A DNA stretch of 64,000 nucleotides from an uncultured Actinomycetes bacterium (lineage in GTDB: Bacteria > Actinomycetota > Acidimicrobiia > Acidimicrobiales > SZUA-35). Positions 1 through 64,000 of this stretch are shown here, piece by piece; positions within the stretch are counted from its first letter, which is position 1, and the number at the start of each line of letters is the position of its first letter. The position numbers and the translations under genes were made by a program. The stretch is taken from the NCBI GenBank assembly GCA_902826025.1, contig CADEDH010000011.1:7247-71246 (forward strand). The letters run 5' to 3'. Below the pieces are notes generated by a model that was given only the letters and a program-made list of their open reading frames with translations, was not told where the DNA came from and ran no database searches.

Positions 1-995
1 GAGGCCTCGTCGAGACCGAGCCGCCGGCCGGCCCGCTCCAGCACCGCCATCGACACGTCGACCCCGAGGACGTAGCTCACCGACGGCTCCCGCACCAGCC
101 GCTGGAGGAGGCGGCCCTCCCCGCATCCGAGGTCGACCACCCGGCCGCCACCGGCGGCCACCACGGCCGCCGTGACCGCCCGAAGCCGCTGCTCGTTGAG
201 GCTGAGCGGCCGCTCCACCTCGGCCTCGGCCTCGTCGTTGATCCGGTCGATCAGGTCGCCGTCGGCCGCCGTGTCGTCGGCCAGGCGGGCCAGCGCCTCA
301 CGGACGAGGGCCCCCGATCGCAGGTAGCGGCGGGTGATCAGCTCCCGGTCGGGGTGCCCGCCCAACCAGGCCCCGCCCCGACGTAGCAGCTTGTCGATCT
401 CGTCCTGGCCGATCCAGTAGTGCTTGCGGTCGTCGAGCACGGGGAGCAGCACGAACAGGTGCTCCAGGGCCCGCCGCAGCTGGTGCTGGCCCCGCAGGCC
501 GAGGGCCAGGTAGCGGCTGTCACCCCAGCGGGGGAAACGGGGATCGAGGACCACGGGGGTGCAGCTCACCTCATAGCCGAGCGGCTCGAACAGGCGCCGG
601 GCCACCTCCATGCCGCCCCGCACCGGCACCGCCGGCAGCGCCACCTCGAGATCGAGCGGCCGTTCGACCAGCTCCGGACGCTGGGGGCAGGAGCCGGCCA
701 GGGCCGAGCCGTAGAGGCGGCCCAGGGCCACGCTCAGCATCGACGAGGCGGCGTAGGGCCGGTCGTTCACGTACGGTTCGAGACCGGCCGGGCCGCCGTC
801 CCGGCCCCGGGTGAGAGCCACGGGGTCGACGTCCACCAGCAGGGTGGCGGTGCAGCGCTCCGGAGTGGCCTCGGGATAGAAGACGTGGGCCCGCCCGAAG
901 GCCACGTCGACCGTGCGCACCCGGTCGGGGTGCTTGTGCAGAAGCCAACCGAGGTCGGTGGCGTCGGGTGTTGTCGACGTGATCGAGACGAGCAT
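1..995 (-). CDS. hen1: 3'-terminal RNA ribose 2'-O-methyltransferase Hen1 (C-terminus cut by window edge)
   Basis: Bacterial Hen1 methylates the 2'-OH at the 3' end of cleaved RNA during RNA repair, together with the Pnkp end-healing/ligase enzyme. The 331 visible residues begin MLVSITSTTPDATDLGWLLH, the typical start of the family, and cover the whole N-terminal domain (about 1-240). The start of the SAM-dependent methyltransferase domain follows, with motif I VVDLGCGEG at residues 286-294. The catalytic metal-binding Glu/His residues lie beyond the edge and cannot be checked. The pnkp partner would normally be next to it, which here means left of base 1. No clear Shine-Dalgarno precedes the ATG at 995; the homology-like start supports this choice. 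Confidence 0.9.
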   Translation of the reverse strand, partial: MLVSITSTTPDATDLGWLLHKHPDRVRTVDVAFGRAHVFYPEATPERCTATLLVDVDPVALTRGRDGGPAGLEPYVNDRPYAASSMLSVALGRLYGSALAGSCPQRPELVERPLDLEVALPAVPVRGGMEVARRLFEPLGYEVSCTPVVLDPRFPRWGDSRYLALGLRGQHQLRRALEHLFVLLPVLDDRKHYWIGQDEIDKLLRRGGAWLGGHPDRELITRRYLRSGALVREALARLADDTAADGDLIDRINDEAEAEVERPLSLNEQRLRAVTAAVVAAGGGRVVDLGCGEGRLLQRLVREPSVSYVLGVDVSMAVLERAGRRLGLDEA

Positions 996-1058
996 CGCCT
1001 GGTAGTACAGACCACAGACGGCCTCGATGCTCGTCACTTTCAAGGAAGAAGACACCGC

Positions 1059-2330
1059 ATGACCACCGACCCGCTCCCACCACCGCCGCTGCCAGCCCAC
1101 TCCCCCCGCCCACCCGATGCCCCCACCGCTCTCGACGGCATCCGGGTGGTCGACTTCAGCCATTTCCTGGCCGGTCCGCTGGCCACGATGCTGCTGGCCG
1201 ACCTGGGGGCCGACGTGATCAAGATCGAGAAGCCCGACGGCGGCGACGACTTCCGCACCTTCCGGCCCCGGATCGGGCCCGACGACGACGTCAGCGCGGC
1301 GTTCGTGTGGGCCAACCGAAACAAGCGCAGCATCACCCTCGACCTCAAACGGCCCGAGGGCCGTCAGGTGGCGCTCGACCTGGCCGTCACGGCCGACGTG
1401 GTGGTGGAGAACTTCTCGGCCGGGGTGATGACCTCCCTCGGCCTGGATCACGCCACGCTGTCGGCTCTCAACCCCCGCTTGATCTACTGCGCCGTGTCGG
1501 CCTACGGCCGGTCCGGCCCCGACGCCGACCGGCTCGGCTTCGACCCGATCGTCCAGGCCGAGACCGGCTTCATGTCGCTCACCGGGCCACCCGACGGCGA
1601 ACCCACCCGATCGGGCCCGGCGATCATGGACATGAGCACGGGCATGATGGCGTGCAACGCCGTGCTGGGGGCGCTCGTGGCCCGCCACCGCCACGGCCTC
1701 GGCCAGTACCTGGAGGTGTCGCTGTTCGACACGGCCACCCTCATGCTCGGCTTCCACGCTGCCAACTACCTGGTGACCGGCGTTCCCCACCGGCGGACGG
1801 GCAACACCAGCTCGGATGCCGCCCCCGTTGGCGTGTTCCACACCGCCGACGGCCCGCTCTACCTGGCCGTGGCGAGCGACCGCATCTTCCGCCGGCTGGC
1901 CACCGAGGTGCTGGGCCGGCCCGATCTGGCCGCCGATCCCGACTTCGCCGAGGCGACGTCCCGCGTGCCCAACCGGTTCCGCCTGGCCGCCGAGTTGGAG
2001 GCGGTGCTGGCCACCGCCCCCCGCCAGCACTGGCTCGACCGGCTCCGGGCGGCTGGCGTGCCGGCCGGTGCCGTCCGCACCCTCGACGAGGGCATGGGGT
2101 CAGCCGAGATGGCGGGCCGGGGCACGCTCAGCCGGATCGATCATCCGACGCTGGGCCCGGTACCCAACATGGCCCCGCCGTTCCGCTTGGCCGGCACCCC
2201 CGTGGTCGACCCCGTGGCCGCTCCCACCGTGGGCCAGCACACCGACGAGATCCTGGCCGACGTCCTCGGCTACGGCCCTCAGGAGATCGCCGCCCTCACC
2301 GAAGCCGGCGCCTTCGGCCCCGCCGACTGA
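1059..2330 (+). CDS. CaiB/BaiF family (class III) CoA transferase
   Basis: The 423-residue product should move CoA between carboxylic acids in the cytoplasm; the substrate cannot be read from the sequence. Family marks are the N-terminal LDGIRVVDFSHFLAGP segment, the ADLGADVIKIEKP strand-loop, RNKRSITLDLK, and the region around MDMSTG, where Asp191 matches the catalytic aspartate that forms the acyl-anhydride. Length is usual for the family (about 400). The ATG at 1059 has an AAGGAAGA ribosome site and is preferred over a much longer in-frame extension overlapping hen1. It is divergent from hen1 and converges, with only 7 bp between stops, on the coiled-coil gene. The first 20 residues are Pro-rich and probably disordered. 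Confidence 0.88.
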   Translation: MTTDPLPPPPLPAHSPRPPDAPTALDGIRVVDFSHFLAGPLATMLLADLGADVIKIEKPDGGDDFRTFRPRIGPDDDVSAAFVWANRNKRSITLDLKRPEGRQVALDLAVTADVVVENFSAGVMTSLGLDHATLSALNPRLIYCAVSAYGRSGPDADRLGFDPIVQAETGFMSLTGPPDGEPTRSGPAIMDMSTGMMACNAVLGALVARHRHGLGQYLEVSLFDTATLMLGFHAANYLVTGVPHRRTGNTSSDAAPVGVFHTADGPLYLAVASDRIFRRLATEVLGRPDLAADPDFAEATSRVPNRFRLAAELEAVLATAPRQHWLDRLRAAGVPAGAVRTLDEGMGSAEMAGRGTLSRIDHPTLGPVPNMAPPFRLAGTPVVDPVAAPTVGQHTDEILADVLGYGPQEIAALTEAGAFGPAD

Positions 2331-2337
2331 AACAAAC

Positions 2338-4257
2338 TCAGTTGAAGCCGGAAAGGTGGACGTCGCCGCGGGTGTGGGCGGCGTGGACGAGACCCTCGAT
2401 CGGTGTGATCACCACGATCTGGCGGTCGGCGGCCAGGGCCACCAGGCGGTCGACGCTCTCGGTGAGCATGGCCCCGGCACCGGGTGCTGCCTGGTCGAGG
2501 TCCACGTCGAACAGCACCACGATCGGCGACGACGGGTCGCCGTCGGCTTCGGCGATCGCCGCTTCCAGCAGCCCGCTCGGGGTGGTGGCGTCACCGGCTC
2601 GGTCCCGCTCCTGGCGGGTCCGGCCCGTGAGATCGGTCAGCTCCCCTTCCAGGGTCTGAATCAGATCCAGCGCCACGAGTACCCGCTGATCCCGGCTCAG
2701 CTCTCCCGCCAGACGGTTCCGCAGGTCGGTGAGCTCGGCCATGACCCCGTCGTACATCCGCTCGATCCGGATCAACTCCCCGGCCACCACGCCCAGGGAC
2801 CCGTGGCGGGCCACGGCCTCCGGGTCGAAGCCGGCGAGCCGTTGCCGGAGCTCGGCCAGCTCGGCATCGAGGGCATCGGCCGGAGCGTTGTGCTGGTAGG
2901 CCGCCTCCAGCATCCCGTAGGCCACGCCCACCGGATCGTCGGTCGGCTCGCAGCCGCACTCCACCAGCACGTCGATCAGGTCACCCCACGCCGCCGGCGT
3001 CTGGCGGATGGACCGCAGCGCCGCCGCCACGTCGTCGCCGGCGTCGATGTCGCCGAACCGGGTAGCCACTTCCACCGCCAGCGCGTCGGCCTCATCGAGT
3101 AGGGCCCGGCGGGCCGCCGAGGGCGACATGCTCGCCTCCACCTCGGCGATCATCTTGCGGATGGCGTTGACCTTCTGCAGGGCGGCCTGGCGCCGGGACA
3201 CGGCGGCGGCCAGCGGGTCGAGCGCGCCGGCCAGCAGGTACTCCGAGTAGCTCTGGAACCCGAAGCGGGCCAGGAGTGCCGCCTCCCGGCTGTGAGCGTC
3301 GTCCTCGTCGCTGCGGCGGGCACCGAAGCGGCCGCCCCGTTCCTCGGCCTCTTCGGCTGCGGTGTGGAGCCGGTCGATCTCCTCCCGGTCGGCCGCCGTG
3401 GGCCGGGGCCGGTTCACCTCTTCGTCGGCTTCGGCCAGCGTGGCCTCCGCCGTCCGCAGTTTGGCCTGGAGCTCCTGGAGCTGGCCGATGAGCGGGTGGC
3501 GGGGCTCGGTGGCATCGAGGCTGGCCTCGGCGTCGAGCAACCGCTCCCACCGGGTGGCCAGCGCTTCGGCGTCGGGATCGATCGGCAGCTGTGAGGAGTC
3601 GATGGCGGCCAAGGCCTCGTAGGCCTGACGCAGGGCGCTCACGTCGATCGTGGTGTGCCCCCGTCGGTCGATCTCCAGAGAGGCGATACGGCGGTGCAGA
3701 CCGACGATGGAGCGGGACTCGGGCGAGGAGGCCAGGGTGGCGGCGTGCGCCCCCAGGATGGTCTTCAGCTCGTCCCGTCGCTGCTCGGCCCCCCGGGCGG
3801 CGGCCCCGGTCTCGGCCAGTGCCTCGCTCAGCTCGGCCACATAGGCCGGCACGGCCGCCCGGGCATCCTCGAGCTGCTCGCTCAGCTCCAACACCCGGGC
3901 CCCGTCGCCCACGGTCAGGGTTCCCGACACCCGCACGAGGCGGAACGGCGGGATGGCGGCCTCGGGACCGGCCTCGGCCGGCGCAGAGGCGTAGAGGTTC
4001 GGCAGCTGCCAGGCCAGCGACCGCTCGAGCGCGTCGGCGCTCACCCGGGCCCGGTCCGGCTGGGCCCACACCACAGTCAGGCCGCGGGGGCTCAGCGCCG
4101 CCACCGTCTGGTCGGGATGGCGGAGCGTGCCCAATGCCCCGCCCGAGATCACGCTTTCGGTCACGCCGTCCATCACCTCCCCTGTCGACCGGACAGGTCC
4201 GGCCGTGAGCGGAGCGCTCGATTCCGGGAGGGTGGGGCTCGGATGGGGGGCAGTCAC
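2338..4257 (-). CDS. large coiled-coil protein, last gene of the conservon; SMC-like C-terminus possible
   Basis: I do not recognise a named family. The 639-residue product is rich in Ala, Glu, Leu and Arg, with long heptad-like stretches between about residues 140 and 570. No membrane segment or signal peptide is seen. Its C-terminus has a hydrophobic strand ending in acidic residues (PIVVLFDVDLD), then a helix and IVVITP, which resembles the Walker B/D-loop/switch layout of SMC-type ATPases. No Walker A is present at the N-terminus, so ATPase activity is doubtful. It starts 18 bp after the GTPase stop in the same direction and is probably cotranscribed with it. The start is uncertain: GTG at 4257, or ATG at 4173 just after GGGGAGG. 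Confidence 0.6.
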   Translation of the reverse strand: MTAPHPSPTLPESSAPLTAGPVRSTGEVMDGVTESVISGGALGTLRHPDQTVAALSPRGLTVVWAQPDRARVSADALERSLAWQLPNLYASAPAEAGPEAAIPPFRLVRVSGTLTVGDGARVLELSEQLEDARAAVPAYVAELSEALAETGAAARGAEQRRDELKTILGAHAATLASSPESRSIVGLHRRIASLEIDRRGHTTIDVSALRQAYEALAAIDSSQLPIDPDAEALATRWERLLDAEASLDATEPRHPLIGQLQELQAKLRTAEATLAEADEEVNRPRPTAADREEIDRLHTAAEEAEERGGRFGARRSDEDDAHSREAALLARFGFQSYSEYLLAGALDPLAAAVSRRQAALQKVNAIRKMIAEVEASMSPSAARRALLDEADALAVEVATRFGDIDAGDDVAAALRSIRQTPAAWGDLIDVLVECGCEPTDDPVGVAYGMLEAAYQHNAPADALDAELAELRQRLAGFDPEAVARHGSLGVVAGELIRIERMYDGVMAELTDLRNRLAGELSRDQRVLVALDLIQTLEGELTDLTGRTRQERDRAGDATTPSGLLEAAIAEADGDPSSPIVVLFDVDLDQAAPGAGAMLTESVDRLVALAADRQIVVITPIEGLVHAAHTRGDVHLSGFN

Positions 4258-4275
4258 GGAAGATGCCGCCGGCGC

Positions 4276-4875
4276 TCAGACGCGGGCCGGGTCACCCGTC
4301 GGTGCCCCGGTCTTGCGGCTCACCAACACGTTGAGCAAGGTGAGCAGGCCCGCCTTGGCCGACCCGCGGTCGCGGGCGTCGATCGACACGATCGGCACGT
4401 GGTCCGAAATCGACAGAGCGTCACGCACCACGGCCTCGGGGTACTGCACCGCCGGGTCGAAGACGTTCATCGCCACCACGAACGGGATCGAGCGGTTCTC
4501 GAAGTAGTCCACGGCGTCGAAGCAGTCGTCGATGCGGCGCAGGTCCACCAGCACCATGGCCCCGATGGCCCCGTTCACCAGGTCGTCCCACATGAACCCG
4601 AACCGGTCCTGGCCCGGAGTTCCGAAGAGATACATGATCAGCGACCGGTCGATCGTGATGCGCCCGAAGTCCATGGCCACGGTGGTGGTCGTCTTCCGGT
4701 CGATCTTGGAGGTGTCGTCGATCCCGATCGAGGCCGACGTCATCTTGGCCTCGGTCCGCAACGGAGGCACCTCGGACAACGAGCCGACGATCGAGGTCTT
4801 GCCGACCCCGAAACCACCGGCGATCACGACCTTCAAGGCGCGCGGTGGCGCACTGGATGATGCGTTGGGGGACAT
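4276..4875 (-). CDS. conservon Ras-like GTP/ATP-binding protein (CvnD type)
   Basis: A small 199-residue GTPase of the MglA/CvnD type, thought to act as the switch of the conservon signalling module. The P-loop GGFGVGKTS lies near residues 20-28. The switch II/G3 region is FGTPGQDRF. The guanine-specificity motif is altered to NVFD in place of the usual NKxD, as is common in conservon GTPases. SVPPLRTE-type switch I and IDRSLIMYLFGT strands fit the family. It follows the DUF742 gene by 68 bp and precedes the coiled-coil gene, all in one direction. The ATG at 4875 is chosen because it leaves a short tail before the P-loop; no strong ribosome site is seen. Confidence 0.9.
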   Translation of the reverse strand: MSPNASSSAPPRALKVVIAGGFGVGKTSIVGSLSEVPPLRTEAKMTSASIGIDDTSKIDRKTTTTVAMDFGRITIDRSLIMYLFGTPGQDRFGFMWDDLVNGAIGAMVLVDLRRIDDCFDAVDYFENRSIPFVVAMNVFDPAVQYPEAVVRDALSISDHVPIVSIDARDRGSAKAGLLTLLNVLVSRKTGAPTGDPARV

Positions 4876-4943
4876 GGCGTGACGGTTCCTCTACTTGGTT
4901 TCGGGGGACTGGAGGGGCGGCGTGTCGTTCGCCTGACGGGCGG

Positions 4944-5282
4944 TCACAGGTGCTTCACCGCGTCGATGACGCGCAGCAGGGTGTCGATGTCGAGATCGTC
5001 GGCTGTGGAGGACTCGGTGTGGATGTCGACCCAGCCCTCCTCAGACAGCTCCTCGAGGAGAACGCGGACCACACCCAGCGGTAGCGAGAGCCGGGCCGCC
5101 ACCTCCACCAGGGCCATCGGGTTGGCCACCTCGTCCACGACGGCCCGCCGTTCGTGGCGCAGAGCCGGCGTCGGCGCTTGGCGGGCCACGACCATGGCCT
5201 CCAACGGGAAGTCCGAGCGGGTCTTGCCGGCGGTGATGAAGTAGGGGCGAGGCTTCAACCGGTTGTCGTCCTCGTAGGCCAT
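4944..5282 (-). CDS. DUF742 protein (CvnC type)
   Basis: A 112-residue conservon component with the DUF742 layout: RPYFITAGKTR near residues 12-22, then a predicted winged-helix-like core with EVANPMALVEVAARLSLPLG and VVRVLLEELSEEGWVDIH. The family always sits with roadblock and Ras-like genes in actinobacteria and is believed to assemble with them at the membrane; its biochemistry is not settled. Here it lies 73 bp after the roadblock gene and 68 bp before the GTPase gene, in the same direction, so operon membership is likely. Length is normal for the family. Confidence 0.88.
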   Translation of the reverse strand: MAYEDDNRLKPRPYFITAGKTRSDFPLEAMVVARQAPTPALRHERRAVVDEVANPMALVEVAARLSLPLGVVRVLLEELSEEGWVDIHTESSTADDLDIDTLLRVIDAVKHL

Positions 5283-5355
5283 CGCTGAGCTTTCTGTCCG
5301 TCGTTGGTTGGAGTGCAGGGAAAGGGTTCGGCTGGGCGGCGGGTATGACGCCGGT

Positions 5356-5787
5356 TCAGAACGAGGTAAGTGCCTGGTTCTTGAGCTCGATGATCAGCGC
5401 CGGGGACAGCGCCGAGGCCGTCCGCTGGCACAGCAGCGCCATCTCGTAGGCCACCATGCCCATGTCGCAGCTCTTGGCGGCCAGGACGCAGAGGGACGCA
5501 CCGAGGCTGATGGCCGTACCGAACAGGTAACCGCCGCTCATCTCGATCACGATCTGCTCCACCTCGCCCCGGTCGAACCGGTCTGCCACCCCGATGCCGA
5601 GGGCCTGGAGGCCTGACATCACGGCCGACAGCTGCTCGCCGTCGTCGCGGCTCACGGAGGAGGAGGACGCCAGCAGGAGCCCGTCGGAGCTGACGGCCAC
5701 GGCGTGTTCCACGCCGGCTGTCTCGTCGGCGAACCGCTTGAGGATCCAGTCGAACTGGCGGGCCTCGGTAAGGGTGTCGGTTGTCAT
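5356..5787 (-). CDS. roadblock/LC7 domain protein (CvnB type)
   Basis: A 143-residue roadblock/LC7 protein. Family features are FDWILKRFADETAGVEHAVA, SSDGLLLASS near residue 35, the LSAVMSGLQALG helix, and the GGYLFGTAI / GASLCVLAAKSCDMGMVAYEM strands and helix. Roadblock proteins act as dimeric partners or GTPase-activating-like regulators of the adjacent Ras-like protein. The ATG at 5787 lies one base after the kinase stop codon (TGA-C-ATG), so translation is almost certainly coupled to the sensor kinase. Length is typical. Confidence 0.92.
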   Translation of the reverse strand: MTTDTLTEARQFDWILKRFADETAGVEHAVAVSSDGLLLASSSSVSRDDGEQLSAVMSGLQALGIGVADRFDRGEVEQIVIEMSGGYLFGTAISLGASLCVLAAKSCDMGMVAYEMALLCQRTASALSPALIIELKNQALTSF

Positions 5788-5788
5788 G

Positions 5789-7789
5789 TCAGTTGGTCTC
5801 CTCGTCGGTGGAGGTCTCGCTGTCGGAGGGTGCTGGATTCTGCGCGGCCTGCTGTCGGCCGGCGGCGAACGAGCTGAACCGGTCCCGAACGCTCTCGGCG
5901 TTGCGGCCTGAGCCGTCCGAGGAGCGGTTCCCGGACCGCTGGGTCTTGGCCAGCGACGAACCCGACTGCCGCTTGCGGAGCCCGAACGACTCGGCCAGCG
6001 ATGACGGATCGGCGGTGGCCGCCAGGCCGACCGCGGCGCCGGTTGGCTCCGGCTCGGTGATCGCCGCCACCGACGGCTGGTCGATGGCCCGAGCGGCGGC
6101 GATCGTCACGTCGCCGACGACCGGCTCGGGGGAGACCGCTGCGGCACTGAAGGCGGGAACGGTCTCGGGCCCGAGTTCGGCCCGGGGCTCGGCCTCGGCC
6201 GGAACTTCCGCCGCCACGGCATGGGGCGCCCGGTTCAGCTTGCGGCCCAGCGCCAGCCGGTCGTCTCGATCGGTGATCTCGCCCCCGGCCAGGAGCTCGT
6301 TGGGCAGCGTGATCACGGCGGTCAGACCCCCACCGTCGCGGGTTTCGAGACGGACCTCGGCTCCGAGGCGAGCGGCCAGACGCCCGACCACGAAGTGACC
6401 CAGCTTGGTCGCCTCGTTGACCTGGACCTGTCCGCTGAGGCGCCGGTTGGCCTCGGCCAGCTCGTCGCCCGCCAGACCGATGCCCTTGTCGTTGACCGCC
6501 ACCGTGCAGCCATCGCTGCTGAGCGCCACGGTGACCGTCACGTCAGTGTCGGGGCTCGAGTTCCGGACTGCGTTCTCCAGCAACTCGGCGAACAGGTGAA
6601 CCAGCTCCGGGGCGTACTGACCGTCGAGGTCGACTCCATCATCGATGCCGATCTTCACCCGCTGGTACTGCTCGATCTCCGAGGCCGCAGCTCGCATGAC
6701 GTCGTCGAGAGCGACCGGTCCGCGCCGCTTGCGCAGCGGCTGCCGGTCGGCCAGGACCAGCAGGCTCTCGGCGTTGCGGCGCATCCGGGCCGCCAGGTGG
6801 TCGATCTTGAACAAGGTGTCGAGTACCTCGGGATCGTCCTCGCCCTTCTCAGCCGACTCGATCAGCTGGATCTGGCGGGACAGCAGGTTCTGGTTGCGGC
6901 GGCCGAGGTTCACGAAGTTGTCCTGGGCTGCCCGGCGCAGGTCGGCCTGGGCCTTGGCCATCTCGACGGTCTCCATGATCACCGAGTTGAAGGCCCGGGT
7001 GGCCTCGCCCAGCTCGTCGTTCCCGGTCTCTCCCAGCTCCTCGGTGCCGATCGAGACATCGCCGCTCTCCCGGATGCGTTCCACCATCGCCGGGAGGGTG
7101 ACGGTGGCGGTATGGACGACCTTGCGGACCGGACGGATGATCGACAGGGCCACCAGCGCCCCGGCCAGCGCCGTGGTGGCCACTGCGGCGGCGACAGCCA
7201 CCAGGAGCTGGGTCGACCGGCTCTCGACCAGCGCCTTGGCGCTCGTCTCGGCCACCTGCACGTCTTCGCTGGCGAGCACGACGACGCGCTCGATGGCGGT
7301 CCGGTGCTCCTCGTAGGCGACCCTCAGCTCGTTGTTGGCCAATGACTGGGCGGTGGCCTGGTCACCGGCATCGAGAGCGGGAAGGAACTGCTCCTCGACC
7401 AGCTTGTAGAACTCACGGGCCGGCTCCTGGGAATCGACCTTGAGCGACTGGTTGAGGTCGGGATCGGTCACGGCCTCGACGTAGAACTGCTGGCGCTCGT
7501 CGTAGGCAGCCCGCAGGTCGGCCAGCCGCCACCGCAGCACCGACTCCATGTTCGGGTCGGTGTTGTAGGCCAACTCCTGCACGGTCAGATAGGACTCGAC
7601 GATGAACGCCGGCGGCGGCAGCACGTCGGCGATCAGCCGCTCCGAGTCAATCACCTCGTTATAGGCGTCACCGCCCACCTTCACGGTGTTGAAGGTGAGA
7701 AGGCTGGTGACCGCCAAGCCCAACAAGGTGACCATGGAGATCATGACGAAGACGATCACCTTGGTCTTCATCGAAAGCAGACGGGACAT
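5789..7789 (-). CDS. nitrate/nitrite-sensing-domain sensor histidine kinase (CvnA type)
   Basis: The 666-residue membrane sensor heads the conservon. It has an N-terminal membrane segment (about residues 9-30), an extracellular helical NIT-like sensor (about 35-200), a second membrane segment (VAVAAAVATTALAGALVALSII), HAMP-like linker, a DHp-like region with DHLAARMRRNAESLLVL, and a HATPase domain with N box HLFAELLENAVRNSS and G1 box VNDKGIGL. As in other conservon kinases the H-box is atypical, so autophosphorylation is not assured. The C-terminal 150 residues are Pro/Ala/Glu-rich and low complexity. The ATG at 7789 has GGAGG 8 nt upstream and is preferred over the longer form beginning at 7906. 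Confidence 0.92.
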   Translation of the reverse strand: MSRLLSMKTKVIVFVMISMVTLLGLAVTSLLTFNTVKVGGDAYNEVIDSERLIADVLPPPAFIVESYLTVQELAYNTDPNMESVLRWRLADLRAAYDERQQFYVEAVTDPDLNQSLKVDSQEPAREFYKLVEEQFLPALDAGDQATAQSLANNELRVAYEEHRTAIERVVVLASEDVQVAETSAKALVESRSTQLLVAVAAAVATTALAGALVALSIIRPVRKVVHTATVTLPAMVERIRESGDVSIGTEELGETGNDELGEATRAFNSVIMETVEMAKAQADLRRAAQDNFVNLGRRNQNLLSRQIQLIESAEKGEDDPEVLDTLFKIDHLAARMRRNAESLLVLADRQPLRKRRGPVALDDVMRAAASEIEQYQRVKIGIDDGVDLDGQYAPELVHLFAELLENAVRNSSPDTDVTVTVALSSDGCTVAVNDKGIGLAGDELAEANRRLSGQVQVNEATKLGHFVVGRLAARLGAEVRLETRDGGGLTAVITLPNELLAGGEITDRDDRLALGRKLNRAPHAVAAEVPAEAEPRAELGPETVPAFSAAAVSPEPVVGDVTIAAARAIDQPSVAAITEPEPTGAAVGLAATADPSSLAESFGLRKRQSGSSLAKTQRSGNRSSDGSGRNAESVRDRFSSFAAGRQQAAQNPAPSDSETSTDEETN

Positions 7790-8063
7790 CAGATGAGCCT
7801 CCGAGCTCGGGCGCTGGTGGTCAGAACCATGACCCCGGGAGAGTCGACAGCTGAGACCGCCGCCTTTAGAAGATCGGGCCGGACGGTGCCTCCTCATCGC
7901 GATCATTCATCTGAAATGCATGCGGTCGTCCACTTGATCTAAATGTCGAACTCAGTGGTGCCGAAAGGACCGGCTGGTGAGTTGAGAGCGCCGGCGCGTG
8001 CCGGTGACCTGTCGCCGGAAAGCAACCGAGAAGCCGCCCCGGCGGCCCACTGAGAGGAAACCA

Positions 8064-9191
8064 ATGACCATGTCGAACCGCAGGGGCCGCTGGCGGCGGC
8101 TGTTAGTCATCCCGCTCCTTCTTTCGTTGCTCGCTGCCGCCTGCGGCAGCTCCACCGACAACGGGAGCGAGCCCGAGGGCCTGACCGACGGCCCGATCAA
8201 GGTGGCCTTCGTGTACGTGGGTCCGATCGGTGACGCCGGCTGGACCCGTCGCCACGACGAGGGGCGCAAGGAGCTGGAGCAGGCGCTGGGCGCCAAGGTC
8301 GAGACCACCTACGTGGAGAACGTGCCGGAGGGCGACGAGGCCGAGGAAGTGTTCGAGCGCCTGGCCCAAGAGGGCAACAAGGTGATCTTCGGCACCTCGT
8401 TCGGCTACGGCGACCCGATGCTGGCCGTGGCCGCCCGCCACCCCGAGACGGTCTTCATGCACGCCACGGGTTACAAGACGGCGGCCAATCTGGGCACGTA
8501 CTTCGGGGCGGCCGAGGAGGCCCGCTACCTGTCGGGCATGGCCGCCGGCGCCATGACCAAGTCCAACGTCATCGGGTACGTGGCGGCCTTCCCCATCCCC
8601 GAGGTGCTCCGCGGCATCGACGCGTTCACCCTGGGCGCTCAGCGCGTCAACCCCGACGTGACCGTCAGGGTCGAGTGGACCTCCACCTGGTTCGATCCGG
8701 TCAAGGAGAAGACAGTGGCCCAGTCGCTCCTCGACGCCGGGGCCGACGTGATGGCCCAGCACCAGGACACCCCCTCCGCCGGTGAGGCGGCCCAGGCCGC
8801 CGGCGGCTACTGGGTTGGCTACAACGACGACCTGTCCCGCTTCGCTCCCAAGGCGTGGCTGACCGGCCCGGTGTGGAACTGGGGTCCGTTCTACATCCGC
8901 ACGGTCGAGCAGGTGCTGGACGGGACCTGGAAGAGCGAGCAGTACTACGGCGACATGGCCGACGGCCTGGTGACCCTGGCCCCGGTCTCCAGCTCGGTTC
9001 CGGCCGACGTCCAGGCCGAGATCGCCGAGGTCAGCCAGCAGATCGTCGATGGCACGTTCGCCCCCTTCACCGGGCCCATCCGCAAGCAGGACGGCACCCA
9101 GGTGTACGCCGACGGTCAGGTGGCGGAGTTGGGCGAGCTCCTGTCGCTCGACTACTTCGTCGAAGGCGTCGAGGGAACGATCGAGAGCTGA
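8064..9191 (+). CDS. BMP-family ABC transporter substrate-binding lipoprotein (orphan)
   Basis: A 375-residue extracellular lipoprotein of the BMP/PnrA-Med family, whose members bind nucleosides or related solutes for ABC import. The signal peptide is RRGRWRRLLVIPLLLSLLAAAC, with lipobox LAAAC and the lipidated residue at Cys27. The core shows KVAFVYVGPIGDAGWTRRHDEG, the opening strand and loop of the family, followed by YLSGMAAGAMTKSNVIGYVAAFPIPEVLRGI. The ATG at 8064 has GAGAGGA upstream, and a second in-frame ATG follows at 8070. No permease or ATPase gene is next to it, so its transporter must be elsewhere, or it works as a sensor. Confidence 0.9.
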   Translation: MTMSNRRGRWRRLLVIPLLLSLLAAACGSSTDNGSEPEGLTDGPIKVAFVYVGPIGDAGWTRRHDEGRKELEQALGAKVETTYVENVPEGDEAEEVFERLAQEGNKVIFGTSFGYGDPMLAVAARHPETVFMHATGYKTAANLGTYFGAAEEARYLSGMAAGAMTKSNVIGYVAAFPIPEVLRGIDAFTLGAQRVNPDVTVRVEWTSTWFDPVKEKTVAQSLLDAGADVMAQHQDTPSAGEAAQAAGGYWVGYNDDLSRFAPKAWLTGPVWNWGPFYIRTVEQVLDGTWKSEQYYGDMADGLVTLAPVSSSVPADVQAEIAEVSQQIVDGTFAPFTGPIRKQDGTQVYADGQVAELGELLSLDYFVEGVEGTIES

Positions 9192-9203
9192 TCCACCCGG
9201 TGA

Positions 9204-9241
9204 GGAGCGGGCCCGCGGCAACCGCCCGGGTCCGCTCCTTT
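9204..9241. terminator. bidirectional intrinsic terminator between convergent binding-protein genes
   Basis: GGAGCGGGCCCG (from 9204) pairs with CGGGTCCGCTCC, followed by TTT. The 12-bp stem has one G-T pair and a loop of about 12 nt, placed just after the BMP gene stop and before the stop of the convergent gene. Confidence 0.75.
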
Positions 9242-9278
9242 CGCGTTCCGGGCACCGGGGGCCCCGGCCTGAGCCCCG

Positions 9279-10370
9279 CTAGGCCCCGAGCCCGGCCACC
9301 GGAGGCCGGCCCCGGTCGGCCAGCTCCTGGTTGAGCAGGGCCAGGTCGTAGATGCCGGTCAGGTCGACCGGCTCCAGCAGGTCGATGGCCACGGCGTGCT
9401 CCTTCGAACCTGCGAGGGAGGCCGGGATTGGGTCGGGAGTGAACGTGAGGTTGGCCCACGCCCCGGCCAGGGTGGCGTCGGCCAGACGCTTGCCGCTGAT
9501 GGCCTCGATGCCGTCGTTCGTGGCGGCCTGGGCCGCCGCCGGATCGGCGTTGACGGCGTCGATCGAGTCGAGCAGGCCGGCGATCAGGGCCCGTACCACC
9601 GCCGGCCGCTTCTCCAGATAGGAGGTGGCCACCACCAGATGGGTGGTGACGAACCGGCCGTCCTCCCACAGGGTCGCCTCGTCCACCAGCACGTGGCCAC
9701 CGCCGTCGAGCACCAGGCGGGTGGCCCACGGCTCAGGTACCCAGGCTCCGTCGATGGTGCCGTCGACGAAGGCGGTGAGGGTGTCGGCGTTCTCCTGGGG
9801 CCGGACCGACACGTCGCCTCCACCCTCGGCGGTGGCATCGAGGCCCTGCCCGGCCAGCCACGAGCGAAGGGCCACGTCCTGGGTGTTGCCGAGCCCCGGA
9901 GTGGCCAGCGTGGTGCCGATCAGGTCGGCGGGGGCCTCGATCCCGTCCCGTACCACCAGGGCGGCGCCGCCCGAGGTGGTGCCGGCCACGATCCGCAGGG
10001 CCTCGCCCTCGGACTGGGCGAAGCCGTTGATGGCGGGGTTGGGGCCCACGAAGGCGGCGTCGACGGCCCCCGAGAACAGGGCCTCGATGGCCTCGGTGCC
10101 GGAGTTGAAGGTGCTGGTCTTCAGGTCCACCCCGGCCCCCAGGGCAGCGGCGAACCAGCCGTCCTCGACCCCGACGATGGCCGGAGCATGGGTGACGTTG
10201 GGGAAGTAGCCGAGGCGGAGGGTGCCGCTGGGCTCCCCGGTGAGAGCCTGGGGTGCGTCGTCGGCGCTGGCGCCGGGCTCGGGGCCGGCCGAGCCGCAGG
10301 CGGCGACGAGCAGGCCGGCCAGAGCCAGAACGAGGAGACAGCGTCTGGCGCCTCGGGATCGGGTGGGCAT
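9279..10370 (-). CDS. SsuA/TauA/NMT1-like ABC substrate-binding lipoprotein (orphan)
   Basis: A 363-residue lipoprotein with signal peptide and lipobox LVAAC (Cys25). The mature part starts with TLRLGYFPNVTHAPAIVG and contains FNSGTEAIEALFSGAVDAAFVGPNPAINGF and GAWVPEPWATRLV. This pattern marks the SsuA/NMT1 family that binds aliphatic sulfonates, nitrate, bicarbonate or thiamine precursors; the ligand cannot be assigned. The ATG at 10370 has GGAGGAACCC before it. Like the facing BMP gene, it has no adjacent permease or ATPase. Confidence 0.9.
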   Translation of the reverse strand: MPTRSRGARRCLLVLALAGLLVAACGSAGPEPGASADDAPQALTGEPSGTLRLGYFPNVTHAPAIVGVEDGWFAAALGAGVDLKTSTFNSGTEAIEALFSGAVDAAFVGPNPAINGFAQSEGEALRIVAGTTSGGAALVVRDGIEAPADLIGTTLATPGLGNTQDVALRSWLAGQGLDATAEGGGDVSVRPQENADTLTAFVDGTIDGAWVPEPWATRLVLDGGGHVLVDEATLWEDGRFVTTHLVVATSYLEKRPAVVRALIAGLLDSIDAVNADPAAAQAATNDGIEAISGKRLADATLAGAWANLTFTPDPIPASLAGSKEHAVAIDLLEPVDLTGIYDLALLNQELADRGRPPVAGLGA

Positions 10371-10455
10371 GGGTTCCTCCAGCGGGTACGGCGGCTCGGC
10401 TCCGGGTCGGCCGTTCCTCTCCGCTCCTGAGCCCTGGAGCCCGGGGGGAGCCCGC

Positions 10456-10461
10456 TAGCTT
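10456..10461 (+). promoter_or_regulatory. probable -10 box (TAGCTT), leaderless start
   Basis: TAGCTT lies 7 nt before the ATG at 10469, which has no Shine-Dalgarno. This spacing places the transcription start at or next to the start codon. Confidence 0.45.
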
Positions 10462-10468
10462 CGGGGCC

Positions 10469-11425
10469 ATGACCACCCAGTTGCCCTTCATTCCGGCCGA
10501 CGCCGTGCACGAGCTGCTGCCCTACGCCGACCTGGTGGACGCCCTGGCCGCCGGGCATCTCCTGCCCCCGGCCGACGTGCGGCGCACGGTCTACTCGCCC
10601 GAGGGGGCCGACGAGGTGTACCTGGGCCTGCCGGCATGGCAACCGGGCCACGCCCTGGGGGTGAAGCTGGTCACCGTGTTCCCGGCCAACCCGGCCGCCG
10701 GCAAGCCGTCGGTCCAGGCCGTCTACGTGTTGTTCGACGGCACCGACGGCTCGCCCCTGGCCACCATGGACGGCACCGCCCTCACCTACCGCAAGACGGC
10801 GAGCGACTCGGCGTTGGGATCCCGCTTCCTGTCCCGCGCCGACAGCCGGACCCTCCTCATGGTGGGGGCCGGCGGCCTGGGACCCCACCTGGTGGCGGCC
10901 CACCGGACGGTGCGGCCGTCGCTGACCGAGGTACTGGTGTGGAACCGCACCCGGAGCCGGGCCGAATCCCTGGCAGCCGAGCTGGCAGCGGCCGGGGTGA
11001 CGGTCTCGGTGGTCGACGACCTCGACGGGGCGGTGGCCCGGGCCGACATCGTCTGCACCGCCACGATGACGCGCGACCCCCTGGTGAAGGGGGCGCTGCT
11101 CCGGCCGGGCACCCATCTCGACCTGGTGGGGGCGTACCTGCCCGACCACCGCGAGGTCGACGATGACTGTGTGCGCCGGGCCGCCATCCACGTCGACTCC
11201 CGCCTGGCGGCGGTGGAGGAGTCGGGCGACCTGGTGATCCCGATCACCTCCGGTGTCATCACCGAGCACGACATCCGGGGCGACCTGTTCGACCTGTGCC
11301 AGGGGCGGATCCCGGGGCGCACCGCAAACGACGAGATCACCCTGTTCGAGAACGGCGGTGGTGGCCACCTGGACCTGATGACGGGCCAGCTCGTATGGGA
11401 GCGGTACCAGGCCGCCGCCCGGTGA
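10469..11425 (+). CDS. ornithine cyclodeaminase / mu-crystallin family protein
   Basis: A 318-residue NAD(P)-binding enzyme of the OCD/mu-crystallin family, which includes ornithine cyclodeaminases, alanine dehydrogenases and ketimine reductases. Visible marks are LGVKLVTVFPANPAAGKPSVQAVYVLFD in the substrate half, TYRKTASDSALGSRFL, and the Rossmann segment LLMVGAGGLGPHLVAAH followed by VWNRTRSRAESLA. The exact reaction is not readable. Its stop overlaps the GTG start of the WD40 kinase gene (GTGA), so the two are translationally coupled, an unusual pairing. A -10-like TAGCTT directly precedes the start. Confidence 0.85.
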   Translation: MTTQLPFIPADAVHELLPYADLVDALAAGHLLPPADVRRTVYSPEGADEVYLGLPAWQPGHALGVKLVTVFPANPAAGKPSVQAVYVLFDGTDGSPLATMDGTALTYRKTASDSALGSRFLSRADSRTLLMVGAGGLGPHLVAAHRTVRPSLTEVLVWNRTRSRAESLAAELAAAGVTVSVVDDLDGAVARADIVCTATMTRDPLVKGALLRPGTHLDLVGAYLPDHREVDDDCVRRAAIHVDSRLAAVEESGDLVIPITSGVITEHDIRGDLFDLCQGRIPGRTANDEITLFENGGGGHLDLMTGQLVWERYQAAAR

Positions 11426-13500
11426 GCAACGGGACGGGGAGCCCGCCCGACCTCGGCCTCGACCACCTGACCGGGATCCGCTTCCTCGGCTCGGGCGGCT
11501 TCGGCGCCGTCTACGCCGCCACCGACACCGACCTGGATCGGCCGGTGGCGGTCAAGGTGTTCCACGACCTGCGGGATCCGACCGACCTCGCCCGGTTCGA
11601 CCGGGAGCGCAAGGCCATGGGTCGGCTCACCGGCCACCCCAACATCGTGACCCTGTACCACACCGGGTACACGGCCCACGGCCAGCCCTATCTGCTGATG
11701 GAGCTCGTCGACGGGGGCAGCCTGGGCGATCGACTCAAGGCCCGGGGCCCGCTGCCGTGGCCCGAGGCGGTCGACCACGCCGCCGCCGTCTCCCGGGCGC
11801 TGGCCCACGCCCACCAGCGGGGGGTGCTGCACCGCGACGTGAAACCGGCCAACATCCTGATCGACGGCGGGTTGGCCAAGCTGGCCGACTTCGGCATCGC
11901 CCGGCTGACCGACACCGACCGCACCGCCTCCGGCACCCTCCTGGCCAGCCTGGCCCACGCCGCCCCGGAGACGTTCTCCGACCGGCGCGACGAGCGGAGC
12001 GACGTCTACTCGCTGGGCTCGACGCTGTTCCACCTGATCGCCGGCCGGCCCCCCTTCCATCGCGACGGCGACGAGTCCCAGATGGCCCTGCTGCACCGGG
12101 TGGTCCACGAACCTCCTCCCCTGCTCGGCCCGGCCCTGGCCCCGCCGGAGCTCGACCAGCTCCTCCAGCGGGCCCTGGCCAAGGATCCCGCCCTCCGCCC
12201 GGCCACGGCGATGGAGCTGGCCGTCGCGCTCGACCGGTGCGCCGCCGCCACGGGCGGAGAGCCGACCCGACCCTGGCTCCCGACGCCGTCCGCCAACGCC
12301 ACCCAGGTGTGGCCACCCGACGGTCCGTCGGCTCCGCCGCCCTCAGGAGGGCCGCAGCAGCAGCCGGCGTCGGCACCCGGGCGGCGCCTGCCTCCGGTGG
12401 TGGCCTGGGGGTTGGGGGCGGTGCTGGCGGCGGCGGTGGGGGCCGGCGGCGTTGCCGTGGCCCTCCAGCTGATCGACGGCAACGGCGCAGCGTCGGCCCC
12501 CGACACGAGCGGGGGCACCGTCGCCCCCACGGCGTCACCGTCGTCCCAGGGCACCGCCGCCGGTGCCGCCACCGATACGACCGCAGCCGCCGATACCACG
12601 GGCCCGGTGATCCTCACCGGGCACGACGACGTCGTCACGTCGGTGGCCTGGCTCCCCGACGGCCGGCTGGCCTCGTCGAGCCGGGACCGCACCGTCCGGT
12701 TGTGGGACCCGGCCGCTCCCGGCACCGGGCCCGAGGTGTTCACCCAGCACACCGACGTGGTGTGGGACGTGACGGTGCTGGCCGACGGCCGCCTGGCCAG
12801 CGCCAGCTGGGACGGCACCGTGGCCGTGTGGGACCCGCGTCATCCCGACGCGCCGGCCACTGTCCTCATCCACCCGGCCCGGGTGTGGGCCGTGGCCGAG
12901 CTGCCCGACGGGCGCCTGGCCACCGGCACCGGTAGCGATGGCCCAGACGGGCCCGACCCGGCGGTGCGCATCTGGGACCTGGACCGGCCCGACGAGCCCC
13001 AGAGCGTCGTGCCCTGCGACGGCGACTGCGTGTCGTTGGCCGTCACCCAGGATGGCCGCCTGGCCGCCGGCGACCAGGCCGGCAACGTCTGGCTGATGCG
13101 GTTCCCCCCGGGGGGCGGCGACCCGACGGCGCAGCGGTACACGGGCCACGGCGCCTCGGGTGTGTGGCAGGTGGCGGCGCTGTCCGACGGGCGGGTGGTC
13201 AGTGCCGGGCTCGACGACACGGCCCAGGTGTGGGACATCGACCCGGGCCGTCCGGTCGTCAGCCTGGTCCACCCCAACGACGTGCTGGCTGTGGCCGTGC
13301 TGCCCGACGGGCGGATCGTCACCGGAGGCGAGGATCACCAGGTGCGGGTGTGGAGCCTCGACCGGCCCGACCGGCCCACCAGCATCTACGCCGGCCACGA
13401 CGCCCAGGTGATCGCCCTGGCCGCCGACCCGGAGGGACGCATCGCCTCGGGTGGATGGGACGATCTGGTGGAGGTCTGGACCCCGCCACCCCCGCCTTAG
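11422..13500 (+). CDS. Ser/Thr protein kinase with transmembrane segment and C-terminal WD40 propeller
   Basis: The 692-residue product has an N-terminal PknB-type kinase domain: glycine-rich loop GSGGFGAV (23-30), Lys45 in VAVKVF, catalytic loop HRDVKPAN (137-144) and DFG (156-158), all intact. A Pro-rich linker and one membrane span (VVAWGLGAVLAAAVGAGGVA) follow. The extracellular part is a Thr/Ala-rich spacer and seven WD40-type repeats, each with PDGRLAS-like and VRLWD-like elements, enough for one closed propeller. The natural reading is a receptor kinase with an external protein- or ligand-binding propeller. It starts at GTG 11422, overlapping the upstream stop by 4 nt. Repeat 4 ends in VWLMRF rather than a WD and is the most diverged. 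Confidence 0.92.
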   Translation: MSNGTGSPPDLGLDHLTGIRFLGSGGFGAVYAATDTDLDRPVAVKVFHDLRDPTDLARFDRERKAMGRLTGHPNIVTLYHTGYTAHGQPYLLMELVDGGSLGDRLKARGPLPWPEAVDHAAAVSRALAHAHQRGVLHRDVKPANILIDGGLAKLADFGIARLTDTDRTASGTLLASLAHAAPETFSDRRDERSDVYSLGSTLFHLIAGRPPFHRDGDESQMALLHRVVHEPPPLLGPALAPPELDQLLQRALAKDPALRPATAMELAVALDRCAAATGGEPTRPWLPTPSANATQVWPPDGPSAPPPSGGPQQQPASAPGRRLPPVVAWGLGAVLAAAVGAGGVAVALQLIDGNGAASAPDTSGGTVAPTASPSSQGTAAGAATDTTAAADTTGPVILTGHDDVVTSVAWLPDGRLASSSRDRTVRLWDPAAPGTGPEVFTQHTDVVWDVTVLADGRLASASWDGTVAVWDPRHPDAPATVLIHPARVWAVAELPDGRLATGTGSDGPDGPDPAVRIWDLDRPDEPQSVVPCDGDCVSLAVTQDGRLAAGDQAGNVWLMRFPPGGGDPTAQRYTGHGASGVWQVAALSDGRVVSAGLDDTAQVWDIDPGRPVVSLVHPNDVLAVAVLPDGRIVTGGEDHQVRVWSLDRPDRPTSIYAGHDAQVIALAADPEGRIASGGWDDLVEVWTPPPPP

Positions 13501-13510
13501 CTGTCATTCT

Positions 13511-13539
13511 GGGGGCTACCGCCCCCGCCGGCTCGGCGG
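13511..13539. terminator. double hairpin between convergent genes
   Basis: GGGGGC-TACC-GCCCCC (13511-13526) is followed at once by CCGCCG-GCT-CGGCGG (13525-13539). They lie between the kinase stop and the amidoligase stop. There is no T-run, so termination is plausible but unproven. Confidence 0.5.
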
Positions 13540-13561
13540 CTCCCCATCCACGTCGGGGCCC

Positions 13562-14575
13562 CTACCCCACCGTGAGGGGGCCGAGGACGAGGGCCTCGAT
13601 GGCGGCCAGCTGGGCCCCGATGGCATCGGCGCTGATCGAGCCGGGCAGGATCCGGATCTCCACCGTGTCCTTGCCCGGGGTCCGGCGCCACAGGTTGACC
13701 AGGTTCACGTCGGCGTACTTGGTCAGGCCCACACCGGCCAGGGCGGCCTGGATGACGGGCCACGGTCGCTGGTCGAAGCCAGGCTCGTTCACCAGGGCCA
13801 CCAGGGCCTCGGGGGGAGGGCCGAGGCGGCGGCACCGGGGGTTGGTGGCGAACCGGGCCCGCAGCTCGGGGCCCCGCTCGGCGAACAGACGCACGAGGTG
13901 GGCCAGGCGGGGCCCCGACCGGAAGGGCTCGGCATCGAGGTGAACATGGACCGCCGCTTCCGCCGGTACGCCGAACCCGGCCCGGCGGGCCGGATCCAGC
14001 AGCTCGGCCAGGGCCCGGCGGTGGTCGCGGTCGATCACGGCGGTGACTATCTCGCACACCCGTTCCCGCTCCCCGCCCTGGGGCACGACCATGGCCACGG
14101 TCGCCCCGACGGCGTCGTCGACCCGGAACCGGCCCCGGCTCAGCGACACCACGGCGGTGCCGAACAACTCGGCCAGCGGAGCCAGCACGCCCTCGATCGG
14201 GTCATCGGGCCGGAGGTGGCGCTCGGCCAGGCGGATGAGACGGGGATCGTCGGCCAGGACCCGGTACCGGCCCGGGCGGGGCGGCGCCGACCGGTCGAGC
14301 TCGTCGCGGATCGTGGTGTCGTCGACCAGGCGACATCGGGGCCGGCCATCGGCGCCGGTGACGGTAACGGCCTGGCTCAGGTGGTGGATGAGCGGACGGC
14401 TGGGATCGGACGCCGCCTCGGTGTCACGGTGGAAGCCCGGCACCACCGCCCCGCCCAGCTCGGCCGCCAGGGCGTCGGCCAGAGCGAAGCGGCTGCCCCC
14501 GGGCGGGGCCAGCAGCTCGATCTCCACCCCCATCCGGGCCGTGAGCGCCGGTTCCGGACCTCCGCCTCCTGCCAC
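13562..14575 (-). CDS. putative amidoligase (glutamate-cysteine-ligase-like), fourth gene of copper operon
   Basis: The 337-residue product resembles the putative amidoligase family related to glutamine synthetase/GCS-like ATP-dependent amide-bond formers. Marks are RMGVEIELLAP near residue 14, AVHVHLDAE in the middle, KYADVNLVNL, and TVEIRILPGS near the C-terminus, giving the Glu/His metal-ATP ligands expected of the fold. The gene begins 9 nt after the copA stop in the same direction, so it is probably coexpressed with csoR-copZ-copA. It may build a small peptide-like or gamma-glutamyl compound useful under copper stress; this is inference. Start is GTG 14575, or ATG 14533 directly before GVEIEL. 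Confidence 0.72.
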   Translation of the reverse strand: MAGGGGPEPALTARMGVEIELLAPPGGSRFALADALAAELGGAVVPGFHRDTEAASDPSRPLIHHLSQAVTVTGADGRPRCRLVDDTTIRDELDRSAPPRPGRYRVLADDPRLIRLAERHLRPDDPIEGVLAPLAELFGTAVVSLSRGRFRVDDAVGATVAMVVPQGGERERVCEIVTAVIDRDHRRALAELLDPARRAGFGVPAEAAVHVHLDAEPFRSGPRLAHLVRLFAERGPELRARFATNPRCRRLGPPPEALVALVNEPGFDQRPWPVIQAALAGVGLTKYADVNLVNLWRRTPGKDTVEIRILPGSISADAIGAQLAAIEALVLGPLTVG

Positions 14576-14583
14576 GGCCCGAC

Positions 14584-16920
14584 CTACGAGGCACCCTCAG
14601 GGTTCCCGCCCTGGGGCTGGAACGTGCGCAGGCGCAGGCTGTTCGACACCACGAACAGCGACGACAGGGCCATCGCCCCGCCGGCGATCACCGGATTGAG
14701 GTAGCCGCTGGCGGCCAGGGGCAGGGCGGCCACGTTGTAGGCGAAGGCCCAGAACAGGTTGCCCTTGATCACGGCCAGCGTGCGGCGGGCCAGGCGGATG
14801 GCGTCGGACGCCCCCGCCAGATCGCCGCTGACCAGGGTGAGGTCGCTGGCCTCGATGGCCACGTCGGCCCCGGTGCCCATGGCCAGACCCAGGTCGGCCT
14901 GGGCCAGGGCGGCGGCGTCGTTCACCCCGTCGCCCACCATGGCCACCACCCGGCCTTCGCTCTGGAGCCGGCGGATCACCTCGACCTTGCCCGCCGGGAG
15001 CACCCCGGCGTGGACCTCGTCTATCCCCACCTCGGCCGCCACGGCCCGCGCCGCCGCCTCGTTGTCGCCCGTGATCAGCACGGGGGTGAGGCCCAGGGCC
15101 CGGAGCCGGGCCACCGCGGCGGCGCTGGTGGGCTTGAGGGTGTCGGCCACCGCCACCAGCCCCCGGGCCTGGCCATGCCAGGCCACCAGCACGGCGGTAC
15201 GGCCGTCGGCCTCGGCCTGCTCCCGGGCCGCGTCGAGCTCGGGCGGCACGGTGATGCCCCGCTCCTCCAGCAGCGGCCGGCGGCCGACCACCACCAGACG
15301 GCCGTCCACCGTGCCTTCCACACCCAGACCGGCCCGGTTGGCGAAGCCCTCAGGCACAGCCAGGGCGCCGCCGGTCTCCTCCTGGGCGGCGGCGGCGATG
15401 GCCCGGCCGATGGGGTGCTCGCTCGCCCCCTCCAGCGCCCCGGCCAGGGCCAGCACCTCCTCGGCCCGTTCCCCGGGGGCCGGCACCACGGCGACCACCG
15501 ACATCACGCCGGCCGTGATCGTGCCCGTCTTGTCGAGGGCGATGGTGTCGACCCGGCGGGTGCTCTCCAGCACCTCGAGGCCCCGGATGACGATCCCCAG
15601 CTGGGCCCCCCGGCCGGTGCCGACCATGAGAGCGGTCGGGGTGGCCAGCCCCAGGGCACAGGGGCAGGCGATGATGAGTACCGCCACCGCGGCTGAGAAG
15701 GCGAAGGCCGTGCCCTCTCCCCGGATCAGCCAGAACCCGAGGGTGGCCAGAGACAACGCCACCACGGCGGGGACGAATACGGCGGCCACCCGGTCGGCCA
15801 GGCGTTGGATGGCGGCCTTGCCGGCCTGAGCCTCGTTGACCAGCCGGGCCACCTGGGCCAACACGGTGTCGGCCCCCACCCGGGTGGCCCGCACCACGAG
15901 GCGGCCGTGCAGGTTGACCGTGGCTCCGATCACGTCGTCGCCCGGACCCACCTCCACCGGCACCGACTCCCCGGTCACGAGCGACGTATCGAGCGCCGAC
16001 GAGCCCTGCTCCACCACGCCGTCGGTGGCCATCTTCTCCCCGGGGCGGACCACGAACCGGTCCCCGGCGGCCAGCGCGGCCACCGCCACCCGACGCTCGG
16101 TGCCGTCGGGACCGAGCAGGGTGGCCTCGGCCGGGGCCAGGCCGGCCAGGGTGCGGAGGGCGGCCCCGGCCCGCCGCTTGGCCCGGGCCTCGGCGTAGCG
16201 GCCGGCCAGGATGAACGTGGTGACGGCCCCCGCCACCTCGAGGTAGATGTGGTCGCCGGCCGAACCCCGGGACACGGTGAGGGTGAACGGCATGGTCATG
16301 CCCGTCATCCCCGCCATGCCGAAGTACAGGGCCCACAGGGAATAGCCGAAGGCGGCGATCGTTCCCAGCGAGATCAGGGTGTCCATGGTGGCGATGCCGT
16401 GACGGAGGTTGAGGGCAGCGGCCCGATGGAAGGGCCAGGCCCCCCACACCACCACCGGCGAGACCAGGGTGAGCACCAGCCACTGCCAGTTGTCGAACTG
16501 GAGGGCCGGCACCATCGACAGGGCCAGAGCCGGCAGGGCCAGGGCGGCCGACACCAGGAGCCGCTGGCGGAGCTGGGCCAGGTGGGCGGCGGCCGCCGCC
16601 TCGGCCGGCGACAGGAGCACCTCGGCCCCAGGGGCCGGCTCCCCCCCGGCGGGGCCGGTCGCCACCACGGCCGGGGCGGGGGCGGCGACGCCGTAGCCGA
16701 GCCCTTCGATCGTGGCCACCAGGTCGTCCCGGCCGCGGCGGCCGGCGTCGTAGCGGACGTAGGCCGTCTCGGTGGCGTAGTTGACGGCCGCCTCCACCCC
16801 CGGGAGCTTGTTCAGCTTCTTCTCGATCCGGGCGGCGCAGGAGGCGCACGTCATGCCGGTGATGGGCAGCTCGGCGGCGGCGTCGAGCGGGCAGGCCTCT
16901 GTTTCAGCCTGCTGTGACAT
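14584..16920 (-). CDS. copA: Cu(+)-exporting P1B-type ATPase
   Basis: A 778-residue copper efflux ATPase of the inner membrane. It has one N-terminal heavy-metal domain with MTCASC (residues 23-28), the transmembrane CPC motif (419-421), phosphorylation site DKTGT (463-467), SEHPIG in the nucleotide domain, and GDGVNDAAAL in the hinge. The CPC plus HMA combination is typical of Cu(I) exporters. The first membrane region is His-free, so a silver/copper(II) preference is not suggested. The ATG at 16920 overlaps the end of copZ by 17 nt, a sign of translational coupling, and is preferred over longer frames reading through copZ. Confidence 0.95.
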   Translation of the reverse strand: MSQQAETEACPLDAAAELPITGMTCASCAARIEKKLNKLPGVEAAVNYATETAYVRYDAGRRGRDDLVATIEGLGYGVAAPAPAVVATGPAGGEPAPGAEVLLSPAEAAAAAHLAQLRQRLLVSAALALPALALSMVPALQFDNWQWLVLTLVSPVVVWGAWPFHRAAALNLRHGIATMDTLISLGTIAAFGYSLWALYFGMAGMTGMTMPFTLTVSRGSAGDHIYLEVAGAVTTFILAGRYAEARAKRRAGAALRTLAGLAPAEATLLGPDGTERRVAVAALAAGDRFVVRPGEKMATDGVVEQGSSALDTSLVTGESVPVEVGPGDDVIGATVNLHGRLVVRATRVGADTVLAQVARLVNEAQAGKAAIQRLADRVAAVFVPAVVALSLATLGFWLIRGEGTAFAFSAAVAVLIIACPCALGLATPTALMVGTGRGAQLGIVIRGLEVLESTRRVDTIALDKTGTITAGVMSVVAVVPAPGERAEEVLALAGALEGASEHPIGRAIAAAAQEETGGALAVPEGFANRAGLGVEGTVDGRLVVVGRRPLLEERGITVPPELDAAREQAEADGRTAVLVAWHGQARGLVAVADTLKPTSAAAVARLRALGLTPVLITGDNEAAARAVAAEVGIDEVHAGVLPAGKVEVIRRLQSEGRVVAMVGDGVNDAAALAQADLGLAMGTGADVAIEASDLTLVSGDLAGASDAIRLARRTLAVIKGNLFWAFAYNVAALPLAASGYLNPVIAGGAMALSSLFVVSNSLRLRTFQPQGGNPEGAS

Positions 16921-17116
16921 CGCTGACCTCATAGCCAGCTTCGACGATGGCGGCTTCCACCGCCGCCTGGTCGGCGTCGCCGGCCACGGTGACGATCTTG
17001 TCGTCAACCGAGACGTCCACCGAGGTGACCCCGGCGACGGTGGACACCTCACCGGTGATGGCGGTAGCGCAATGGCCACAGGAGATGCCGGGGACGGCGT
17101 AACGAACGGTGCTCAT
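16904..17116 (-). CDS. copZ: copper chaperone, CopZ-like HMA protein
   Basis: A 70-residue heavy-metal-associated domain protein that should carry Cu(I) to CopA in the cytoplasm. The metal site is GISCGHCATAI, a CxxC with His between the cysteines (C-G-H-C), followed by the usual beta-alpha-beta pattern (VAGVTSVDVSVDDKIVTV). Its ATG overlaps the csoR stop by 4 nt and its end overlaps copA, so the three genes are one transcription and translation unit. Confidence 0.92.
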   Translation of the reverse strand: MSTVRYAVPGISCGHCATAITGEVSTVAGVTSVDVSVDDKIVTVAGDADQAAVEAAIVEAGYEVSDVTAG

Positions 17117-17448
17117 GATCGGACCAGCCTTTCAACTGCCTTCATCGCTTCGTCGACTTTGGCCGCCCCTCCCGGACCACCGGCCGACACCGCGTCGGCC
17201 ACGCAATGGTGCATGTGGTCGCTCAGGAGAGCCACGCTGACGGCTTGGAGGGCCCTGGTGACCGAGGAGATCTGGGTGAGCACGTCGATGCAGTACGTGT
17301 CGTTCTCCACCATGCGCTGCAGACCCCGGACCTGGCCCTCGATCTTGCGCAGCCGGGCCTGGACATCCCGTTTGCTGCCGGCGTACCCCGGTGCGTGGTG
17401 GTGTCCGGCCTCCGTGGTGACCTCGGTGCTGTCATCCAGCTCGCTCAC
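17113..17448 (-). CDS. csoR: copper-sensing repressor CsoR
   Basis: The 111-residue product is a CsoR/RcnR-family all-helical regulator that leaves DNA on Cu(I) binding. The Cu(I) ligands line up exactly: Cys53, His78 and Cys82, with the 25- and 4-residue spacing of the M. tuberculosis CsoR Cys36-His61-Cys65. DVQARLRKIEGQVRGLQRMVEND is the DNA-binding helix. The start is GTG 17448 with TAGGAGGA upstream. A longer in-frame ATG at 17520 would read through the operator and is rejected. An early His cluster (GHHHAP) may add metal binding. Confidence 0.93.
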   Translation of the reverse strand: MSELDDSTEVTTEAGHHHAPGYAGSKRDVQARLRKIEGQVRGLQRMVENDTYCIDVLTQISSVTRALQAVSVALLSDHMHHCVADAVSAGGPGGAAKVDEAMKAVERLVRS

Positions 17449-17472
17449 CGTGGATCCTCCTACCGGACTCGA

Positions 17473-17500
17473 GGGATACCCTACCCCCTCAGGGTATCCC
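17473..17500. promoter_or_regulatory. CsoR operator overlapping the copper-operon promoter
   Basis: GGGATACCCT and AGGGTATCCC form perfect 10-bp arms around an 8-bp CT-rich centre, 25 bp before the csoR GTG. The TACCC...GGGTA core matches known CsoR operators. On the minus strand, CTGACG-N16-TAGGGT falls over the palindrome and fits a -35/-10 pair, so bound repressor would block RNA polymerase. Confidence 0.8.
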
Positions 17501-17550
17501 GTCAGGTCGACGAAAGACACGGGACATAGGTCCCGATCGGGCGCCCCGTG

Positions 17551-18948
17551 TCACACGGGCCGGGGTTCGGCCGCCCGCCGTGTCCCGGGGAGCCAGGCCC
17601 GCAGGGCCGACACCGCCGCTCCCACGCCGGTGACGGCGGCGGCGGCCAGGAACGTCCGGCCCAGGTCCCGGCCGAAGCCCAGGCCCTGGTTGGCGGCGAA
17701 GAACCGGCTGAGCAGTCCGACGCCCACCACGATCCCCATCGTCCGCATGGTCTGGGTCACCCCACCGGCGACACCCTGGCGGTCGGCGGGGAGCGAGGCG
17801 AACACGTAGGCCATGTTGGGCACGGTGAACAGCCCCACCCCCACGCCCACCAGAGCCATGGCCAGGCCCAGGCCCAACACCGAGGCGGTGGGGGCCACCA
17901 GCCCCCCCATGGCCAGGCCGGCCGTCAGCACCACCAGGCCGGCGGCGGCCACGGCGGCGGGTCCCCACCGGTCCGACAGCCGGCCGGCCACGGGAGCCAC
18001 GAGGGCTGTGGCTGCCGGGGTGGCGGCCAGCACCGCACCCCCGGTGAAGGTGGAGCGGCCGAGTTCGTCGACCAGGTAGGTGGGCACGAACAGCCAGCCG
18101 ACGAAGGCGGCCCCGTTGGCCGCCACGGCCAGCAGGTTGGCCGACAGGAAGGCCGGGCGGCGCAGCAGGTCGAGGGCGATCACGGGATCGTCGGCCCGGC
18201 GCTGGTGGCGGGTCAGCACCACGGCCAGCACCGCGCCGGCCAGGGCCAGGCCGATCACCGGCCCGTTGACACCGAGGCGCAGGCTGAGGTTGAGGGCCAC
18301 CAGTACCGTGGCCAGGGTAGCGGCCAGCAGGGCCGGGCCGCCCAGTGACACCCGCCCGGCGGCCGGTGTGTGGCGGGCCTGGCGGCGGGCCAGCAGCCCG
18401 AGGGCCAGGCCCACCGGGACCCGGACCCAGAACACCGATCGCCAGCCCAGCACCGCCACCAGCGGGCTGGCCACCAGCGGACCGAGGGCCAGGCCGACGG
18501 CCGCGCTCATCTGGAACAGCCCCAGGGCCCGACCCCGGCCCCCCTCCCCCGCCGACGCCGTGATCAGGGCCGGGGCCGACGCCATCACGAACGCCGTGCC
18601 CAGCCCCTGCAGCACCCGGCCCGCCACCAGCACCGGCAGGCCGGGGGCGGCGGCGCACAGGGCCAGGCCGGCGGCGCTGGCCAGGCCGCCCCAGCTCAAT
18701 GTGCGGTGGTGGCCCAGCAGGTCGCCCAGGCGACCGGCCCCGATGAGGGCGCCGCCCGAGGCCAGCACGAACGCCACCACCAGCCACTGGATGTCGACCA
18801 CGGCCATCCCCAGATCGCCGATCAGGGCGGGGAAGGCCACGTTGAGCATCGAATCGAGTGACCCGTAGGCGCCCGCGGTGGCAGCGAGGGCCAGCGCCAG
18901 TGGCGACAGCCGGGGTGCGGCGGAGGTGGTGGGCTGGTCGGCGGTCAC
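17551..18948 (-). CDS. MFS drug/metabolite exporter (DHA2/EmrB-QacA type)
   Basis: A roughly 465-residue inner-membrane protein with about 14 predicted membrane segments. Motif A appears as GRLGDLLGHHRTL between TM2 and TM3, and motif C-like GLALGPLVASPLVAVLGWRSVFWVRVPVG in TM5-6, as in the 14-TM drug:proton antiporters. The substrate is unknown. It converges on nothing: it runs in the same direction as the copper operon, downstream of the monooxygenase gene, with 34 bp between them if the GTG at 18948 is used. A longer form from 19026 would overlap the neighbour by 44 bp. Neither start has a good ribosome site. Confidence 0.88.
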   Translation of the reverse strand: MTADQPTTSAAPRLSPLALALAATAGAYGSLDSMLNVAFPALIGDLGMAVVDIQWLVVAFVLASGGALIGAGRLGDLLGHHRTLSWGGLASAAGLALCAAAPGLPVLVAGRVLQGLGTAFVMASAPALITASAGEGGRGRALGLFQMSAAVGLALGPLVASPLVAVLGWRSVFWVRVPVGLALGLLARRQARHTPAAGRVSLGGPALLAATLATVLVALNLSLRLGVNGPVIGLALAGAVLAVVLTRHQRRADDPVIALDLLRRPAFLSANLLAVAANGAAFVGWLFVPTYLVDELGRSTFTGGAVLAATPAATALVAPVAGRLSDRWGPAAVAAAGLVVLTAGLAMGGLVAPTASVLGLGLAMALVGVGVGLFTVPNMAYVFASLPADRQGVAGGVTQTMRTMGIVVGVGLLSRFFAANQGLGFGRDLGRTFLAAAAVTGVGAAVSALRAWLPGTRRAAEPRPV

Positions 18949-18982
18949 CGGCTCGGAACCAGCCGGGTCCCCGAAGGCGACA

Positions 18983-20218
18983 CTAGAAGGGGTCCTGAGG
19001 CTCGCCCAGTGCGAAGCGGCCCACACGGAGGTGCACCCGGTCGCGGTGGGCGTTGATGTGCACCGGCATCGCCTGGAAGTCTCGGAAGCGCCGCTCCAGG
19101 GTGCCGCCCTCCCGCAGGCCGTTGCCGCCGGCCGAGCGCTGGATGAGCCGCATGGCCTCGTCGAGCTGGTCGAGGGCTGAGGTGGACAGCGCCATCTGAC
19201 GCAGGTAGTCGGCCTCGGTGGGCACCAAGCCGGCGGCGATACGGTCGTCGACCTGACGGCAACCGGTCTCGGCGGTGGCCGCCGCCGACGCCACCAGGGC
19301 CGCCGCCTGGCCCAGGTTGAGCTGGACCGGGGGCAGCGTGGTCATCGTCCGGCCCAGGATGGCCTTGCGCCCCAGGATCTGGTCCACCGCCTCGGTGAGC
19401 GCCGCCCGCACCAGGCCCACGCCCATCCAGGCCAGCCACAGGTCCGACAGGCCCACCCAGTCCTCTCGATAACGGGGGGCCACCACCGGGACCTCCCGCA
19501 GGGCCTCGGCCCGGTTGGCCCCGTACCAGGCCACGCACCGCCCGACCTCCAGCTCGGTGCCGGTGTAGAACATGTCGTCGGTGGCCGATGCCCGCACGGC
19601 CGAGCCGTCCCAGGTGGGGTCGATCTTGATCGTGGGGTCGTCGAGCCGGGCCACGCTCATCCGCAGATCGAGCGGCTGGACGCGGTTGCCCTCGCCGTCG
19701 ACCACCACGAAGGCAACGCCGGTCCAGTCGGCGTAGCGGCCGCCCGAGCCGAACGAGCCCCGCCCGTTGAGCCGTACCCGGTCGCCCTCGATCACCCCCG
19801 TCACGCCGGTGCCGGCCCCGCCGGGAAAGCACACGGTCTCACCGGCGGCCACCATGCCGGCCAAGCGGTCGGCCTGGTCGGGTCCCAGGCACCCGACCAC
19901 CAGGTGGAACACGCAGAGGTGGTTCCACATCACCCAGGCCGTGGAGGTGCAGGCGGCCGAGATGGCCTCCAGCTCCCGACCGATCTGGAGCATCGAGGCC
20001 TCGAGACCGCCGATGTTGGCCGACGCCGAAAGCCGCACCACGTCGCTCGCCTTGAGCGCCGCTATCACCTCGGGGCTGACCGAGCGGGTGCGGTCGGCCT
20101 CCGCCGCCTGGGCGGCGATGACCGGCACGATCGGGTCGACCACGAGCGACGGCCGGGGTCCGAGCAACTCGTCGAGGGCGGCGAGGGAATCGACGGGAAC
20201 GACAGGAGCGCTGGCCAT
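18983..20218 (-). CDS. acyl-CoA dehydrogenase-like flavin-dependent monooxygenase
   Basis: The 411-residue protein has the acyl-CoA dehydrogenase fold of the two-component flavin monooxygenase group (HsaA/DszC-like). Marks are an N-terminal helical domain with AAEADRTRSVSPEVIAAL, the STAWVMWNHLCVFHLV segment, GSFGSGGRYADWTGVAFVV in the beta domain, and a C-terminal helical domain with RLIQRSAGGNGLREGGTLERRFRDFQAMPVHI, which is the usual DRxxR-G-hydrophobic arrangement. The substrate is not evident. The usual catalytic Glu of true dehydrogenases is not seen. The ATG at 20218 is preferred to the in-frame extension from 20287. A 45-nt palindromic repeat lies just upstream. Confidence 0.75.
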   Translation of the reverse strand: MASAPVVPVDSLAALDELLGPRPSLVVDPIVPVIAAQAAEADRTRSVSPEVIAALKASDVVRLSASANIGGLEASMLQIGRELEAISAACTSTAWVMWNHLCVFHLVVGCLGPDQADRLAGMVAAGETVCFPGGAGTGVTGVIEGDRVRLNGRGSFGSGGRYADWTGVAFVVVDGEGNRVQPLDLRMSVARLDDPTIKIDPTWDGSAVRASATDDMFYTGTELEVGRCVAWYGANRAEALREVPVVAPRYREDWVGLSDLWLAWMGVGLVRAALTEAVDQILGRKAILGRTMTTLPPVQLNLGQAAALVASAAATAETGCRQVDDRIAAGLVPTEADYLRQMALSTSALDQLDEAMRLIQRSAGGNGLREGGTLERRFRDFQAMPVHINAHRDRVHLRVGRFALGEPQDPF

Positions 20219-20273
20219 GGCCCGCAGTCTCCCACCAGCCCGATCGGCCGGCCACCCAGAACCCATCGTCGAT

Positions 20274-20318
20274 CTCTGACACGCCAACCCGCTGGGCGGT
20301 ACCTGCGGTCAGAGTTCG
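20274..20318 (+). repeat. dispersed palindromic element, copy A
   Basis: CTCTGACACG - 12 nt - GCGGTACC - 3 nt - GGTCAGAGTTCG. The outer CTCTGAC and GTCAGAG are inverted. The same four blocks with the same spacings occur at 34198-34244 on the other strand, with unrelated bases in the 12-nt middle. Confidence 0.75.
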
Positions 20319-20332
20319 GTGGTGGGACGGGC

Positions 20333-21142
20333 TCAGCTGATCTGGGAGCGGCCCCGCTCGACGATGCCCCGGCGCCGGGCCTCCACCTCCTCGGGTGAGA
20401 ACCGCACGTCGCGCCGAAAGGCCCGGGCCCCTTCGGTCTCCAGGCGCCAAGCGTCGGCCAGCCGGGCGTCCTCCTGGGAGGCGTAGGTGGCGAGCATGCG
20501 CCGCACGCCCACCTGGTCGTTGGCGGCGATGTCGGCTGCGATCCGGCGCACCGTGGGCAGCAACTCGTCATGGGGCACCACTCGGTTCACGAGCCCCCAG
20601 GCCAGCGCCTCAGCAGCCGAAACGAAGTTGCCCGACAGGGAGATCTCCCGGGCCCGCCGGGATCCGACGGCGTCGCCCAGCAGGGCCGACAGGCCCCAGC
20701 CCGGCATCACGCCCACCCGGGCGTGGGTGTCGGCGAAGGCCGCCCTCTCCGAGGCGATCAGGAAGTCGCAGTTCAGGGCGAGCTCGAAGCCGCCCGTGAT
20801 GGCGGGGCCGTTGACCGCTCCGATCAGCGGCTTGCTGCGAGCCGGGAAGGGCGAGGTGCTGCCCGACCCCTCGGGGCTGGGCCCCTCGAGCTGCTGGCGC
20901 CCGGCGCCGAGCTCCTTGAGGTCGAGGCCGGCACAGAAAGCGGGATCGGAGCCGGTGAGGATCATGACCGAGACGGCGTCGTCGGATTCCAGCTGCTCCA
21001 GGGCGGCCCACAGCTGGCGGCGCAGGGCGCCGTTGATGGCGTTGCGGATCTGGGGGCGGTGGAGGGTGACGGTGGCGATCCCGTCGGCCACGTCCACCAG
21101 CACCACCTGCTCGTCGTGCTGCTCACCGGTTGCGTCGGCCAC
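20333..21142 (-). CDS. enoyl-CoA hydratase/isomerase family protein
   Basis: A 269-residue crotonase-fold enzyme acting on acyl-CoA thioesters. The oxyanion-hole segments are DPAFCAGLDLKEL and AVNGPAITGGFELALNCDFLIAS. The Glu in GGFELAL fits the first catalytic glutamate, but the second position (ARVGVMPGWG) has no Glu, so simple hydratase activity is uncertain. Start is GTG 21142 with AAGGAGG five bases upstream; an in-frame ATG at 21241 lacks such a site. It lies upstream of the monooxygenase gene in the same direction, 114 bp apart, consistent with a small acyl-CoA degradation group. Confidence 0.85.
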   Translation of the reverse strand: MADATGEQHDEQVVLVDVADGIATVTLHRPQIRNAINGALRRQLWAALEQLESDDAVSVMILTGSDPAFCAGLDLKELGAGRQQLEGPSPEGSGSTSPFPARSKPLIGAVNGPAITGGFELALNCDFLIASERAAFADTHARVGVMPGWGLSALLGDAVGSRRAREISLSGNFVSAAEALAWGLVNRVVPHDELLPTVRRIAADIAANDQVGVRRMLATYASQEDARLADAWRLETEGARAFRRDVRFSPEEVEARRRGIVERGRSQIS

Positions 21143-21267
21143 CACTGCCTCCTTGGCTGGTTCGATTCGGCCCGATCGTAGGCCGGCGACATCGGCGAGG
21201 GCCCGTTCGCCCCACCCAACCGGATCCCCGGAGCTCACCATTCCACTAGGTTGCGATCCTCTCTATA

Positions 21268-21296
21268 TTGCTTTTCTATCTAGTCAGGTTTACGAT
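21268..21296 (+). promoter_or_regulatory. promoter of the PadR gene (leaderless)
   Basis: TTGCTT (21268-21273) and TACGAT (21291-21296) are 17 bp apart in an island of AT-rich DNA. The GTG start codon follows 6 nt after the -10 box, so the transcript probably begins at the start codon. Confidence 0.65.
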
Positions 21297-21302
21297 CTAG
21301 CC

Positions 21303-21731
21303 GTGACCTCCCGACGCCAACCGGAAGAGACCGACGGGCGCCGGGCCCAGTGGCTCAAGGGCGTACTCGAGCCCTGCCTGCTCGGCGTACTGGCACCAGG
21401 GGAGGCCTACGGCTACGAGATCGCCCAGCAGCTGCAACGGGCCGGGCTGGGCGAGGTGAAGGGCGGCACGCTCTACCCCCGCCTCAGCGCCATGGAAACC
21501 GCCGGCCTCGTGGAGGTCGAATGGCGAGCGGGCGACAGCGGCCCCGGCCGCAAGTACTACCGCCTCACCCCGGCCGGCCGGGTGGCCCAGCAGGAGGCGG
21601 CGGCCGACTTCCGCCGCTTCGCCGCCGTGACCCTGGCCCTCATCGAGGGCACTCCCGTGCCCCCACCCCCACCCCCCACCGGCCCCCCTCTGGCCGTTGA
21701 CCCCGTGAACCGGGAGGAGATCCGGCGATGA
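21303..21731 (+). CDS. PadR-family transcriptional regulator
   Basis: A 142-residue winged-helix repressor. Family marks are LEPCLLGVLAPGEAYGYEIAQQL, the recognition segment GEVKGGTLYPRLSAMETAGLV and the wing GRKYYRLTPAGR. Members often repress an adjacent transporter or membrane-protein gene, and here the next gene overlaps by 4 nt (ATGA). The C-terminal tail is Pro-rich (a run of prolines near residue 120) and probably disordered. No Shine-Dalgarno precedes the GTG; the promoter just upstream predicts leaderless translation. Confidence 0.92.
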   Translation: MTSRRQPEETDGRRAQWLKGVLEPCLLGVLAPGEAYGYEIAQQLQRAGLGEVKGGTLYPRLSAMETAGLVEVEWRAGDSGPGRKYYRLTPAGRVAQQEAAADFRRFAAVTLALIEGTPVPPPPPPTGPPLAVDPVNREEIRR

Positions 21732-22435
21732 AGCGCACCAGCGACCGGCAGCCGACTGCCGACGCCCACCACCCGGCCGAGCGGGACGTCGAGCGCTACC
21801 TCGGCGCCGTGGCCGAGCACCTGGCCGTGCTGGGCATGCCGCCCGACCGTAGCGGCCAGCACCTGGCCGAAATGGCGGCCCACCTACGCGACTCGGAAGC
21901 TGATCCGTGGGCGGAGTACGGCACCCCCGAGCGGTACGCCCGTTCGCTGGCCGAAGCCGACGGCCGCCCGATGCGGCCCCTGGGCCTCCGGGCGCTGGCC
22001 GCCGGGGTGGGGGCCGCTGCCCTGGCTATCGGGTTCATCCTGCTGGTCCGGGGCGGGCGGCCCACCGAGCTGCACTGGGCTTCGATCGTGTCGGTGGTGC
22101 CGTTCGCCGCCATCGCCGGCTGCTCGGCCACCGTGTGGGGGGCCAGGATGCGCGACACCCAGCTGCCCGGCTCGCCCGACCGGGACCGCTCGGCCCGCCT
22201 CGTGCTGAGCTGGGCCGGTGCCGCCGCCGTGCTGGCCGCCGTGGTCAGCGGCGTGGCCAACGCCCTCCTGGGCGAGCGCCGCTCGGTGTGGCCCGATGTC
22301 CCGTCGTGGGTCACGGGCCTGGCCCTGCTGGCGGTGGGCGCGGCGGCCGCCGCCGTGGCCAGCCGCCGGCCCCGGTTCCCCTCCGGCTCCGGACTGCAGG
22401 GCTCCTGGTTCGCCCGCCGGATCCGCCTCCGCTGA
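21728..22435 (+). CDS. PadR-coupled membrane protein (HAAS-like N-terminus)
   Basis: A 235-residue protein with an N-terminal soluble helical part (RDVERYLGAVAEHLAVLGMPPDRSGQHLAEMAAHL ... WAEYGTPERYARSLAEA) and four predicted membrane segments from about residue 90. The soluble part looks like HAAS-type domains, which commonly follow PadR genes and are thought to be their signalling partners. Its ATG overlaps the padR stop, so the two are cotranslated. The last residues are basic (FARRIRLR), likely cytoplasmic. No enzyme motif is seen. Confidence 0.7.
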   Translation: MKRTSDRQPTADAHHPAERDVERYLGAVAEHLAVLGMPPDRSGQHLAEMAAHLRDSEADPWAEYGTPERYARSLAEADGRPMRPLGLRALAAGVGAAALAIGFILLVRGGRPTELHWASIVSVVPFAAIAGCSATVWGARMRDTQLPGSPDRDRSARLVLSWAGAAAVLAAVVSGVANALLGERRSVWPDVPSWVTGLALLAVGAAAAAVASRRPRFPSGSGLQGSWFARRIRLR

Positions 22436-22438
22436 CTC

Positions 22439-23332
22439 TCAGCGGGGGTTGAGGGTGCCGAGGAGCTCGATCGTCTCCAGCGCCTCGCTCTGGTCGTTGG
22501 TCATGCAACGGACGATCACGTCGTCGTAGCCCAGGTCCACCAGGGGCTGGAGTTGGGCGGCGGCGTCGTCGCGATCACCCACGATCAGCTGGTGCATCTG
22601 CAGGCCCCGATAGCCCCGCTCCACCATCGCCGCGGCCCGGGACCGGGCCCGGTCGCCGTCGTCGAGCACCAGCACGTCACGGCGCACGATGGCCCGGGGC
22701 GTGGTCCCGGCCCGGCCACACTCGGCCCGGTAGCCGGCCAGGAGCCGTTCCGACTCCCCCGTGGTGGCACCGGGCCCGGCGTACCAGGCGGTGCCGACGG
22801 TGGCGGCCCGGCGCAGCGTGGCTTCGGCGTGGCCTCCGATCCACCACTCCACCGGCTGGGTGGGCCGCAGCCCGAGGGTGGCCGGTGCCATTCCCAGCCG
22901 CTCACTAGCCACCGTGTCGCCCGCCAGCAGCGCCTGGACCACACGGATGATCTCGTCGGTGTCGACCCCCCGGGTCCGCAGGCTGGCCCCCATGGTGGCG
23001 AACTGGGCCGCGCCCGACCCGATCCCGGTCTGCACGATGAACGGAGCGTCGACCATGGCCGCCAGCGTGCCCACCTGCTCGGCCACCAACATCGGATGCC
23101 ACAGGGGCAGGAGGAACAGGCAGCCCGCGGGGCGATCGGGCCAGTGGGCCAGGAGGCGGCCCAAGGTCGGCGTGTTCTGCATGTACCACCGGTTCTCGGC
23201 GTGGTGGTCGCCCACACTGAGCGACGACAACCCGGCGGCGTAGGCCGCCGCGGCCCGCTCCACCATCCACCGGGCCACCTGGGCCGGGGTGTCGGCCACC
23301 AGCGACGACGACAGGGAGATCCCGATCCGCAC
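22439..23332 (-). CDS. LLM-class flavin-dependent (probably F420) oxidoreductase
   Basis: A 297-residue luciferase-like monooxygenase-fold protein. Marks are RIGISLSSSL at the N-terminus, LSVGDHHAENRWY, the strand VQTGIGSGAAQF, and WWIGGHAEATLRRAATVGTAWYAGPG near the cofactor site. The actinobacterial setting favours F420 as cofactor, but FMN cannot be excluded. The GTG at 23332 begins 4 nt after the EthD gene stop, so the two are coupled; the longer frame from 23485 would overlap that gene. It converges on the PadR-partner gene with 3 bp between stops. Confidence 0.8.
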   Translation of the reverse strand: MRIGISLSSSLVADTPAQVARWMVERAAAAYAAGLSSLSVGDHHAENRWYMQNTPTLGRLLAHWPDRPAGCLFLLPLWHPMLVAEQVGTLAAMVDAPFIVQTGIGSGAAQFATMGASLRTRGVDTDEIIRVVQALLAGDTVASERLGMAPATLGLRPTQPVEWWIGGHAEATLRRAATVGTAWYAGPGATTGESERLLAGYRAECGRAGTTPRAIVRRDVLVLDDGDRARSRAAAMVERGYRGLQMHQLIVGDRDDAAAQLQPLVDLGYDDVIVRCMTNDQSEALETIELLGTLNPR

Positions 23333-23336
23333 CGGC

Positions 23337-24008
23337 TCAGACGATCCGGATCTCGTCGACCACCACGAACGGCAGCCGGCCCGTGTCGAGGAAGTTGGCC
23401 TCGTCGGCCCGGGTGGCGGCCAGCTCGGGCGAGGCAGCGGCCGCCCGAGCGGCGTCCAGGCTGGCCAGGTAGGCCACGGCCACACCGTCGTGGATCGGTT
23501 GGCGCCCGTCGCGGTAGGCCCGGGCCGGCACGTGGTTCTGCACGTAGCGCACCATGCCCGGCACCCTGGCCCCCAGCGGGCCGTGGTTGTCCCACCAGTG
23601 GGCGTGGGCCTGCTCAGGGCTGAGGTCGGGCCGGCGGGTGAGCCAGGTCAGCTGTTTGATCGCCTCGGGCCCCGGTGTGCCGTCGACAACGACCTTCTCC
23701 TCCACTACCAGGCTGTGGCGGCGGTCGGGGTCGATGAAGTGGCCCTCGTCGGCCATCACGGCGTCGAGGGCGGCGGTTCCCCGGTGGGCCTGGAGGGCGT
23801 CCAGGTCATCCCACCAGGTCTCGGCCACGCCGTCGGCGTAGGGCTGACGACCCTTGGCGTAGCCGGCGTCGGTGACGTGGTTCTGGTTGTAGGCCCGCAG
23901 GCCGGGCAGGTTCAGCACCACCTTGGGGTGCTCGTGGCGCCAGTAGGTCCGGAACTCCTCGACGGTGAGCCCGGGCTTGCGGGTGAACCAGGTGAGAACC
24001 TTGATCAT
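23337..24008 (-). CDS. tandem EthD-domain protein
   Basis: The 223-residue product has two consecutive EthD-type ferredoxin-like (dimeric alpha/beta barrel) domains, roughly residues 1-110 and 115-223. Each half carries the pattern LTWxTRKPxLxxEExxxxW and NHVxxxxYxxGRQPxxDGVA, so it arose by internal duplication. EthD proteins act in ether or lipid degradation gene groups but their reaction is unclear. Upstream TAGTTT sits 6 nt before the ATG, and there is no Shine-Dalgarno. It is coupled to the downstream LLM gene. Confidence 0.82.
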   Translation of the reverse strand: MIKVLTWFTRKPGLTVEEFRTYWRHEHPKVVLNLPGLRAYNQNHVTDAGYAKGRQPYADGVAETWWDDLDALQAHRGTAALDAVMADEGHFIDPDRRHSLVVEEKVVVDGTPGPEAIKQLTWLTRRPDLSPEQAHAHWWDNHGPLGARVPGMVRYVQNHVPARAYRDGRQPIHDGVAVAYLASLDAARAAAASPELAATRADEANFLDTGRLPFVVVDEIRIV

Positions 24009-24053
24009 GTCCCGAAACTAGGAGCTGGGCCACCGATCCGGTAGCCGAGGCTC

Positions 24054-25028
24054 CTACTTTCGGGCCGCGTCCTCGGTGGGGACCAACACCGCCGGGTCGA
24101 CGGGGGCGGCGAATGGATGGTCGGGGGTGTCGACCGCGGGCACGAAGGCGGCGAACAGTCGGGCCCAGATGGCGTCGACATCGAGGGCGGCGGCCAGGGG
24201 CAACCCGGTCAGCAGCCGCTCGGGCAGCTGGGACAGGGTGGTCAGGTGGACCCCCCGCACCTTCATCCCACCGGAGCGGATCTCCTGGGGCAGGGTGAGG
24301 CGGTCTTCCAGCACGATCACGCCCTGCACCGGGGCCGGCTCCACCAGACCGGCCACCGCCGCCACTTTCTCCAGCACCTCGTCGAGCATCGGGTCGACAG
24401 TGCGCTCGGCGCCCCGCCCGGTGTACACCTCATGTTCGTCGAGTGACAGCTTGGCTGTCCGCACCGCCGGGTCGATCACGTACACCCCCCGGGGAGCGAC
24501 GGCCAGGTGGGCGATGGTGAGCCCGTCGGCGGCCAGCCGGCGGATGTCGTGCCATACCTGGATGCCCTCGACGGCGTCGATGGCGGCCCGCACCTCGGTG
24601 TCGAACTGCCCCTGGAGGGCATGGGCCATGGCGGCCCGCAGCGACTCCATGGACCGGGCCTCGGCTGAGTTGCGCGGGGTCAGCCGGGTGGCACCGGCGA
24701 TGGCGGTGGCCGAGATGTGGGCCAGCCCGCCGGGCTCGGGGGCCGACTCCCGGTCGGCCGTGGCCAGCACCCGGGCCGCCATGCGGGCTTCGAGGGCCTC
24801 GGTGATCGGGTCGAGCGGGCCGCTGACACGACGGGCGACAGCGGGGCCGGGCCGGGCCGCCACCAGGCCGACCCGGCCCCCGCCCAAGCGACGGGCCGGC
24901 GAGGGCTCGTGACCGTTCTCGTCCCCCTCCAGCGGCAGGTACTGGCGCTGGGACCGCACGAGGACCCAGGCCAGGAAGCAGATCGAGGCCAGCAGCACGA
25001 ACGTGAGCGTGAGCGTCCACGATGGCAT
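24054..25028 (-). CDS. membrane-anchored protein with NERD-like domain
   Basis: The 324-residue product begins with one membrane segment (WTLTLTFVLLASICFLAWVLV) and is otherwise soluble. Between about residues 150 and 270 it has VEGIQVWHDIRRLAADGLTIAHLAVAPRGVYVID, then VQGVIVLEDRLTLP and VRGVHLTTLSQLPERLL. This is close to the NERD nuclease-related pattern (HL-V-P-GV-VID, then a strand and a second strand pair), but the Lys of the nuclease motif after VID is not in the usual place, so nuclease activity is doubtful. The ATG at 25028 has GGAGGTGACGCA upstream. Confidence 0.6.
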   Translation of the reverse strand: MPSWTLTLTFVLLASICFLAWVLVRSQRQYLPLEGDENGHEPSPARRLGGGRVGLVAARPGPAVARRVSGPLDPITEALEARMAARVLATADRESAPEPGGLAHISATAIAGATRLTPRNSAEARSMESLRAAMAHALQGQFDTEVRAAIDAVEGIQVWHDIRRLAADGLTIAHLAVAPRGVYVIDPAVRTAKLSLDEHEVYTGRGAERTVDPMLDEVLEKVAAVAGLVEPAPVQGVIVLEDRLTLPQEIRSGGMKVRGVHLTTLSQLPERLLTGLPLAAALDVDAIWARLFAAFVPAVDTPDHPFAAPVDPAVLVPTEDAARK

Positions 25029-25173
25029 TGCGTCACCTCCACGAGCTGGCCGGCTGCACACCGTCGGTGATGGCCTACACCTCGAACCATAGTCCCGGGG
25101 TGTCCCAGGGGGAAGCTTGGCCCTTGGTGCTGTGGCCCGCGTTTTCCTGTATGCCCTGGTCACAGGAACTGGG

Positions 25174-27426
25174 TCAAGCGCCACCAATCGCGATCGTCTC
25201 GGTCGACACCGCTACCGCAGCCACCGCTGAGGGTGAGTACGCCATCGGCAGCAGCTCGCAGGCCAGCCAGGCCTCCCGCTGGTCGAGGTCATAGCCACTC
25301 CCCCGCACTCCGCTCACACCGTGGGGAACCACCCAGCCCGAAGCGTCCCAGTCGCCCAGGTCGAAGGCGTAGCGGGCCACGGACGAGGAGGCCGACCGGT
25401 CGCCGGTGTGGGGCATGACCGTGCCGGCCCGCACCGTGTCGCCGTCGCCCCCGCACGGGTCGACCGGCGGGTGCAGGTGAGCCACCTCGGGACGAACCGA
25501 GGCCAGCGGATGGGGTGACAACATGGTGTGGGCCGCCCCCCAGGCCCAGCCGGCGGGATCAGGCCCGTACTGCTCGGCCAGCTCGGCCGCTGCCTGGTCG
25601 AACAGCCGGCCGAGCACTGCGGCCGGTTGGCCGTCGGCCCCCATGCCGGGGACCATGTTGGCCGCCGTGCGCAGCAGCACCCCGGCCCCGTCGAACAGCA
25701 TGCGGGAGGCGATGATGGCCGGGGGCCAGGCCGGCCCGCCCAGGCGGGCGCCGCCGATGCCGAGTTGACGGCCCACCTCGTCGGCCCACAGGCGCTTGAC
25801 CGTGCCGAACACGAGGGCGGCGGTCGAATCGGCCCGCACCTCGCAGTCCCACCCGTGGAGCAGGTCGTGAGCGGCCCGCCCCTCGGCCGTGCGGGGCTCG
25901 GCCCGGCTCAGCGTCTCGAGCACGGCCGGGGCCCGCAGCGAACGGACGTCGCCGTGGATCGCCGGCATGTCAGCCACGGTGGCCGCCTCCAGGCCGTACA
26001 GCAGCTGCACGATCCGGTCGTGGCGGGCCGGGCCGGCGAAGTCGAGCGAGATGTAGGGGCCTGAGTCGCCGGTCCGGTTGTTCGCCGTTACCAGGAACCC
26101 CCGCTCCGGATTGCGCCAGGCGTGGAGCCGGTCGAACGGCACCGGCTCCAGCCCGTCCCAACCGTGGTCGTCGTTCCCGGGCACCGGCGTCCACCGGTTG
26201 GCCACCGGGCGCTCCACCACGTGGCCCCGGAGATGGAACGAGATGTCGCCGCCGATGTCCGCTGTGAGCAGGTTGTTCACCGGCAGGGCCCAGGCCGCCT
26301 GGGTGCGTTCGAACTCGTCGACCGAGCGGGCTTCCAGCATCGGCCACAGGCTGTCGAACGTGGTGTCGGGGGCGAAGATCCCCGTCCACATCATCGACAG
26401 CACCGGTCGGCCGTCGCCGGCCCCCGGATCGCCCAGGATCACGGGGCCTCGGCCGGTGCTGGCGATGGGCACCGCCACCGGATCGGCCCCGTGGACGTCG
26501 ATCATCTCGGTGCGGATCACCGCAACCGGCTCCCGCTCCACGAACACGTCGGTGTCGTCGGCCATCCCGTGCGTGATGGCCCATGCCACCCCGTCGTTGT
26601 GCCCGAAGTGGGGGAAGCCGGGCACACCGGGGAAGGCCAGGCCGATCACGTCGAACGCGTCGCACGTGAGATGGCACTGGTGGTAGGCATTGGGGAACTC
26701 GATGCCCCGGTGCGGGTCGCCGGCCAGGATCGGGCGGCCCGACGCCGTGCGCGATCCATGGATGGCCCACGAGTTCGAGCCGCCCTCCTGGCCGGCCAGT
26801 CCGCGGGCCAGATCGGCCAGCTCGGCGGCGGCTCCGTCCATCACCGCCACGGCATCCTGGAGCAGGTCGATGGCGGGGCCGCCGCCCGCCGGCGTCATGG
26901 CCGACGCCGCCCCGGGCGACCCGACCATCAGCCGGGCCACCTCGGGCCCGGCGGCCACCGTCACCGCCCCCCGCCACAGCTTGCGGTGCAGGGTGCCCAT
27001 GAAGATGTGGCGCACCTTGTAGACGGCCACGCACTGCCACGGCTCCCACGGCTCGGGTGGCGTGGGGTGGCAGTCGAACTCCGCCGGCAGGTCGCCCCCG
27101 TTGGCCGCCAGCCAGGCGTTGATGCCCCCCACGTAGGCCTCGGTCATCGCCTTGGCCCGATCGGTCAGCCCGTCGTAGTGGGCCCGGGACACGGCCGCCA
27201 GCTCGATGCGACGGAACAGCGAGTCTTCCGCCACTGCCGCCTGCCCGGCCACACTGGCCCATCGGCCCTGGGCCCGCAGGCGATCCCATTCCATCTGCCA
27301 CAGCCGGTCGGCGGCAGCCAGCCAGCCCTGGGCCCAGAAGGCGTCGAGGGGGTCGGCCGTGCGCACATGGCCGATCCCCCACCGGTCCCGGGTGATGGTG
27401 GCGGTGCGATCCTCGGGGCTCGTCAT
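25174..27426 (-). CDS. penicillin acylase family (Ntn) amidohydrolase, apparently cytoplasmic
   Basis: The 750-residue protein matches the S45 penicillin/acyl-homoserine-lactone acylase family, which self-cleaves to expose a Ser nucleophile. The cleavage site is Gly216-Ser217 in GQEGGSNSWAIHG, followed by GRPILAGDPH and FPNAYHQ. The N-terminal chain carries ITRDRWGIGHVRTADPLDAFWAQGWLAAADRLWQME. Unlike the secreted family members, no signal peptide is present: the protein starts directly with the enzyme. Substrate unknown; amides of fatty or aromatic acids are possible. The ATG at 27426 follows TACAGT by 8 nt, so a leaderless mRNA is likely. Confidence 0.9.
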   Translation of the reverse strand: MTSPEDRTATITRDRWGIGHVRTADPLDAFWAQGWLAAADRLWQMEWDRLRAQGRWASVAGQAAVAEDSLFRRIELAAVSRAHYDGLTDRAKAMTEAYVGGINAWLAANGGDLPAEFDCHPTPPEPWEPWQCVAVYKVRHIFMGTLHRKLWRGAVTVAAGPEVARLMVGSPGAASAMTPAGGGPAIDLLQDAVAVMDGAAAELADLARGLAGQEGGSNSWAIHGSRTASGRPILAGDPHRGIEFPNAYHQCHLTCDAFDVIGLAFPGVPGFPHFGHNDGVAWAITHGMADDTDVFVEREPVAVIRTEMIDVHGADPVAVPIASTGRGPVILGDPGAGDGRPVLSMMWTGIFAPDTTFDSLWPMLEARSVDEFERTQAAWALPVNNLLTADIGGDISFHLRGHVVERPVANRWTPVPGNDDHGWDGLEPVPFDRLHAWRNPERGFLVTANNRTGDSGPYISLDFAGPARHDRIVQLLYGLEAATVADMPAIHGDVRSLRAPAVLETLSRAEPRTAEGRAAHDLLHGWDCEVRADSTAALVFGTVKRLWADEVGRQLGIGGARLGGPAWPPAIIASRMLFDGAGVLLRTAANMVPGMGADGQPAAVLGRLFDQAAAELAEQYGPDPAGWAWGAAHTMLSPHPLASVRPEVAHLHPPVDPCGGDGDTVRAGTVMPHTGDRSASSSVARYAFDLGDWDASGWVVPHGVSGVRGSGYDLDQREAWLACELLPMAYSPSAVAAVAVSTETIAIGGA

Positions 27427-27450
27427 GGCCGCGAACTGTACCGGCGCTCG

Positions 27451-27490
27451 CCGGCCCGGTGCCCGACCGGCCCGGTGCCCGACCGGCCCG
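27451..27490. repeat. 16-bp tandem repeat, 2.5 copies
   Basis: CCGGCCCGGTGCCCGA occurs twice in full and once as its first eight bases. It lies in the gap between the divergent acylase and antiporter genes. Confidence 0.8.
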
Positions 27491-27553
27491 GGGTCGTGCG
27501 CCTCCGGGCCAGGGGGAATGCCTGCCCTACCCCACCGCTGACCTGCCCGCTAT

Positions 27554-27571
27554 CGTTGCATCCCTGCAACG
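27554..27571. promoter_or_regulatory. inverted repeat, possible operator upstream of antiporter operon
   Basis: CGTTGCA-TCCC-TGCAACG is perfect over 7 bp per arm and overlaps a -10-like TATCGT (27551-27556), about 36 bp before the antiporter start. It could be an operator or a leader hairpin. Confidence 0.45.
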
Positions 27572-27606
27572 CACGGGCGGCCAGTAGGCCTAGGGAGGGA
27601 TCGAGG

Positions 27607-29829
27607 GTGATCGGGCTGTTGGCTGCGGGCAGCCTGAGCGAACACGTGATCCCGCGCGTCTTCGTGGCCATCGCCGTGGTGATCGTGGTGGCCCGGGTGA
27701 TGGGAGCGGTCGCCCGCAAGCTGCGCCAGCCACCGGTGGTGGGCGAGATCATCGGCGGCATCGCCCTGGGGCCGACCCTGGTGGGAGCGCTCCCCGGCGG
27801 AATCGACGAGCTCCTGTTCCCCACCGACATCCGCCCCTCGCTCACGGTGATCGCCAACCTGGGCCTGATCATCTTCATGTTCATCGTGGGCCTCGAGCTC
27901 GACACCACACTGATCCGGGGCAAGGAGCGGATCGCCGGGGTCATCTCGCTGTCGTCGATCGTCCTGCCCATGGCCATGGGCCTGGGGCTGTCGATCCTGC
28001 TCTACGACCGCTACGCCGGCCCCGGCAGCGGCGACGGCATCGGCGCCCTGCCGTTCGGCTTGTTCATCGGCTCGGCCATGTCGATCACGGCGTTCCCGGT
28101 GCTGGCCAGGATCCTGGTTGACCGCGGCATGTACCGCACCGCACTGGGCTCCCTCGTGCTGGCCTGCGCCGCTGTCGATGACATCCTGGCCTGGGCCCTC
28201 TTGGCCGTGGTGCTGGCCGTGGTGGAGACCGGCACCTTCCTGTCATGGGACTTCCCCCGCATCCTGGGGTTCTCGATGCTGTTCGGGGCGGTGATGTTCG
28301 GCGTCGTCCGGCCCTTGCTGGCCCGGTTGGTGCCGGCCTACGAGCGGCTGGGCCGGCTCACCCCCAACCTGGCCTCGGTGGTGCTGATCGGGTTCCTGCT
28401 GTCGTCGTTCGTCACGGCCGAGATCGGCATCCACCACATCCTCGGCGCCTTCGTGTTCGGGGCGGTGATGCCCCGAGAGGGGGCTCACGGGTTGACGCTC
28501 GAGATCCTGGAGAAGCTGGAGCAGGTCAGCGTGCTGCTGCTGCTCCCCGTGTTCTTCGTGACCACCGGCCTCAACGTCGACATCGGGGCCCTCGACGGCG
28601 CCGCCTTCGGCGCCCTGGTGCTGGTGCTGGCGGTGGCCATCGCCGGCAAGTTCGTGGGCGCCACCGCCGCCGCCCGCCTCCAGGGCATCGGGCCCCGACG
28701 GGCTGCCGCCATCGGCACCCTGATGAACACCCGAGGTCTCACCGAGTTGATCGTGCTCACCGTCGGCCGGGAGAACGGGGTGCTGAACGACACCCTGTTC
28801 ACGATCATGGTGGTGATGGCCGTGGTGACCACGGTGATAACCGAGCCCGGCCTGCGCCTGTTCTATCCCGACGCCCTGCTGGCCCGCGACATCGCCGAGG
28901 CCGAGCGGGCGGCCCGGGGCGGGCAGGAGGCGTACCGGGTGGTGGTGCTGGTGGACGACCCCTCCGCCGGGGCTCTGGCGGCCCGGGTGGCGGCCGGCCT
29001 GGCCCGGGCCGAGGAGCCGGCCGAGGTGGTGCTGGCCCGCTTCGTGCCCCCGGGCCCCGCCCCCGAGCTGGGGGCCGGGCTCAGCGCCCAGCTGCTGGAG
29101 ATGACAGGGGCCATGGAGGCCATGGCCGCCGTCGAGCGGGAGGTGGCGGCGGCCGGCGTCGCCTGCGACGTGGTGACCCGGTTCGCCGATCGCGCCGGAG
29201 CCGGGACCGACGCCGACCTCGCCTCCCGCCTGTCGTCGCTCACCCCCGACCTCGTGTTGCTGATGACGGCTCCCGCCGACGCTGACCGGGTGGCCCGCAC
29301 CACCGAAGCCATCGTGGGGGTGGTCACCCCCGCTGCCGCCGGCGGGTCCGGCGCCGATCCGGTGGCGGGGCCGGTGGCGGTGGTGGTCGACGACGGGCCG
29401 GCCGCCGGTCGCCTGGTCGACCTGGCCCTGCGCCTGGCGGCCGATCATCCCCGCCCGCTCCAACTGCAGGCCGGCGGCCGGATGGCCCGCCGCCTGGGCC
29501 GGTTCACCGAGCTGGTCCGGCCCGACGGGACGCCGCTGGCCGTACTGGTCGACGAAGACGCCGGCCCGGCAGGAGCCGCCCTGGTGGTGGGCTCCCCGGC
29601 GGGGATCGGCGCAGCGGGCGACCGGGCGGCCCGGCTGGCGCTGTCGGTCCCCACCGCCGCCACGGTCGAGCTGGACGACGTCCTCGACGGCTGGGCCCGC
29701 CGCCTGCGATCCGACCGCCGATCCGACCGCGAGGAAGGCGCCGGTGACGACTTGGGGGCCGCCGCCGACGCCGCCCTCGAAACCGTCAACCACTCCTCAC
29801 CGACCCCCCAACCGGAGCCGAAGGCCTAG
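27607..29829 (+). CDS. CPA2-family cation:proton antiporter with C-terminal Usp-like region
   Basis: The 740-residue protein has 12-13 membrane segments in its first 430 residues, with QPPVVGEIIGGIALGPTLVGAL, FMFIVGLELDTTLIRG, SMSITAFPVLARILVDRG and NTRGLTELIVLTVGRENGVL, the standard KefB/NapA-type signature. The remaining 300 residues are soluble, Ala/Gly/Asp-rich, and look like one or two degenerate universal-stress-protein-type domains (VVLVDDPSAGALAARVAAGL; VAVVVDDGPAAGRL), likely a cytoplasmic regulator. The GTG at 27607 has GGAGGG 8 nt upstream. A 6-nt gap to the next antiporter gene indicates an operon. The transported ion is not known. Confidence 0.88.
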   Translation: MIGLLAAGSLSEHVIPRVFVAIAVVIVVARVMGAVARKLRQPPVVGEIIGGIALGPTLVGALPGGIDELLFPTDIRPSLTVIANLGLIIFMFIVGLELDTTLIRGKERIAGVISLSSIVLPMAMGLGLSILLYDRYAGPGSGDGIGALPFGLFIGSAMSITAFPVLARILVDRGMYRTALGSLVLACAAVDDILAWALLAVVLAVVETGTFLSWDFPRILGFSMLFGAVMFGVVRPLLARLVPAYERLGRLTPNLASVVLIGFLLSSFVTAEIGIHHILGAFVFGAVMPREGAHGLTLEILEKLEQVSVLLLLPVFFVTTGLNVDIGALDGAAFGALVLVLAVAIAGKFVGATAAARLQGIGPRRAAAIGTLMNTRGLTELIVLTVGRENGVLNDTLFTIMVVMAVVTTVITEPGLRLFYPDALLARDIAEAERAARGGQEAYRVVVLVDDPSAGALAARVAAGLARAEEPAEVVLARFVPPGPAPELGAGLSAQLLEMTGAMEAMAAVEREVAAAGVACDVVTRFADRAGAGTDADLASRLSSLTPDLVLLMTAPADADRVARTTEAIVGVVTPAAAGGSGADPVAGPVAVVVDDGPAAGRLVDLALRLAADHPRPLQLQAGGRMARRLGRFTELVRPDGTPLAVLVDEDAGPAGAALVVGSPAGIGAAGDRAARLALSVPTAATVELDDVLDGWARRLRSDRRSDREEGAGDDLGAAADAALETVNHSSPTPQPEPKA

Positions 29830-29835
29830 CCAACC

Positions 29836-31227
29836 ATGATCCAGGGACTCAAGCCCGACTTCGTCGCCGCCTTCGTGCTGGCCGATATCGCCATCATCCT
29901 GCTGGCCGCCCGCCTGGTCGGCGGCCTGGCGCTCAAACTGGGCCAACCCCGAGTGGTGGGCGAGATCGTGGCCGGTGTGCTGCTCGGGCCGTCCGTGCTC
30001 GGCCCGTTCTGGTTCACCTGGGGCAACGCCCCGTCGTTCCTCCACTGCGACGTGTCCCGGGCGGCGTTGGCCGTTGGGGCCGACCCGGCCACGGCCAAGA
30101 TCCCACCCCCCAGCATCACCCAGTGCCTGTTTCCCACCCAGGCCCGCGGGGTGCTGTCGATTGTGGGGTCGATCGCCCTCATCTTCTTCATGCTGCTGGT
30201 GGGGGCCGAGCTCGACCTGAGCGGCCTGGCCACCCGGCTCAAGGGCGTGCTGGCGTTGGCCCTCGGCGTGGTGGCGGCACCCCTGGTGGGCGGCCTGGCC
30301 ATCGGCCCCCTGCTGCACAACGCCAAGTTCGCCCTGCCCGGGGTCGACGGTGTGCTCCCCGACCGCCTCGGCTTCTCGCTGTTCGTCGCCGCCCTGCTGG
30401 CCGTGACTGCCTTCCCCGTGATGGCCCGCATCCTGCAGGAGAAGAACCTCATCACCTCCGACATGGGCGTCATCGGGGTGTCGGCAGCGGCCGTGGTGAC
30501 CGTGGCCATGTTCCTCCTCACCGCCGTGGCCCGGGGGGTGGCGTCGAACGCGTCCACCGGGAGCCTGGTGAAGGTGTTCGTGGGCGCCGCCATCTACCTG
30601 CTGGTGATGGCCATCCCGGTACGGCTGGTGCTGGGCCGCACGATCGGTACCGCCATCGAGGCCCGGGGGGCCATCACCGGCACCGAGTTGGCGGTCGTGG
30701 CCATGGTCGCCCTCGGCTCGGCCTACGCCGCCGACCGCATCGGGATCCACGTGATCGTGGGTGGATTCGTGGCCGGGGCGGTGCTGCCGGCCCGGGGCGT
30801 CATCCACCGGGAGCTGGCGGCCCGCCTGGCCGATGTGACCAACGTGATCCTCCTGCCGATCTTCCTGGCCTTCTCCGGCCTGCGCACCGACTTCACCACG
30901 CTCCGGACCCAGCACGTCGGGGGGTTGGTGCTGGTGCTGGCGGTGGGGATCCTCACCAAGTGGGCGGCCGGCGCCGTCTCCGCTCGGGTGGGGGGTCTCT
31001 CGTGGAACGAGGGCTTGGTGCTCGGCGCCCTCATGAACTGTCGGGGCCTGCTGGTGCTGGTGGTGGGCATCCTGGCCGTGGACTCGGGCATCTTCACCCC
31101 CCAGATGCAGCTGGCCGGGGTGGTGATGGCCCTGGTCACGACGGCCATGACGGGTCCGCTGGTCGACCGGTCGATCGCCAAGCTCGGTGCTCCCGCCCCG
31201 GAGCCGGCCCGGGTGGGAGCGGCGTGA
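29836..31227 (+). CDS. second CPA2-family cation:proton antiporter
   Basis: A 463-residue antiporter lacking the long cytoplasmic domain of its neighbour. It shows LGQPRVVGEIVAGVLLGPSVLGP, FFMLLVGAELDLSGL, FPVMARILQEKNL and NCRGLLVLVVGILAVDSGI. A polar loop of about 50 residues with two Cys (FLHCDV and TQCLF) lies between the first and second membrane-segment groups and could be extracellular and disulfide-bonded. It is 6 nt after the first antiporter and overlaps the kinase gene start by 4 nt. Two antiporters side by side could form a heteromer or handle different ions. Confidence 0.88.
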   Translation: MIQGLKPDFVAAFVLADIAIILLAARLVGGLALKLGQPRVVGEIVAGVLLGPSVLGPFWFTWGNAPSFLHCDVSRAALAVGADPATAKIPPPSITQCLFPTQARGVLSIVGSIALIFFMLLVGAELDLSGLATRLKGVLALALGVVAAPLVGGLAIGPLLHNAKFALPGVDGVLPDRLGFSLFVAALLAVTAFPVMARILQEKNLITSDMGVIGVSAAAVVTVAMFLLTAVARGVASNASTGSLVKVFVGAAIYLLVMAIPVRLVLGRTIGTAIEARGAITGTELAVVAMVALGSAYAADRIGIHVIVGGFVAGAVLPARGVIHRELAARLADVTNVILLPIFLAFSGLRTDFTTLRTQHVGGLVLVLAVGILTKWAAGAVSARVGGLSWNEGLVLGALMNCRGLLVLVVGILAVDSGIFTPQMQLAGVVMALVTTAMTGPLVDRSIAKLGAPAPEPARVGAA

Positions 31228-32045
31228 GCGGCAGCGGGGCCAACGACCTGGCCGGCATCGCCGACTACCAGTTCGAGGCCGCCCTGGGCCAGGCCAACCA
31301 CGGCCACTTCTACCTCGCCCCGCCGCCGGCCCGGCTGGGGCTGACCGACCGGTACGTGACGGTGAAGGTGGTGGACGGGTCGACCCCGGCCGACACCTTC
31401 CGGCGGGCCACCCGGGAGCTGAAGGCGTTCGCCGTGGTGATCTGCCCTCAGCTCGTGACCATCCACGACGCCGGCCAGGACGGCGACCGGTTCTACTACG
31501 CCATGGAGCACGCCGAGCTGGGCTCGCTGGGCCGGCCGGCGGCCCGGGCATTCACCCGGGCCGAGGTACTGGGGGCAGTGGCCGACGCCGCCCTGGCCGC
31601 CGACGCCCTGCACCGGGCCGGAATGGCCCACCGCGACATCCAGCCCAACAACGTCTGGCTCTACCCCGAAGGCGGCAAGCTGGCCGACCTGGGCCTGGCC
31701 CAGGTGCTGGAGCGGTCGACCGTCACCGGGCTAGGCCACATCGGGGCAGTGGAGTTCATGGACCCCGACATCATCCAGGGCCAGCCGGCGTCACCCGCCA
31801 CCGACATCTGGGCGCTCGGCGCCACCCTGCACTGGGCCCTGGCCGGCGGCCTCGGGTTGTACGGGGCGCTGCCCGCCGACGAGCCCCTGCTCGCCATCCG
31901 CACCGTGCTGGCCCAGCCAGCCGCCGTGGCGACCACCGTCCACCCCGTCGACCGGGACGTCATCGAGCGGTGCCTGGCTCCCGCCGGGCAGCGGTTCGCC
32001 TCCGCCGCCGAGCTGTCGGCCGCCGTCCGCTCCCTGCCGCTCTAG
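31224..32045 (+). CDS. atypical protein-kinase-fold protein coupled to antiporters
   Basis: The 273-residue product has a kinase fold: Lys48 in VTVKVV, alphaC Glu65 in RELKAF, catalytic loop HRDIQPNN (136-143) and DLG (155-157) in place of DFG. The active-site Asp138, Asn143 and Asp155 are kept, but the catalytic-loop Lys is Gln140, the Gly-rich loop is degenerate (LGQANHGHFYLA) and the APE motif reads MDPD. It may be a weak kinase or a pseudokinase. No membrane segment is present. Its GTG overlaps the antiporter stop (GTGA), so it is made together with both antiporters and may control them; that role is inference. Confidence 0.75.
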   Translation: MSGSGANDLAGIADYQFEAALGQANHGHFYLAPPPARLGLTDRYVTVKVVDGSTPADTFRRATRELKAFAVVICPQLVTIHDAGQDGDRFYYAMEHAELGSLGRPAARAFTRAEVLGAVADAALAADALHRAGMAHRDIQPNNVWLYPEGGKLADLGLAQVLERSTVTGLGHIGAVEFMDPDIIQGQPASPATDIWALGATLHWALAGGLGLYGALPADEPLLAIRTVLAQPAAVATTVHPVDRDVIERCLAPAGQRFASAAELSAAVRSLPL

Positions 32046-32082
32046 CTCCCCGCCCCCGACCCGACCCGCCCCGCCCCGCCCG

Positions 32083-32198
32083 GCGAACTGCGCGACGGAT
32101 TACGCGACACGCCGCCGTTCTGAGTCGCGAACTCTACGAAATCCGTAGACAACGCGACGCAGAACCGTGGCGGGGCGCGTTTTCGTCGCGCAGTTCGC
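32083..32198. repeat. 116-nt nested palindrome between convergent genes
   Basis: GCGAACTGCGCGACG (32083-32097) and CGTCGCGCAGTTCGC (32184-32198) are perfect 15-bp arms. Inside, GTTCTGAGTCGCG faces CGCGACGCAGAAC with one mismatch, and TCTACG-AAATC-CGTAGA forms the tip. The whole can fold as one long, partly interrupted hairpin or cruciform. It is placed between the kinase-like gene stop and the LLM gene stop. Confidence 0.85.
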
Positions 32199-32214
32199 GC
32201 AGTTGACCGCGCGG

Positions 32215-33288
32215 TCAGCGGGTAGGCGCCGGTGGCTGGCGGAGCTCGGAAAGGATGTGGGCCAGGGTCTCGGCGTCGCCGGGGGTGTTCACCGGGATGG
32301 AGAACTCGATCCGGTGGACCCGGCGGCCGTAGCGGCGCTGGAGCTCAGCCCCGATCCGGTCGTGGGTGGCCACGGTGGCCACCGTGTGGAGCATCTCGTC
32401 GGTCACCAGACCCGGCAGGTCGTCCCACCGCTTGGCCCGGGAGAGCTGCGAAGCCTGCTCGGCGATGTCGGTCCACCCGTGGATGGCGAAGGCCCGACGG
32501 TACGACGGAGTGGACAGGTAGAAGGCCACCCGCTCCCTCACCGTGCGGGTCACCCGCTCCAGCGTCGCCTCGTCGGGGGCCGTGCCGATCAGCGGCTTCA
32601 TGCAGATCTCGACCGTGTCGGGGTCCTTGCCCACCCGGGCCGCCCCCTTGGCCACCGCCGGCATGATCTCGTCGTCGATGAAGCGGGGGGTGACAACCGG
32701 GTGGAGGCGCACCCCGTCGGCCACCTCGGCCGCCACGGCGCACATGTTGGGCCCGATGGCGGCGATATGGACCGGGATCCGGGGGTGCTCGATCGGCCCC
32801 GGGTCGAACAGGGGGACCATCAGATCGAGGTTGTAGTGCTCGGAGCTGAACCGGAGCGGCGTGCGATGCTGCCAGGCATCCCACACGGCCCGCATGGCCA
32901 GCACGTAGTCCCGCATCCAGGGGGCGGGGGCGTGCCACGGCAGGCCGAAGCGACGTTCCATGTGCGCCCGGACCTGCGAGCCGAGGCCGAGCACGAACCG
33001 TCCGCCCGACAGCTTCTGCAACGACCAGGCCGACATGGCGGTGACCGTGGGGCTGCGGGGAAAGGCCATGGCCACCGAAGTGCCGAGCCCGATGCGCGAT
33101 GTGGTGGAGGCGCCCAGGGCCAGCAGCTGGAACGGGTCGTCCTTGGTCTCCTCCACCAGCACGGCGTCGAGGCCGAGCTCCTCGGCCTTGGCCGCCAGGG
33201 AGGCGAAGTCGGTGATGCGGAGCGGAGTCTCGGGCTCCCGCAGGCCCGGATCGAGCTTGCCCAGCGGGAGCAGCGTCTCCACCAGCAT
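32215..33288 (-). CDS. LLM-class F420-dependent oxidoreductase
   Basis: A 357-residue luciferase-fold protein with LAAKAEELGLDAVLVEETKDDPFQLLALGASTTSRIGLGTSVA and SLQKLSGGRFVLGLGSQVRAHMERRFG, the pattern of actinobacterial TIGR03617-like F420 enzymes, and IPVHIAAIGPNMCAVAAEVADGVRLHP near the cofactor phosphate site. Substrate unknown. The ATG at 33288 has GGAGGTGTGACG upstream and directly follows the sulfurtransferase stop, so the two genes are coupled. The longer in-frame start overlaps that gene and is rejected. Confidence 0.85.
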   Translation of the reverse strand: MLVETLLPLGKLDPGLREPETPLRITDFASLAAKAEELGLDAVLVEETKDDPFQLLALGASTTSRIGLGTSVAMAFPRSPTVTAMSAWSLQKLSGGRFVLGLGSQVRAHMERRFGLPWHAPAPWMRDYVLAMRAVWDAWQHRTPLRFSSEHYNLDLMVPLFDPGPIEHPRIPVHIAAIGPNMCAVAAEVADGVRLHPVVTPRFIDDEIMPAVAKGAARVGKDPDTVEICMKPLIGTAPDEATLERVTRTVRERVAFYLSTPSYRRAFAIHGWTDIAEQASQLSRAKRWDDLPGLVTDEMLHTVATVATHDRIGAELQRRYGRRVHRIEFSIPVNTPGDAETLAHILSELRQPPAPTR

Positions 33289-33290
33289 CG

Positions 33291-34169
33291 TCACACCTCC
33301 AGGGGAAGGCCGGCAGCCACCCATTCGCTGAGCGAGCCGTCGTAGATGCCGAGGTCGCTGTGGCCCAGGCGGTGGAGGATGAAGGCGTCACTGGTGGCGG
33401 CGATCCCGCCCCCGCACCAGGTCACGATGCGCCCGCCGGTGACACCGGCCGCCTCGAACGTGGCCCGCAGCTCGTCGAGCGGCTTGTAGCGGTGGGTCTC
33501 GGGGTCGACCAGCCCGGCGGCGTAGACGTTGGTGGAGCCGGGGATGTGGCCGGCCCGACCGTAGGAGGCGTCGGCCCCCGAGTGCAGCTCCGGCGACAGG
33601 GCGTTGACCAGGCACACCTTGTCGTCGGTGGTGGCCGCCTCCACCTCGGCCCGGCCCACGATGGCTTCGGGCCGGGTTTGGACGCTCAGGGATGCCGTCG
33701 GATGCTCGGGGGCGGGATCGGTGCTCAGCTCCCGCCCGTCGCTCTTCCACGCCCGCAGGCCGCCGTCGAGCACGGCAGCGTCGTCGAACCCGATCGAGCG
33801 CAGCAGCCACCACACCCGGGTGGCCCACATGTTCACGGCCCGGTCGTAGAGCACCACCCGGGTGCCCTCGCCGATGCCGCGGGCGGCGAAGGCGGCGGCC
33901 AGGCGATCGGCGCTGAGGGCGGTGAAGCGAAGTTGGCTGTCGGGGTCGGACAGCTCCGCCACCAGGTCGATGAACCCGCTGCCGGGGATGTGGCCCTCGG
34001 CCCACGACTCCCGGCCCGACTCCACCACGTACGGACCGCCGGCGGTGCTCGCACCCTCCGGTGGACGGCGGAGGAACACGGTGCAGTCGAACAGGCGAAG
34101 GTCGCCGGCCTCGGCGGCCAGCTCGCCCGCCAGCCAGTCGGTGGACACGAGTGGTTCGATGGCGCTCAT
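33291..34169 (-). CDS. thiosulfate/3-mercaptopyruvate sulfurtransferase
   Basis: A 292-residue two-domain rhodanese that transfers sulfane sulfur. The N-terminal domain contains GHIPGSGFIDL and VVLYDRAVNMWATRVWWLLRSIGF; the C-terminal domain has GRAGHIPGSTNVYA and the active-site loop WCGGGIAATSDAF, whose Cys is the sulfur carrier (family consensus CGSGVTA). The loop composition does not cleanly separate thiosulfate from mercaptopyruvate specificity. The ATG at 34169 follows TACGGT by 8 nt with no Shine-Dalgarno, indicating a leaderless mRNA. The downstream LLM gene begins 2 nt after the stop. Confidence 0.9.
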   Translation of the reverse strand: MSAIEPLVSTDWLAGELAAEAGDLRLFDCTVFLRRPPEGASTAGGPYVVESGRESWAEGHIPGSGFIDLVAELSDPDSQLRFTALSADRLAAAFAARGIGEGTRVVLYDRAVNMWATRVWWLLRSIGFDDAAVLDGGLRAWKSDGRELSTDPAPEHPTASLSVQTRPEAIVGRAEVEAATTDDKVCLVNALSPELHSGADASYGRAGHIPGSTNVYAAGLVDPETHRYKPLDELRATFEAAGVTGGRIVTWCGGGIAATSDAFILHRLGHSDLGIYDGSLSEWVAAGLPLEV

Positions 34170-34197
34170 GGGCGCCGACCGTAGCCCAACCACTGGC

Positions 34198-34244
34198 GAA
34201 CTCTGACCTCCGGTACCGCTTCGGCGCCTCCCGTGTCAGAGTTC
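34198..34244 (-). repeat. dispersed palindromic element, copy B
   Basis: On the minus strand it reads GAACTCTGACACG - 12 nt - GCGGTACC - 3 nt - GGTCAGAGTTC. The outer arms GAACTCTGAC/GTCAGAGTTC are a perfect 10-bp inverted repeat. It matches copy A at 20274 block by block, and lies between divergent genes. Confidence 0.75.
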
Positions 34245-34269
34245 CGGGGGGCGGGCACACTCTGTCGCC

Positions 34270-35649
34270 ATGGATGGAACGACGGCCCGAGCCGACCTCG
34301 TAGTGCGCGACACCCTGCTGGTGGCGACGATGGACGACCAGCGGCGGGAGATCCCGGGCGGCTGGGTGGCGGTGACCGGTGGGTTCGTGACCGGGGTGGG
34401 CGGCGCCAGCGACCCGGTGCCGGAGGCCGACCGGGTGCTGTCGGCCCCGGGCTGCCTGATCACGCCGGGGTTCGTCAACACCCACCACCACATGTTCCAG
34501 AACCTGACCCGGGCCTACCAGCCGATGACCACCGCCCCCCTGTTCGGCTGGCTCCAGACGCTGTACCCGAAATGGCGCTACATCGACGAGGAGGCGGCCT
34601 ACCTGGCGGCGTGGGTGGGGCTGGCCGAGCTGGCCCTGAACGGGTGCACCACCTCGACCGACCACCACTACCTCCACCCCCGGGGGGCCGGCGACCTGCT
34701 CACCGCCACCATCACCGCTGCCGGCGAGCTGGGCATGCGGTTCCACCCCACCCACGGGTCGATGAGCCTGTCGGAGAAGGACGGCGGCCTCCCGCCCGAC
34801 AGCGTGGTGCAGGACGACGACGAGATCATGGCCGAGAGCGAGCGCCTGGTGGCCCTCCACCACAACCCCGACCGGGGGGCCATGGTGCGCATCGCCCTCG
34901 CCCCCTGCTCCCCGTTCACCGTGAGCCCGGAGCTGATGGTGCGGGCGGCCGAGCTGGCCGAGCGGCTCGACGTGCGCCTCCACACCCACCTGGCCGAGAA
35001 CGCCGAGGACGACGAGTTCTCCCTGCGGATGTTCGGCCGGCGCTGCGTCGACCAGTTCGCCGAGGTGGGCTGGCTGACCGACCGGTCCTGGGTGGCCCAT
35101 TGCGTGATGCCGAACCAGGACGAGGTGGTGCGCCTGGGGGCGGCCGGGGTGGGCGTGGCCCACTGCCCCAGCTCCAACATGATCCTGTCGTCCGGCATCG
35201 CCCCCATCACGGCCATGCGCCGGGCCGGGGTGCCGGTGGGCCTCGGGGTCGACGGGTCGTCGTCGGCCGATGCCGCCTCCCTGTGGCACGAAGCCCGGCT
35301 GGCCATGCTGCTGGGCAAGCTCAGCGCCGGAGCCGACGCCATGGGCGCCCGCGACGCCCTGGAGCTGGCCACCCGGGGCGGAGCCGCCTGCCTGGGCCGG
35401 CAGGGCGAGTTGGGCGAGCTGTCGGTGGGGGCGGTGGGCGACCTGGTGGCCTGGCGCCTGGAGGGCGTGACGTTCGCCGGGGCCATCTCCGACCCCGTCG
35501 AGGCCCTGTTGCGCTGCGGCCCGGTGTCGGCCCACCACACCGTGGTGGCCGGCCAGCTGGTGGTGGAGGGCGGCCGGCTCACCTCCGACCAGGTGGAAGA
35601 CCGCCTGGCCCGCCACCGGGTGGCGGCCGAGAGGATCCAGTCGGCCTGA
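34270..35649 (+). CDS. 8-oxoguanine deaminase-like amidohydrolase
   Basis: The 459-residue enzyme belongs to the amidohydrolase superfamily (Zn-dependent deaminases). Metal ligands are His72 and His74 in NTHHHMFQNLTR, then HTHLAENAEDDEF, HCVMPNQDEV and GVDGSSSADAASLW. The NTHHHMFQ and GVDGSSSAD stretches resemble bacterial 8-oxoguanine deaminases, which turn 8-oxoguanine into urate; related triazine or guanine deaminases are the main alternatives. The first residues are MDGTTARADLVVRDTLLVAT, with no signal peptide. No Shine-Dalgarno is visible. The downstream gene follows by 34 bp in the same direction. Confidence 0.78.
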   Translation: MDGTTARADLVVRDTLLVATMDDQRREIPGGWVAVTGGFVTGVGGASDPVPEADRVLSAPGCLITPGFVNTHHHMFQNLTRAYQPMTTAPLFGWLQTLYPKWRYIDEEAAYLAAWVGLAELALNGCTTSTDHHYLHPRGAGDLLTATITAAGELGMRFHPTHGSMSLSEKDGGLPPDSVVQDDDEIMAESERLVALHHNPDRGAMVRIALAPCSPFTVSPELMVRAAELAERLDVRLHTHLAENAEDDEFSLRMFGRRCVDQFAEVGWLTDRSWVAHCVMPNQDEVVRLGAAGVGVAHCPSSNMILSSGIAPITAMRRAGVPVGLGVDGSSSADAASLWHEARLAMLLGKLSAGADAMGARDALELATRGGAACLGRQGELGELSVGAVGDLVAWRLEGVTFAGAISDPVEALLRCGPVSAHHTVVAGQLVVEGGRLTSDQVEDRLARHRVAAERIQSA

Positions 35650-35683
35650 CGCCACTCGGAAGCGGGTGCTAAAGAGGTCGCCC

Positions 35684-37102
35684 ATGGATGATGAGTTCAC
35701 CCAGACCCTCGACACGGTGCTGCGCCGCAACGTCGCCGGAGTCGACCGGTTGCTGTCGGCCGAGCGGCTCTCGGGCGGCGCCAGCCAGGAGACCTACCGG
35801 CTCACGGTGGAGGTCGACGGCCAACCCCACCTGCTGGCCATGCGCCGGGCGGCCGGGGGCGAGACCGGTGTAGAGGTCGAGGGCCGGCCCGGCCTGGCCG
35901 TGGAGGCCCGCCTGTTCCAGGTGGCCCGGGCGGCAGGGGTGCCCGAGCCCGAGGTGTTCTACGTGCTGGAGCCCGACGACGGTCTGGGCGACGGGTTCGT
36001 GATGGAGTGGCTCGACGGCGAGACCCTGGGCGCCCGCATCCTGCGGGCCCCCGAGCTCGACGAGATCCGACCCCGCCTGGCCTACGAGGTGGGCAAGGTC
36101 CTGGCCCGCATCCACGCCATCGACCCGGTGGCCACCGGCCTCGCCCCCCACCTGGAGGTCCTGACCCCCGAGGGGTTCGTCGACCGTATGTGGACCCAGT
36201 ACCGGGAGATGGGCACGCCCCAACCGATGATCGACTACTCGGCCCGATGGCTGCTCGACCACCTGCCCGAGGCGGGCGAGCCCCGGCTCGTGCACAACGA
36301 CTTCCGCAACGGCAACATCATGGTGGCCCCCGACGGGGTGAAGGCGGTGCTCGACTGGGAGGTCTGTCACCTGGGCGACCCCATGCGGGACCTGGGCTGG
36401 ATCTGCACCAACTCCTGGCGCTTCGGGCGCCGGGACCTGCCGGTGGGCGGCTTCGGCTCCTACGACGACCTCTTCGCCGGCTACGAGGAGGTGTCGGGCC
36501 AGCCGGTGGACCGGAGCCGGGTGACGTTCTGGGAGGTGTTCGGCTCCTACTGGTGGGCCATCGGCTGCCTGAAGATGGGCGACCACTACCGCCACGGGCC
36601 CGACCCCACGGTGGAACGGCCGGGGATCGCCCGGCGGTCGTCGGAGTGCCAGGTCGACTGCGTGAACCTGCTCATCCCGGGCCCGGTGGAGCTGGTGGAG
36701 GCGGGGCTGCCAGCCACGTCGACCGATCTGCCGGGCACCGACGAGCTGCTGATCAGCGTGCGCGACTTCCTGCGGACCGACGTGATGAGGGCCACCGAGG
36801 GCCGCACCAGCTTCATGGCCCGGGTGGCATCGAACTCGCTCGACATCGTGCTGCGGGAACTCACTCTGGGCCCGGCCCACCGGGCCGGTGAGCTGGCCCG
36901 TCTGCGGGACCTGGTGGGCGGCGAGCCCGGGGCCGACTCCGACGATGCGCTCTCACTCCGGCGGGCTCTGTGCGACGCGCTGTACGAGGGCCGGATGCCG
37001 TTGGACCGGGCCGACGTGATCCACCACCTGCGCACCACGGTCGTCAACCAGGTCGGCATCGACCAGCCCGTCTACTCCGGCTACCAGGCCGCCATCACCT
37101 GA
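35684..37102 (+). CDS. APH-family phosphotransferase fused to DUF6285
   Basis: The 472-residue protein has an N-terminal aminoglycoside-phosphotransferase-like kinase (about 1-330) and a C-terminal helical domain matching DUF6285 (about 340-465: LLISVRDFLRTDVM ... RVASNSLDIVLREL). The kinase part has RLSGGASQETYRL, VMEWLDGETLGARIL, Brenner-type loop LVHNDFRNGNIMV and VLDWEVCHLGDPMRDLGW. Such APH proteins are usually linked with acyl-CoA metabolism (ACAD10/11-like) rather than drug resistance. In most genomes DUF6285 is a separate gene next to the kinase, so this is a fusion. The ATG at 35684 has AAGAGG upstream. Confidence 0.85.
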   Translation: MDDEFTQTLDTVLRRNVAGVDRLLSAERLSGGASQETYRLTVEVDGQPHLLAMRRAAGGETGVEVEGRPGLAVEARLFQVARAAGVPEPEVFYVLEPDDGLGDGFVMEWLDGETLGARILRAPELDEIRPRLAYEVGKVLARIHAIDPVATGLAPHLEVLTPEGFVDRMWTQYREMGTPQPMIDYSARWLLDHLPEAGEPRLVHNDFRNGNIMVAPDGVKAVLDWEVCHLGDPMRDLGWICTNSWRFGRRDLPVGGFGSYDDLFAGYEEVSGQPVDRSRVTFWEVFGSYWWAIGCLKMGDHYRHGPDPTVERPGIARRSSECQVDCVNLLIPGPVELVEAGLPATSTDLPGTDELLISVRDFLRTDVMRATEGRTSFMARVASNSLDIVLRELTLGPAHRAGELARLRDLVGGEPGADSDDALSLRRALCDALYEGRMPLDRADVIHHLRTTVVNQVGIDQPVYSGYQAAIT

Positions 37103-37113
37103 TCCCGTCCCGA

Positions 37114-37159
37114 ATCTCGGTGCGCTGCGAACCGCTGGCGGCGGCCTGTGCACCGAGAT
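37114..37159. repeat. hairpin between convergent genes
   Basis: ATCTCGGTGC (37114-37123) and GCACCGAGAT (37150-37159) are perfect 10-bp arms around 26 nt. They lie between the APH and asparaginase stops. No T-run follows. ATCTCGGTGC also occurs at 53820, at the head of the 53.8-kb repeat array. Confidence 0.7.
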
Positions 37160-37188
37160 CGAGGCCGGCGGGCGGCGGGCGGGACCCG

Positions 37189-38196
37189 TCAGGCGGCGGC
37201 CAGGCGGGCGGCGACGGGGGAGTTGATCACCACCCGGACCTCGCCGGAGACGTCGCCCGCCTTGTTGCGGACCTCGACCGGGCCGTCGAGGGCGGGGAGC
37301 ACGTCGAGGTGGCGGAGCAGGGCCTTGATCCCGGCTTGCGACGCCCTCGACGCCCCGTCGGCCGCCTTGAGGGCGATGCCGAGGCCGCGGGCCGGCAGAG
37401 CGGCCATGAACATGCCCTCGGCCCCGGTCTTGATCACCACCGGTTCGGTGGCGGCCCGCTCGACGTGCATCTCGGTGCGACCGGTGCCGGCCACCCAGAA
37501 CGACAGCTGGGCCGCCTCCACAATCGGCACGGTGGCGGCGGCCAGGTCGTCGGGCAGGTGCACCGGATCCACCAGCCGGGCCATGGCGAAAGCGAGCCGC
37601 TCGATGGGCAGGGCGAACACCGGGATACCACAACCGTCGATCCCCGACGGGACAGCCGACAGGTCGAGCCCGGTCATGGCCTCCACCGCCCCCGTCACCC
37701 GATCCTGCACTGGCGAGGCCCGCTTGATGTAGCCGGCGGTGGGATAGCCGAGGTGCATGGCCAGCGTCAGGAACCCGGTGTGCTTGCCCGAACAGCAGTT
37801 GAGCACCGGCCGCTTGACCCCCTCGGTTTCGAAGAAGTGGCGGCGGGCGGCCCGGCCCAGGGGGCGGTCGGGGCCACACTCCAGGTCGTCTTCGCTGAGG
37901 CCGAGCCGGTGCAGCCAGGCCAGCACCCGTGCCACATGCTCAGGCTCGCCCGAGTGGCTGGCGCAGGCCAGGGCCAGCTCCCGGGACCCCAACCCGTAGG
38001 CCTCCGCCGCCCCGGTGGCGGTGAGCGGGAGGGCCTGGATCGACTTGATGGCCGAGCGGGCGATCGTGGGGCGGCGGCGGTCGCCCCAGGCCTGCACCGT
38101 GCCGTCGCGATCAGCGATCACGGCATGGACGGTGTGCACGCTCTCGACGGCCCCGCCTCTGACGATCTCGATGGTGAACGACCCGTCTACGGTCAC
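37189..38196 (-). CDS. asparaginase (L-asparaginase II family)
   Basis: A 335-residue protein of the thermolabile asparaginase II family found in Rhizobium etli and actinobacteria. It hydrolyses Asn to Asp and ammonia. Marks are IARSAIKSIQALPL (the Ser-x-x-Lys pair), ACASHSGEPEHV, LNCCSGKHTGFL and SGIDGCGIPVFALP. These Ser, Lys and Cys residues form the active site and the metal-binding Cys pair. No signal peptide is present. Start is GTG 38196 with GGAAGGA upstream; a longer ATG form from 38259 adds 21 basic residues without a ribosome site. Confidence 0.9.
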   Translation of the reverse strand: MTVDGSFTIEIVRGGAVESVHTVHAVIADRDGTVQAWGDRRRPTIARSAIKSIQALPLTATGAAEAYGLGSRELALACASHSGEPEHVARVLAWLHRLGLSEDDLECGPDRPLGRAARRHFFETEGVKRPVLNCCSGKHTGFLTLAMHLGYPTAGYIKRASPVQDRVTGAVEAMTGLDLSAVPSGIDGCGIPVFALPIERLAFAMARLVDPVHLPDDLAAATVPIVEAAQLSFWVAGTGRTEMHVERAATEPVVIKTGAEGMFMAALPARGLGIALKAADGASRASQAGIKALLRHLDVLPALDGPVEVRNKAGDVSGEVRVVINSPVAARLAAA

Positions 38197-38442
38197 GGGG
38201 CCGATTCCTTCCGTGCGTTTCGCACCGGCTCGCAGCGACACGGGCCGGTGGTGTCCCACTGGTTCTCGGCCGGAACACGCCCCGACCTGAGCGCCGATGG
38301 TTCACCGTGATGGCCAACGTTAGGCAAACTGGGTCAAACAACCCAAACCGGGCCGCGGCACCGGGGGCGGGCCTGGGGCGGCTGTCACAGGGGTGAGGTA
38401 TCGTCCGTGGCAGTCAATCGACCCCCAGGGAGTGAGCGAATC

Positions 38443-39285
38443 ATGCGCTTCGGCAACCTCGACGGCCGTGCGGTCCTGATCACCGACGGTGGCGCCATCG
38501 ACGTCCACACCGCCTCCGACGGCCGGTTCGGGCCGTCGCCCGCCGAATGCTACGAGCAGTGGGCCGACCTGCGGGCCTGGGCCGGCACGGCCGCCGCCTC
38601 AGGTGCCGCCGCCGCGTTCGACCCGGCCCGGCTGGGCGCCCCCTCCCCCAATCCCCGTCAGTCGATCGGGATCGGCCTCAACTACGCCAAGCACGCCGCC
38701 GAGGGCGGCATCCCGGTGCCCGAGTGGCCGACCACGTTCACCAAGTTCCCGTCATGCCTGGGCGGCCCCAACGACCCGGTGGCGCTCCCCTCGGCCGGGG
38801 TCGACTGGGAGGTGGAGCTGGTGGTGGTCATCGGCGTCACCGCCCACAAGGTGGGCCGGGCCGACGGCTGGGCCCACGTGGCCGGCCTCACCATCGGCCA
38901 GGACCTGTCGGAACGCAAGGTGCAGATGCGGCCCCCGGTGCCCCAGTTCAACCTGGGCAAGTCGTTCCCCGGCTTCGGCCCCACCGGCCCCTGGCTGGTC
39001 ACGCCCGACGAGCTGGCCAACCCCGACGACCTGGCGCTGTCGTGCACGGTGAACGGCGAGACCATGCAGGACAGCCGCACCAGCGACCTGATCTTCTCCG
39101 TGCCGGTCCTGATCGAGGAGCTGTCGGGGATCATCACCCTCCTCCCGGGCGACGTGATCTTCACCGGCACCCCCGAGGGCGTGGGCATGGCCCGCAAGCC
39201 GCCCCGGTTCCTGGCCCCGGGAGACGAGATCGTGTCGACCATCGAGGGCATCGGCTCGATGACCACCCGCCTGGTGGCCGGCTGA
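38443..39285 (+). CDS. fumarylacetoacetate hydrolase (FAH) family protein
   Basis: A 280-residue enzyme of the FAH superfamily, which hydrolyses or decarboxylates beta-diketo acids in aromatic degradation. Marks are SIGIGLNYAKHAAEGG, VDWEVELVVVIG (metal-binding Glu pair), GLTIGQDLSERKVQM and GDVIFTGTPEGVGMARKPPRFL. Start is ATG 38443, with AGGGAG 10 nt upstream; an in-frame GTG at 38407 is the alternative. It sits 4 nt before the Rieske gene, so both form an operon that probably processes ring-derived intermediates. Confidence 0.88.
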   Translation: MRFGNLDGRAVLITDGGAIDVHTASDGRFGPSPAECYEQWADLRAWAGTAAASGAAAAFDPARLGAPSPNPRQSIGIGLNYAKHAAEGGIPVPEWPTTFTKFPSCLGGPNDPVALPSAGVDWEVELVVVIGVTAHKVGRADGWAHVAGLTIGQDLSERKVQMRPPVPQFNLGKSFPGFGPTGPWLVTPDELANPDDLALSCTVNGETMQDSRTSDLIFSVPVLIEELSGIITLLPGDVIFTGTPEGVGMARKPPRFLAPGDEIVSTIEGIGSMTTRLVAG

Positions 39286-39289
39286 CGCC

Positions 39290-40615
39290 ATGGACACCGA
39301 GGAGAACCGCCTGCTCACCGAATGCGGGCCGGGTACCGCCGGGGGCCGGGTCCTGCGCTCGTACTGGCAACCGGCGGCGCTCACCGAGGAACTCGGCCCC
39401 GAGGTGGTGGGCGATCGGCCGGTGGTGCCGGTGACCCTGCTGGGCGAGGAACTGGTGCTGTTCCGCGATCAGCTGGGCCAGATCGGCCTGGTGTCGCGGT
39501 GGTGCCCCCATCGGGGGGTCGACATGGCCTTCGGCCGCCGGGAGGACGGCGGCCTGCGCTGCCCGTTCCACGGTTGGCTGTTCGACGTGGAGGGCAACTG
39601 CCTGGAGACCCCGGCCGAGCCGGCTGAGTCCACGTTCCACACTCGGGTGCGGATCGGCTGCTACCCGGTGGTGGAGCGCAACGGGATCATCTGGGCCTGG
39701 CTGGGTGGGGGCGAGCCGCCGCCGCTACCCGGGCTCGACTGCTTCGTCGCCCCCGCCACCCACGTGTTCGCCTTCAAGGGGATGTGGGCCAGCAACTGGC
39801 TCCAGGCCCATGAGGTGGGGATCGACCCGGCCCACGCTGCCTTCCTCCACCGCTTCTTCCCGCCGCCGGGCGAAGCCAGCGAGCTGACCTACGGCCTGCA
39901 GTTCCGGGCCATGGTGGCCGACACCGGCATCCCGGTGGTGAAGCTGATGCGGGAAGTGCCAGCGGCCGCGATCACAGCCGAACCCACCGCCTTCGGGTTC
40001 CGGCTCCGGGCCCTGCGCAACTACCACGGCCAGTTCACCCACGTGCGGGTGTCGAACTGCATCTTCCCCAACGCCATCGCCATCGCCATGAGCCCCACGA
40101 TGACGATCATGCAGTGGCACGTCCCGATCGACGACGTCAGCTGCTACTGGTACTCGATGTTCGTCAGCTACACCGACCCGGTCGACGCCGCCACCCTGCG
40201 GGCCCAGCGGATCGGACAGGTGGAGCTGCCCCGCTACTCGCCCCGCACCGGGGCCCACAACCAGTGGGGGTTCAACGCCGAGGAGCAGGTCACCGCCACC
40301 TACACCGGCATGGGCACCGACATCAACGTGCACGACCAGTGGGCGGTGGAGTCGCCGGGGCCGATCTACGACCGGACCCACGAGCACCTCTCCCCGGCCG
40401 ACGTCGGCATCCGCACCCACCGGAGGCTCTTCCTGGCCGCCCTCCGGGACCCGTCGCCCACCACGCTGATCGGATCGACCGACCCGGCGGCCCTCACCGG
40501 GCCCGCCGCCATCGACGCCGCCACCACCGGCGACGACTTCGACGATGCCTGGCGCCGGGCCGAAGGAGTCCGCCGCCAGGCCAGCTCCTGGGCCCCGCCG
40601 GCGATCACCGACTGA
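39290..40615 (+). CDS. Rieske non-heme iron oxygenase, large subunit
   Basis: A 441-residue aromatic ring-hydroxylating oxygenase of the phthalate-dioxygenase-like group, with a [2Fe-2S] Rieske centre and a mononuclear iron. The Rieske ligands are Cys72-x-His74 (WCPHRG) and Cys91-x-x-His94 (CPFHGW). The iron ligands are His182 and His187 in IDPAHAAFLHRFF. No reductase or ferredoxin gene is nearby, so electrons must come from a partner elsewhere. It is placed between a FAH hydrolase (4-nt gap) and a glutamine synthetase-like gene (26-nt gap). The substrate is unknown. Confidence 0.9.
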   Translation: MDTEENRLLTECGPGTAGGRVLRSYWQPAALTEELGPEVVGDRPVVPVTLLGEELVLFRDQLGQIGLVSRWCPHRGVDMAFGRREDGGLRCPFHGWLFDVEGNCLETPAEPAESTFHTRVRIGCYPVVERNGIIWAWLGGGEPPPLPGLDCFVAPATHVFAFKGMWASNWLQAHEVGIDPAHAAFLHRFFPPPGEASELTYGLQFRAMVADTGIPVVKLMREVPAAAITAEPTAFGFRLRALRNYHGQFTHVRVSNCIFPNAIAIAMSPTMTIMQWHVPIDDVSCYWYSMFVSYTDPVDAATLRAQRIGQVELPRYSPRTGAHNQWGFNAEEQVTATYTGMGTDINVHDQWAVESPGPIYDRTHEHLSPADVGIRTHRRLFLAALRDPSPTTLIGSTDPAALTGPAAIDAATTGDDFDDAWRRAEGVRRQASSWAPPAITD

Positions 40616-40641
40616 CCATCGTGGCGTCTTCCTCTCTCACT

Positions 40642-42018
40642 ATGCCCGACGCCGACACCGTGCTGGCCGACGCTGCCGGGCGCGGGATCCAGACCGTTCG
40701 CGTGTCCTGCGTCGACCAGCACGGCCTGCTGCGGACGAAGACCGTCGACGCCACCCGACTGGCTTCGGTGCTGGAGGCCGGGATAGGGCTGCCCGGGTCG
40801 CTGCTGGCCAAGGACACGGCCAACAACTACGCCGTGCCCCTGTGGAGCCCGTCGGGGCTGCCCACCCTCGACGCCCTGCTCGGAGCGCAGGACATGATCA
40901 TGGTGCCCGACCCCACCACCTGGCGGGTCCTGCCGTGGGCCGAGCGCACCGGCTGGCTCCTGTGCGATCTGTATCACGTGGGCCCAGGGGGCGGGGCCGG
41001 AGAGCCGATCGCCCTGTCCACCCGGGGGCTGTGCCGGCGGGCAGCGGCCGCTCTGGGCCAGCGGGGGTTCCGCCTACGGGCCGGGCTCGAGCTGGAGCTC
41101 CACCTGTTCGATGCCGCCACCGGAGCGCCCATCCATCCCGGCTGGGAGCTGCTGGGCGGCCGCCATGCCGAGTCGATCCACGAGCAGGTCGAGCCGATCC
41201 GGGCCGGGTTGGCCGCCCTGGGCCTGCCGCCTCGATCGGTGGAGGTGGAGTTGGGCCCGGGTCAGGTGGAGCTGAGCTTCGAGGCCGACGACGCCCTGGC
41301 CACCGCCGATCAGGCCATGGTGGTTCGCCACGCCGTGGCTACACTGGCCGAGCGGGCCGGGATGCGGGCCACGTTCCTGTGCCGCCCCTCGGCCGGTGCC
41401 TTCCCCAGCGGCTGGCACCTCCACCAGTCGCTGGTCGACGGGCACGGCAACAATGCCTTCGCCACGGAGAGTGCCGGCGCCGACCGTGTGGACACACCGG
41501 CTCTGTCGGCCGCGGGCCGGCACTGGGTGGGCGGGCTACTGGCCCACGCCGCCGCCTCGTGTGTGCTGACCACCCCCACCGTCAACGGCTACAAGCGGTA
41601 CCGGCCCAACTCCGTGGCCCCCGACCGGATCGCCTGGAGCCCCCAACACCGGGGGGCGATGGTCCGCCTGCTGGGCGGGGGAGCCGATCCCGCCACCCAT
41701 GTGGAGAACCGGGTGGGCGATCCGGCGGCCAACCCCTACCTGTACCTGGCCTCCCAGCTCGTGTCGGGCCTCGACGGCCTGGCCACCCAGACCGAGCCGC
41801 CGGCCCCCACCCCGTCGCCCTACGCCCCCGACGCCGGCCCGCTCCTGCCCCGCAGCCTGGGCGAGGCCATCGACGCCTTCGCCCGCAGTGAGCTCTACCG
41901 CCGGTGCTGGGGCGACGAGGTGGTCGACTACCTCGTCACGATCAAGACCAGCGAGTGGCGCCGCTTCCAGACCGCTGTCACCGACTGGGAGCTGAAGGAA
42001 TACGGCTCGCTGTTCTGA
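40642..42018 (+). CDS. glutamine synthetase-like protein (gamma-glutamyl amide ligase)
   Basis: The 458-residue protein has the GS catalytic domain: GLELELHLFD (Glu metal ligands), VELGPGQVELSFEADDAL, FPSGWHLHQSLVDGHGNNAF, YKRYRPNSVAPDRIAWS and HVENRVGDPAANPYLYLASQLVSGLDGL. It belongs to the divergent GS-like group that ligates glutamate to amines such as putrescine, ethanolamine or aniline, rather than to classic GlnA; no adenylylation Tyr loop is evident. Position after a Rieske oxygenase recalls aniline-degradation clusters, in which a GS-like enzyme makes gamma-glutamylanilide for the dioxygenase. Start is ATG 40642; GTG 40621 is possible. Confidence 0.82.
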   Translation: MPDADTVLADAAGRGIQTVRVSCVDQHGLLRTKTVDATRLASVLEAGIGLPGSLLAKDTANNYAVPLWSPSGLPTLDALLGAQDMIMVPDPTTWRVLPWAERTGWLLCDLYHVGPGGGAGEPIALSTRGLCRRAAAALGQRGFRLRAGLELELHLFDAATGAPIHPGWELLGGRHAESIHEQVEPIRAGLAALGLPPRSVEVELGPGQVELSFEADDALATADQAMVVRHAVATLAERAGMRATFLCRPSAGAFPSGWHLHQSLVDGHGNNAFATESAGADRVDTPALSAAGRHWVGGLLAHAAASCVLTTPTVNGYKRYRPNSVAPDRIAWSPQHRGAMVRLLGGGADPATHVENRVGDPAANPYLYLASQLVSGLDGLATQTEPPAPTPSPYAPDAGPLLPRSLGEAIDAFARSELYRRCWGDEVVDYLVTIKTSEWRRFQTAVTDWELKEYGSLF

Positions 42019-42028
42019 GTCGACAGCC

Positions 42029-42054
42029 GGCCGGGCCCCTCGGGGGACCCGGCC
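42029..42054. terminator. GC-rich hairpin between convergent genes
   Basis: GGCCGGG (42029-42035) pairs with CCCGGCC (42048-42054), with CCCC/GGGG inside. No T-run follows. It stands between the glutamine synthetase-like and subtilase stops. Confidence 0.55.
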
Positions 42055-42082
42055 GAGACCGCTGTGCGGCGCGGCGGCGCCG

Positions 42083-44179
42083 TCAGCGCACCGTGATCGT
42101 GATGGAACGCCCGGCGTCGATGGTGAGGGCGACAGCCCCGTCGCCGGTGCCGTTGGCGCCGGCCGGTTCGGACGCCGATGCCGGAGCCGGGGCTCCCGAG
42201 CTGCCCGGAGCGGCCGAACCGAGGTCGGCTCCACCCCGGGCGCTGCCGTTCACGGCCAAACCAGGACCCGCCGTGGCGTTGACCGCCAGCGGCAACCCGG
42301 GGGCGGAGGGCCGCCAGAAGGTGTAGCTCCAGCTCGCCGACCAGCGGTAGCTCCAAGCGGCGGGCGTGCCGTTGGCCTTCAGGAGCACCCGATTGAACCG
42401 CACATCCTGGCCCGCCCGGGGCGCCAGGACGTTGCCCGGATTGGGCCGGTACTCGATTCGGTCGATCTCCTGGGTCCAGTCGGGGCTGTGGGACGTGAGG
42501 GTGAACGAGTCGAGCCGGATGGTGTTGATGCCGGGGTTGTAGAGCCGAGCGTTCAACCGCATGAACGCTGCGCCGCCGATGAACTCCACCGCCGGGGTGA
42601 TCTCGTACCACAGCTTGGAGGCCGCCTCCAGCGCCCGGCGGGCGTCGATGCGGCCGTAGCCGGTGAAGTTGTCGCGCCCGGCCACGCCGAGATCGACCGT
42701 GGTCATCTTGACCAGCTCCTCGACCTCCCAACCCCGCAACTCGGGGTCGAGCGACAGGATGAGCGCCATGAGCCCGGCCACGTGCGGCGTGGCCGAGGAG
42801 GTGCCGTTGAACTTCGGCGTGTAGTTGCCGCCGGCGTAGCCGGCCGCTCCCATGATGTCGGTAGTGAAGATGTGGACCCCGGGTGCCACCACGTCCACCT
42901 CCGGTCCGGCGCTCGATCCCCACCACGTCTCGCCGTCGAGGCTGGTGGGGGACTTGCGCTGGTCCCACTCGTTCGATGCTCCGACCGCCACCAGGCCCGG
43001 CACCGTGGGCGACAGCCGCGCCGGATAGATGACCGATGCACCCTCGGTGTTGCCGCTGGCGGCGGCCATGGCGCAGCCCCGCCCGCCCCGTCCGTTGGTG
43101 GCGGCGTAGGTGAAGGCGTTGGTCACCGCCGTGCTCTGCGCCACGCTGTAGGAGTTGGAGAGCACATCGGCACCCCGATCGACCGCGGTACGGATCCCGT
43201 TGGCCACCTTGGCGCTGTCGGTGTCCCAGAACCCTCCGCCGATGCCCTTGGCGATGCGCACCGGGAGCACCCGGCATCCGGGGGCGACCCCGGCCCCGCC
43301 CCGGCCGTTGTCGCGCACGGCGGCCACGATCCCGGCGCAGGCGGTGCCGTGGGCATCGTTGCCGTTGGGCTGGGGATTGTTGTCGCCGTCGTAGGCGTCG
43401 AAGCCAGGCAGCTTGAGCGACAGGTCCTCGTGGGTGAGATCCACGCCCTCGTCGACCACGGCCACGCTGATGGTGGAGACCCCCTCCGTGATGGCCCAGG
43501 CCTCGGCGGCCCTGATCTTGGCCAGGCCCCACTGGCTGGACAGATTCGGATCCGGGGCGGTGGTGCCGTCAAGCGTGCCGGCGAACGACGACCCGTCCCC
43601 CACCGGCAGGTTGATCTCGACCGGACGGTCGAGCAGGGCGCTGCCGTTACCGGCCGAGACCGGTCCCGGCTGGACAACGACCTGAGCGAAGTTGGGCTCG
43701 GCGTAGTCCACGTCGGCGGCCTCGTGGAGCGTGTTGGCCACGTCGACCGAGTCGCCGCTGGCGCCCACCGAGATCAGGTAGGCGCCCGGCTCGGGGTAGT
43801 CGGTCTGCACGACGGTCGCCCCCATCGCTGCGATGCGGCCGCTGGCCGCCGGCGCTGATGTTCCGTCGTGAAACTTCACAATCACCTCGCCCACCGGAAC
43901 GAGATAGACCTCCTCCGGCGTGTCGGTCTCGTAGACGGGCGTCGTCGGCTGGCGGTCCTCGCCGGCCGGACCCGCCGGGGCCAGGGCGGCGGCATCGGCC
44001 TTCACCAGGATCAGATCGCGGTCGGGAAGCGCCAGCACGCCGCTCGTCTCGCCGGAGGCGTCAAGCGCCGCTGCCATTCCGGCGTCGGGTGCGTGCACCG
44101 CCACCCAGGCCGGTGAGGGATGCAGGGCGATCTTCCGGCCATCGGCCCAGTAGTAGCGATCGGTTGCAGTGTCGGTCAT
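42083..44179 (-). CDS. S8 subtilisin-like serine protease without signal peptide
   Basis: The 698-residue protein carries an intact catalytic triad: Asp243 (VAVVDEGVDLTHEDL), His278 (DAHGTACAGIVAA) and Ser461 (FNGTSSATPHVAG). Asn341-Ser (VLSNSYS) is the likely oxyanion residue. Residues 1-170 are a propeptide-like region (VYLVPVGEVIVKF, TLHEAADVDYAEPNF) as in fervidolysin- and cyanobacterial-type subtilases. About 170 residues after the catalytic domain form a beta-rich tail with VEFIGGAAFMRLNARLYNPG and an aromatic WSYRWSASWSYTFW stretch. No secretion signal is present, so location is uncertain. The ATG at 44179 has AAGGAGG 7 nt upstream. Confidence 0.92.
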   Translation of the reverse strand: MTDTATDRYYWADGRKIALHPSPAWVAVHAPDAGMAAALDASGETSGVLALPDRDLILVKADAAALAPAGPAGEDRQPTTPVYETDTPEEVYLVPVGEVIVKFHDGTSAPAASGRIAAMGATVVQTDYPEPGAYLISVGASGDSVDVANTLHEAADVDYAEPNFAQVVVQPGPVSAGNGSALLDRPVEINLPVGDGSSFAGTLDGTTAPDPNLSSQWGLAKIRAAEAWAITEGVSTISVAVVDEGVDLTHEDLSLKLPGFDAYDGDNNPQPNGNDAHGTACAGIVAAVRDNGRGGAGVAPGCRVLPVRIAKGIGGGFWDTDSAKVANGIRTAVDRGADVLSNSYSVAQSTAVTNAFTYAATNGRGGRGCAMAAASGNTEGASVIYPARLSPTVPGLVAVGASNEWDQRKSPTSLDGETWWGSSAGPEVDVVAPGVHIFTTDIMGAAGYAGGNYTPKFNGTSSATPHVAGLMALILSLDPELRGWEVEELVKMTTVDLGVAGRDNFTGYGRIDARRALEAASKLWYEITPAVEFIGGAAFMRLNARLYNPGINTIRLDSFTLTSHSPDWTQEIDRIEYRPNPGNVLAPRAGQDVRFNRVLLKANGTPAAWSYRWSASWSYTFWRPSAPGLPLAVNATAGPGLAVNGSARGGADLGSAAPGSSGAPAPASASEPAGANGTGDGAVALTIDAGRSITITVR

Positions 44180-44299
44180 CGGTGACCCTCCTTCTCGTCG
44201 CTCCGGATCAGAGCTCGGTTGCCGCTAAGAGCTCGGCCGACGGGTCTGGATACGGCCGGCCCGACATTCGCCAGCTGCCAGCGGAAGCACCTCGTCCTC

Positions 44300-44305
44300 T
44301 AGGGT
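44300..44305 (+). promoter_or_regulatory. probable -10 box (TAGGGT), leaderless start
   Basis: TAGGGT ends 6 nt before the ATG at 44312, which lacks a Shine-Dalgarno. Confidence 0.4.
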
Positions 44306-44311
44306 CTCGGG

Positions 44312-45466
44312 ATGCGCATTCTCGTCATCGGGGGGACGGGGCCCACGGGCCCCTTCATCGTCAACGGGCTGGTGGAGCGGGGCCATCAGGTCACGATCTT
44401 CCACACTGGCCGCCACGAGGTCGACAGCCTGCCGCCGCCCGAGGTGGTACCCCACATCCACGGCGACCCGTTCGACGCCGACTCGGTTGCCACCTGCCTC
44501 GGCGGCCAGACGTGGGACGTGGTGTTCGCCATGTACGGGCGCCTGCGGATGCTGGTGGAGTACCTGGAGGGCAAGACCCCCCGCCTGTTCTCGATCGGCG
44601 GAGTGCCCGTGTATCCCGGGTTCGCCAACGACGTCGACCGCTTCCCCGACGGGATGCGGTTCCCCTCAGCCGAGGACGACGCTTACCCGCCGCTGGGCCA
44701 CGCCACCTCGCTCAGCGATCCGTCGAAGCGGGCCGACAACCGCTCGGAGAAGGTGGGCAAGATCATCCAGAGCGAAGCCATGGTGTTCGACCGCCACCCC
44801 GACGCCACCCACTTCCGCTACCCCTACATCTACGGCCCCCACCAGGTGGTGCCGAAGGAATGGGCCATCGTGAAGCGGGCCCTCGACGGGCGCAAGCCCC
44901 TGATCCTGGCCGACGGGGGCCGCACGGTGGAGTCGGCGGCCTACGTGGAGAACGTGGCCGCCGCCGTGCTGGCCGCCGTCGACCGCATCGACGTGTCGGC
45001 CGGCCGGGTCTACAACGTGGCCGACGACGAGCTGTTCAGCCGGCTCCAGGTGGTGCAGGTGGTGGAGGAGGTGCTGGGCCACACCTTCGAGCGGATCAAC
45101 CTGCCGTTCGAGGTGGCGTCGCCCGCCTATCCCACGATCCATCATCATTCGAGCCAGCACCGCATCGTCGACACCACCCGCATCCGCACCGAGCTCGGCT
45201 ACACCGACGTGGTGGCGCCACTCGACGCTCTGCGCCACACGGTCCGCTGGCAGGTAGCCAACCTGCCGAGCCAGCACGAACGGGTGATGAAGGTGCTGCA
45301 GGACCCGTTCGACTACGCCGCCGAGGACCGCCTGGCCGAGCTGTACCGCCAGCTGATCACCGACTGCGCCACCGTGTCGTTCGAGCGGAACCCCGGCTAC
45401 TCGTCGGGCTACTACGGCCCGGAGGAGAACCCCGGCGGCAAGCGGGCCGGCATGCGTTCCACCTGA
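44312..45466 (+). CDS. NAD(P)-dependent epimerase/dehydratase-family (extended SDR) protein
   Basis: A 384-residue Rossmann protein. The dinucleotide loop is VIGGTGPTGPF at the N-terminus; MRILVIGGTG...HTGR resembles isoflavone-reductase/SDR enzymes. RYPYIYGPHQVVPKEWAIVKRALDGRKPLILADGG is the extended-SDR active-site helix, but the catalytic YxxxK Tyr is not clearly present (NRSEKVGKIIQSEAM), so activity may be altered. The last 80 residues (RHTVRWQVANLPSQHERVMKVLQDPFDYAAEDRL) are a family-specific tail. Its last 55 bases overlap the convergent AraC gene. Confidence 0.8.
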   Translation: MRILVIGGTGPTGPFIVNGLVERGHQVTIFHTGRHEVDSLPPPEVVPHIHGDPFDADSVATCLGGQTWDVVFAMYGRLRMLVEYLEGKTPRLFSIGGVPVYPGFANDVDRFPDGMRFPSAEDDAYPPLGHATSLSDPSKRADNRSEKVGKIIQSEAMVFDRHPDATHFRYPYIYGPHQVVPKEWAIVKRALDGRKPLILADGGRTVESAAYVENVAAAVLAAVDRIDVSAGRVYNVADDELFSRLQVVQVVEEVLGHTFERINLPFEVASPAYPTIHHHSSQHRIVDTTRIRTELGYTDVVAPLDALRHTVRWQVANLPSQHERVMKVLQDPFDYAAEDRLAELYRQLITDCATVSFERNPGYSSGYYGPEENPGGKRAGMRST

Positions 45467-46269
45467 TGAGAGGCGGCGGGGGCGGCGAACACCCCGGGGG
45501 TGACGCCGGTGTGGCGCCGGAAGTGCCGGGTCAGGTGGGCCTGGTCGACGAAGCCGACCTCGGCCGCCACCTGGGCCGGCGGCACACCCTCGAGCAACCG
45601 GGACCGGGCGGCCTCGATGCGCCGGCCGATCAGGTAGGCGTGGGGCGGCACCCCGTACGCAGCCCGGAATGAGCGAACCAGATGAGCCACCGACCGGTCG
45701 AGGGCGGCGGCGGCGTCGACGAGACGCACCTCGGCCAGCGGGGTCGCGTCGAGGTGCCGGCGGAGACGCCGGGCCGTGGCGTGCTCGGCCGCCGGCGGCG
45801 CCCCGCCGTGGCGGGCCAGATGGGCCGAGATCCGCTCGGCCCCCACGGCCACCGAGGCCTCGGCCGCCACCGGATCACCGCCGGCCAGGTGCCGGTGGGC
45901 CTCGGCCAGGCAGCTCACCAGCACCGGATCCACGAGGGGGCCGACGTCGACGGCCCGCCCGATCAGCTGGTCGGCTAGCCACGTGTGGTCGACGTAGAGG
46001 ACCCGCTTGATCATCCCGGCTGGCCCCGGCCGGCCGTCGTGGACCACGCCGGGCGGGAGAACGTGCACGGTGCGGGAACCGCCGTCGCGACGGCGCCGGT
46101 CGAGGTCGTAGCGAACGGCACCGCCATCTACCAGCAGCACCGTCCAGCGATCGTGGCTGTGGGGCGGGTACGAGAAGCCGACCAGGCGGGCGTGGAGCAC
46201 CTCGGCCACTCCCGGCACCGGTGGCCGCCAAGCCGACACCTGTGATTGCGCTCCCGGTGGTCGGCCCAT
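45412..46269 (-). CDS. AraC-family transcriptional regulator
   Basis: A 285-residue regulator with an N-terminal cupin-like sensor (LVGFSYPPHSHDRWTVLLVDGGAVRYD ... GVVHDGRPG) and a C-terminal double helix-turn-helix (VRLVDAAAALDRSVAHLVRSFRAAYGVPPHAYLIGRRIEAAR ... VAAEVGFVDQAHLTRHFRRHTGVTPG). The inducer is unknown. Start is ATG 46269, 6 nt after TACGTT, with no Shine-Dalgarno. It is divergent from the DUF2000 gene across only 49 bp holding two ACGTACAA direct repeats. Its 3' end runs 55 bp into the convergent SDR gene. Confidence 0.92.
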   Translation of the reverse strand: MGRPPGAQSQVSAWRPPVPGVAEVLHARLVGFSYPPHSHDRWTVLLVDGGAVRYDLDRRRRDGGSRTVHVLPPGVVHDGRPGPAGMIKRVLYVDHTWLADQLIGRAVDVGPLVDPVLVSCLAEAHRHLAGGDPVAAEASVAVGAERISAHLARHGGAPPAAEHATARRLRRHLDATPLAEVRLVDAAAALDRSVAHLVRSFRAAYGVPPHAYLIGRRIEAARSRLLEGVPPAQVAAEVGFVDQAHLTRHFRRHTGVTPGVFAAPAASHQVERMPARLPPGFSSGP

Positions 46270-46318
46270 GTCAAGAACGTACAAGACCCCCGGCTGGGCG
46301 CCACGTACAACGGGACCC
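46270..46318. promoter_or_regulatory. divergent promoter region with two direct repeats
   Basis: ACGTACAA occurs at 46277-46284 and 46303-46310, 26 bp apart. The first overlaps the AraC gene -10 box (TACGTT on the minus strand); the second overlaps a -10-like TACAAC 7 nt before the DUF2000 ATG. AraC-type proteins bind direct repeats, so autoregulation is likely. Confidence 0.6.
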
Positions 46319-46759
46319 ATGGAGACGACAACGGCGTCGAGCTGGACCTCAATCGGGGCCAAGGTGGCGGTGGCGGTGCGGGACGACCTGGCCCAGTGGC
46401 AACGGCTCAACGTGACGGCCTTCGTGGTCAGCGGCATCGGCACCGCCCGGCCCGAGCTGATCGGCCGGCCCTATGCCGACGGCAGCGGTCGGGCCTACCT
46501 GCCCATGCTCGGCCTGCCCGTCCTGGTGCACGCCGGCCCCGCCGACGCCCTGCGGCGAGCCTTCGATCGGGCCTGCGAGCGGGGCCTGGCCGTGGCCGTC
46601 TACACCGACGACCTGTTCACCACCGGCAACGACGTCGACAACCGGGCGGCGGTGGCCGCCGTACCCACGGCCGAGCTCACGCTGGCCGGCTTCGCCGCAG
46701 CCGGCGACGCCCGCCAGGTCGACAAGGCCTTCGACAAGCTCCGCCTCCATCCGGCCTGA
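46319..46759 (+). CDS. DUF2000 family protein
   Basis: A 146-residue protein matching DUF2000: KVAVAVRDDLAQWQRLNVTAFVVSGIG, GRPYADGSGRAYLPMLGLPVLVH, AVYTDDLFTTGNDVDNRAAVAAV and KAFDKLRLHPA. The fold resembles peptidyl-tRNA hydrolase II-like proteins, but no activity is established. It is divergent from, and probably controlled by, the AraC gene. Start is ATG 46319; a longer frame from 46268 would cover the shared promoter and is rejected. Confidence 0.85.
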   Translation: METTTASSWTSIGAKVAVAVRDDLAQWQRLNVTAFVVSGIGTARPELIGRPYADGSGRAYLPMLGLPVLVHAGPADALRRAFDRACERGLAVAVYTDDLFTTGNDVDNRAAVAAVPTAELTLAGFAAAGDARQVDKAFDKLRLHPA

Positions 46760-46784
46760 GGCCCGGGCGGCGGGGCCGCTGCGC

Positions 46785-47699
46785 TCAGCCCGGGCGGACC
46801 GTCGGGATCCAGGCGGCGACGGCCTGGCCGATCTCGTCGGGTGAGTCCTCCTGGATGAAGTGGCTGCCGGCCACGGTCACCTCGGTGGTGTTGGGCCAGG
46901 CCCGGGTGAAGTCGAGCTGGGCGCCGCACAGGATGGCGCCGGGCTGGGCCGAGATCAGCAGCTTGGGTAGCGGGCTGGCCGACAGCCAGTCGGCGTAGGC
47001 GGCCACGATGGCCACCACGTCGGCCGGTTCGCCCCCGATCGGGATCTGCCGGGGCCAGGTGAGCGTGGGCCGCCGCCCCTCCCCCGGCTGCCGGAACGGG
47101 CGCCGGTACTCGTCGAGCTCGGCATGGCTCAGCTCCCGCAAGATCGAACCCGGTAGCACTCGCTCGATGAAGAGGTTGCGCTCCAGCGCCATGGCCTCGC
47201 CCGCCTCGGACCGGAACCCGAGGAACACGGGGCGGGCCTTCTCCGGCCACTCCTCCAGCTCCAGCGGACGCACGATGCTCTCCATGTGGGCGATCCCGGC
47301 TACCGCCTCCCGGTGGCGGTTGGCCCAGTCGAACCCGAGGGCCGAACCCCAGTCGTGCAGCACCAGCACCACCCGGCCATCGCTGCCGCTCTGACCGCCC
47401 GCACTGAGGCCCAGATGATCGAGCAGGCCGTCGAGGTAGCGGCGGTGCTCGACAAATGAGTACGGGCCGGGCCCGCTGCCGGGCAGCTTGTCGGAGTCGC
47501 CCATCCCGATGAGGTCGGGGGCGATGCAGCGGCCGAGGCCGGCCAGGTGGGGGATCACATTGCGCCACAGGTACGACGACGTTGGGTTGCCGTGGAGGAG
47601 CAGGATCGGGTCGCCCTCCCCCACCTCCACCCAGGCCATCGTGCGGCCCTCGATCACGGCCGATCGCTTCGGCCACGGCATCTCAGCGGACAGAGGCAT
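46785..47699 (-). CDS. haloalkane dehalogenase-like alpha/beta hydrolase
   Basis: A 304-residue alpha/beta hydrolase close to DhaA/LinB haloalkane dehalogenases. Marks are [20 protein letters not shown] (halide-binding Asn38), nucleophile Asp116 with Trp117 in [13 protein letters not shown], and [12 protein letters not shown] with the catalytic His. The Asn and Trp halide-stabilising pair is intact, which supports true dehalogenase activity over an esterase. No signal peptide. The ATG at 47699 comes 1 nt after the Anbu stop (TGA-C-ATG), so it is coupled to that gene; an in-frame ATG 21 nt upstream overlaps Anbu. Confidence 0.87.
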
Positions 47700-47700
47700 G

Positions 47701-48450
47701 TCAGCAGAGATACCAGCCATCGGACGGCACCGACGACGCCAGCGAGTCGAACACCTGCTGGAGGCCGTCGTTCCACGTCTCGTTCAGGGCCTGGTAGGCC
47801 ACCGAGTCGCGCCCGAAGCGCTGGGAGGCGCCGATCTCGTAGGTGTCGGCCTGGTACAGGGTGACGTCGAACGGCATCCCCACGGTGGCGTTCGACTTGG
47901 CTGTGGCGTCGAGCGACACCAGGGCCAGGCGGGCCCCGTCGGCCAGGGTGAGCGACCGGTGGGCCAGCCGGTCGAGGATCGGTTTGCCGTACTTCGACTC
48001 CCCGATCTGCAGGTAGGGGGTCTCCTCCGAGGCGGTGATGGCGTTGCCCTCGGGATAGACCATGAAGATCTGGGGCGGCTCGCCCTTGATCTGGCCCCCC
48101 ACGATCAGGGTGGCGGTGCCGTCGGCTCCGCCCCGGGCCAGGCCCCGGGCGTGGTGCTCCTGCACGTCGAGGCTGACGTTGCCCACCAGGTCGGCCGCCT
48201 CGAACAGGTACTCGACGGTGGCCAGGCTGGGGCGGTCGTCGCCGGCCTGGGCGTCCCGGCGGAGGCGGTTGATCACCTCCTGGGTGGTGGCCAGGTTGCC
48301 GGCGGTGAGAATCACGAAGATGCGGTCGGGCCCGAGCGGAAAGACGTGGGTCTTGCCGTAGGTGGTGACATAGTCGGACCCGGCATTGGAACGCGAGTCG
48401 GAGGCGAACACCAGCCCGTCGTCGAGCGCCAGGGCGAGGCAGTAGGTCAT
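47701..48450 (-). CDS. Anbu, ancestral proteasome-like beta-subunit hydrolase
   Basis: The 249-residue protein starts [20 protein letters not shown], the Anbu signature. After removal of Met, Thr becomes residue 1, the expected Ntn nucleophile; Asp18 and Lys33 (mature 17 and 32) are in the usual places. [14 protein letters not shown] and [28 protein letters not shown] are family segments. Anbu forms open helical or ring assemblies, but its substrate is unknown. The neighbourhood typically includes transglutaminase, alpha-E and ATP-grasp genes, which occur 1-11 kb away here. The start overlaps the divergent glutaminase start (CATG). ATG 48450 is chosen because it gives the required Thr1. Confidence 0.93.
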
Positions 48451-49417
48451 GACGAGACACGAAACCACAGAACCGGTCACCCGTCAGCTCTTGTCGGCGA
48501 TCGTGGAGCAGGTCCGCCCACTGACAGCCCACGGGGCGGTGGCCACCTACATCCCGGCTCTGGCCGCCGTCTCGTCCCGCCACCTGGGCCTGGCCGTCTG
48601 GGCTGCCGGGCACGACGGCGGGGCGGCAACGGCCGGCCCGGGCGAGGTGATCGGAGCGGGCGACGCCGATACCGCGTTCTCCATCCAGTCCATTTCCAAG
48701 GTGTTCACCCTGGCCCTGGCCCTGCGCCACGGCGGGGTGGACCGGCTGTGGGCCCGGGTGGGGCGGGAGCCGTCGGGTGACCCGTTCAACTCCATCGCCC
48801 TGCTGGAGCGGGAGCAGGGGGTGCCCCGCAACCCGTTCATCAACGCCGGCGCCATCGTGGTGGCCGACCTGCTGAGCGCCCTGCGGCCCGATCCGGTGGG
48901 CGATCTGGTGGCCTTCGTATCGGAGCTGACCGGGGAGGCGGTGGCGGTCGACCCGGTGGTGGCGGCGAGCGAGGCCGCCACCGGGTTCCGCAACCGGGCC
49001 CTGGCCAACATGATCCGGAGCTTCGGCAACCTCGACAACGACGTGGAGGCCGTGCTCGACGTCTACTTCCGCCAGTGCTCGCTGGCCATGACAGCCCGCC
49101 AGCTGGCCCGGGCCCTGCGGTTCCTGGCCAACGACGGGGTCGACCCCGCCACCGGGGCTGCCGTGCTACGGCCGGCCGAGGCCCGCCACGTCAACGCCCT
49201 GATGCTGATGGCCGGCACCTACGACGCCGCCGGCGCCTTCGCCTACGAGATCGGCATCCCGTGCAAGTCGGGGGTGGGCGGTGGGATCGTGGGCGTCGTG
49301 CCCGACCGGGCCACCGTGTGCGCCTGGTCGCCGGCGCTCGACACCACCGGCAACTCGCTGGCCGCCCGGGCCGCCCTGGCCGCCCTCGCGGCCCGCACCG
49401 GGCTCACGGTGTTCTAG
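48449..49417 (+). CDS. glsA: glutaminase A
   Basis: A 322-residue serine-dependent glutaminase of the GlsA (YbaS/YbgJ) family, converting glutamine to glutamate and ammonia. The Ser-x-x-Lys pair is SISK (Ser81, Lys84); [40 protein letters not shown] and [32 protein letters not shown] are conserved. The first 12 residues ([12 protein letters not shown]) are beyond the usual N-terminus. It begins two bases into the start codon of the divergent Anbu gene, so both promoters must lie inside the opposite coding region. Confidence 0.93.
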
Positions 49418-49428
49418 ATCTGACGGGC

Positions 49429-49453
49429 CCGGCCGGGGGTTTCCCCCGGGCCG
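49429..49453 (+). terminator. GC-rich terminator-like hairpin after glsA
   Basis: CGGCCGGGGG-TTT-CCCCCGGGCCG has a 10-bp stem with one bulge, 12 nt after the stop. It lacks a T-run. Confidence 0.6.
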
Positions 49454-49492
49454 TGTTCACATTGCCGTAAAAGGCCGGTCATCGCCATCGAC

Positions 49493-49498
49493 TAGCAT
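49493..49498 (+). promoter_or_regulatory. probable -10 box (TAGCAT), leaderless start
   Basis: TAGCAT ends 8 nt before the GTG at 49507, and no Shine-Dalgarno is present. Confidence 0.4.
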
Positions 49499-49506
49499 TC
49501 CGGCAA

Positions 49507-52500
49507 GTGAGCATCACGGTCGCACTCCGCCATCGCATGACCTACGAATATCCGGGACGGTCCGAGCTGGCGGCCCAGGTGGTCCGCCTCCGCCCCGCCC
49601 CCCACGCTCGCACCCCGATCCTGTCGTACTCCCTGACGGTCGAGCCGGCCGAGCACTTCCTCAACTGGCAGCAGGACCCGTTCGGCAACCACCTGGCTCG
49701 CATCGTCATCCCCGAGCCGACCGACCACTTCAGCGTCGAGGTGAACCTGGTGGCCGAGCTGGTGACGATCAACCCGTTCGACTTCTTCCTCGAACCCGAG
49801 GCCGAGCGCGTCCCGTTCGCCTACGAGCCCGACCTCCTGGCCGACCTGGGCCCCTACCTCCGCACCGACGGCCCCTGGGCCGGCGAGCTGGCCCGCTGGC
49901 TCCAGCCGGTGGCCAAACGCCTGGAAGACAAGCCCACCACGGTCGACTTCCTGCTCGACCTGACCCGCCAGCTGGCCAACGAGATCGACTACGAGATCCG
50001 CTACGAGCCCGGGGTCCAGCCCAGCCTCACCACGCTCGACCGGCGGGCCGGCTCCTGCCGGGACTCGGCCTGGCTGCTGGTGGAGGCCCTGCGCCAGCTG
50101 GGGATGGCGGCCCGGTTCGTGTCGGGCTACCTGGTGCAGCTCACGGCCGACGTGGCTCCCCTGGAGGGCCCATCGGGCCCAGCCCAGGATTTCACCGACC
50201 TCCACGCCTGGGCCGAGGTGTACCTGCCCGGCGCCGGCTGGATCGGGCTCGACCCCACCTCCGGCCTGGCCGCAGGCGAGGGCCACATCCCGCTGGTCGC
50301 CACCCCCGCCCCCCAGAGCGCGGCCCCCATCACCGGCACCTCCAGCATCGTCGCCTCCCGGTTCGACTACTCCAACGAGGTCACCCGGGTGGCCGAGGCG
50401 CCCCGGTCCACCAAGCCCTACCCCGAACCGGTCTGGGAAGCCGTCACCCGCCTCGGCCACGTGGTCGACGAAGCTCTGGCCGCCGGCGACGTTCGCCTCA
50501 CCATGGGGGGCGAGCCCACGTTCGTGTCGGCCACCGAGTTCGAGGCTCCGGAGTGGACCACCGACGCCGACGGCGACGACAAGCGCCGCAAGGCCACGGC
50601 GCTGGCCGAACGGCTCAAGGCCCGCTTCGGGCCGGGGGGCCTCATCCAGCACGGCACCGGCAAGTGGTACCCGGGCGAGCCCCTGCCCCGGTGGGAGATG
50701 AACCTGCTGTGGCGCACCGACGGCGAGCCCGTCTGGCGCGATCCGTCGCTGCTGGCCAGCCCGTTCGCCGATCTGGGCCACGATCACACCACCGCCCGCC
50801 GATTGGCCGACGCCGTGGCCGCCGAGCTGGGTGTACCGTCGGGCCACGTGCTCGACGCCTACGAGGACCCGGTGTACGGGCTGTGGCGGGAGTCGACGAT
50901 CCCGGTGGACGTGGATCCCCGTACCGCCGACCTCGACGACGCCGACCACCGCCGCACCTTGGCCACCATGCTGGAACGGGGCCTCGGCACCCCGGTGGGC
51001 ACCGTCCTCCCGCTCGACCGGGTGGATGACCGGTGGCGCACCAGCCCTTGGCCGCTGCGCCGGTCCCAGGTGTTCCTGACCCCCGGCACCTCGCCGATGG
51101 GTCTCCGCCTCCCGCTCGACACCCTGCCCGACGGGGCCGACACCTGGCCCGACCCGGTGATCGAGCCCGACCCTCTGGAGGCCCGTCCGCCGCTGCCCTC
51201 CGGCGCTGACGACCCGGCCGTCGTCGGTGCCTGGGCCACACCGGCCCTGGTGGCCGAGGCCCCGGTGGTGATCCGTACCGCCCTTGTGGTGGAGGCCCGC
51301 GACGGCGTCACCCGGGTGTTCCTGCCTCCGGTGGCCCGGCTGGAATGGGCCCTCGACCTGGTCACGGCGATCGAACGGGCGGCCGCCGCCACCGCCGTGC
51401 CGGTGGTGCTCGAGGGCTACGCCCTGCCCGGCGATCCCCGCCTCAGCCGGCTCAGCGTCACCCCCGACCCCGGGGTGATCGAGGTCAACGTTCAGCCCGT
51501 GGCCAGCTTCGCCGAGCTGGAGGCCCTGGCCACCGGCCTCTACGACGACGCCCACCAGGTGGGCCTGGGTACCGAGAAGTTCCATCTCGACGGCCGCCAC
51601 ACCGGCACCGGTGGCGGCAACCACATCACGATCGGCGGCCCCACCGCCGCCGACAGCCCGCTGCTCCGCAACCCGGCCCTGCTGGCCAGCCTCGTGACCT
51701 ACTGGCAGCACCACCCGGCGCTGTCGTACGCCTTCTCCGGCATGTTCGTGGGGCCCACCAGCCAGGCCCCCCGGGTCGACGAGGCCCGCCACGAGAACCT
51801 CCACGAGCTGGAGATCGCCCTCCACGAGCTCGACCGGGCCGCCCCGGCCAGCCCATGGCTGGCCGACCGGGCCCTGCGCCACCTGCTCACCGACCTCACC
51901 GGCAACACCCACCGGGCCGAGCTCTGCATCGACAAGCTCTACTCACCCGACCACAGCCGGGGCCGCCTCGGGCTGCTGGAGCTACGGGCGTTCGAGATGC
52001 CGCCCCACCCCCGCATGTCGGTGGTCCAGGGGCTGCTGGTGCGGGCTCTCGTGGCCTGGCTGTGGGAGCACCCGTACCGCAAGCCGCTGATCCGGTGGGG
52101 CACCGACCTCCACGACCGCTTCCTCCTGCCCCACTACCTGGCGGCCGATGCCCGGGCGGTGTGCGACGACCTGCGCGCCGCCGGCTTCGCCTTCGACCCC
52201 GAATGGCTGGAACCGTTCTTCGAGTTTCGCTTCCCCCGCTACGGCACCGTGGTGGCCGGTGACACCACGGTCGAACTGCGGGCCGCCATCGAGCCATGGC
52301 TGGTGCTGGGCGAGGAGGCCACCGGCGGCGGCACCGCCCGCTACGTCGACTCCTCGATGGAGCGGCTCCAGGTGAAGACGACCGGATTCATCGCCGACCG
52401 CCATCATCTCCTGGTCAACGGACGCCGGGTGCCGCTGCGGCCCACCGGGCGGCCGGGCGAGCACGTGGCCGGCATCCGCTACCGGGCCTGGCATCCGTCG

Positions 52501-52902
52501 TCGGCACTCCATCCGACGATCGGGGTCCATCATCCGCTGAACTTCGAGGTGGTCGACGGCTGGACGGCCAAGGCCATCGGTGGGGCCCGCTACCACGTGG
52601 CCCACCCCGGAGGGCGGGCCTACGACGTGCTGCCGGTCAACGCCCTGGAGGCGGAGGCCCGACGCCAGAGCCGGTTCGACGACTGGACGCTGGTGCCCCA
52701 GGGCCCGTCGTTCAACCAGCACCCGGGCGATGAGCCCCACGACGGCCGGAGCCTCCCGGGGCCGATCGCGGCCCGGGCCCCCCGTCCGGCCACCAGTGGC
52801 GCCGGTCTGGAGGCGATCGTCGTCACCGACGCCCCGGTGGTGATCGATCAGACCGAAGTCGACCTCGACTTCCCCGTCACCCTCGACCTCCGCACCGCCT
52901 AG
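49507..52902 (+). CDS. transglutaminase-like protein fused to DUF2126
   Basis: The 1131-residue protein has a bacterial transglutaminase N-terminal beta domain (about 1-90), a transglutaminase-like cysteine-peptidase core (about 130-260) with triad Cys184 ([10 protein letters not shown]), His233 (LHAWAEVY) and Asp249 (GLDPTSG), then a long DUF2126 region (about 300-1090: [61 protein letters not shown]). DUF2126 resembles circularly permuted peptide-ligase/GS-like partners. The family travels with Anbu, alpha-E and ATP-grasp genes and is thought to act on peptides or protein tails; the substrate is unknown. GTG start; length is normal for the full fusion. Confidence 0.92.
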
Positions 52903-52914
52903 ACCCCCCGAAAA

Positions 52915-52955
52915 TTGCACGTCTAACTCGCGCTGAGCGCGAGTTAGACGTGCAA
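52915..52955. repeat. perfect 41-nt palindrome between convergent genes
   Basis: TTGCACGTCTAACTCGCGCT, one G, then its exact reverse complement. It lies 13 bp after the DUF2126 gene stop and 13 bp before the lactonase stop. It can act as a hairpin on either strand or extrude as a cruciform. Confidence 0.95.
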
Positions 52956-52967
52956 GAACCGCCTCGT

Positions 52968-53717
52968 CTAGGGCAGCTCGGGGCCGAGGGTGGGCCACTG
53001 GTTGGGGTCGTGGCCGAACACGAGCTGGGCCCCGGCGCCCTGCATCTCCCGTAGCCAGTCGAGCGTGCGGGCCTGGGCCGCCAGGTCGTAGCCGAAGCCG
53101 GGCAGGGCGTTGTTCTCCAGCGTCTCCTTGAAGTAACAGGTGTCGCCACAGAACACGTACTCGGCGTTGTCGGTCCGCACCACCAGCGACTGGTGACCGG
53201 CGGTATGGCCGTAGGTGGGCACGCAGCGCACCGAGCCGTCGCCGAACACGTCGTGCTCACCCTGCAGGAGCTGCACCGGTTGGCCCAGGTCGAAGTCGTT
53301 GGGGTTGTAGACGTCGCGCTCGATGAGCTTGTCGATGTGGCCCGCCTTCCACTCCGGGTCCTGGACCAGCAGGGTGGCATTGGCCAGGGCTTCGTTGCCG
53401 CCGCAGTGGTCGAAGTGGAGGTGGGAGTTGATCACGAAGTCGACGGCGGCGGGGTCGACGTCGAGGGCCCGGAGCTGGGGGCCGAGGGCGTCGTCGGGGC
53501 CCATGAACACGTCGAACAGGTCGGCCGAGGTGCGGAGCCGGCTGGTGTCGTGAGCCAGGCTGGCGTGGAGGCCGGTGTCGAACACGGCCGTGCCCTTGGG
53601 GTGCTCCACCAGCACGCTGGGAATCGGGAGCCGCACCCGGCCCTCGCCCCCCACCATCAGCATCGACAGGCTGCCCTCCAGCCACCCGCATGTCAGCAGC
53701 CTCACCCGAACCGTCAT
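52968..53717 (-). CDS. metallo-beta-lactamase-fold lactonase (N-acyl-homoserine lactonase family)
   Basis: A 249-residue protein of the AttM/AiiA-like lactonase group. The zinc motif is HLHFDHCGG (His99, His101, Asp103, His104), with TYGHTAGHQS and FCGDTCYF supplying further ligands. SVLVEHPKGTAVFDTGLHASL is the family's N-terminal part. It may open lactone rings of signals or metabolites; no AHL system is visible in this window. GGGGAG lies about 9 nt before the ATG. No signal peptide. Confidence 0.87.
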   Translation of the reverse strand: MTVRVRLLTCGWLEGSLSMLMVGGEGRVRLPIPSVLVEHPKGTAVFDTGLHASLAHDTSRLRTSADLFDVFMGPDDALGPQLRALDVDPAAVDFVINSHLHFDHCGGNEALANATLLVQDPEWKAGHIDKLIERDVYNPNDFDLGQPVQLLQGEHDVFGDGSVRCVPTYGHTAGHQSLVVRTDNAEYVFCGDTCYFKETLENNALPGFGYDLAAQARTLDWLREMQGAGAQLVFGHDPNQWPTLGPELP

Positions 53718-54107
53718 CGCGTCATCTCCCCATTCCGGGCCCTGGTGCCCCGGCGACCGACCCTACCCGCCCCCACCGCCAGCGGGCGAACAGCTTCGTC
53801 CCCCGATGCCCGCTCCCCGATCTCGGTGCACCACGCACCACGGGCGGTTTCCCCTGCGCCCAGACCTTGAGCGCCCCCGCACCCGGTGCGCCACAAGCCA
53901 CCGGCGGCGCCCCAGGCACCCGGTGCACCACAAGCCACCGGCGGCGCACCAGACACCGAGTGCGCCACGCACCACGGGCGGCGCCCCACGCACCAAGACG
54001 CCGGGCGCCCACGCACCTGGTGCGCCACGCACCATGGGCGGCGACGGGGGACGGCGGCCTCGGCTCGGCGGCCTTGCACGGGCCGGGCGGGGCGCACAGG
54101 ATGCGGG
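53718..54107. other. 390-bp gene-free region with degenerate repeats
   Basis: Between the divergent lactonase and LLM genes. No credible gene: the reverse-strand frame of about 190 codons is made of the repeats. It contains a 23-bp motif repeated five times (separate entry). No clear promoter was identified, although both flanking genes need one here. Confidence 0.6.
53825..54041 (+). repeat. five copies of a 23-bp motif at 60/37/37/60-bp spacing
   Basis: Consensus GGTGCRCCACRMRCCACSGG plus CGG, starting at 53825, 53885, 53922, 53959 and 54019. The intervals are 60, 37, 37 and 60 bp; 60 equals 37 plus one 23-bp unit, and a degenerate unit is recognisable in the longer gap after 53959. Copies 2 and 3 share an AAGCCACCGG variant; copies 1, 4 and 5 have GCACCAC/TGGG. 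Confidence 0.75.
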
Positions 54108-55121
54108 ATGGCCCTGCGTCGCTCGATCGTGTTCGCCACCAGCCTGTTCGCTCCGCTGACGGGACTGGCCCGGGAGGCGGAGGCGGCGGGCTTCGATCGG
54201 GTGTGGACCACCGAGTTCCCCGACCGGGACGCCCTGGTGCGGGCGACCGTGATCGGGCTGGCCACCGAACGGATCGGTGTCGCCACCGGGATCGCCTACA
54301 GCTTCACCCGCCATCCACTGGCCCTGGCCGCCGCTGCCCTCGACGTCCACGAGGCCATCGGCGGCCGGTTCACCCTGGGCCTCGGCACCGCCACCGCCGC
54401 CATGCGTTCCCGCTGGTACGGGCTCGACGACGGCCGGGCCATCGGCCGCCTGGCCGACGCCGTGGCCCTGATCCGTGCAGCCTGGGTGGCCGACGGCCGG
54501 TTCCGCCACGAGGGCGAATTCTTCCGGGGTCGGGTGGAGGGGCTCGATCTGGCGCCCCGGGCGGCCGCTCTTCCGCCCCTGCCCATCCTCGGCTCAGGGC
54601 TGAACGCCGCCATGCTGCGCGGCGCCGCCCGCTGCTGCGACGGCCTCGGCCTCCACCCCCTTGCCGCCGCACCCCTCTACGCCGAGCGCACCGTCGCCCC
54701 CATCCTCGCCGCCCGGGGGAACGGGTTCCCGGCGGCGATGTGGGTGATCACCCAGATCGACGAGGACGGCGAGGCGGCCCGGGGCCGGGCCCGCCGGGCG
54801 CTGGCGTTCTTCTTCTCCACCCCGGGCTACGAGACGGCGGCCGAGGGTGAGCCCTGGGCCGACGCGCCGGAGCGAATCCGCCGCCGTTTCACCGAGACCC
54901 GGGCCGACTGGGACGCCGTCAGCGCCGAGGTGCCCGACGAGATGGTCGATGCCATGACCCTGGCCGGCACCCCCGACGAGGTCCGGGCCCGCCTGCCCGC
55001 CGTCGAGTCCCGCCTGGCCGACCTCGGCATCGACGAGCTCGTGTTCCAGACCGGAGCCGACCTCGACGAGCCCACCTTCGTGGCCAACTGCCGCCAGATC
55101 ATCGCCTGCTGCCACCCCTGA
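54108..55121 (+). CDS. LLM-class flavin-dependent (probably F420) oxidoreductase
   Basis: A 337-residue luciferase-fold enzyme. Marks are AREAEAAGFDRVWTTEFPDRDALV, GVATGIAYSFTRHPLALAAAALDVHEAIGGRFTLGLGTATAAMR, and PILGSGLNAAMLRGAARCCDGLGLHPLA near the cofactor site. The pattern resembles MSMEG-type F420-dependent oxidoreductases. Substrate unknown. It stands alone between the repeat region and the convergent amidotransferase-transglutaminase gene, and so interrupts the Anbu/ATP-grasp block. Start is ATG 54108; longer frames would translate the repeat array. Confidence 0.83.
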   Translation: MALRRSIVFATSLFAPLTGLAREAEAAGFDRVWTTEFPDRDALVRATVIGLATERIGVATGIAYSFTRHPLALAAAALDVHEAIGGRFTLGLGTATAAMRSRWYGLDDGRAIGRLADAVALIRAAWVADGRFRHEGEFFRGRVEGLDLAPRAAALPPLPILGSGLNAAMLRGAARCCDGLGLHPLAAAPLYAERTVAPILAARGNGFPAAMWVITQIDEDGEAARGRARRALAFFFSTPGYETAAEGEPWADAPERIRRRFTETRADWDAVSAEVPDEMVDAMTLAGTPDEVRARLPAVESRLADLGIDELVFQTGADLDEPTFVANCRQIIACCHP

Positions 55122-55151
55122 TCCCGGGAAGGCCCCCGAGGCCGGGAATCG

Positions 55152-56888
55152 TCAGGCTTCGGTGACCCGGACGTTGATCGACATGGTCTCGGTGCCGCCG
55201 CCGCCGAGGTAGATGACGCCTGACGTGGGGGTGGCGTCGCGGTAGTTACGGCCCTTGGCCACCCGCACATGGTCGGCCCCCACCCGGCTGCCGTTGGTGG
55301 GGTCGTAGCCCCGCCATCCCATCATCGGCAGGAACGCCTCCACCCAGGCGTGCGAGGCGTCGGACTGGACCTTGTTGTCGTAGTCGGACCCGGTGAAGAT
55401 GTACCCCACCCGGTAGCGGGCCGGGATGTTGAGCATCCGGGCCAGGCAGATCATCAGGTTGGCGAAGTCCTGGCAGACACCGGCCCGGCTGGAGAACACC
55501 TCGTAGGGCGTGGTCTCCAGCGTGGTGAACCCCGGTTTGTAGGAGTAGTCGGAGTAGATCGTCCAGGCGATGTCGTCGAGGGTGGCCAGCAGCTCGGACC
55601 GGTTGCGTTGGGCGAAACTGCGGGCGTAGGTGTGCAGCTCCTCCAGCTCGCTCTCCGGCAGCTCGGGTGGCAGCAGATAAGAGTGCATCATGTGCTCCTG
55701 CCACGGCATCCACATGATCGGCAGCTTGGGGGTGCGGGGCAGCAGATCGGGATGGTCGATCGGAGCGGCCACCGTGACCAGGGCGTTCACTGCGATCGAC
55801 AGCTGCTGGTAGGGGGCGTCGAGCTCGAGGCCGATCACGTCGTTGCCGAACACGTCTTCGAAGTCCCACCGCAGGCCCTGCACGCTGATGTCGACCGAGT
55901 GCTTGGCCACCTGCTGGAACTTGTCGTGCACCGGGGTGAGGCGGATCCGGTGGCTGGAGCGCTCAACCGGCTCCTCGTAGCGGTACGCGGTGATGTGCTC
56001 CACGTGGAGCCGCCGGTAGAGCGAGCGCGGCGCCAGGGCCAGGGGCGACGGCACCGCCACCGAGCCCGGCTCGGCCGGCCGGCCCTGCCCGAACTCGGCC
56101 GGGGCTACCACCCGCCCGCCCTGTACGGCAGCGTAACCACCAGGAGTGATCTCCTCGAAGTGCTCGTCGTCGAAATCGATCGTGGACACCACCACCCCGG
56201 AACGGTTCCAGTCCTGGTGGCCGCCCAGGCGCACCGACACCCCGTAGCGGGACAGGTTGAGGTCGCCGTCGGCGTGAGGCGGCACGAACCGCCCGGCGTA
56301 GAGGGGCTGGAACGCCGACGTGCAGCGGTAGCCGATCAGGGTGGAACCGTCGGACAACAGCAGGTTGAGGGCGCCCAGCTCGTTGGCCCGGCGCAGCAGC
56401 TCCACCAACCGCTCGATGCCGAACTCCTCGATGGTGTCGGCCCCGGCATCCACCAGATGCTGGAGGAGCCAGCAGAACAGGTGCTCGGTGTCGGTGGGCC
56501 CCACCGGCCGGAGCGACGGGTGGACGGGCAGCGGCAGCTCTTTGGACAGGTCGCCGATCAGGTCGCCGTTGTGGGCGATCAGCCACGACCGGCCGGCGAA
56601 GTTGCGCACGAACGGGTGGGTGTCGCGATAGGTCGCACGCTTGGCCGCCCCCCGCAGGTGGGCCATGAGTAGGCCGGTGCGCATCATGCCCCAGTCGGCC
56701 ATCACGTCGGTGACGCCGGCCGACAACCCCGATGTGGGGTCGCGGATGTTGGCCGCCCCCAGCTCGTCGTTGGGGTACCAGGCCACCCCCCAGCCGTTGC
56801 GCTGGTCCACCACTGACGAGGGATCGTCGTCGAAGGCCAGGTAAGGCGACGCCGGTTGGTCGAACGACAGCCCGACGAGCTCGCTCAC
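55152..56888 (-). CDS. class II glutamine amidotransferase-like domain (Cys2 replaced by Ser) fused to transglutaminase
   Basis: The 578-residue fusion has an N-terminal class II GATase (YafJ-like, about 1-265) with NGWGVAWYP (31-39), LLMAHLRG, THPFVRNFAGRSWLIAHNGDL (90-110, including Asn107-Gly108) and GPTDTEHLFCWLL. A transglutaminase-like half follows (about 290-560) with intact triad Cys472 (AGVCQDFANL), His513 (SHAWVEAFL) and Asp529 (GYDPTNG). The GATase nucleophile, normally Cys2, is Ser here (GTG AGC GAG CTC). After Met removal the protein would carry an N-terminal Ser, still possible for an Ntn hydrolase. It follows the ATP-grasp/alpha-E gene by 57 bp. No Shine-Dalgarno is seen. Confidence 0.88.
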   Translation of the reverse strand: MSELVGLSFDQPASPYLAFDDDPSSVVDQRNGWGVAWYPNDELGAANIRDPTSGLSAGVTDVMADWGMMRTGLLMAHLRGAAKRATYRDTHPFVRNFAGRSWLIAHNGDLIGDLSKELPLPVHPSLRPVGPTDTEHLFCWLLQHLVDAGADTIEEFGIERLVELLRRANELGALNLLLSDGSTLIGYRCTSAFQPLYAGRFVPPHADGDLNLSRYGVSVRLGGHQDWNRSGVVVSTIDFDDEHFEEITPGGYAAVQGGRVVAPAEFGQGRPAEPGSVAVPSPLALAPRSLYRRLHVEHITAYRYEEPVERSSHRIRLTPVHDKFQQVAKHSVDISVQGLRWDFEDVFGNDVIGLELDAPYQQLSIAVNALVTVAAPIDHPDLLPRTPKLPIMWMPWQEHMMHSYLLPPELPESELEELHTYARSFAQRNRSELLATLDDIAWTIYSDYSYKPGFTTLETTPYEVFSSRAGVCQDFANLMICLARMLNIPARYRVGYIFTGSDYDNKVQSDASHAWVEAFLPMMGWRGYDPTNGSRVGADHVRVAKGRNYRDATPTSGVIYLGGGGTETMSINVRVTEA

Positions 56889-56945
56889 CGACGGCGCCCC
56901 GAGGGGCCGGGGAGCGGTCCCGCCAACGGGGAGGCCGGTGCCACG

Positions 56946-59396
56946 TCAGCTACGCGCCAGGAAGAATTCGGCATGGACCTGATCGCTGAAAGCCTCGAGG
57001 TCGGCGGCGTAGGAGCGCAGCCAGCGGCTGGGCGATCCGGCCAGCCAGTCCGACGTGGGCCGTTCCAGACGATCGACCAGCTCCCGCATCATCTTCAGGG
57101 CCCCGGTGTCGGGCTGATCGCTGTCTTCGGTGGTCATCACACTCAGTTGGCGCTGGCAGCGGTGGGCACACCACAGCAGGCTCCGGGGGAACTCCCGGTC
57201 CTGAACGAGAAAGTTTATTGCGTCGATCGGGTCGAGCGATGTCTGGAACACCCGGCGGTACTCCTGCAGCGCCCCCGCCGCCCGCAGCAGATTCGACCAG
57301 TGGCCCACCAGCGCCCGGTCGTGGCCCATCAACCGGGCGAAGTACACCTCGATGAGCCGGGCCATGAGCAGGCCCCGCTCGGTCATGCGGCCCACGGTGA
57401 GAAACCGCCAGGCGTCGTTGCGGGACATAGTGGCCTCGGTGATCCCGAGGAAGGTCTGACAGATCCGGCTGACCTGGGCAAACAGCTCCTGGGGCTCCTC
57501 ACGGAGCTTGCGGTCGAGGTCGAGGTCGCACAGCTCCATCCAGGCGTCGTTCACCGCCCCCCGCAGCTCCACCGGTACCCGCTCCCGGATGCCCCGGAGG
57601 TTGGAACGAGCGGCGGCCAGGCACGACAGGATCGAGCCCAGGTTGGCCCGGTCGTCGACCAGGAACCGGGTGACAGCGTAGGTCTCCAGCTGGTGGCCGG
57701 CCTCGTCGAACTCGGTGGTGAGGGCGAGTACCTCGAGCAGCTCGCTCCACCGGAGGCCGGCCTCCACCGGCAGCCCGGAAAGGACCCCGTGGTGGGCCTC
57801 GGCCAGCATCCGGGCCGTGCCGTCCATCCGCTCCAGGTAGCGGCCGGTCCAGTACAAGGGCTCGGCCACCCGGGCCAGGATCACGTCGTCGCTGGTGCGG
57901 CCGGCCTGGTCGAGGGGGCGACTGATCCCCACCCGGCCCTCGTCGTCCCGCAGCACCCAGGTGTCCTTGGACCCGCCCCCCTGTGACGAGTTCACCACCA
58001 GTGAGCCCTTGCGCAGCGCCACCCGGGTGAGGCCGCCGGGTAGGACGTCGATGTATTCGCCGCCCACCACGAAGGGCCGGAGATCGATGTGGCGGGGCTC
58101 CAGCCGCCCGTCCACCAGGGTGGGGTGGCGGCTCAGCTTGATCACCCGCTGGGCGATGTAGCGGTGGGGCTCGGCGTCCACCAGGGCGCGGATCTCGGCC
58201 ACCCCTTCGTCGGTGGCCTGGGGGCCGATGAAGATGCCGTAGCCCCCCGAGCCGTCGACCGGCTTGATCACCCACCGGGTGGGGTCGGCCATCACCTCGG
58301 CCCGGGGCTCGGGGTTGCGCAGCAGGAACGTCTCCACGTTGGACAGGATCGGTACCTCGTTCAGGTAGTACCGGATCATGTCGGGCACGAAGGTGTACAT
58401 GGCCTTGTCGTCGGCGGCGCCGTTGCCGAGCGCGTTGGCCAGCGTCACGGCGCCCGCCCGGGCCGCCCTCACCAGACCCTTCACCCCGAGCATGGAATCG
58501 GGGTGGCCCACCTCGGGGTCGAGGAAGGCGTCGTCGACCCGGCGGTAGATCACGTCCACCTGCTTGCGGCCCCGGGTGGTGCGCATCCATACCCGGCCGT
58601 CGTCGACCATGAGATCCGAGCCTTCCACCAGGGCGACGCCCATGTTCTGGGCCAGGAAGGCGTGCTCGAAGTAGGCCGAGTTGTAGATGCCGGGTGTGAG
58701 CAGCACCACGGTGGGCAGGCGGCCTTCCACCGCCGGTGGGGCAATCGACTGCAGGGCCCGTAACAGCAGCGTGGGGTACTGCTCGACCGTGCGGATCTTC
58801 GCTTCGGCCAACATCTTGGGCAGGAGCCGGGTCATGGCCAGGCGGTTCTCCAGCACATAGGAGACCCCCGATGGCACCCGCAGGTTGTCCTCCAGCACCA
58901 GGTAGCGGCCGTCGTCGTCGCGCACCAGGTCGATGCCGGCCACCAGGGCCCGGGCGTTGAACGGCTGGGGGATGCCCTTGGCCCACTCGGTGTAGCCGTC
59001 GGCTCCCGCCACCAGGTCGGCGGGGACGATCCCGTCGTTGACGATGGCGGCCGGCCCGTCGTAGATGTCGCCCAGGAACTGGTTGAGGGCCCGGAGGCGC
59101 TGCACCAGGCCGGCCTCCACCTCGGCCCACTCGGTGGCCGGGATCACCCGGGGCACCAGATCGAGGGGGAAGGTGCGCTCGGTGCCGTCGGTGTCGCCGT
59201 AGACGGTGAAGGTGATGTCACGGGTGCGGAACAGGGTGTCCTTCACCTGTTGGCGACGGACCAGCTCGTCGGCCCCCATGACCGAGATCTGATGGGCCAC
59301 CAGCTCATAGGTCGATCGGAAGGCCCCTGCCTGGTCGACCACCTCGTCGAAGAAGCCGTCGTGGTCGTACTCGGCGAAAGGCCCGCTCTGTGCCAT
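56946..59396 (-). CDS. circularly permuted ATP-grasp fused to alpha-E domain
   Basis: The 816-residue protein joins a circularly permuted ATP-grasp ligase (about 1-470: FLGDIYDGPAAIVNDGIVP, VLEDNLRVPSGVSYVLENR, DVIYRRVDDAFLDPEV, LANALGNGAADDKAMYTFVPDMIRYYL, WVIKPVDGSGGYGIFIGP) to an alpha-helical alpha-E domain (about 500-800: RVAEPLYWTGRYLERMDGTARML, RANLGSILSCLAAARSNLRGIRE). These are often two adjacent genes. ATP-grasp proteins of this type are predicted peptide-bond-forming enzymes. ATG 59396 is chosen because TACTGT lies 6 nt upstream; the GTG at 59441 has no support. The fused GATase-transglutaminase gene follows. Confidence 0.92.
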   Translation of the reverse strand: MAQSGPFAEYDHDGFFDEVVDQAGAFRSTYELVAHQISVMGADELVRRQQVKDTLFRTRDITFTVYGDTDGTERTFPLDLVPRVIPATEWAEVEAGLVQRLRALNQFLGDIYDGPAAIVNDGIVPADLVAGADGYTEWAKGIPQPFNARALVAGIDLVRDDDGRYLVLEDNLRVPSGVSYVLENRLAMTRLLPKMLAEAKIRTVEQYPTLLLRALQSIAPPAVEGRLPTVVLLTPGIYNSAYFEHAFLAQNMGVALVEGSDLMVDDGRVWMRTTRGRKQVDVIYRRVDDAFLDPEVGHPDSMLGVKGLVRAARAGAVTLANALGNGAADDKAMYTFVPDMIRYYLNEVPILSNVETFLLRNPEPRAEVMADPTRWVIKPVDGSGGYGIFIGPQATDEGVAEIRALVDAEPHRYIAQRVIKLSRHPTLVDGRLEPRHIDLRPFVVGGEYIDVLPGGLTRVALRKGSLVVNSSQGGGSKDTWVLRDDEGRVGISRPLDQAGRTSDDVILARVAEPLYWTGRYLERMDGTARMLAEAHHGVLSGLPVEAGLRWSELLEVLALTTEFDEAGHQLETYAVTRFLVDDRANLGSILSCLAAARSNLRGIRERVPVELRGAVNDAWMELCDLDLDRKLREEPQELFAQVSRICQTFLGITEATMSRNDAWRFLTVGRMTERGLLMARLIEVYFARLMGHDRALVGHWSNLLRAAGALQEYRRVFQTSLDPIDAINFLVQDREFPRSLLWCAHRCQRQLSVMTTEDSDQPDTGALKMMRELVDRLERPTSDWLAGSPSRWLRSYAADLEAFSDQVHAEFFLARS

Positions 59397-59514
59397 GGCC
59401 CGACAGTACTCCAACAACCCGTTCAGCAGCTCAGCCTCCACACCCCCCCTATCGGACCTTCCTCACCCCGTTTGACCAGGATCTTTCGCGCATCTGAACA
59501 GCGACCCGAATCCG

Positions 59515-61008
59515 TCAGCGGGCCTGGGGGAAGCCGAGGTCGACGCCCCGCTCGTGGGGGTCGGGCCAGCGCACTGTGACGGCCTTGTACGAGGTGTAGA
59601 ACTTCACTCCCTCGGGGCCGTAGACGTGGGTGTCGCCGAACAGCGAGTCTTTCCAGCCACCGAAGGAGTGGTACGCCATCGGCACCGGGATGGGCACATT
59701 GATCCCCACCATCCCGGCCGTGACCTCGCGCTGGAACACCCGGGCGGCGCCGCCGTCGTTGGTGAAGATGGCCGCCCCGTTGCCGTAGGGGTTCGCGTTC
59801 ACCAGGGCGAGGGCGTCGTCGAAGGTGTCGGCCCGTATGACGGCCAGCACCGGGCCGAAGATCTCGTCGGCGTAGATCTTCATGGCCGGGGTCACCCGAT
59901 CGAACAGGCAGGGCCCGAGCCAGAACCCGTCGGGGTTGCCGTCGACCTTCAGATCCCGGCCGTCGACCACCAGCTCCGCCCCCTCGCTCAACCCCAGGTC
60001 GACGTAGCTGCGCACCCGGTCGCGGTGGGTGGCGGTGACCAGTGCCCCCATGTCGACCGGGTCGTCCGACAGCCCCGGGCCGATCTTCAGCTCCCCGATC
60101 CGCTCCACCACGGCCGGGATCAGTCGATCGGCCACGTCGCCCACCGCCACCACCACCGAGATGGCCATGCACCGTTCACCGGCCGAGCCGTACCCGGCGC
60201 TCACCGCGGCATCGGCCGCCTGGCCGATGTCGGCGTCGGGCAGCACCACCATGTGGTTCTTGGCCCCGCCCAGCGCCTGGACCCGCTTGCCGGCGGCCGA
60301 GGCCCGCTGGTGGATGGCCCGGGCGATCGGGGTGGAGCCGACGAAGCTCACGGCGGCCACGTCGGGATGGTCGAGCAGGGCGTTCACCGCGGTGGCGTCG
60401 CCCTGGACCACGTTGAACACCCCGTCGGGCACGCCCGCCTGCTGCACCAGCTCAGCCAGGAACAGCGACGCCGACGGGTCGCGCTCCGATGGCTTCAGCA
60501 CGAACGTGTTGCCGCAGGCCAGCGCCATGGGGAACATCCACATGGGCACCATCACGGGGAAGTTGAACGGGGTGATGCCGGCCACCACCCCGAGGGGCTG
60601 GCGCACGCTGAAGGCATCGACCGCCGACGACACGTCCGGTGTCATCTCCCCCTTGAGCAGGGTGGGGATCCCGCAGGCGAACTCCACCACCTCGAGACCC
60701 CGCTGCACCTCGCCCAGGGCATCGGCGAACACCTTGCCGTGCTCGGCCGAGATCGTGCGGGCCAGCTCAGCCCGGTTGGCATCGATCAACTCCCGAAGCT
60801 TGAACATGACGCCGGCCCGCTGCGACAGCGACGCCTCCCGCCACGCCGGGAACGCCTCCCGGGCGGCGGCCACGGCGGCGTTGACGTCGTCCACCGAGGC
60901 CAACGGCACCTGGCCCGTGACGGCCCCGGTGGCCGGGTTGAACACGTCGGACGTGGCGATGGGCGAGCCGGCGGTGCGGCGTCCGCCGATCCAGTGCGAG
61001 ATGGTCAT
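59515..61008 (-). CDS. mmsA: CoA-acylating methylmalonate-semialdehyde dehydrogenase
   Basis: A 497-residue aldehyde dehydrogenase of valine, thymine or inositol breakdown, forming propionyl-CoA or acetyl-CoA. Catalytic Cys280 lies in GSAGERCMAIS. The MMSDH-specific GGAKNH (247-252) replaces the usual ELGGK, and GITPFNFPVMVPMWMFPMALACGNTFVLKPSERDPS and PVPMAYHSFGGWKDSLFGDTHVYGPEGVKFYT are intact. ATG 61008 is 6 nt after TAACCT, so a leaderless start is likely. It is not linked to other valine genes here. Confidence 0.95.
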   Translation of the reverse strand: MTISHWIGGRRTAGSPIATSDVFNPATGAVTGQVPLASVDDVNAAVAAAREAFPAWREASLSQRAGVMFKLRELIDANRAELARTISAEHGKVFADALGEVQRGLEVVEFACGIPTLLKGEMTPDVSSAVDAFSVRQPLGVVAGITPFNFPVMVPMWMFPMALACGNTFVLKPSERDPSASLFLAELVQQAGVPDGVFNVVQGDATAVNALLDHPDVAAVSFVGSTPIARAIHQRASAAGKRVQALGGAKNHMVVLPDADIGQAADAAVSAGYGSAGERCMAISVVVAVGDVADRLIPAVVERIGELKIGPGLSDDPVDMGALVTATHRDRVRSYVDLGLSEGAELVVDGRDLKVDGNPDGFWLGPCLFDRVTPAMKIYADEIFGPVLAVIRADTFDDALALVNANPYGNGAAIFTNDGGAARVFQREVTAGMVGINVPIPVPMAYHSFGGWKDSLFGDTHVYGPEGVKFYTSYKAVTVRWPDPHERGVDLGFPQAR

Positions 61009-61061
61009 GCCCGCAGGTTAAACCAGGGTGGTGACAGCGGGCAGGTAGCGGGGCCCCGGAG

Positions 61062-61088
61062 CGGGGCCGGACGGGGAGACCGGCCCCG
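61062..61088 (-). terminator. hairpin downstream of the OmpA-like gene
   Basis: CGGGGCCGG and CCGGCCCCG are perfect 9-bp arms with a 9-nt loop, 7 bp past the stop in the gene's direction. No T-run. Confidence 0.55.
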
Positions 61089-61094
61089 GGGGGA

Positions 61095-62516
61095 CTACTC
61101 GGGGATCACCACCTCGACCCGCCGGTTGAGCTGGCGCCCGGCCGGGTCGTCGGTGCCGTCGGCCTTCTCGTTCGGGGCCGCGGGGCGGGTCTCACCGAAA
61201 CCGGTGGTGGTGATCTCGCTCGTCACCCCCTGGGCCACCAGGGCTGCCTTGAACGACTCGGCCCGCCGCTGGGACAGATCCTGGTTGTAGTCGTCCGAGC
61301 CCTTGGAGTCGGTGTGCCCGTGGACCTCGATGGGCTTGCCCGACTCGATGACGGCCTTGGCCACTGCCTCCACCACCGGGGCGGCCTCCGGCCGGAGCTG
61401 GTCGGAGTCGAAGTCGAACAGGACGTCGCCGTCCATCCGGATCACCGTGGCGCACGGGGGCTGCAGCTTGCCGAGCCGATCGAGCGGGGGGAACCGGTCG
61501 GCCACCGCGAACACCGGCCGGGGCCCGGCGATCAGGACTTCGGGGTCCAGGATCCCGATCTCGGTGGTGAAGGTGCTGGAGGTTCCCGCCTCACCGTCGA
61601 CATAGGTTCCCTGGCCGTTGCTGTCGACGTCGATGCTCAAGCTGGTGTCAGGTCCGTTGTCGGTGAAGGTGCCGGAGCCGTCGGCCAGGACCGTGAGCGA
61701 CAGGTTCTTGTCCAGCGAGACGTCGGTGATGGACCACGACCCGTCGGGCAGGGCGGTGACGGTCACGTTCTTGTCGGTCCCGAGATCGGTGAAGGTGCCG
61801 GATCCATCGGCCAGGACGTCGATACCAAGGTTCCGGTCGCCTCCGGTGTCGGAGTACGAGCCCGACCCATCGGGGAGGATGGCGATCGAAAGGTTCCGGT
61901 CGCCACCGGCATCGGAGTACGTGCCCGACCCATCGGGCTCAACCACGATGCTCAGGTTCCGATCGCCACCGACATCGGAGTACGTGCCCGACCCATCGGG
62001 CTCAACCACGATGCTCAGGTTCCGATCGCCCCCCACGTCGGAATAGGTGCCCGACCCATCGGGCTCCACCACGACCGAGACGTTCTCGTCGCCGCCGACG
62101 TCGGAGTAGGTACCCGAGCCGTCGGTGGCGATGTCGAAGAAGCTGTCGTCGTCCCCGCCCTGGTAATCGAGACTCCCGCCGTCGGCGGCGCATGCCGCCC
62201 CCACAACGTCGATTCCAGAGGTCGGCGAGGCCAGGTCCCCCACCGACTGCTCGACCTGAGCTCCCCCGGTGCCCAGCACCGACACGTCGGGCAGCACGAT
62301 GGGGGGAACGAAGGGGACGTCGACCCGGGGAACGATCCGTTCGCCGCCGGCCGACGAGTCATCGGTGGCGCCGGACGTCGCCGCCGAGGGTGCCGGGGAG
62401 CCGGCCGATGCGTCACCGGCGCCGGTGGCCCCGGTCGCCTCCCCGGCCGATGTCGTGCCCGAACACGCCGCCAGAAAGCCGAGCATGCTCACCAGTACCG
62501 CCGCTTGTCGCCTCAT
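61095..62516 (-). CDS. OmpA/MotB-domain lipoprotein with nine 21-residue repeats
   Basis: A 473-residue secreted lipoprotein. The signal peptide MRRQAAVLVSMLGFLAACSG has lipobox LAAC (Cys18), then a Ser/Ala/Thr/Gly-rich linker. Residues 132-320 are nine tandem 21-residue repeats, DGSGTYSDVGGDRNLSIVVE-like, predicted beta-strands rich in Asp and Gly that could bind calcium or carbohydrate. The C-terminal OmpA domain (about 365-473) shows DVLFDFDSDQLRPEAAPVV, VHGHTDSKGSDDYNQDLSQRRAESFKAAL and NRRVEVVIPE, the peptidoglycan-binding signature. It may link cell wall and membrane. ATG 62516; ribosome site weak. Confidence 0.92.
   Translation of the reverse strand: MRRQAAVLVSMLGFLAACSGTTSAGEATGATGAGDASAGSPAPSAATSGATDDSSAGGERIVPRVDVPFVPPIVLPDVSVLGTGGAQVEQSVGDLASPTSGIDVVGAACAADGGSLDYQGGDDDSFFDIATDGSGTYSDVGGDENVSVVVEPDGSGTYSDVGGDRNLSIVVEPDGSGTYSDVGGDRNLSIVVEPDGSGTYSDAGGDRNLSIAILPDGSGSYSDTGGDRNLGIDVLADGSGTFTDLGTDKNVTVTALPDGSWSITDVSLDKNLSLTVLADGSGTFTDNGPDTSLSIDVDSNGQGTYVDGEAGTSSTFTTEIGILDPEVLIAGPRPVFAVADRFPPLDRLGKLQPPCATVIRMDGDVLFDFDSDQLRPEAAPVVEAVAKAVIESGKPIEVHGHTDSKGSDDYNQDLSQRRAESFKAALVAQGVTSEITTTGFGETRPAAPNEKADGTDDPAGRQLNRRVEVVIPE
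61557..62123 (-). repeat. 63-bp coding tandem repeat (nine units)
   Basis: Nine 63-bp units encode the 21-residue repeats of the OmpA-like protein. Two neighbouring units around 61921-62044 are almost identical in DNA, so recent duplication or gene conversion is likely; the outer units are diverged. Confidence 0.85.
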
Positions 62517-62619
62517 CCACCCACCGTCCGCTCGCCAAGGGTCCGTAGCGACCGGTGACTATAGGGTGCAGGCCGGCCCCGCAATCGTCGGGGGACCCCG
62601 GCCCCGCCGGCGGACCCTC

Positions 62620-62625
62620 TATGGT
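62620..62625 (+). promoter_or_regulatory. probable -10 box (TATGGT), leaderless start
   Basis: TATGGT ends 7 nt before the ATG at 62633, which has no Shine-Dalgarno. The box contains an in-frame ATG at 62621 that would be the alternative start. Confidence 0.4.
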
Positions 62626-62632
62626 TGGCGCC

Positions 62633-63535
62633 ATGAAGGTGCTGGTTACCGGAGCGGCCGGGCCCGTGGGGTCCGCCATCGAATCCGTCCTGCCCATCCT
62701 CCACGGCGACGAGGTGGTGGTGGCCGCCGTCGACCTGCTCGACCCGGTGGCGGTGGCCGGCCACGTGGAGCGCCACGCCCCCGACGGCATCGTCCACGGC
62801 ACGCTGGCCCCCGACTGGGACCGGATGGCCCGGGACCGCCAGTACGGATGGCGTACCCAGGTGGAGTCCACCCGCACCTTGGCCGACCTCGCCACCCGCA
62901 CCGGGATCCCGTTCGTGCTGATCTCGAGCGACTGGGTGTTCGACGGCACCCAGGGTCCGGCCACCGAGCAGACGCCGCCCAACCCCATTAGCCTGCCCGG
63001 GTTCCTGCAGGCGGCGGCCGAGATCGTCACCCTCGACCGGGCCGGGGCCGTGGCCCGGGTGTCGGCGGTGAACACCGCCCGGACCGGCCCGGACGCGCCG
63101 CCACCCGGGCCCTACGGCGGGCTCGAGTTCGTAGCCCCGCTGCTCGACGCCCTGGAGGCGGGGCGGCCGTTCACGGTGTGGGAGGCCGAGGACCTGAACA
63201 TGATCGCCACCCCGTCGCTGGCCCCGATGTGCGCCGAGGTGATCCGCGCCCTCCTGGTCGACCGGGCCAGCGGCATCGCCCACTGCTGCGGGGCCGAAGC
63301 CGTGAGCCGCCGGGAACTGGCGTTGGCTGCGGTGGAGGCGTTCGGGCTCGACGGCAGCCTCCTGCGCTTCGGCCGCCCACCCCAACCGGCCCCCCTCGCC
63401 CTCCCCTACGACTCCTCGCTCGACGCCGGTGAAACGGCGAAGCGACTCGACGTCGACCTGCCCGACCTGGCCGAACTGCTCGGCGCCCTCCGCCACGAAC
63501 GGGCCACCGGCGCCTTCACCCCCTTCGTCGAGTAA
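62633..63535 (+). CDS. RmlD-like NAD(P)-dependent sugar-nucleotide reductase
   Basis: A 300-residue SDR of the RmlD (dTDP-4-dehydrorhamnose reductase-like) subfamily. Marks are KVLVTGAAGPVGSAI, VESTRTLADLATRTGIPFVLISSDWVFDGTQGP, and YGGLEFVAPLLDALEAGRPFTVWEAEDLNMIATPSLAPMCAEVI. The usual YxxxK active-site pair is not clear: the expected position reads GFLQAAAEIV, so activity is uncertain. No rhamnose genes are near. Start ATG 62633; a frame extension from 62555 is not supported. Confidence 0.75.
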   Translation: MKVLVTGAAGPVGSAIESVLPILHGDEVVVAAVDLLDPVAVAGHVERHAPDGIVHGTLAPDWDRMARDRQYGWRTQVESTRTLADLATRTGIPFVLISSDWVFDGTQGPATEQTPPNPISLPGFLQAAAEIVTLDRAGAVARVSAVNTARTGPDAPPPGPYGGLEFVAPLLDALEAGRPFTVWEAEDLNMIATPSLAPMCAEVIRALLVDRASGIAHCCGAEAVSRRELALAAVEAFGLDGSLLRFGRPPQPAPLALPYDSSLDAGETAKRLDVDLPDLAELLGALRHERATGAFTPFVE

Positions 63536-63568
63536 GCGAGTGGCCGCCAGGCCCCGCCCGGTCACCGG

Positions 63569-63611
63569 CTGGTGCGTCTGAACTGCGCTCGGCGCCGTTC
63601 AGACGCACCAG
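63569..63611. repeat. 43-nt inverted repeat between convergent genes
   Basis: CTGGTGCGTCTGAAC (63569-63583) and GTTCAGACGCACCAG (63597-63611) are perfect 15-bp arms; the loop holds GCGC-TCG-GCGC, extending the stem. It stands between the RmlD-like and FAH stops. Confidence 0.9.
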
Positions 63612-63630
63612 AATCCCGGGTTCAGACCCG

Positions 63631-64000
63631 TCAGACGATGCGGCTGGTGAGGATGCCGATGCCCTCGATCTCGACCTCGCAGGTGTCGCCGGGGTGCATC
63701 CACACCGGGGGCTTCCGGGCCCCGCCCACACCCTCGGGGGTGCCGGTGGCGATCACGTCGCCCGGCACCAACGACAGGCACTGGGTGGCGTAGGCGATGA
63801 CCTCGTCGATCTTGAACAGCATGCAGTCGGTGGTTGACGACTGCATGGTCTCGCCGTTGACCCGGGTCATGATGGCCTTGCCGTAGGGATCGCCGTACTC
63901 GTCGGCCGTCACCACCACCGGCCCGATGGGCCCGGACTTGTCGGGGTTCTTGCCCAGGGCCCACTGGCCGGTGGCCCGCTGGTACTTGCGGGCGCTGATG
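63631..64000 (-). CDS. fumarylacetoacetate hydrolase family protein (N-terminus cut by window edge)
   Basis: The visible 122 residues are the C-terminal half of a FAH-superfamily hydrolase: ISARKYQRATGQWALGKNPD, GPIGPVVVTADEYGDPYGKA, IMTRVNGETMQSSTTDCMLFKIDEVIAY, and LVPGDVIATGTPEGVGGARKPPVWMHPGD, with TCEVEIEGIGILTSRIV at the end. The frame stays open to the right edge. It is similar to the other FAH gene in the window (38443-39285), but the two are clearly different members. The N-terminal metal-ligand half is outside the window. The hairpin at 63569 follows its stop. Confidence 0.9.
   Translation of the reverse strand, partial: ISARKYQRATGQWALGKNPDKSGPIGPVVVTADEYGDPYGKAIMTRVNGETMQSSTTDCMLFKIDEVIAYATQCLSLVPGDVIATGTPEGVGGARKPPVWMHPGDTCEVEIEGIGILTSRIV

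What the first reader, a model, noticed from the sequence alone, without database searches (positions are those of the whole stretch)
20274..34244. Two copies of a 45-nt palindromic element with conserved frame and variable middle
At 20274-20318 (+) and 34198-34244 (-): CTCTGACACG-N12-GCGGTACC-N3-GGTCAGAGTTCG. All blocks and spacings match, while the 12-nt middle differs. Two intergenic copies 14 kb apart suggest a shared operator, a small non-autonomous hairpin element, or a structured RNA.
Basis: seen in the sequence. Interest (0 to 1): 0.6.

Follow-up and report, generated by a model that had tools for sequence, protein, structure and literature searches.

The report
Fixed-length DNA palindromes at gene ends
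The two matching palindromes belong to a pair of sister repeat families, about 130 copies of exactly 47 base pairs, that sit mostly just behind the stop codons of genes in this one bacterial genome and look like docking sites for an unknown DNA-binding protein rather than folded RNA.

Summary
Both copies belong to family F1, GAWCTCTGAC-N27-GTCAGAGWTC (53 places with perfect 7-bp arms, about 62 in all, in a 6.87-Mb draft genome). A sister family F2 (GAWCTGTGGC-N27-GCCACAGWTC, about 70 copies) has the same 10-27-10 geometry. A shared pattern counts 130 here and none in 98 relatives. Copies sit mainly -9 to +30 nt from a stop codon, between convergent or tandem genes; window copy 2 is a divergent exception. 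Arms are almost invariant, the interior is free within limits, the 27-bp gap is fixed. The halves do not covary, and F2's invariant core is unpaired and shows no preferred strand, so a structured RNA is unlikely. All nine close pairs are spaced 61, 71 or 72 bp: one spacing, or one helical turn less. I read the element as a double-stranded DNA site for an unidentified dimeric protein with two DNA contacts per subunit, spread by copying like REP elements but with no Y1/RAYT transposase found. A gene-end boundary role is inferred, not shown.

The parts
20271..20317 (+). F1 copy 1: GATCTCTGAC-N27-GTCAGAGTTC; lies 15 nt from the stop of the enoyl-CoA hydratase-like gene 20333-21145 (-) and 52 nt upstream of the start of the acyl-CoA dehydrogenase-like gene 18983-20218 (-)
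34198..34244 (+). F1 copy 2: GAACTCTGAC-N27-GTCAGAGTTC; between divergent genes, 28 nt from the start of the rhodanese-like gene 33291-34169 (-) and 25 nt from the start of the amidohydrolase gene 34270-35649 (+); an exception to the usual gene-end position
20271..20280 (+). left arm of copy 1 (GAWCTCTGAC)
20308..20317 (-). right arm of copy 1, the same 10-mer on the other strand
34198..34207 (+). left arm of copy 2
34235..34244 (-). right arm of copy 2

Best explanation
SHOWN: the two window copies belong to F1, one of two sister families (F1 about 62, F2 about 70 copies) of exactly 47-bp dyad sites that mostly mark the 3' ends of genes in this genome and are essentially absent elsewhere. Each half is a near-invariant 10-bp arm, a relaxed linker of about 5 bp and an inner core; spacing never varies, and C-rich, G-poor flanks are symmetric about the dyad. 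INFERRED (about 0.75): the site is read as double-stranded DNA by a protein dimer whose subunits touch arm and core, and neighbouring complexes cooperate on one face of the helix. INFERRED (about 0.35): the complex acts as a gene-end boundary, a bidirectional roadblock that stops or pauses RNA polymerase, or a topological insulator between transcription units. INFERRED: the sites spread within this lineage by copying, as REP elements do, and are then kept by selection on arms and core.
For: 53 exact arm pairs and 59 with at most one mismatch genome-wide, reversed-pattern control 0. 130 copies of the shared pattern here, 0 in 98 relatives; in 394 other genomes of the class, 3 with one match each. 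Gap 27 in 52 of 59 arm pairs found in 371 kb; the other 7 each carry two mismatches. 8 of 1026 F1 arm letters are off consensus, while interiors agree on average at only 13.7 of 27 positions. 110 of 111 F1 arms in 449 kb have a partner at exactly +37. No covariation. Position 0 of the two arms: A/A 34, T/A 11, A/T 7, T/T 5 of 57. F2 core CGCGCA...CAGC invariant but unpaired; in the tandem rows F2 lies in either orientation to the transcript. 45 of 52 F1 rows and 28 of 32 F2 rows, duplicate loci included, lie -9 to +30 nt from a stop codon. All 9 close pairs have spacing 61, 71 or 72. Flank bias is equal on both sides of tandem copies.
Against: No protein partner was identified. Window copy 2 and a few others lie between divergent genes (5 of 61 rows, two of them one place doubled around a run of N). 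About 130 copies serve only a small share of genes, and neighbours show no common function. REP elements also cluster behind genes, so location alone does not prove a host role. The two 61-bp pairs look like tandem duplications (C12 near-identical interiors, C93 identical 47-mers), which weakens the phasing argument to seven pairs at 71-72 bp. Excess of highly similar interiors (12 pairs at 21 or more matches against 1.35 simulated) shows that some copies share descent.
Confidence: 0.4

Rival explanations
1. Selfish REP-like or MITE-like palindrome families, moved in trans by an unrecognised transposase that binds the arms; gene-end position reflects tolerance of insertion, not function.
For: Species-restricted multicopy family; location between convergent and tandem genes and stop codons supplied by the element (about 12 rows) match what PMC3733652 reports for REPs. 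Three identical F2 47-mers at two places. Several sister palindromes coexist.
Against: No PF01797 Y1 transposase in this genome or its congener. No target-site duplication. No graveyard: few copies with decayed arms although interiors are scrambled. Close pairs are fixed at 61/71/72 bp, which mobility does not predict.
Confidence: 0.3
2. Chromosome-architecture site (nucleoid occlusion, condensin or segregation loading, or gyrase binding), placed in gene ends only because that space is free.
For: Dispersed dyad DNA site with tens of copies, symmetric, phase-locked pairs; gyrase binding of BIME-2 repeats is reported in PMC2817692.
Against: Distances to stop codons are tight. Contigs carry uneven numbers. 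Chromosomal order is unknown in this draft.
Confidence: 0.15
3. A structured RNA or intrinsic terminator hairpin in the 3' UTR.
For: Arms can pair; copies fold better than shuffles (mean z -4.5 for 24 convergent copies, against -2.0 for 30 convergent gaps without one). Position behind stop codons.
Against: No covariation, independent A/T position in F1, no T-run or terminator-like site at either window copy, invariant unpaired F2 core, no Rfam hit, fixed length.
Confidence: 0.08
4. Operator of a transcription factor controlling a regulon.
For: Window copy 2 lies in a 100-bp divergent promoter region.
Against: Few divergent copies (5 of 61 rows; 1 of 36) although divergent gaps offer 9952 of 28597 placeable bases. 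Neighbouring genes have diverse functions.
Confidence: 0.05

Closest known systems
REP elements / BIMEs / REPINs (GTAG and CGTC superfamilies, PMC3733652, PMC2817692)
   Same: Many dispersed palindromic copies in one species, several families per genome, between convergent and tandem genes, often overlapping stop codons; protein-binding and termination roles have been proposed for them.
   Different: 47 bp with an invariant 27-bp gap instead of 20-40 bp stem-loops; no GTAG or CGTC foot at one end; pairs are direct repeats at 61/71/72 bp, not opposite-facing dimers; no Y1/RAYT gene found; halves do not covary.
[quoted passage not shown]
   Same: Short, repeated, with inverted terminal arms, no coding capacity.
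   Different: No target-site duplication; shorter than typical MITEs (recalled); no autonomous parent found, though that was not searched; almost no decayed copies.
Dispersed dyad binding sites of chromosome-wide proteins (Noc, SlmA, ParB sites; recalled)
   Same: Dispersed dyad dsDNA sites, tens per chromosome for Noc and SlmA (recalled).
   Different: Those sites are about 12-16 bp (recalled); here 47 bp with symmetric flank bias, and tied to gene 3' ends.
Inverted pairs of DNA uptake sequences acting as terminators in Neisseria (recalled)
   Same: Inverted 10-mers behind genes.
   Different: Single arms are almost absent here (1 of 111 in 449 kb); the gap is fixed at 27.

Membership tests
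REP (GTAG/CGTC) elements | multicopy extragenic palindrome, mostly downstream of genes | tested here: met
REP (GTAG/CGTC) elements | unpaired GTAG or CGTC motif at one end | tested here: not met
   Ends are GAWC/GWTC on both sides; flank profile shows C at -4 in 74% of F1 half-sites but no tetranucleotide foot
REP (GTAG/CGTC) elements | RAYT (Y1) transposase in the genome (GTAG type; CGTC type reported to lack a dedicated transposase) | tested here: not met
   PF01797: 0 matches in 2 of 2 genomes searched, control positive in 5 of 14 known genomes
REP (GTAG/CGTC) elements | 20-40 bp stem-loop with complementary stem changes | tested here: not met
   47 bp; no covariation
MITE | target-site duplication | tested here: not met
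   No clear excess of direct repeats of 2-12 nt at the ends of 55 F1 copies (3 nt: 5 against 2.8 expected; 4 nt and longer: 0)
MITE | autonomous parent element with the same ends | not tested
Intrinsic terminator | G+C-rich hairpin followed by a T-run | tested here: not met
   0 terminator-like sites at both window copies; tested at these two copies only
Structured RNA family | covarying stems or match to a known family | tested here: not met
Protein-bound dsDNA dyad site | independent half-sites of one motif, fixed spacing, no strand preference | tested here: met
Protein-bound dsDNA dyad site | physical binding of a protein | not testable with these tools
   needs pull-down, EMSA or ChIP

The most novel reading that the evidence does not exclude
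A lineage-specific bacterial gene-end boundary system: a two-domain dimeric protein with two related site specificities (F1, F2) sits on about 130 sites just behind stop codons, cooperates over a fixed 71-72 bp or one helical turn less, and works as a dedicated bidirectional roadblock or insulator for RNA polymerase, its sites having spread through the genome by copying.
Probability: 0.25. Interest if true: 0.8.

Novelty: new variant of a known kind. Interest (0 to 1): 0.5.

Why it matters
Repeated palindromes behind bacterial genes are usually read as hairpins moved by RAYT transposases. Here the geometry, the lack of covariation and the phase-locked pairs point to double-stranded DNA recognition. 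If a protein is found, it would give a testable case of sequence-specific marking of gene ends in bacteria, and a natural set of about 130 sites in two specificities to study how such sites spread and are kept.

Tried and rejected
Hairpin RNA: rejected. Within-half hairpins: the strongest within-half couplings are between near positions (9-10, 10-11, 18-20, 13-18, 13-14, 10-12), not the pairs a hairpin in GGTNCC would need. REP/RAYT: PF01797 absent. Insertion with target duplication: none clear. Complementary flanks (a target hairpin split by the element): duplex energy of left and right flanks equals re-paired flanks, p 0.42. Regulon: 24 distinct proteins (20 gene-end neighbours of F1 copies and four genes around the window copies) have diverse or no family hits. 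Orthologous site in the congener G001: its contig ends before the intergenic region. Comparable families in G001 (146 kb), G032 (104 kb), G007 (217 kb) and 46 loci of named relatives (374 kb): none by repeated-arm count, but the samples are small. Exact F1 pattern: 0 in genome contigs and viral contigs (both may leave out the own genome); F2: 0 in viral contigs, and no hit of one F2 copy in plasmids or phages. Literature: palindrome/REP/Acidimicrobiia, arm-sequence, phasing and roadblock searches (listings only) showed nothing matching; 15 of the 200 papers found were listed, all unrelated; this does not prove it is unpublished. Of papers, I saw the abstract and passages of PMC3733652 and passages of PMC2817692. 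Gene calls are from my own simple codon-usage caller, not a standard program, so some starts and 'genic' labels are doubtful.

Full report
WHAT WAS CHECKED. Reading the flanks shows that the unit is 47 bp, GAWCTCTGAC-N27-GTCAGAGWTC, at 20271-20317 and 34198-34244.

GENOME-WIDE FAMILY. The window lies in a 6.87-Mb draft of 162 contigs. Named relatives of a window protein are mostly Acidimicrobiia MAGs, so the host is very probably of that class. The arms CTCTGAC-N27-GTCAGAG occur 53 times exactly and 59 times with at most one mismatch; the reversed control gives none. A sequence model from 51 copies finds about 58 strong places and a few weaker ones, then falls to noise. In 371 kb around the copies, 52 of 59 arm pairs with up to two mismatches have gap 27; the other 7 have two mismatches each. 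In 449 kb, 110 of 111 F1 arms have a partner at exactly +37.

SISTER FAMILY. Folding convergent gaps that lack F1 revealed GATCTGTGGC-N27-GCCACAGATC. A directional pattern finds 70 places; 69 form F2, and one (C82:18534) is a hybrid with an F1 left arm and an F2 core and right arm. The shared pattern GAWCTSTGRC-N27-GYCASAGWTC with one mismatch counts 130 here and 0 in 98 relatives. In a class-wide draw of 395 genomes, 3 of the 394 others have one match each. The looser F1 pattern with three mismatches gives 63 here and 20 matches in 17 of 98 relatives, dissimilar inside; the reversed control matches once each in 6 of them, so these look like chance.

ANATOMY. F1 arms carry 8 off-consensus letters of 1026, while interiors agree on average at only 13.7 of 27 positions. 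Half-sites read arm, then a relaxed stretch of about five positions (R-Y-S-V-S), then an inner core (G/A)T(V)CCG. F2 has the same layout with an invariant core CGCGCA(R)AAT(N)CAGC. Flanks are C-rich and G-poor reading inward, with C at -4 in 74% of F1 half-sites. The bias is the same on the stop side and the far side of 21 tandem copies, so it belongs to the site and not only to the 3' UTR; after other stop codons C and G differ much less.

NOT A FOLDED RNA. Interior pairs match in 356 of 741 cases against 342.6 (sd 12.5) when halves are re-dealt, p 0.15; 57 of 61 rows were used, leaving out three weak or other-armed copies and one bordering N. An independent count gives 73.1% paired against 73.8% shuffled and a covariation score of 0.111 against 0.118. 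The A/T position varies in each F1 arm on its own (34, 11, 7, 5 of 57); in F2 it pairs 40 times of 69 against 34.4 expected, a small excess that I report against my reading. Positions 19 and 20 next to the centre pair somewhat more than expected in F1 (z 2.9 and 1.9), and the RNA form does fold well. F2's core is invariant but opposes C to C, G to G, C to A and A to C. In the tandem rows F2 lies in both orientations relative to the transcript. No Rfam family, no T-run at the two window copies.

PLACE. Of 61 F1 rows, 27 are between convergent genes, 22 tandem, 5 divergent, 5 inside my gene calls and 2 at contig ends. Excluding three weak or other-armed copies, 45 of 52 rows with a neighbouring gene end lie -9 to +30 nt from it; in about 12 rows the TGA inside the arm is the gene's stop codon. 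F2 behaves alike: 16 convergent, 16 tandem, 1 divergent, 1 genic, 2 open among 36 rows, which include four repeats of the same place (30 of 70 F2 loci were examined, with neighbours). Window copy 1 follows the rule; window copy 2 is a divergent exception. Neighbours are varied metabolic genes.

PAIRS. Among 132 F1 and F2 places the nine close pairs are spaced 61 (2), 71 or 72 bp (7), in both families; the C37 pair at 155 bp flanks a run of N and is dropped as a likely assembly artefact. The 61-bp pairs are probably tandem duplications, as C93 has identical and C12 near-identical interiors. A simple uniform null gives p below 1e-5 for all nine, without correction for such descent. Two spacings one helical turn apart suggest protein complexes that meet on one face of the helix; this is inference.

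INTERPRETATION. 130 sites of this information content (about 52 bits for F1 against a 72% GC background) in one genome and none in relatives call for spread by copying. Arms kept while interiors are scrambled, with few decayed copies, call for selection on the site as bound DNA. The protein is unknown and the role at gene ends is inferred. REP elements are the nearest known kind, sharing location and stop-codon overlap (PMC3733652), but the foot motif, the Y1 transposase, the length and the covariation tests are not met, so I do not file it as a REP.

Noticed in passing
window 32076-32214: Composite inverted repeat between convergent genes; similar GCGACGA / TTCTGCGCGAC pieces recur at L080:5877-6048 and L052:4132-4293, perhaps another repeat family.
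   Followed up: no
window 52898-52972: Long near-perfect palindrome filling a 65-bp convergent gap, folding z -9.8.
   Followed up: no
window 63569-63611: 20-bp-arm palindrome between convergent genes, folding z -7.3.
   Followed up: no
L084:6030-6076 and L056:3086-3146: A further palindrome family with arms like AATTAGGAGCCTGAGCC, also in intergenic space.
   Followed up: no
L087:4001-4047 (G000 C22:57699): Intermediate arm GATCTGTGAC-N27-GTCACAGATC between F1 and F2.
   Followed up: partly
L054:2883-3084 (G000 C37): The same F1 copy appears on both sides of a run of N, a likely scaffolding duplicate.
   Followed up: partly
L041:3959-3968: A lone F1 arm 39 bp before the C12 doublet, the only unpaired F1 arm in 449 kb.
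   Followed up: no

Follow-up and report, generated by a model that had tools for sequence, protein, structure and literature searches.

In this work, we describe a class II amidotransferase domain of the GATase_4 type which is fused to a transglutaminase and carries Ser in the place of the catalytic N-terminal Cys. The gene lies in the window, by which we mean the whole analysed stretch of 64,000 nucleotides from an uncultured Actinomycetes bacterium, and the substitution is common to all five fused proteins found. We consider it probable that the domain is a pseudo-amidotransferase, binding glutamine or a gamma-glutamyl group without turnover and serving as a binding or regulatory module of the attached transglutaminase.

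The Ser2 fusion gene and its clade

The features of the gene are as follows.

55152..56888, minus strand: GATase_4-transglutaminase fusion gene, 578 aa, GTG start
56883..56885, minus strand: AGC codon of Ser2, site of the catalytic N-terminal Cys (reading of the sequence and alignment)
56100..56888, minus strand: GATase_4 domain (class II amidotransferase, Ntn fold), aa 1-263 (Pfam, AlphaFold model, Foldseek)
56487..56574, minus strand: pocket segment from His106-Asn107-Gly108 (oxyanion hole) to Asp133 (alignment)
55299..56009, minus strand: transglutaminase part, Bact_transglu_N and Transglut_core, aa 294-530, catalytic Cys472 (Pfam)

Pfam assigned residues 1-263 to GATase_4 with a score above the cut-off (E 1.4e-49), with Bact_transglu_N at 294-371 and Transglut_core at 422-530. 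Together with the GTG-AGC start, which is read as Met-Ser, this bears out an earlier note on the same DNA, which had reported Ser instead of Cys in a class II amidotransferase domain. The transglutaminase triad, given there as intact, was found in all five fused proteins as the Cys (GVCQD), His (SHAWVE) and Asp (YDPTN, FDPTN or LDPTN) motifs. Cys residues of the window protein are limited to positions 139, 189, 472 and 481, of which Cys472, in the GVCQD motif, is the transglutaminase nucleophile.

There is next to no probability that Ser2 is a sequencing error or a misread start and that the true protein has Cys2. Only one base separates TGC from AGC, which speaks for an error, but homologues of the whole fusion in four other genomes, G014 (57%), G004 (54%), G594 and G080, also encode residue 2 by AGC or AGT, and this rules out base-calling error even without raw reads. 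Across the five genes the codons are AGC, AGT, AGT, AGC and AGT, always AGY and never TCN. Between the upstream in-frame stop and the GTG start there is no ATG, GTG or TTG, and no Cys precedes residue 139; an N-terminal Cys could therefore not come from any other start. Both routes by which the observation might have fallen according to the earlier note, reads showing TGC and another start exposing a Cys, are thus closed, and sequencing error and wrong start were rejected as explanations of Ser2. At the aligned place the start codon is ATG in three of the four homologues and GTG in G594, where a possible ATG start lies eleven codons upstream; with that start the Ser would be internal.

Unfused GATase_4 relatives served as a control set (n=17; L031, L032, L035-L039, L049, L057-L064 and L067), and each of them has Cys2, in agreement with the premise that family members begin Met-Cys. 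In a tree of GATase domains the five Ser proteins form one clade with a support of 1.00; the question raised earlier, whether Ser2 is fixed in a clade, is therefore answered in the affirmative, in 5/5 fused proteins. With five fused members known and 54 of 269 domain columns invariant, the invariance of Ser2 is by itself weak evidence. The clade is rare and patchy. Apart from the window's own genome, 3 of the 397 order genomes searched carry the fused form; G594 was added by the family search, and the samples of the class (395 genomes) and phylum (396 genomes) gave no further one. Neither a fused protein with Cys nor an unfused one with Ser was present among the 397 order, 39 family, 395 class and 396 phylum genomes, which are overlapping sets, and in plasmids no match covered 80% of the query. 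The scan of genome contigs returned only two Cys-bearing Aquificota proteins. The AGY-only codons plausibly fit a single ancestral TGY-to-AGY change, in which Ser would have taken the place of the catalytic Cys in the common ancestor of the GATase-transglutaminase fusion clade.

Pocket residues, constraint and loss of the domain

Roles of the pocket residues (oxyanion hole, hold of Arg and Asp on glutamine) follow what is established for GlmS/PurF-type enzymes. Arg and Asp hold the alpha-carboxylate and alpha-amino groups of glutamine in these, and correspond to Arg79 and Asp133 of the fusion protein. Both are conserved in 13/13 sequences of an alignment of Ser and Cys proteins, in which Gly32-Trp33-Gly34, His77, His91-Pro92, His106 and Gly108 are also invariant. 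At the site of the oxyanion-hole Asn, position 107, the five Ser proteins have N, H, S, N and D and the Cys proteins either N or H; the window protein and G080 retain the Asn. Three residues past Arg79, at position 82, the Ser proteins show A, A, T, A and S and the Cys proteins T or S, the window protein having Ala82 where Thr or Ser is usual. The earlier statement that the Arg, Asn and Gly motifs are kept is thus correct for the window protein (Arg79, Asn107, Gly108) and does not extend to the clade, within which Asn107 varies. As the residues for the amino-acid end of the substrate are kept while the catalytic ones vary, the catalytic side of the pocket appears to be loosening. Two Aquificota GATase_4 proteins with Cys2 (L031, 4908-5636; L032, 4908-5630) have His for the oxyanion Asn (AHHG and VHHG), which means that this Asn is not absolutely fixed even beside Cys, and that drift at position 107 need not mean inactivity.

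Pairwise identity among the fused members is 35-52% in the GATase part and 55-69% in the transglutaminase part, the former evolving faster. Since third positions are near saturation, differences by codon position were compared in place of synonymous rates. Third positions differ most in both parts of the fusion, an excess which indicates that the GATase domain is still constrained as a protein, though less, and no stops interrupt it in the five genomes.

In G001, of the same genus, an orthologue (L047, G001:C865, 49-942, minus strand) is devoid of the whole GATase domain. In its product, MSELIGLSPDQ-RRLDIEHTTVYQY, eleven N-terminal residues run in frame into the transglutaminase start, with residues about 12-291 missing. 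Its start overlaps the Alpha-E stop (TGATGA), and the locus is syntenic, comprising aldehyde dehydrogenase, ATP-grasp/Alpha-E and transglutaminase. The G001 transglutaminase falls inside the fusion clade (support 0.994 for G000+G001+G004+G014 and 0.999 for all fused), which marks its lack of the domain as a secondary loss. The deletion might be an assembly fault, although the reading frame is preserved across the junction. Elsewhere the G001 genome gave no GATase_4 match, an absence which is not firm at 87% completeness and 8% contamination.

The faster evolution and the clean in-frame loss in G001 would both agree with a decaying structural relic without ligand, the presence of which in front of the transglutaminase is tolerated. 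We hold this to be quite improbable, since Arg, Asp, Gly and the two His of the pocket have stayed invariant at 35-52% identity, and the freedom from stops and the codon-position bias are typical of a constrained protein.

Fold relatives and possible function of the domain

The AlphaFold model of the GATase domain (residues 2-284, 13 sequences) has a mean pLDDT of 84 and pTM of 0.85, and a Foldseek search with it gave 1TE5 as the best match (E 3.2e-21) and EgtC as the second (E 1.8e-13), with GlmS and PurF also matched. The full-length model has a mean pLDDT of 67.9, pTM of 0.49 and a linker (266-287) below pLDDT 50, values at which domain contacts or an ammonia channel are not readable. Set against the class II glutamine amidotransferases (MEROPS C44), the domain has the four-layer Ntn/GATase fold and is without the N-terminal Cys. 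The window protein scores 29.1 bits with the EgtC family model TIGR03442, far under its cut-off of 218.65.

Chemically, Ser can serve as an Ntn nucleophile; it would be exposed once Met is removed, and residue 2 is small enough for this removal, which counts for an active enzyme. In such an enzyme Ser2 would attack a gamma-glutamyl amide, leading to EgtC-like hydrolysis and not to ammonia transfer, the substrate perhaps being a product of the neighbouring ligases. We regard this activity as unlikely. It is made conceivable by the fixation of Ser2, the invariance of Arg79, Gly108 and Asp133, the high rank among fold matches of EgtC, a gamma-glutamyl amidohydrolase of ergothioneine biosynthesis which removes the gamma-glutamyl group (PMC9103826), and the genuine nucleophilic role of Ser elsewhere among the Ntn families (PMC9140057), but the oxyanion Asn107 has given way to His, Ser or Asp in three of the five proteins, Thr82 is mostly lost, the domain is deleted in G001 and the upstream ATG of G594 would bury the Ser. 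Rather unlikely, too, is the evolutionary form of this proposal, in which the Ntn nucleophile switched from Cys to Ser and a gamma-glutamyl amidohydrolase came to be paired in cis with the transglutaminase. If active, the domain would represent a natural Cys-to-Ser nucleophile switch within the class II amidotransferase family, which to our knowledge is otherwise Cys-based.

The earlier note had offered either a Ser-Ntn catalyst or a binding-only relic. The drift at Asn107 and Thr82, the deletion in G001 and the fixed Arg, Asp and Gly lean to binding only. In the pseudo-amidotransferase that we prefer, efficient glutaminase activity would most likely be lost, and the pocket that holds glutamine or a gamma-glutamyl group by its alpha-amino/carboxylate end would be kept (Arg79, Asp133, Gly108). 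Such a ligand-binding domain may position or regulate the intact transglutaminase in an ATP-grasp/Alpha-E/DUF2126 peptide-modification cluster. Some of the EgtC entries matched by Foldseek are crystal structures of the C2A variant together with the natural substrate, and binding without the nucleophile is thereby documented for the fold; as EgtC, a close fold relative, acts on a gamma-glutamyl group, a glutamyl ligand may reasonably be supposed by analogy. A domain that only binds would be a natural pseudo-amidotransferase controlling a transglutaminase, and would help to show what is recognised, probably a glutamyl end, by the ATP-grasp/Alpha-E/transglutaminase clusters, which are widespread but uncharacterised. 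The same-genus G001, lacking the domain, is a ready natural comparison.

Gene neighbourhood and known systems

Two further genes of the window belong to the same kind of cluster.

56946..59441, minus strand: circularly permuted ATP-grasp (CP_ATPgrasp) and Alpha-E gene, upstream of the fusion gene (Pfam)
49507..52902, plus strand: transglutaminase and DUF2126 putative amidoligase (Pfam)

A luciferase-like gene and a metallo-hydrolase separate the latter from the fusion gene. In G014 and G004, too, ATP-grasp/Alpha-E adjoins the fusion gene, as it does the deleted form in G001; DUF2126 is near the fusion gene in G014 and G594. The fused Ser2 member of G080 (L046, G080:C29, 8949-11009) has neither ATP-grasp/Alpha-E nor DUF2126 within about 9 kb, from which it follows that the fusion can leave the cluster. 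ATP-grasp, Alpha-E, transglutaminase and DUF2126 domains are known to co-occur and have been attributed to a system of peptide synthesis or modification (PMC3597751, citing Iyer 2009); a literature search by domain names found nothing on the function of the cluster.

Repeats were also observed in this region. A 37-nt GC-rich direct repeat in four copies (53871-54044) precedes the luciferase-like ORF (53886-55121) and extends into its annotated start; translation of this gene probably begins further downstream. An OmpA-domain gene (61095-62516, minus strand) contains a 63-bp tandem repeat at 61795-62125 (5.3 copies, 82% matches).

The Ser2 GATase_4 domain on a transglutaminase is new, the domain and the cluster type being already known; no literature on a Ser variant of GATase_4 was found. 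Among Ntn proteins, secernin-1 of the PVA family shares the Cys-to-Ser change at the nucleophile, its precursor not being processed (PMC9140057), but it is eukaryotic, belongs to another Ntn family and has no transglutaminase fusion. The domain is not a member of the penicillin G acylase-type Ser-Ntn family, as Foldseek and Pfam place it with the GATases, and with Ser directly after the start Met it has no propeptide, unlike Ser-Ntn hydrolases made as autocatalytic precursors. The glutaminase-like domain of beta-lactam synthetase has the class II amidotransferase fold and is said to have lost its Cys; it is of the asparagine-synthetase type and is paired with an adenylating synthetase instead of a transglutaminase.

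Closest in fold is 1TE5 of Pseudomonas aeruginosa, a predicted YafJ-like class II amidotransferase (PF13230 GATase_4), which is also alike in sequence (phmmer E 8.9e-17; common motifs HxR, THPF, HNG and TD(S/T)E), whereas it is unfused and has an N-terminal Cys where the window protein has Ser2 and a C-terminal transglutaminase. EgtC (PDB 4ZFJ/4ZFK/4ZFL) likewise has the fold and the glutamyl-pocket Arg, Asp and Gly in common with the fusion domain, but it uses Cys2 as the nucleophile and is without a transglutaminase. As in the known ATP-grasp/Alpha-E/transglutaminase clusters, CP_ATPgrasp with Alpha-E, Bact_transglu_N/Transglut_core and DUF2126 stand side by side here; unlike the ordinary cluster transglutaminases of the same order, that of the window carries the N-terminal Ser2 GATase_4 domain.
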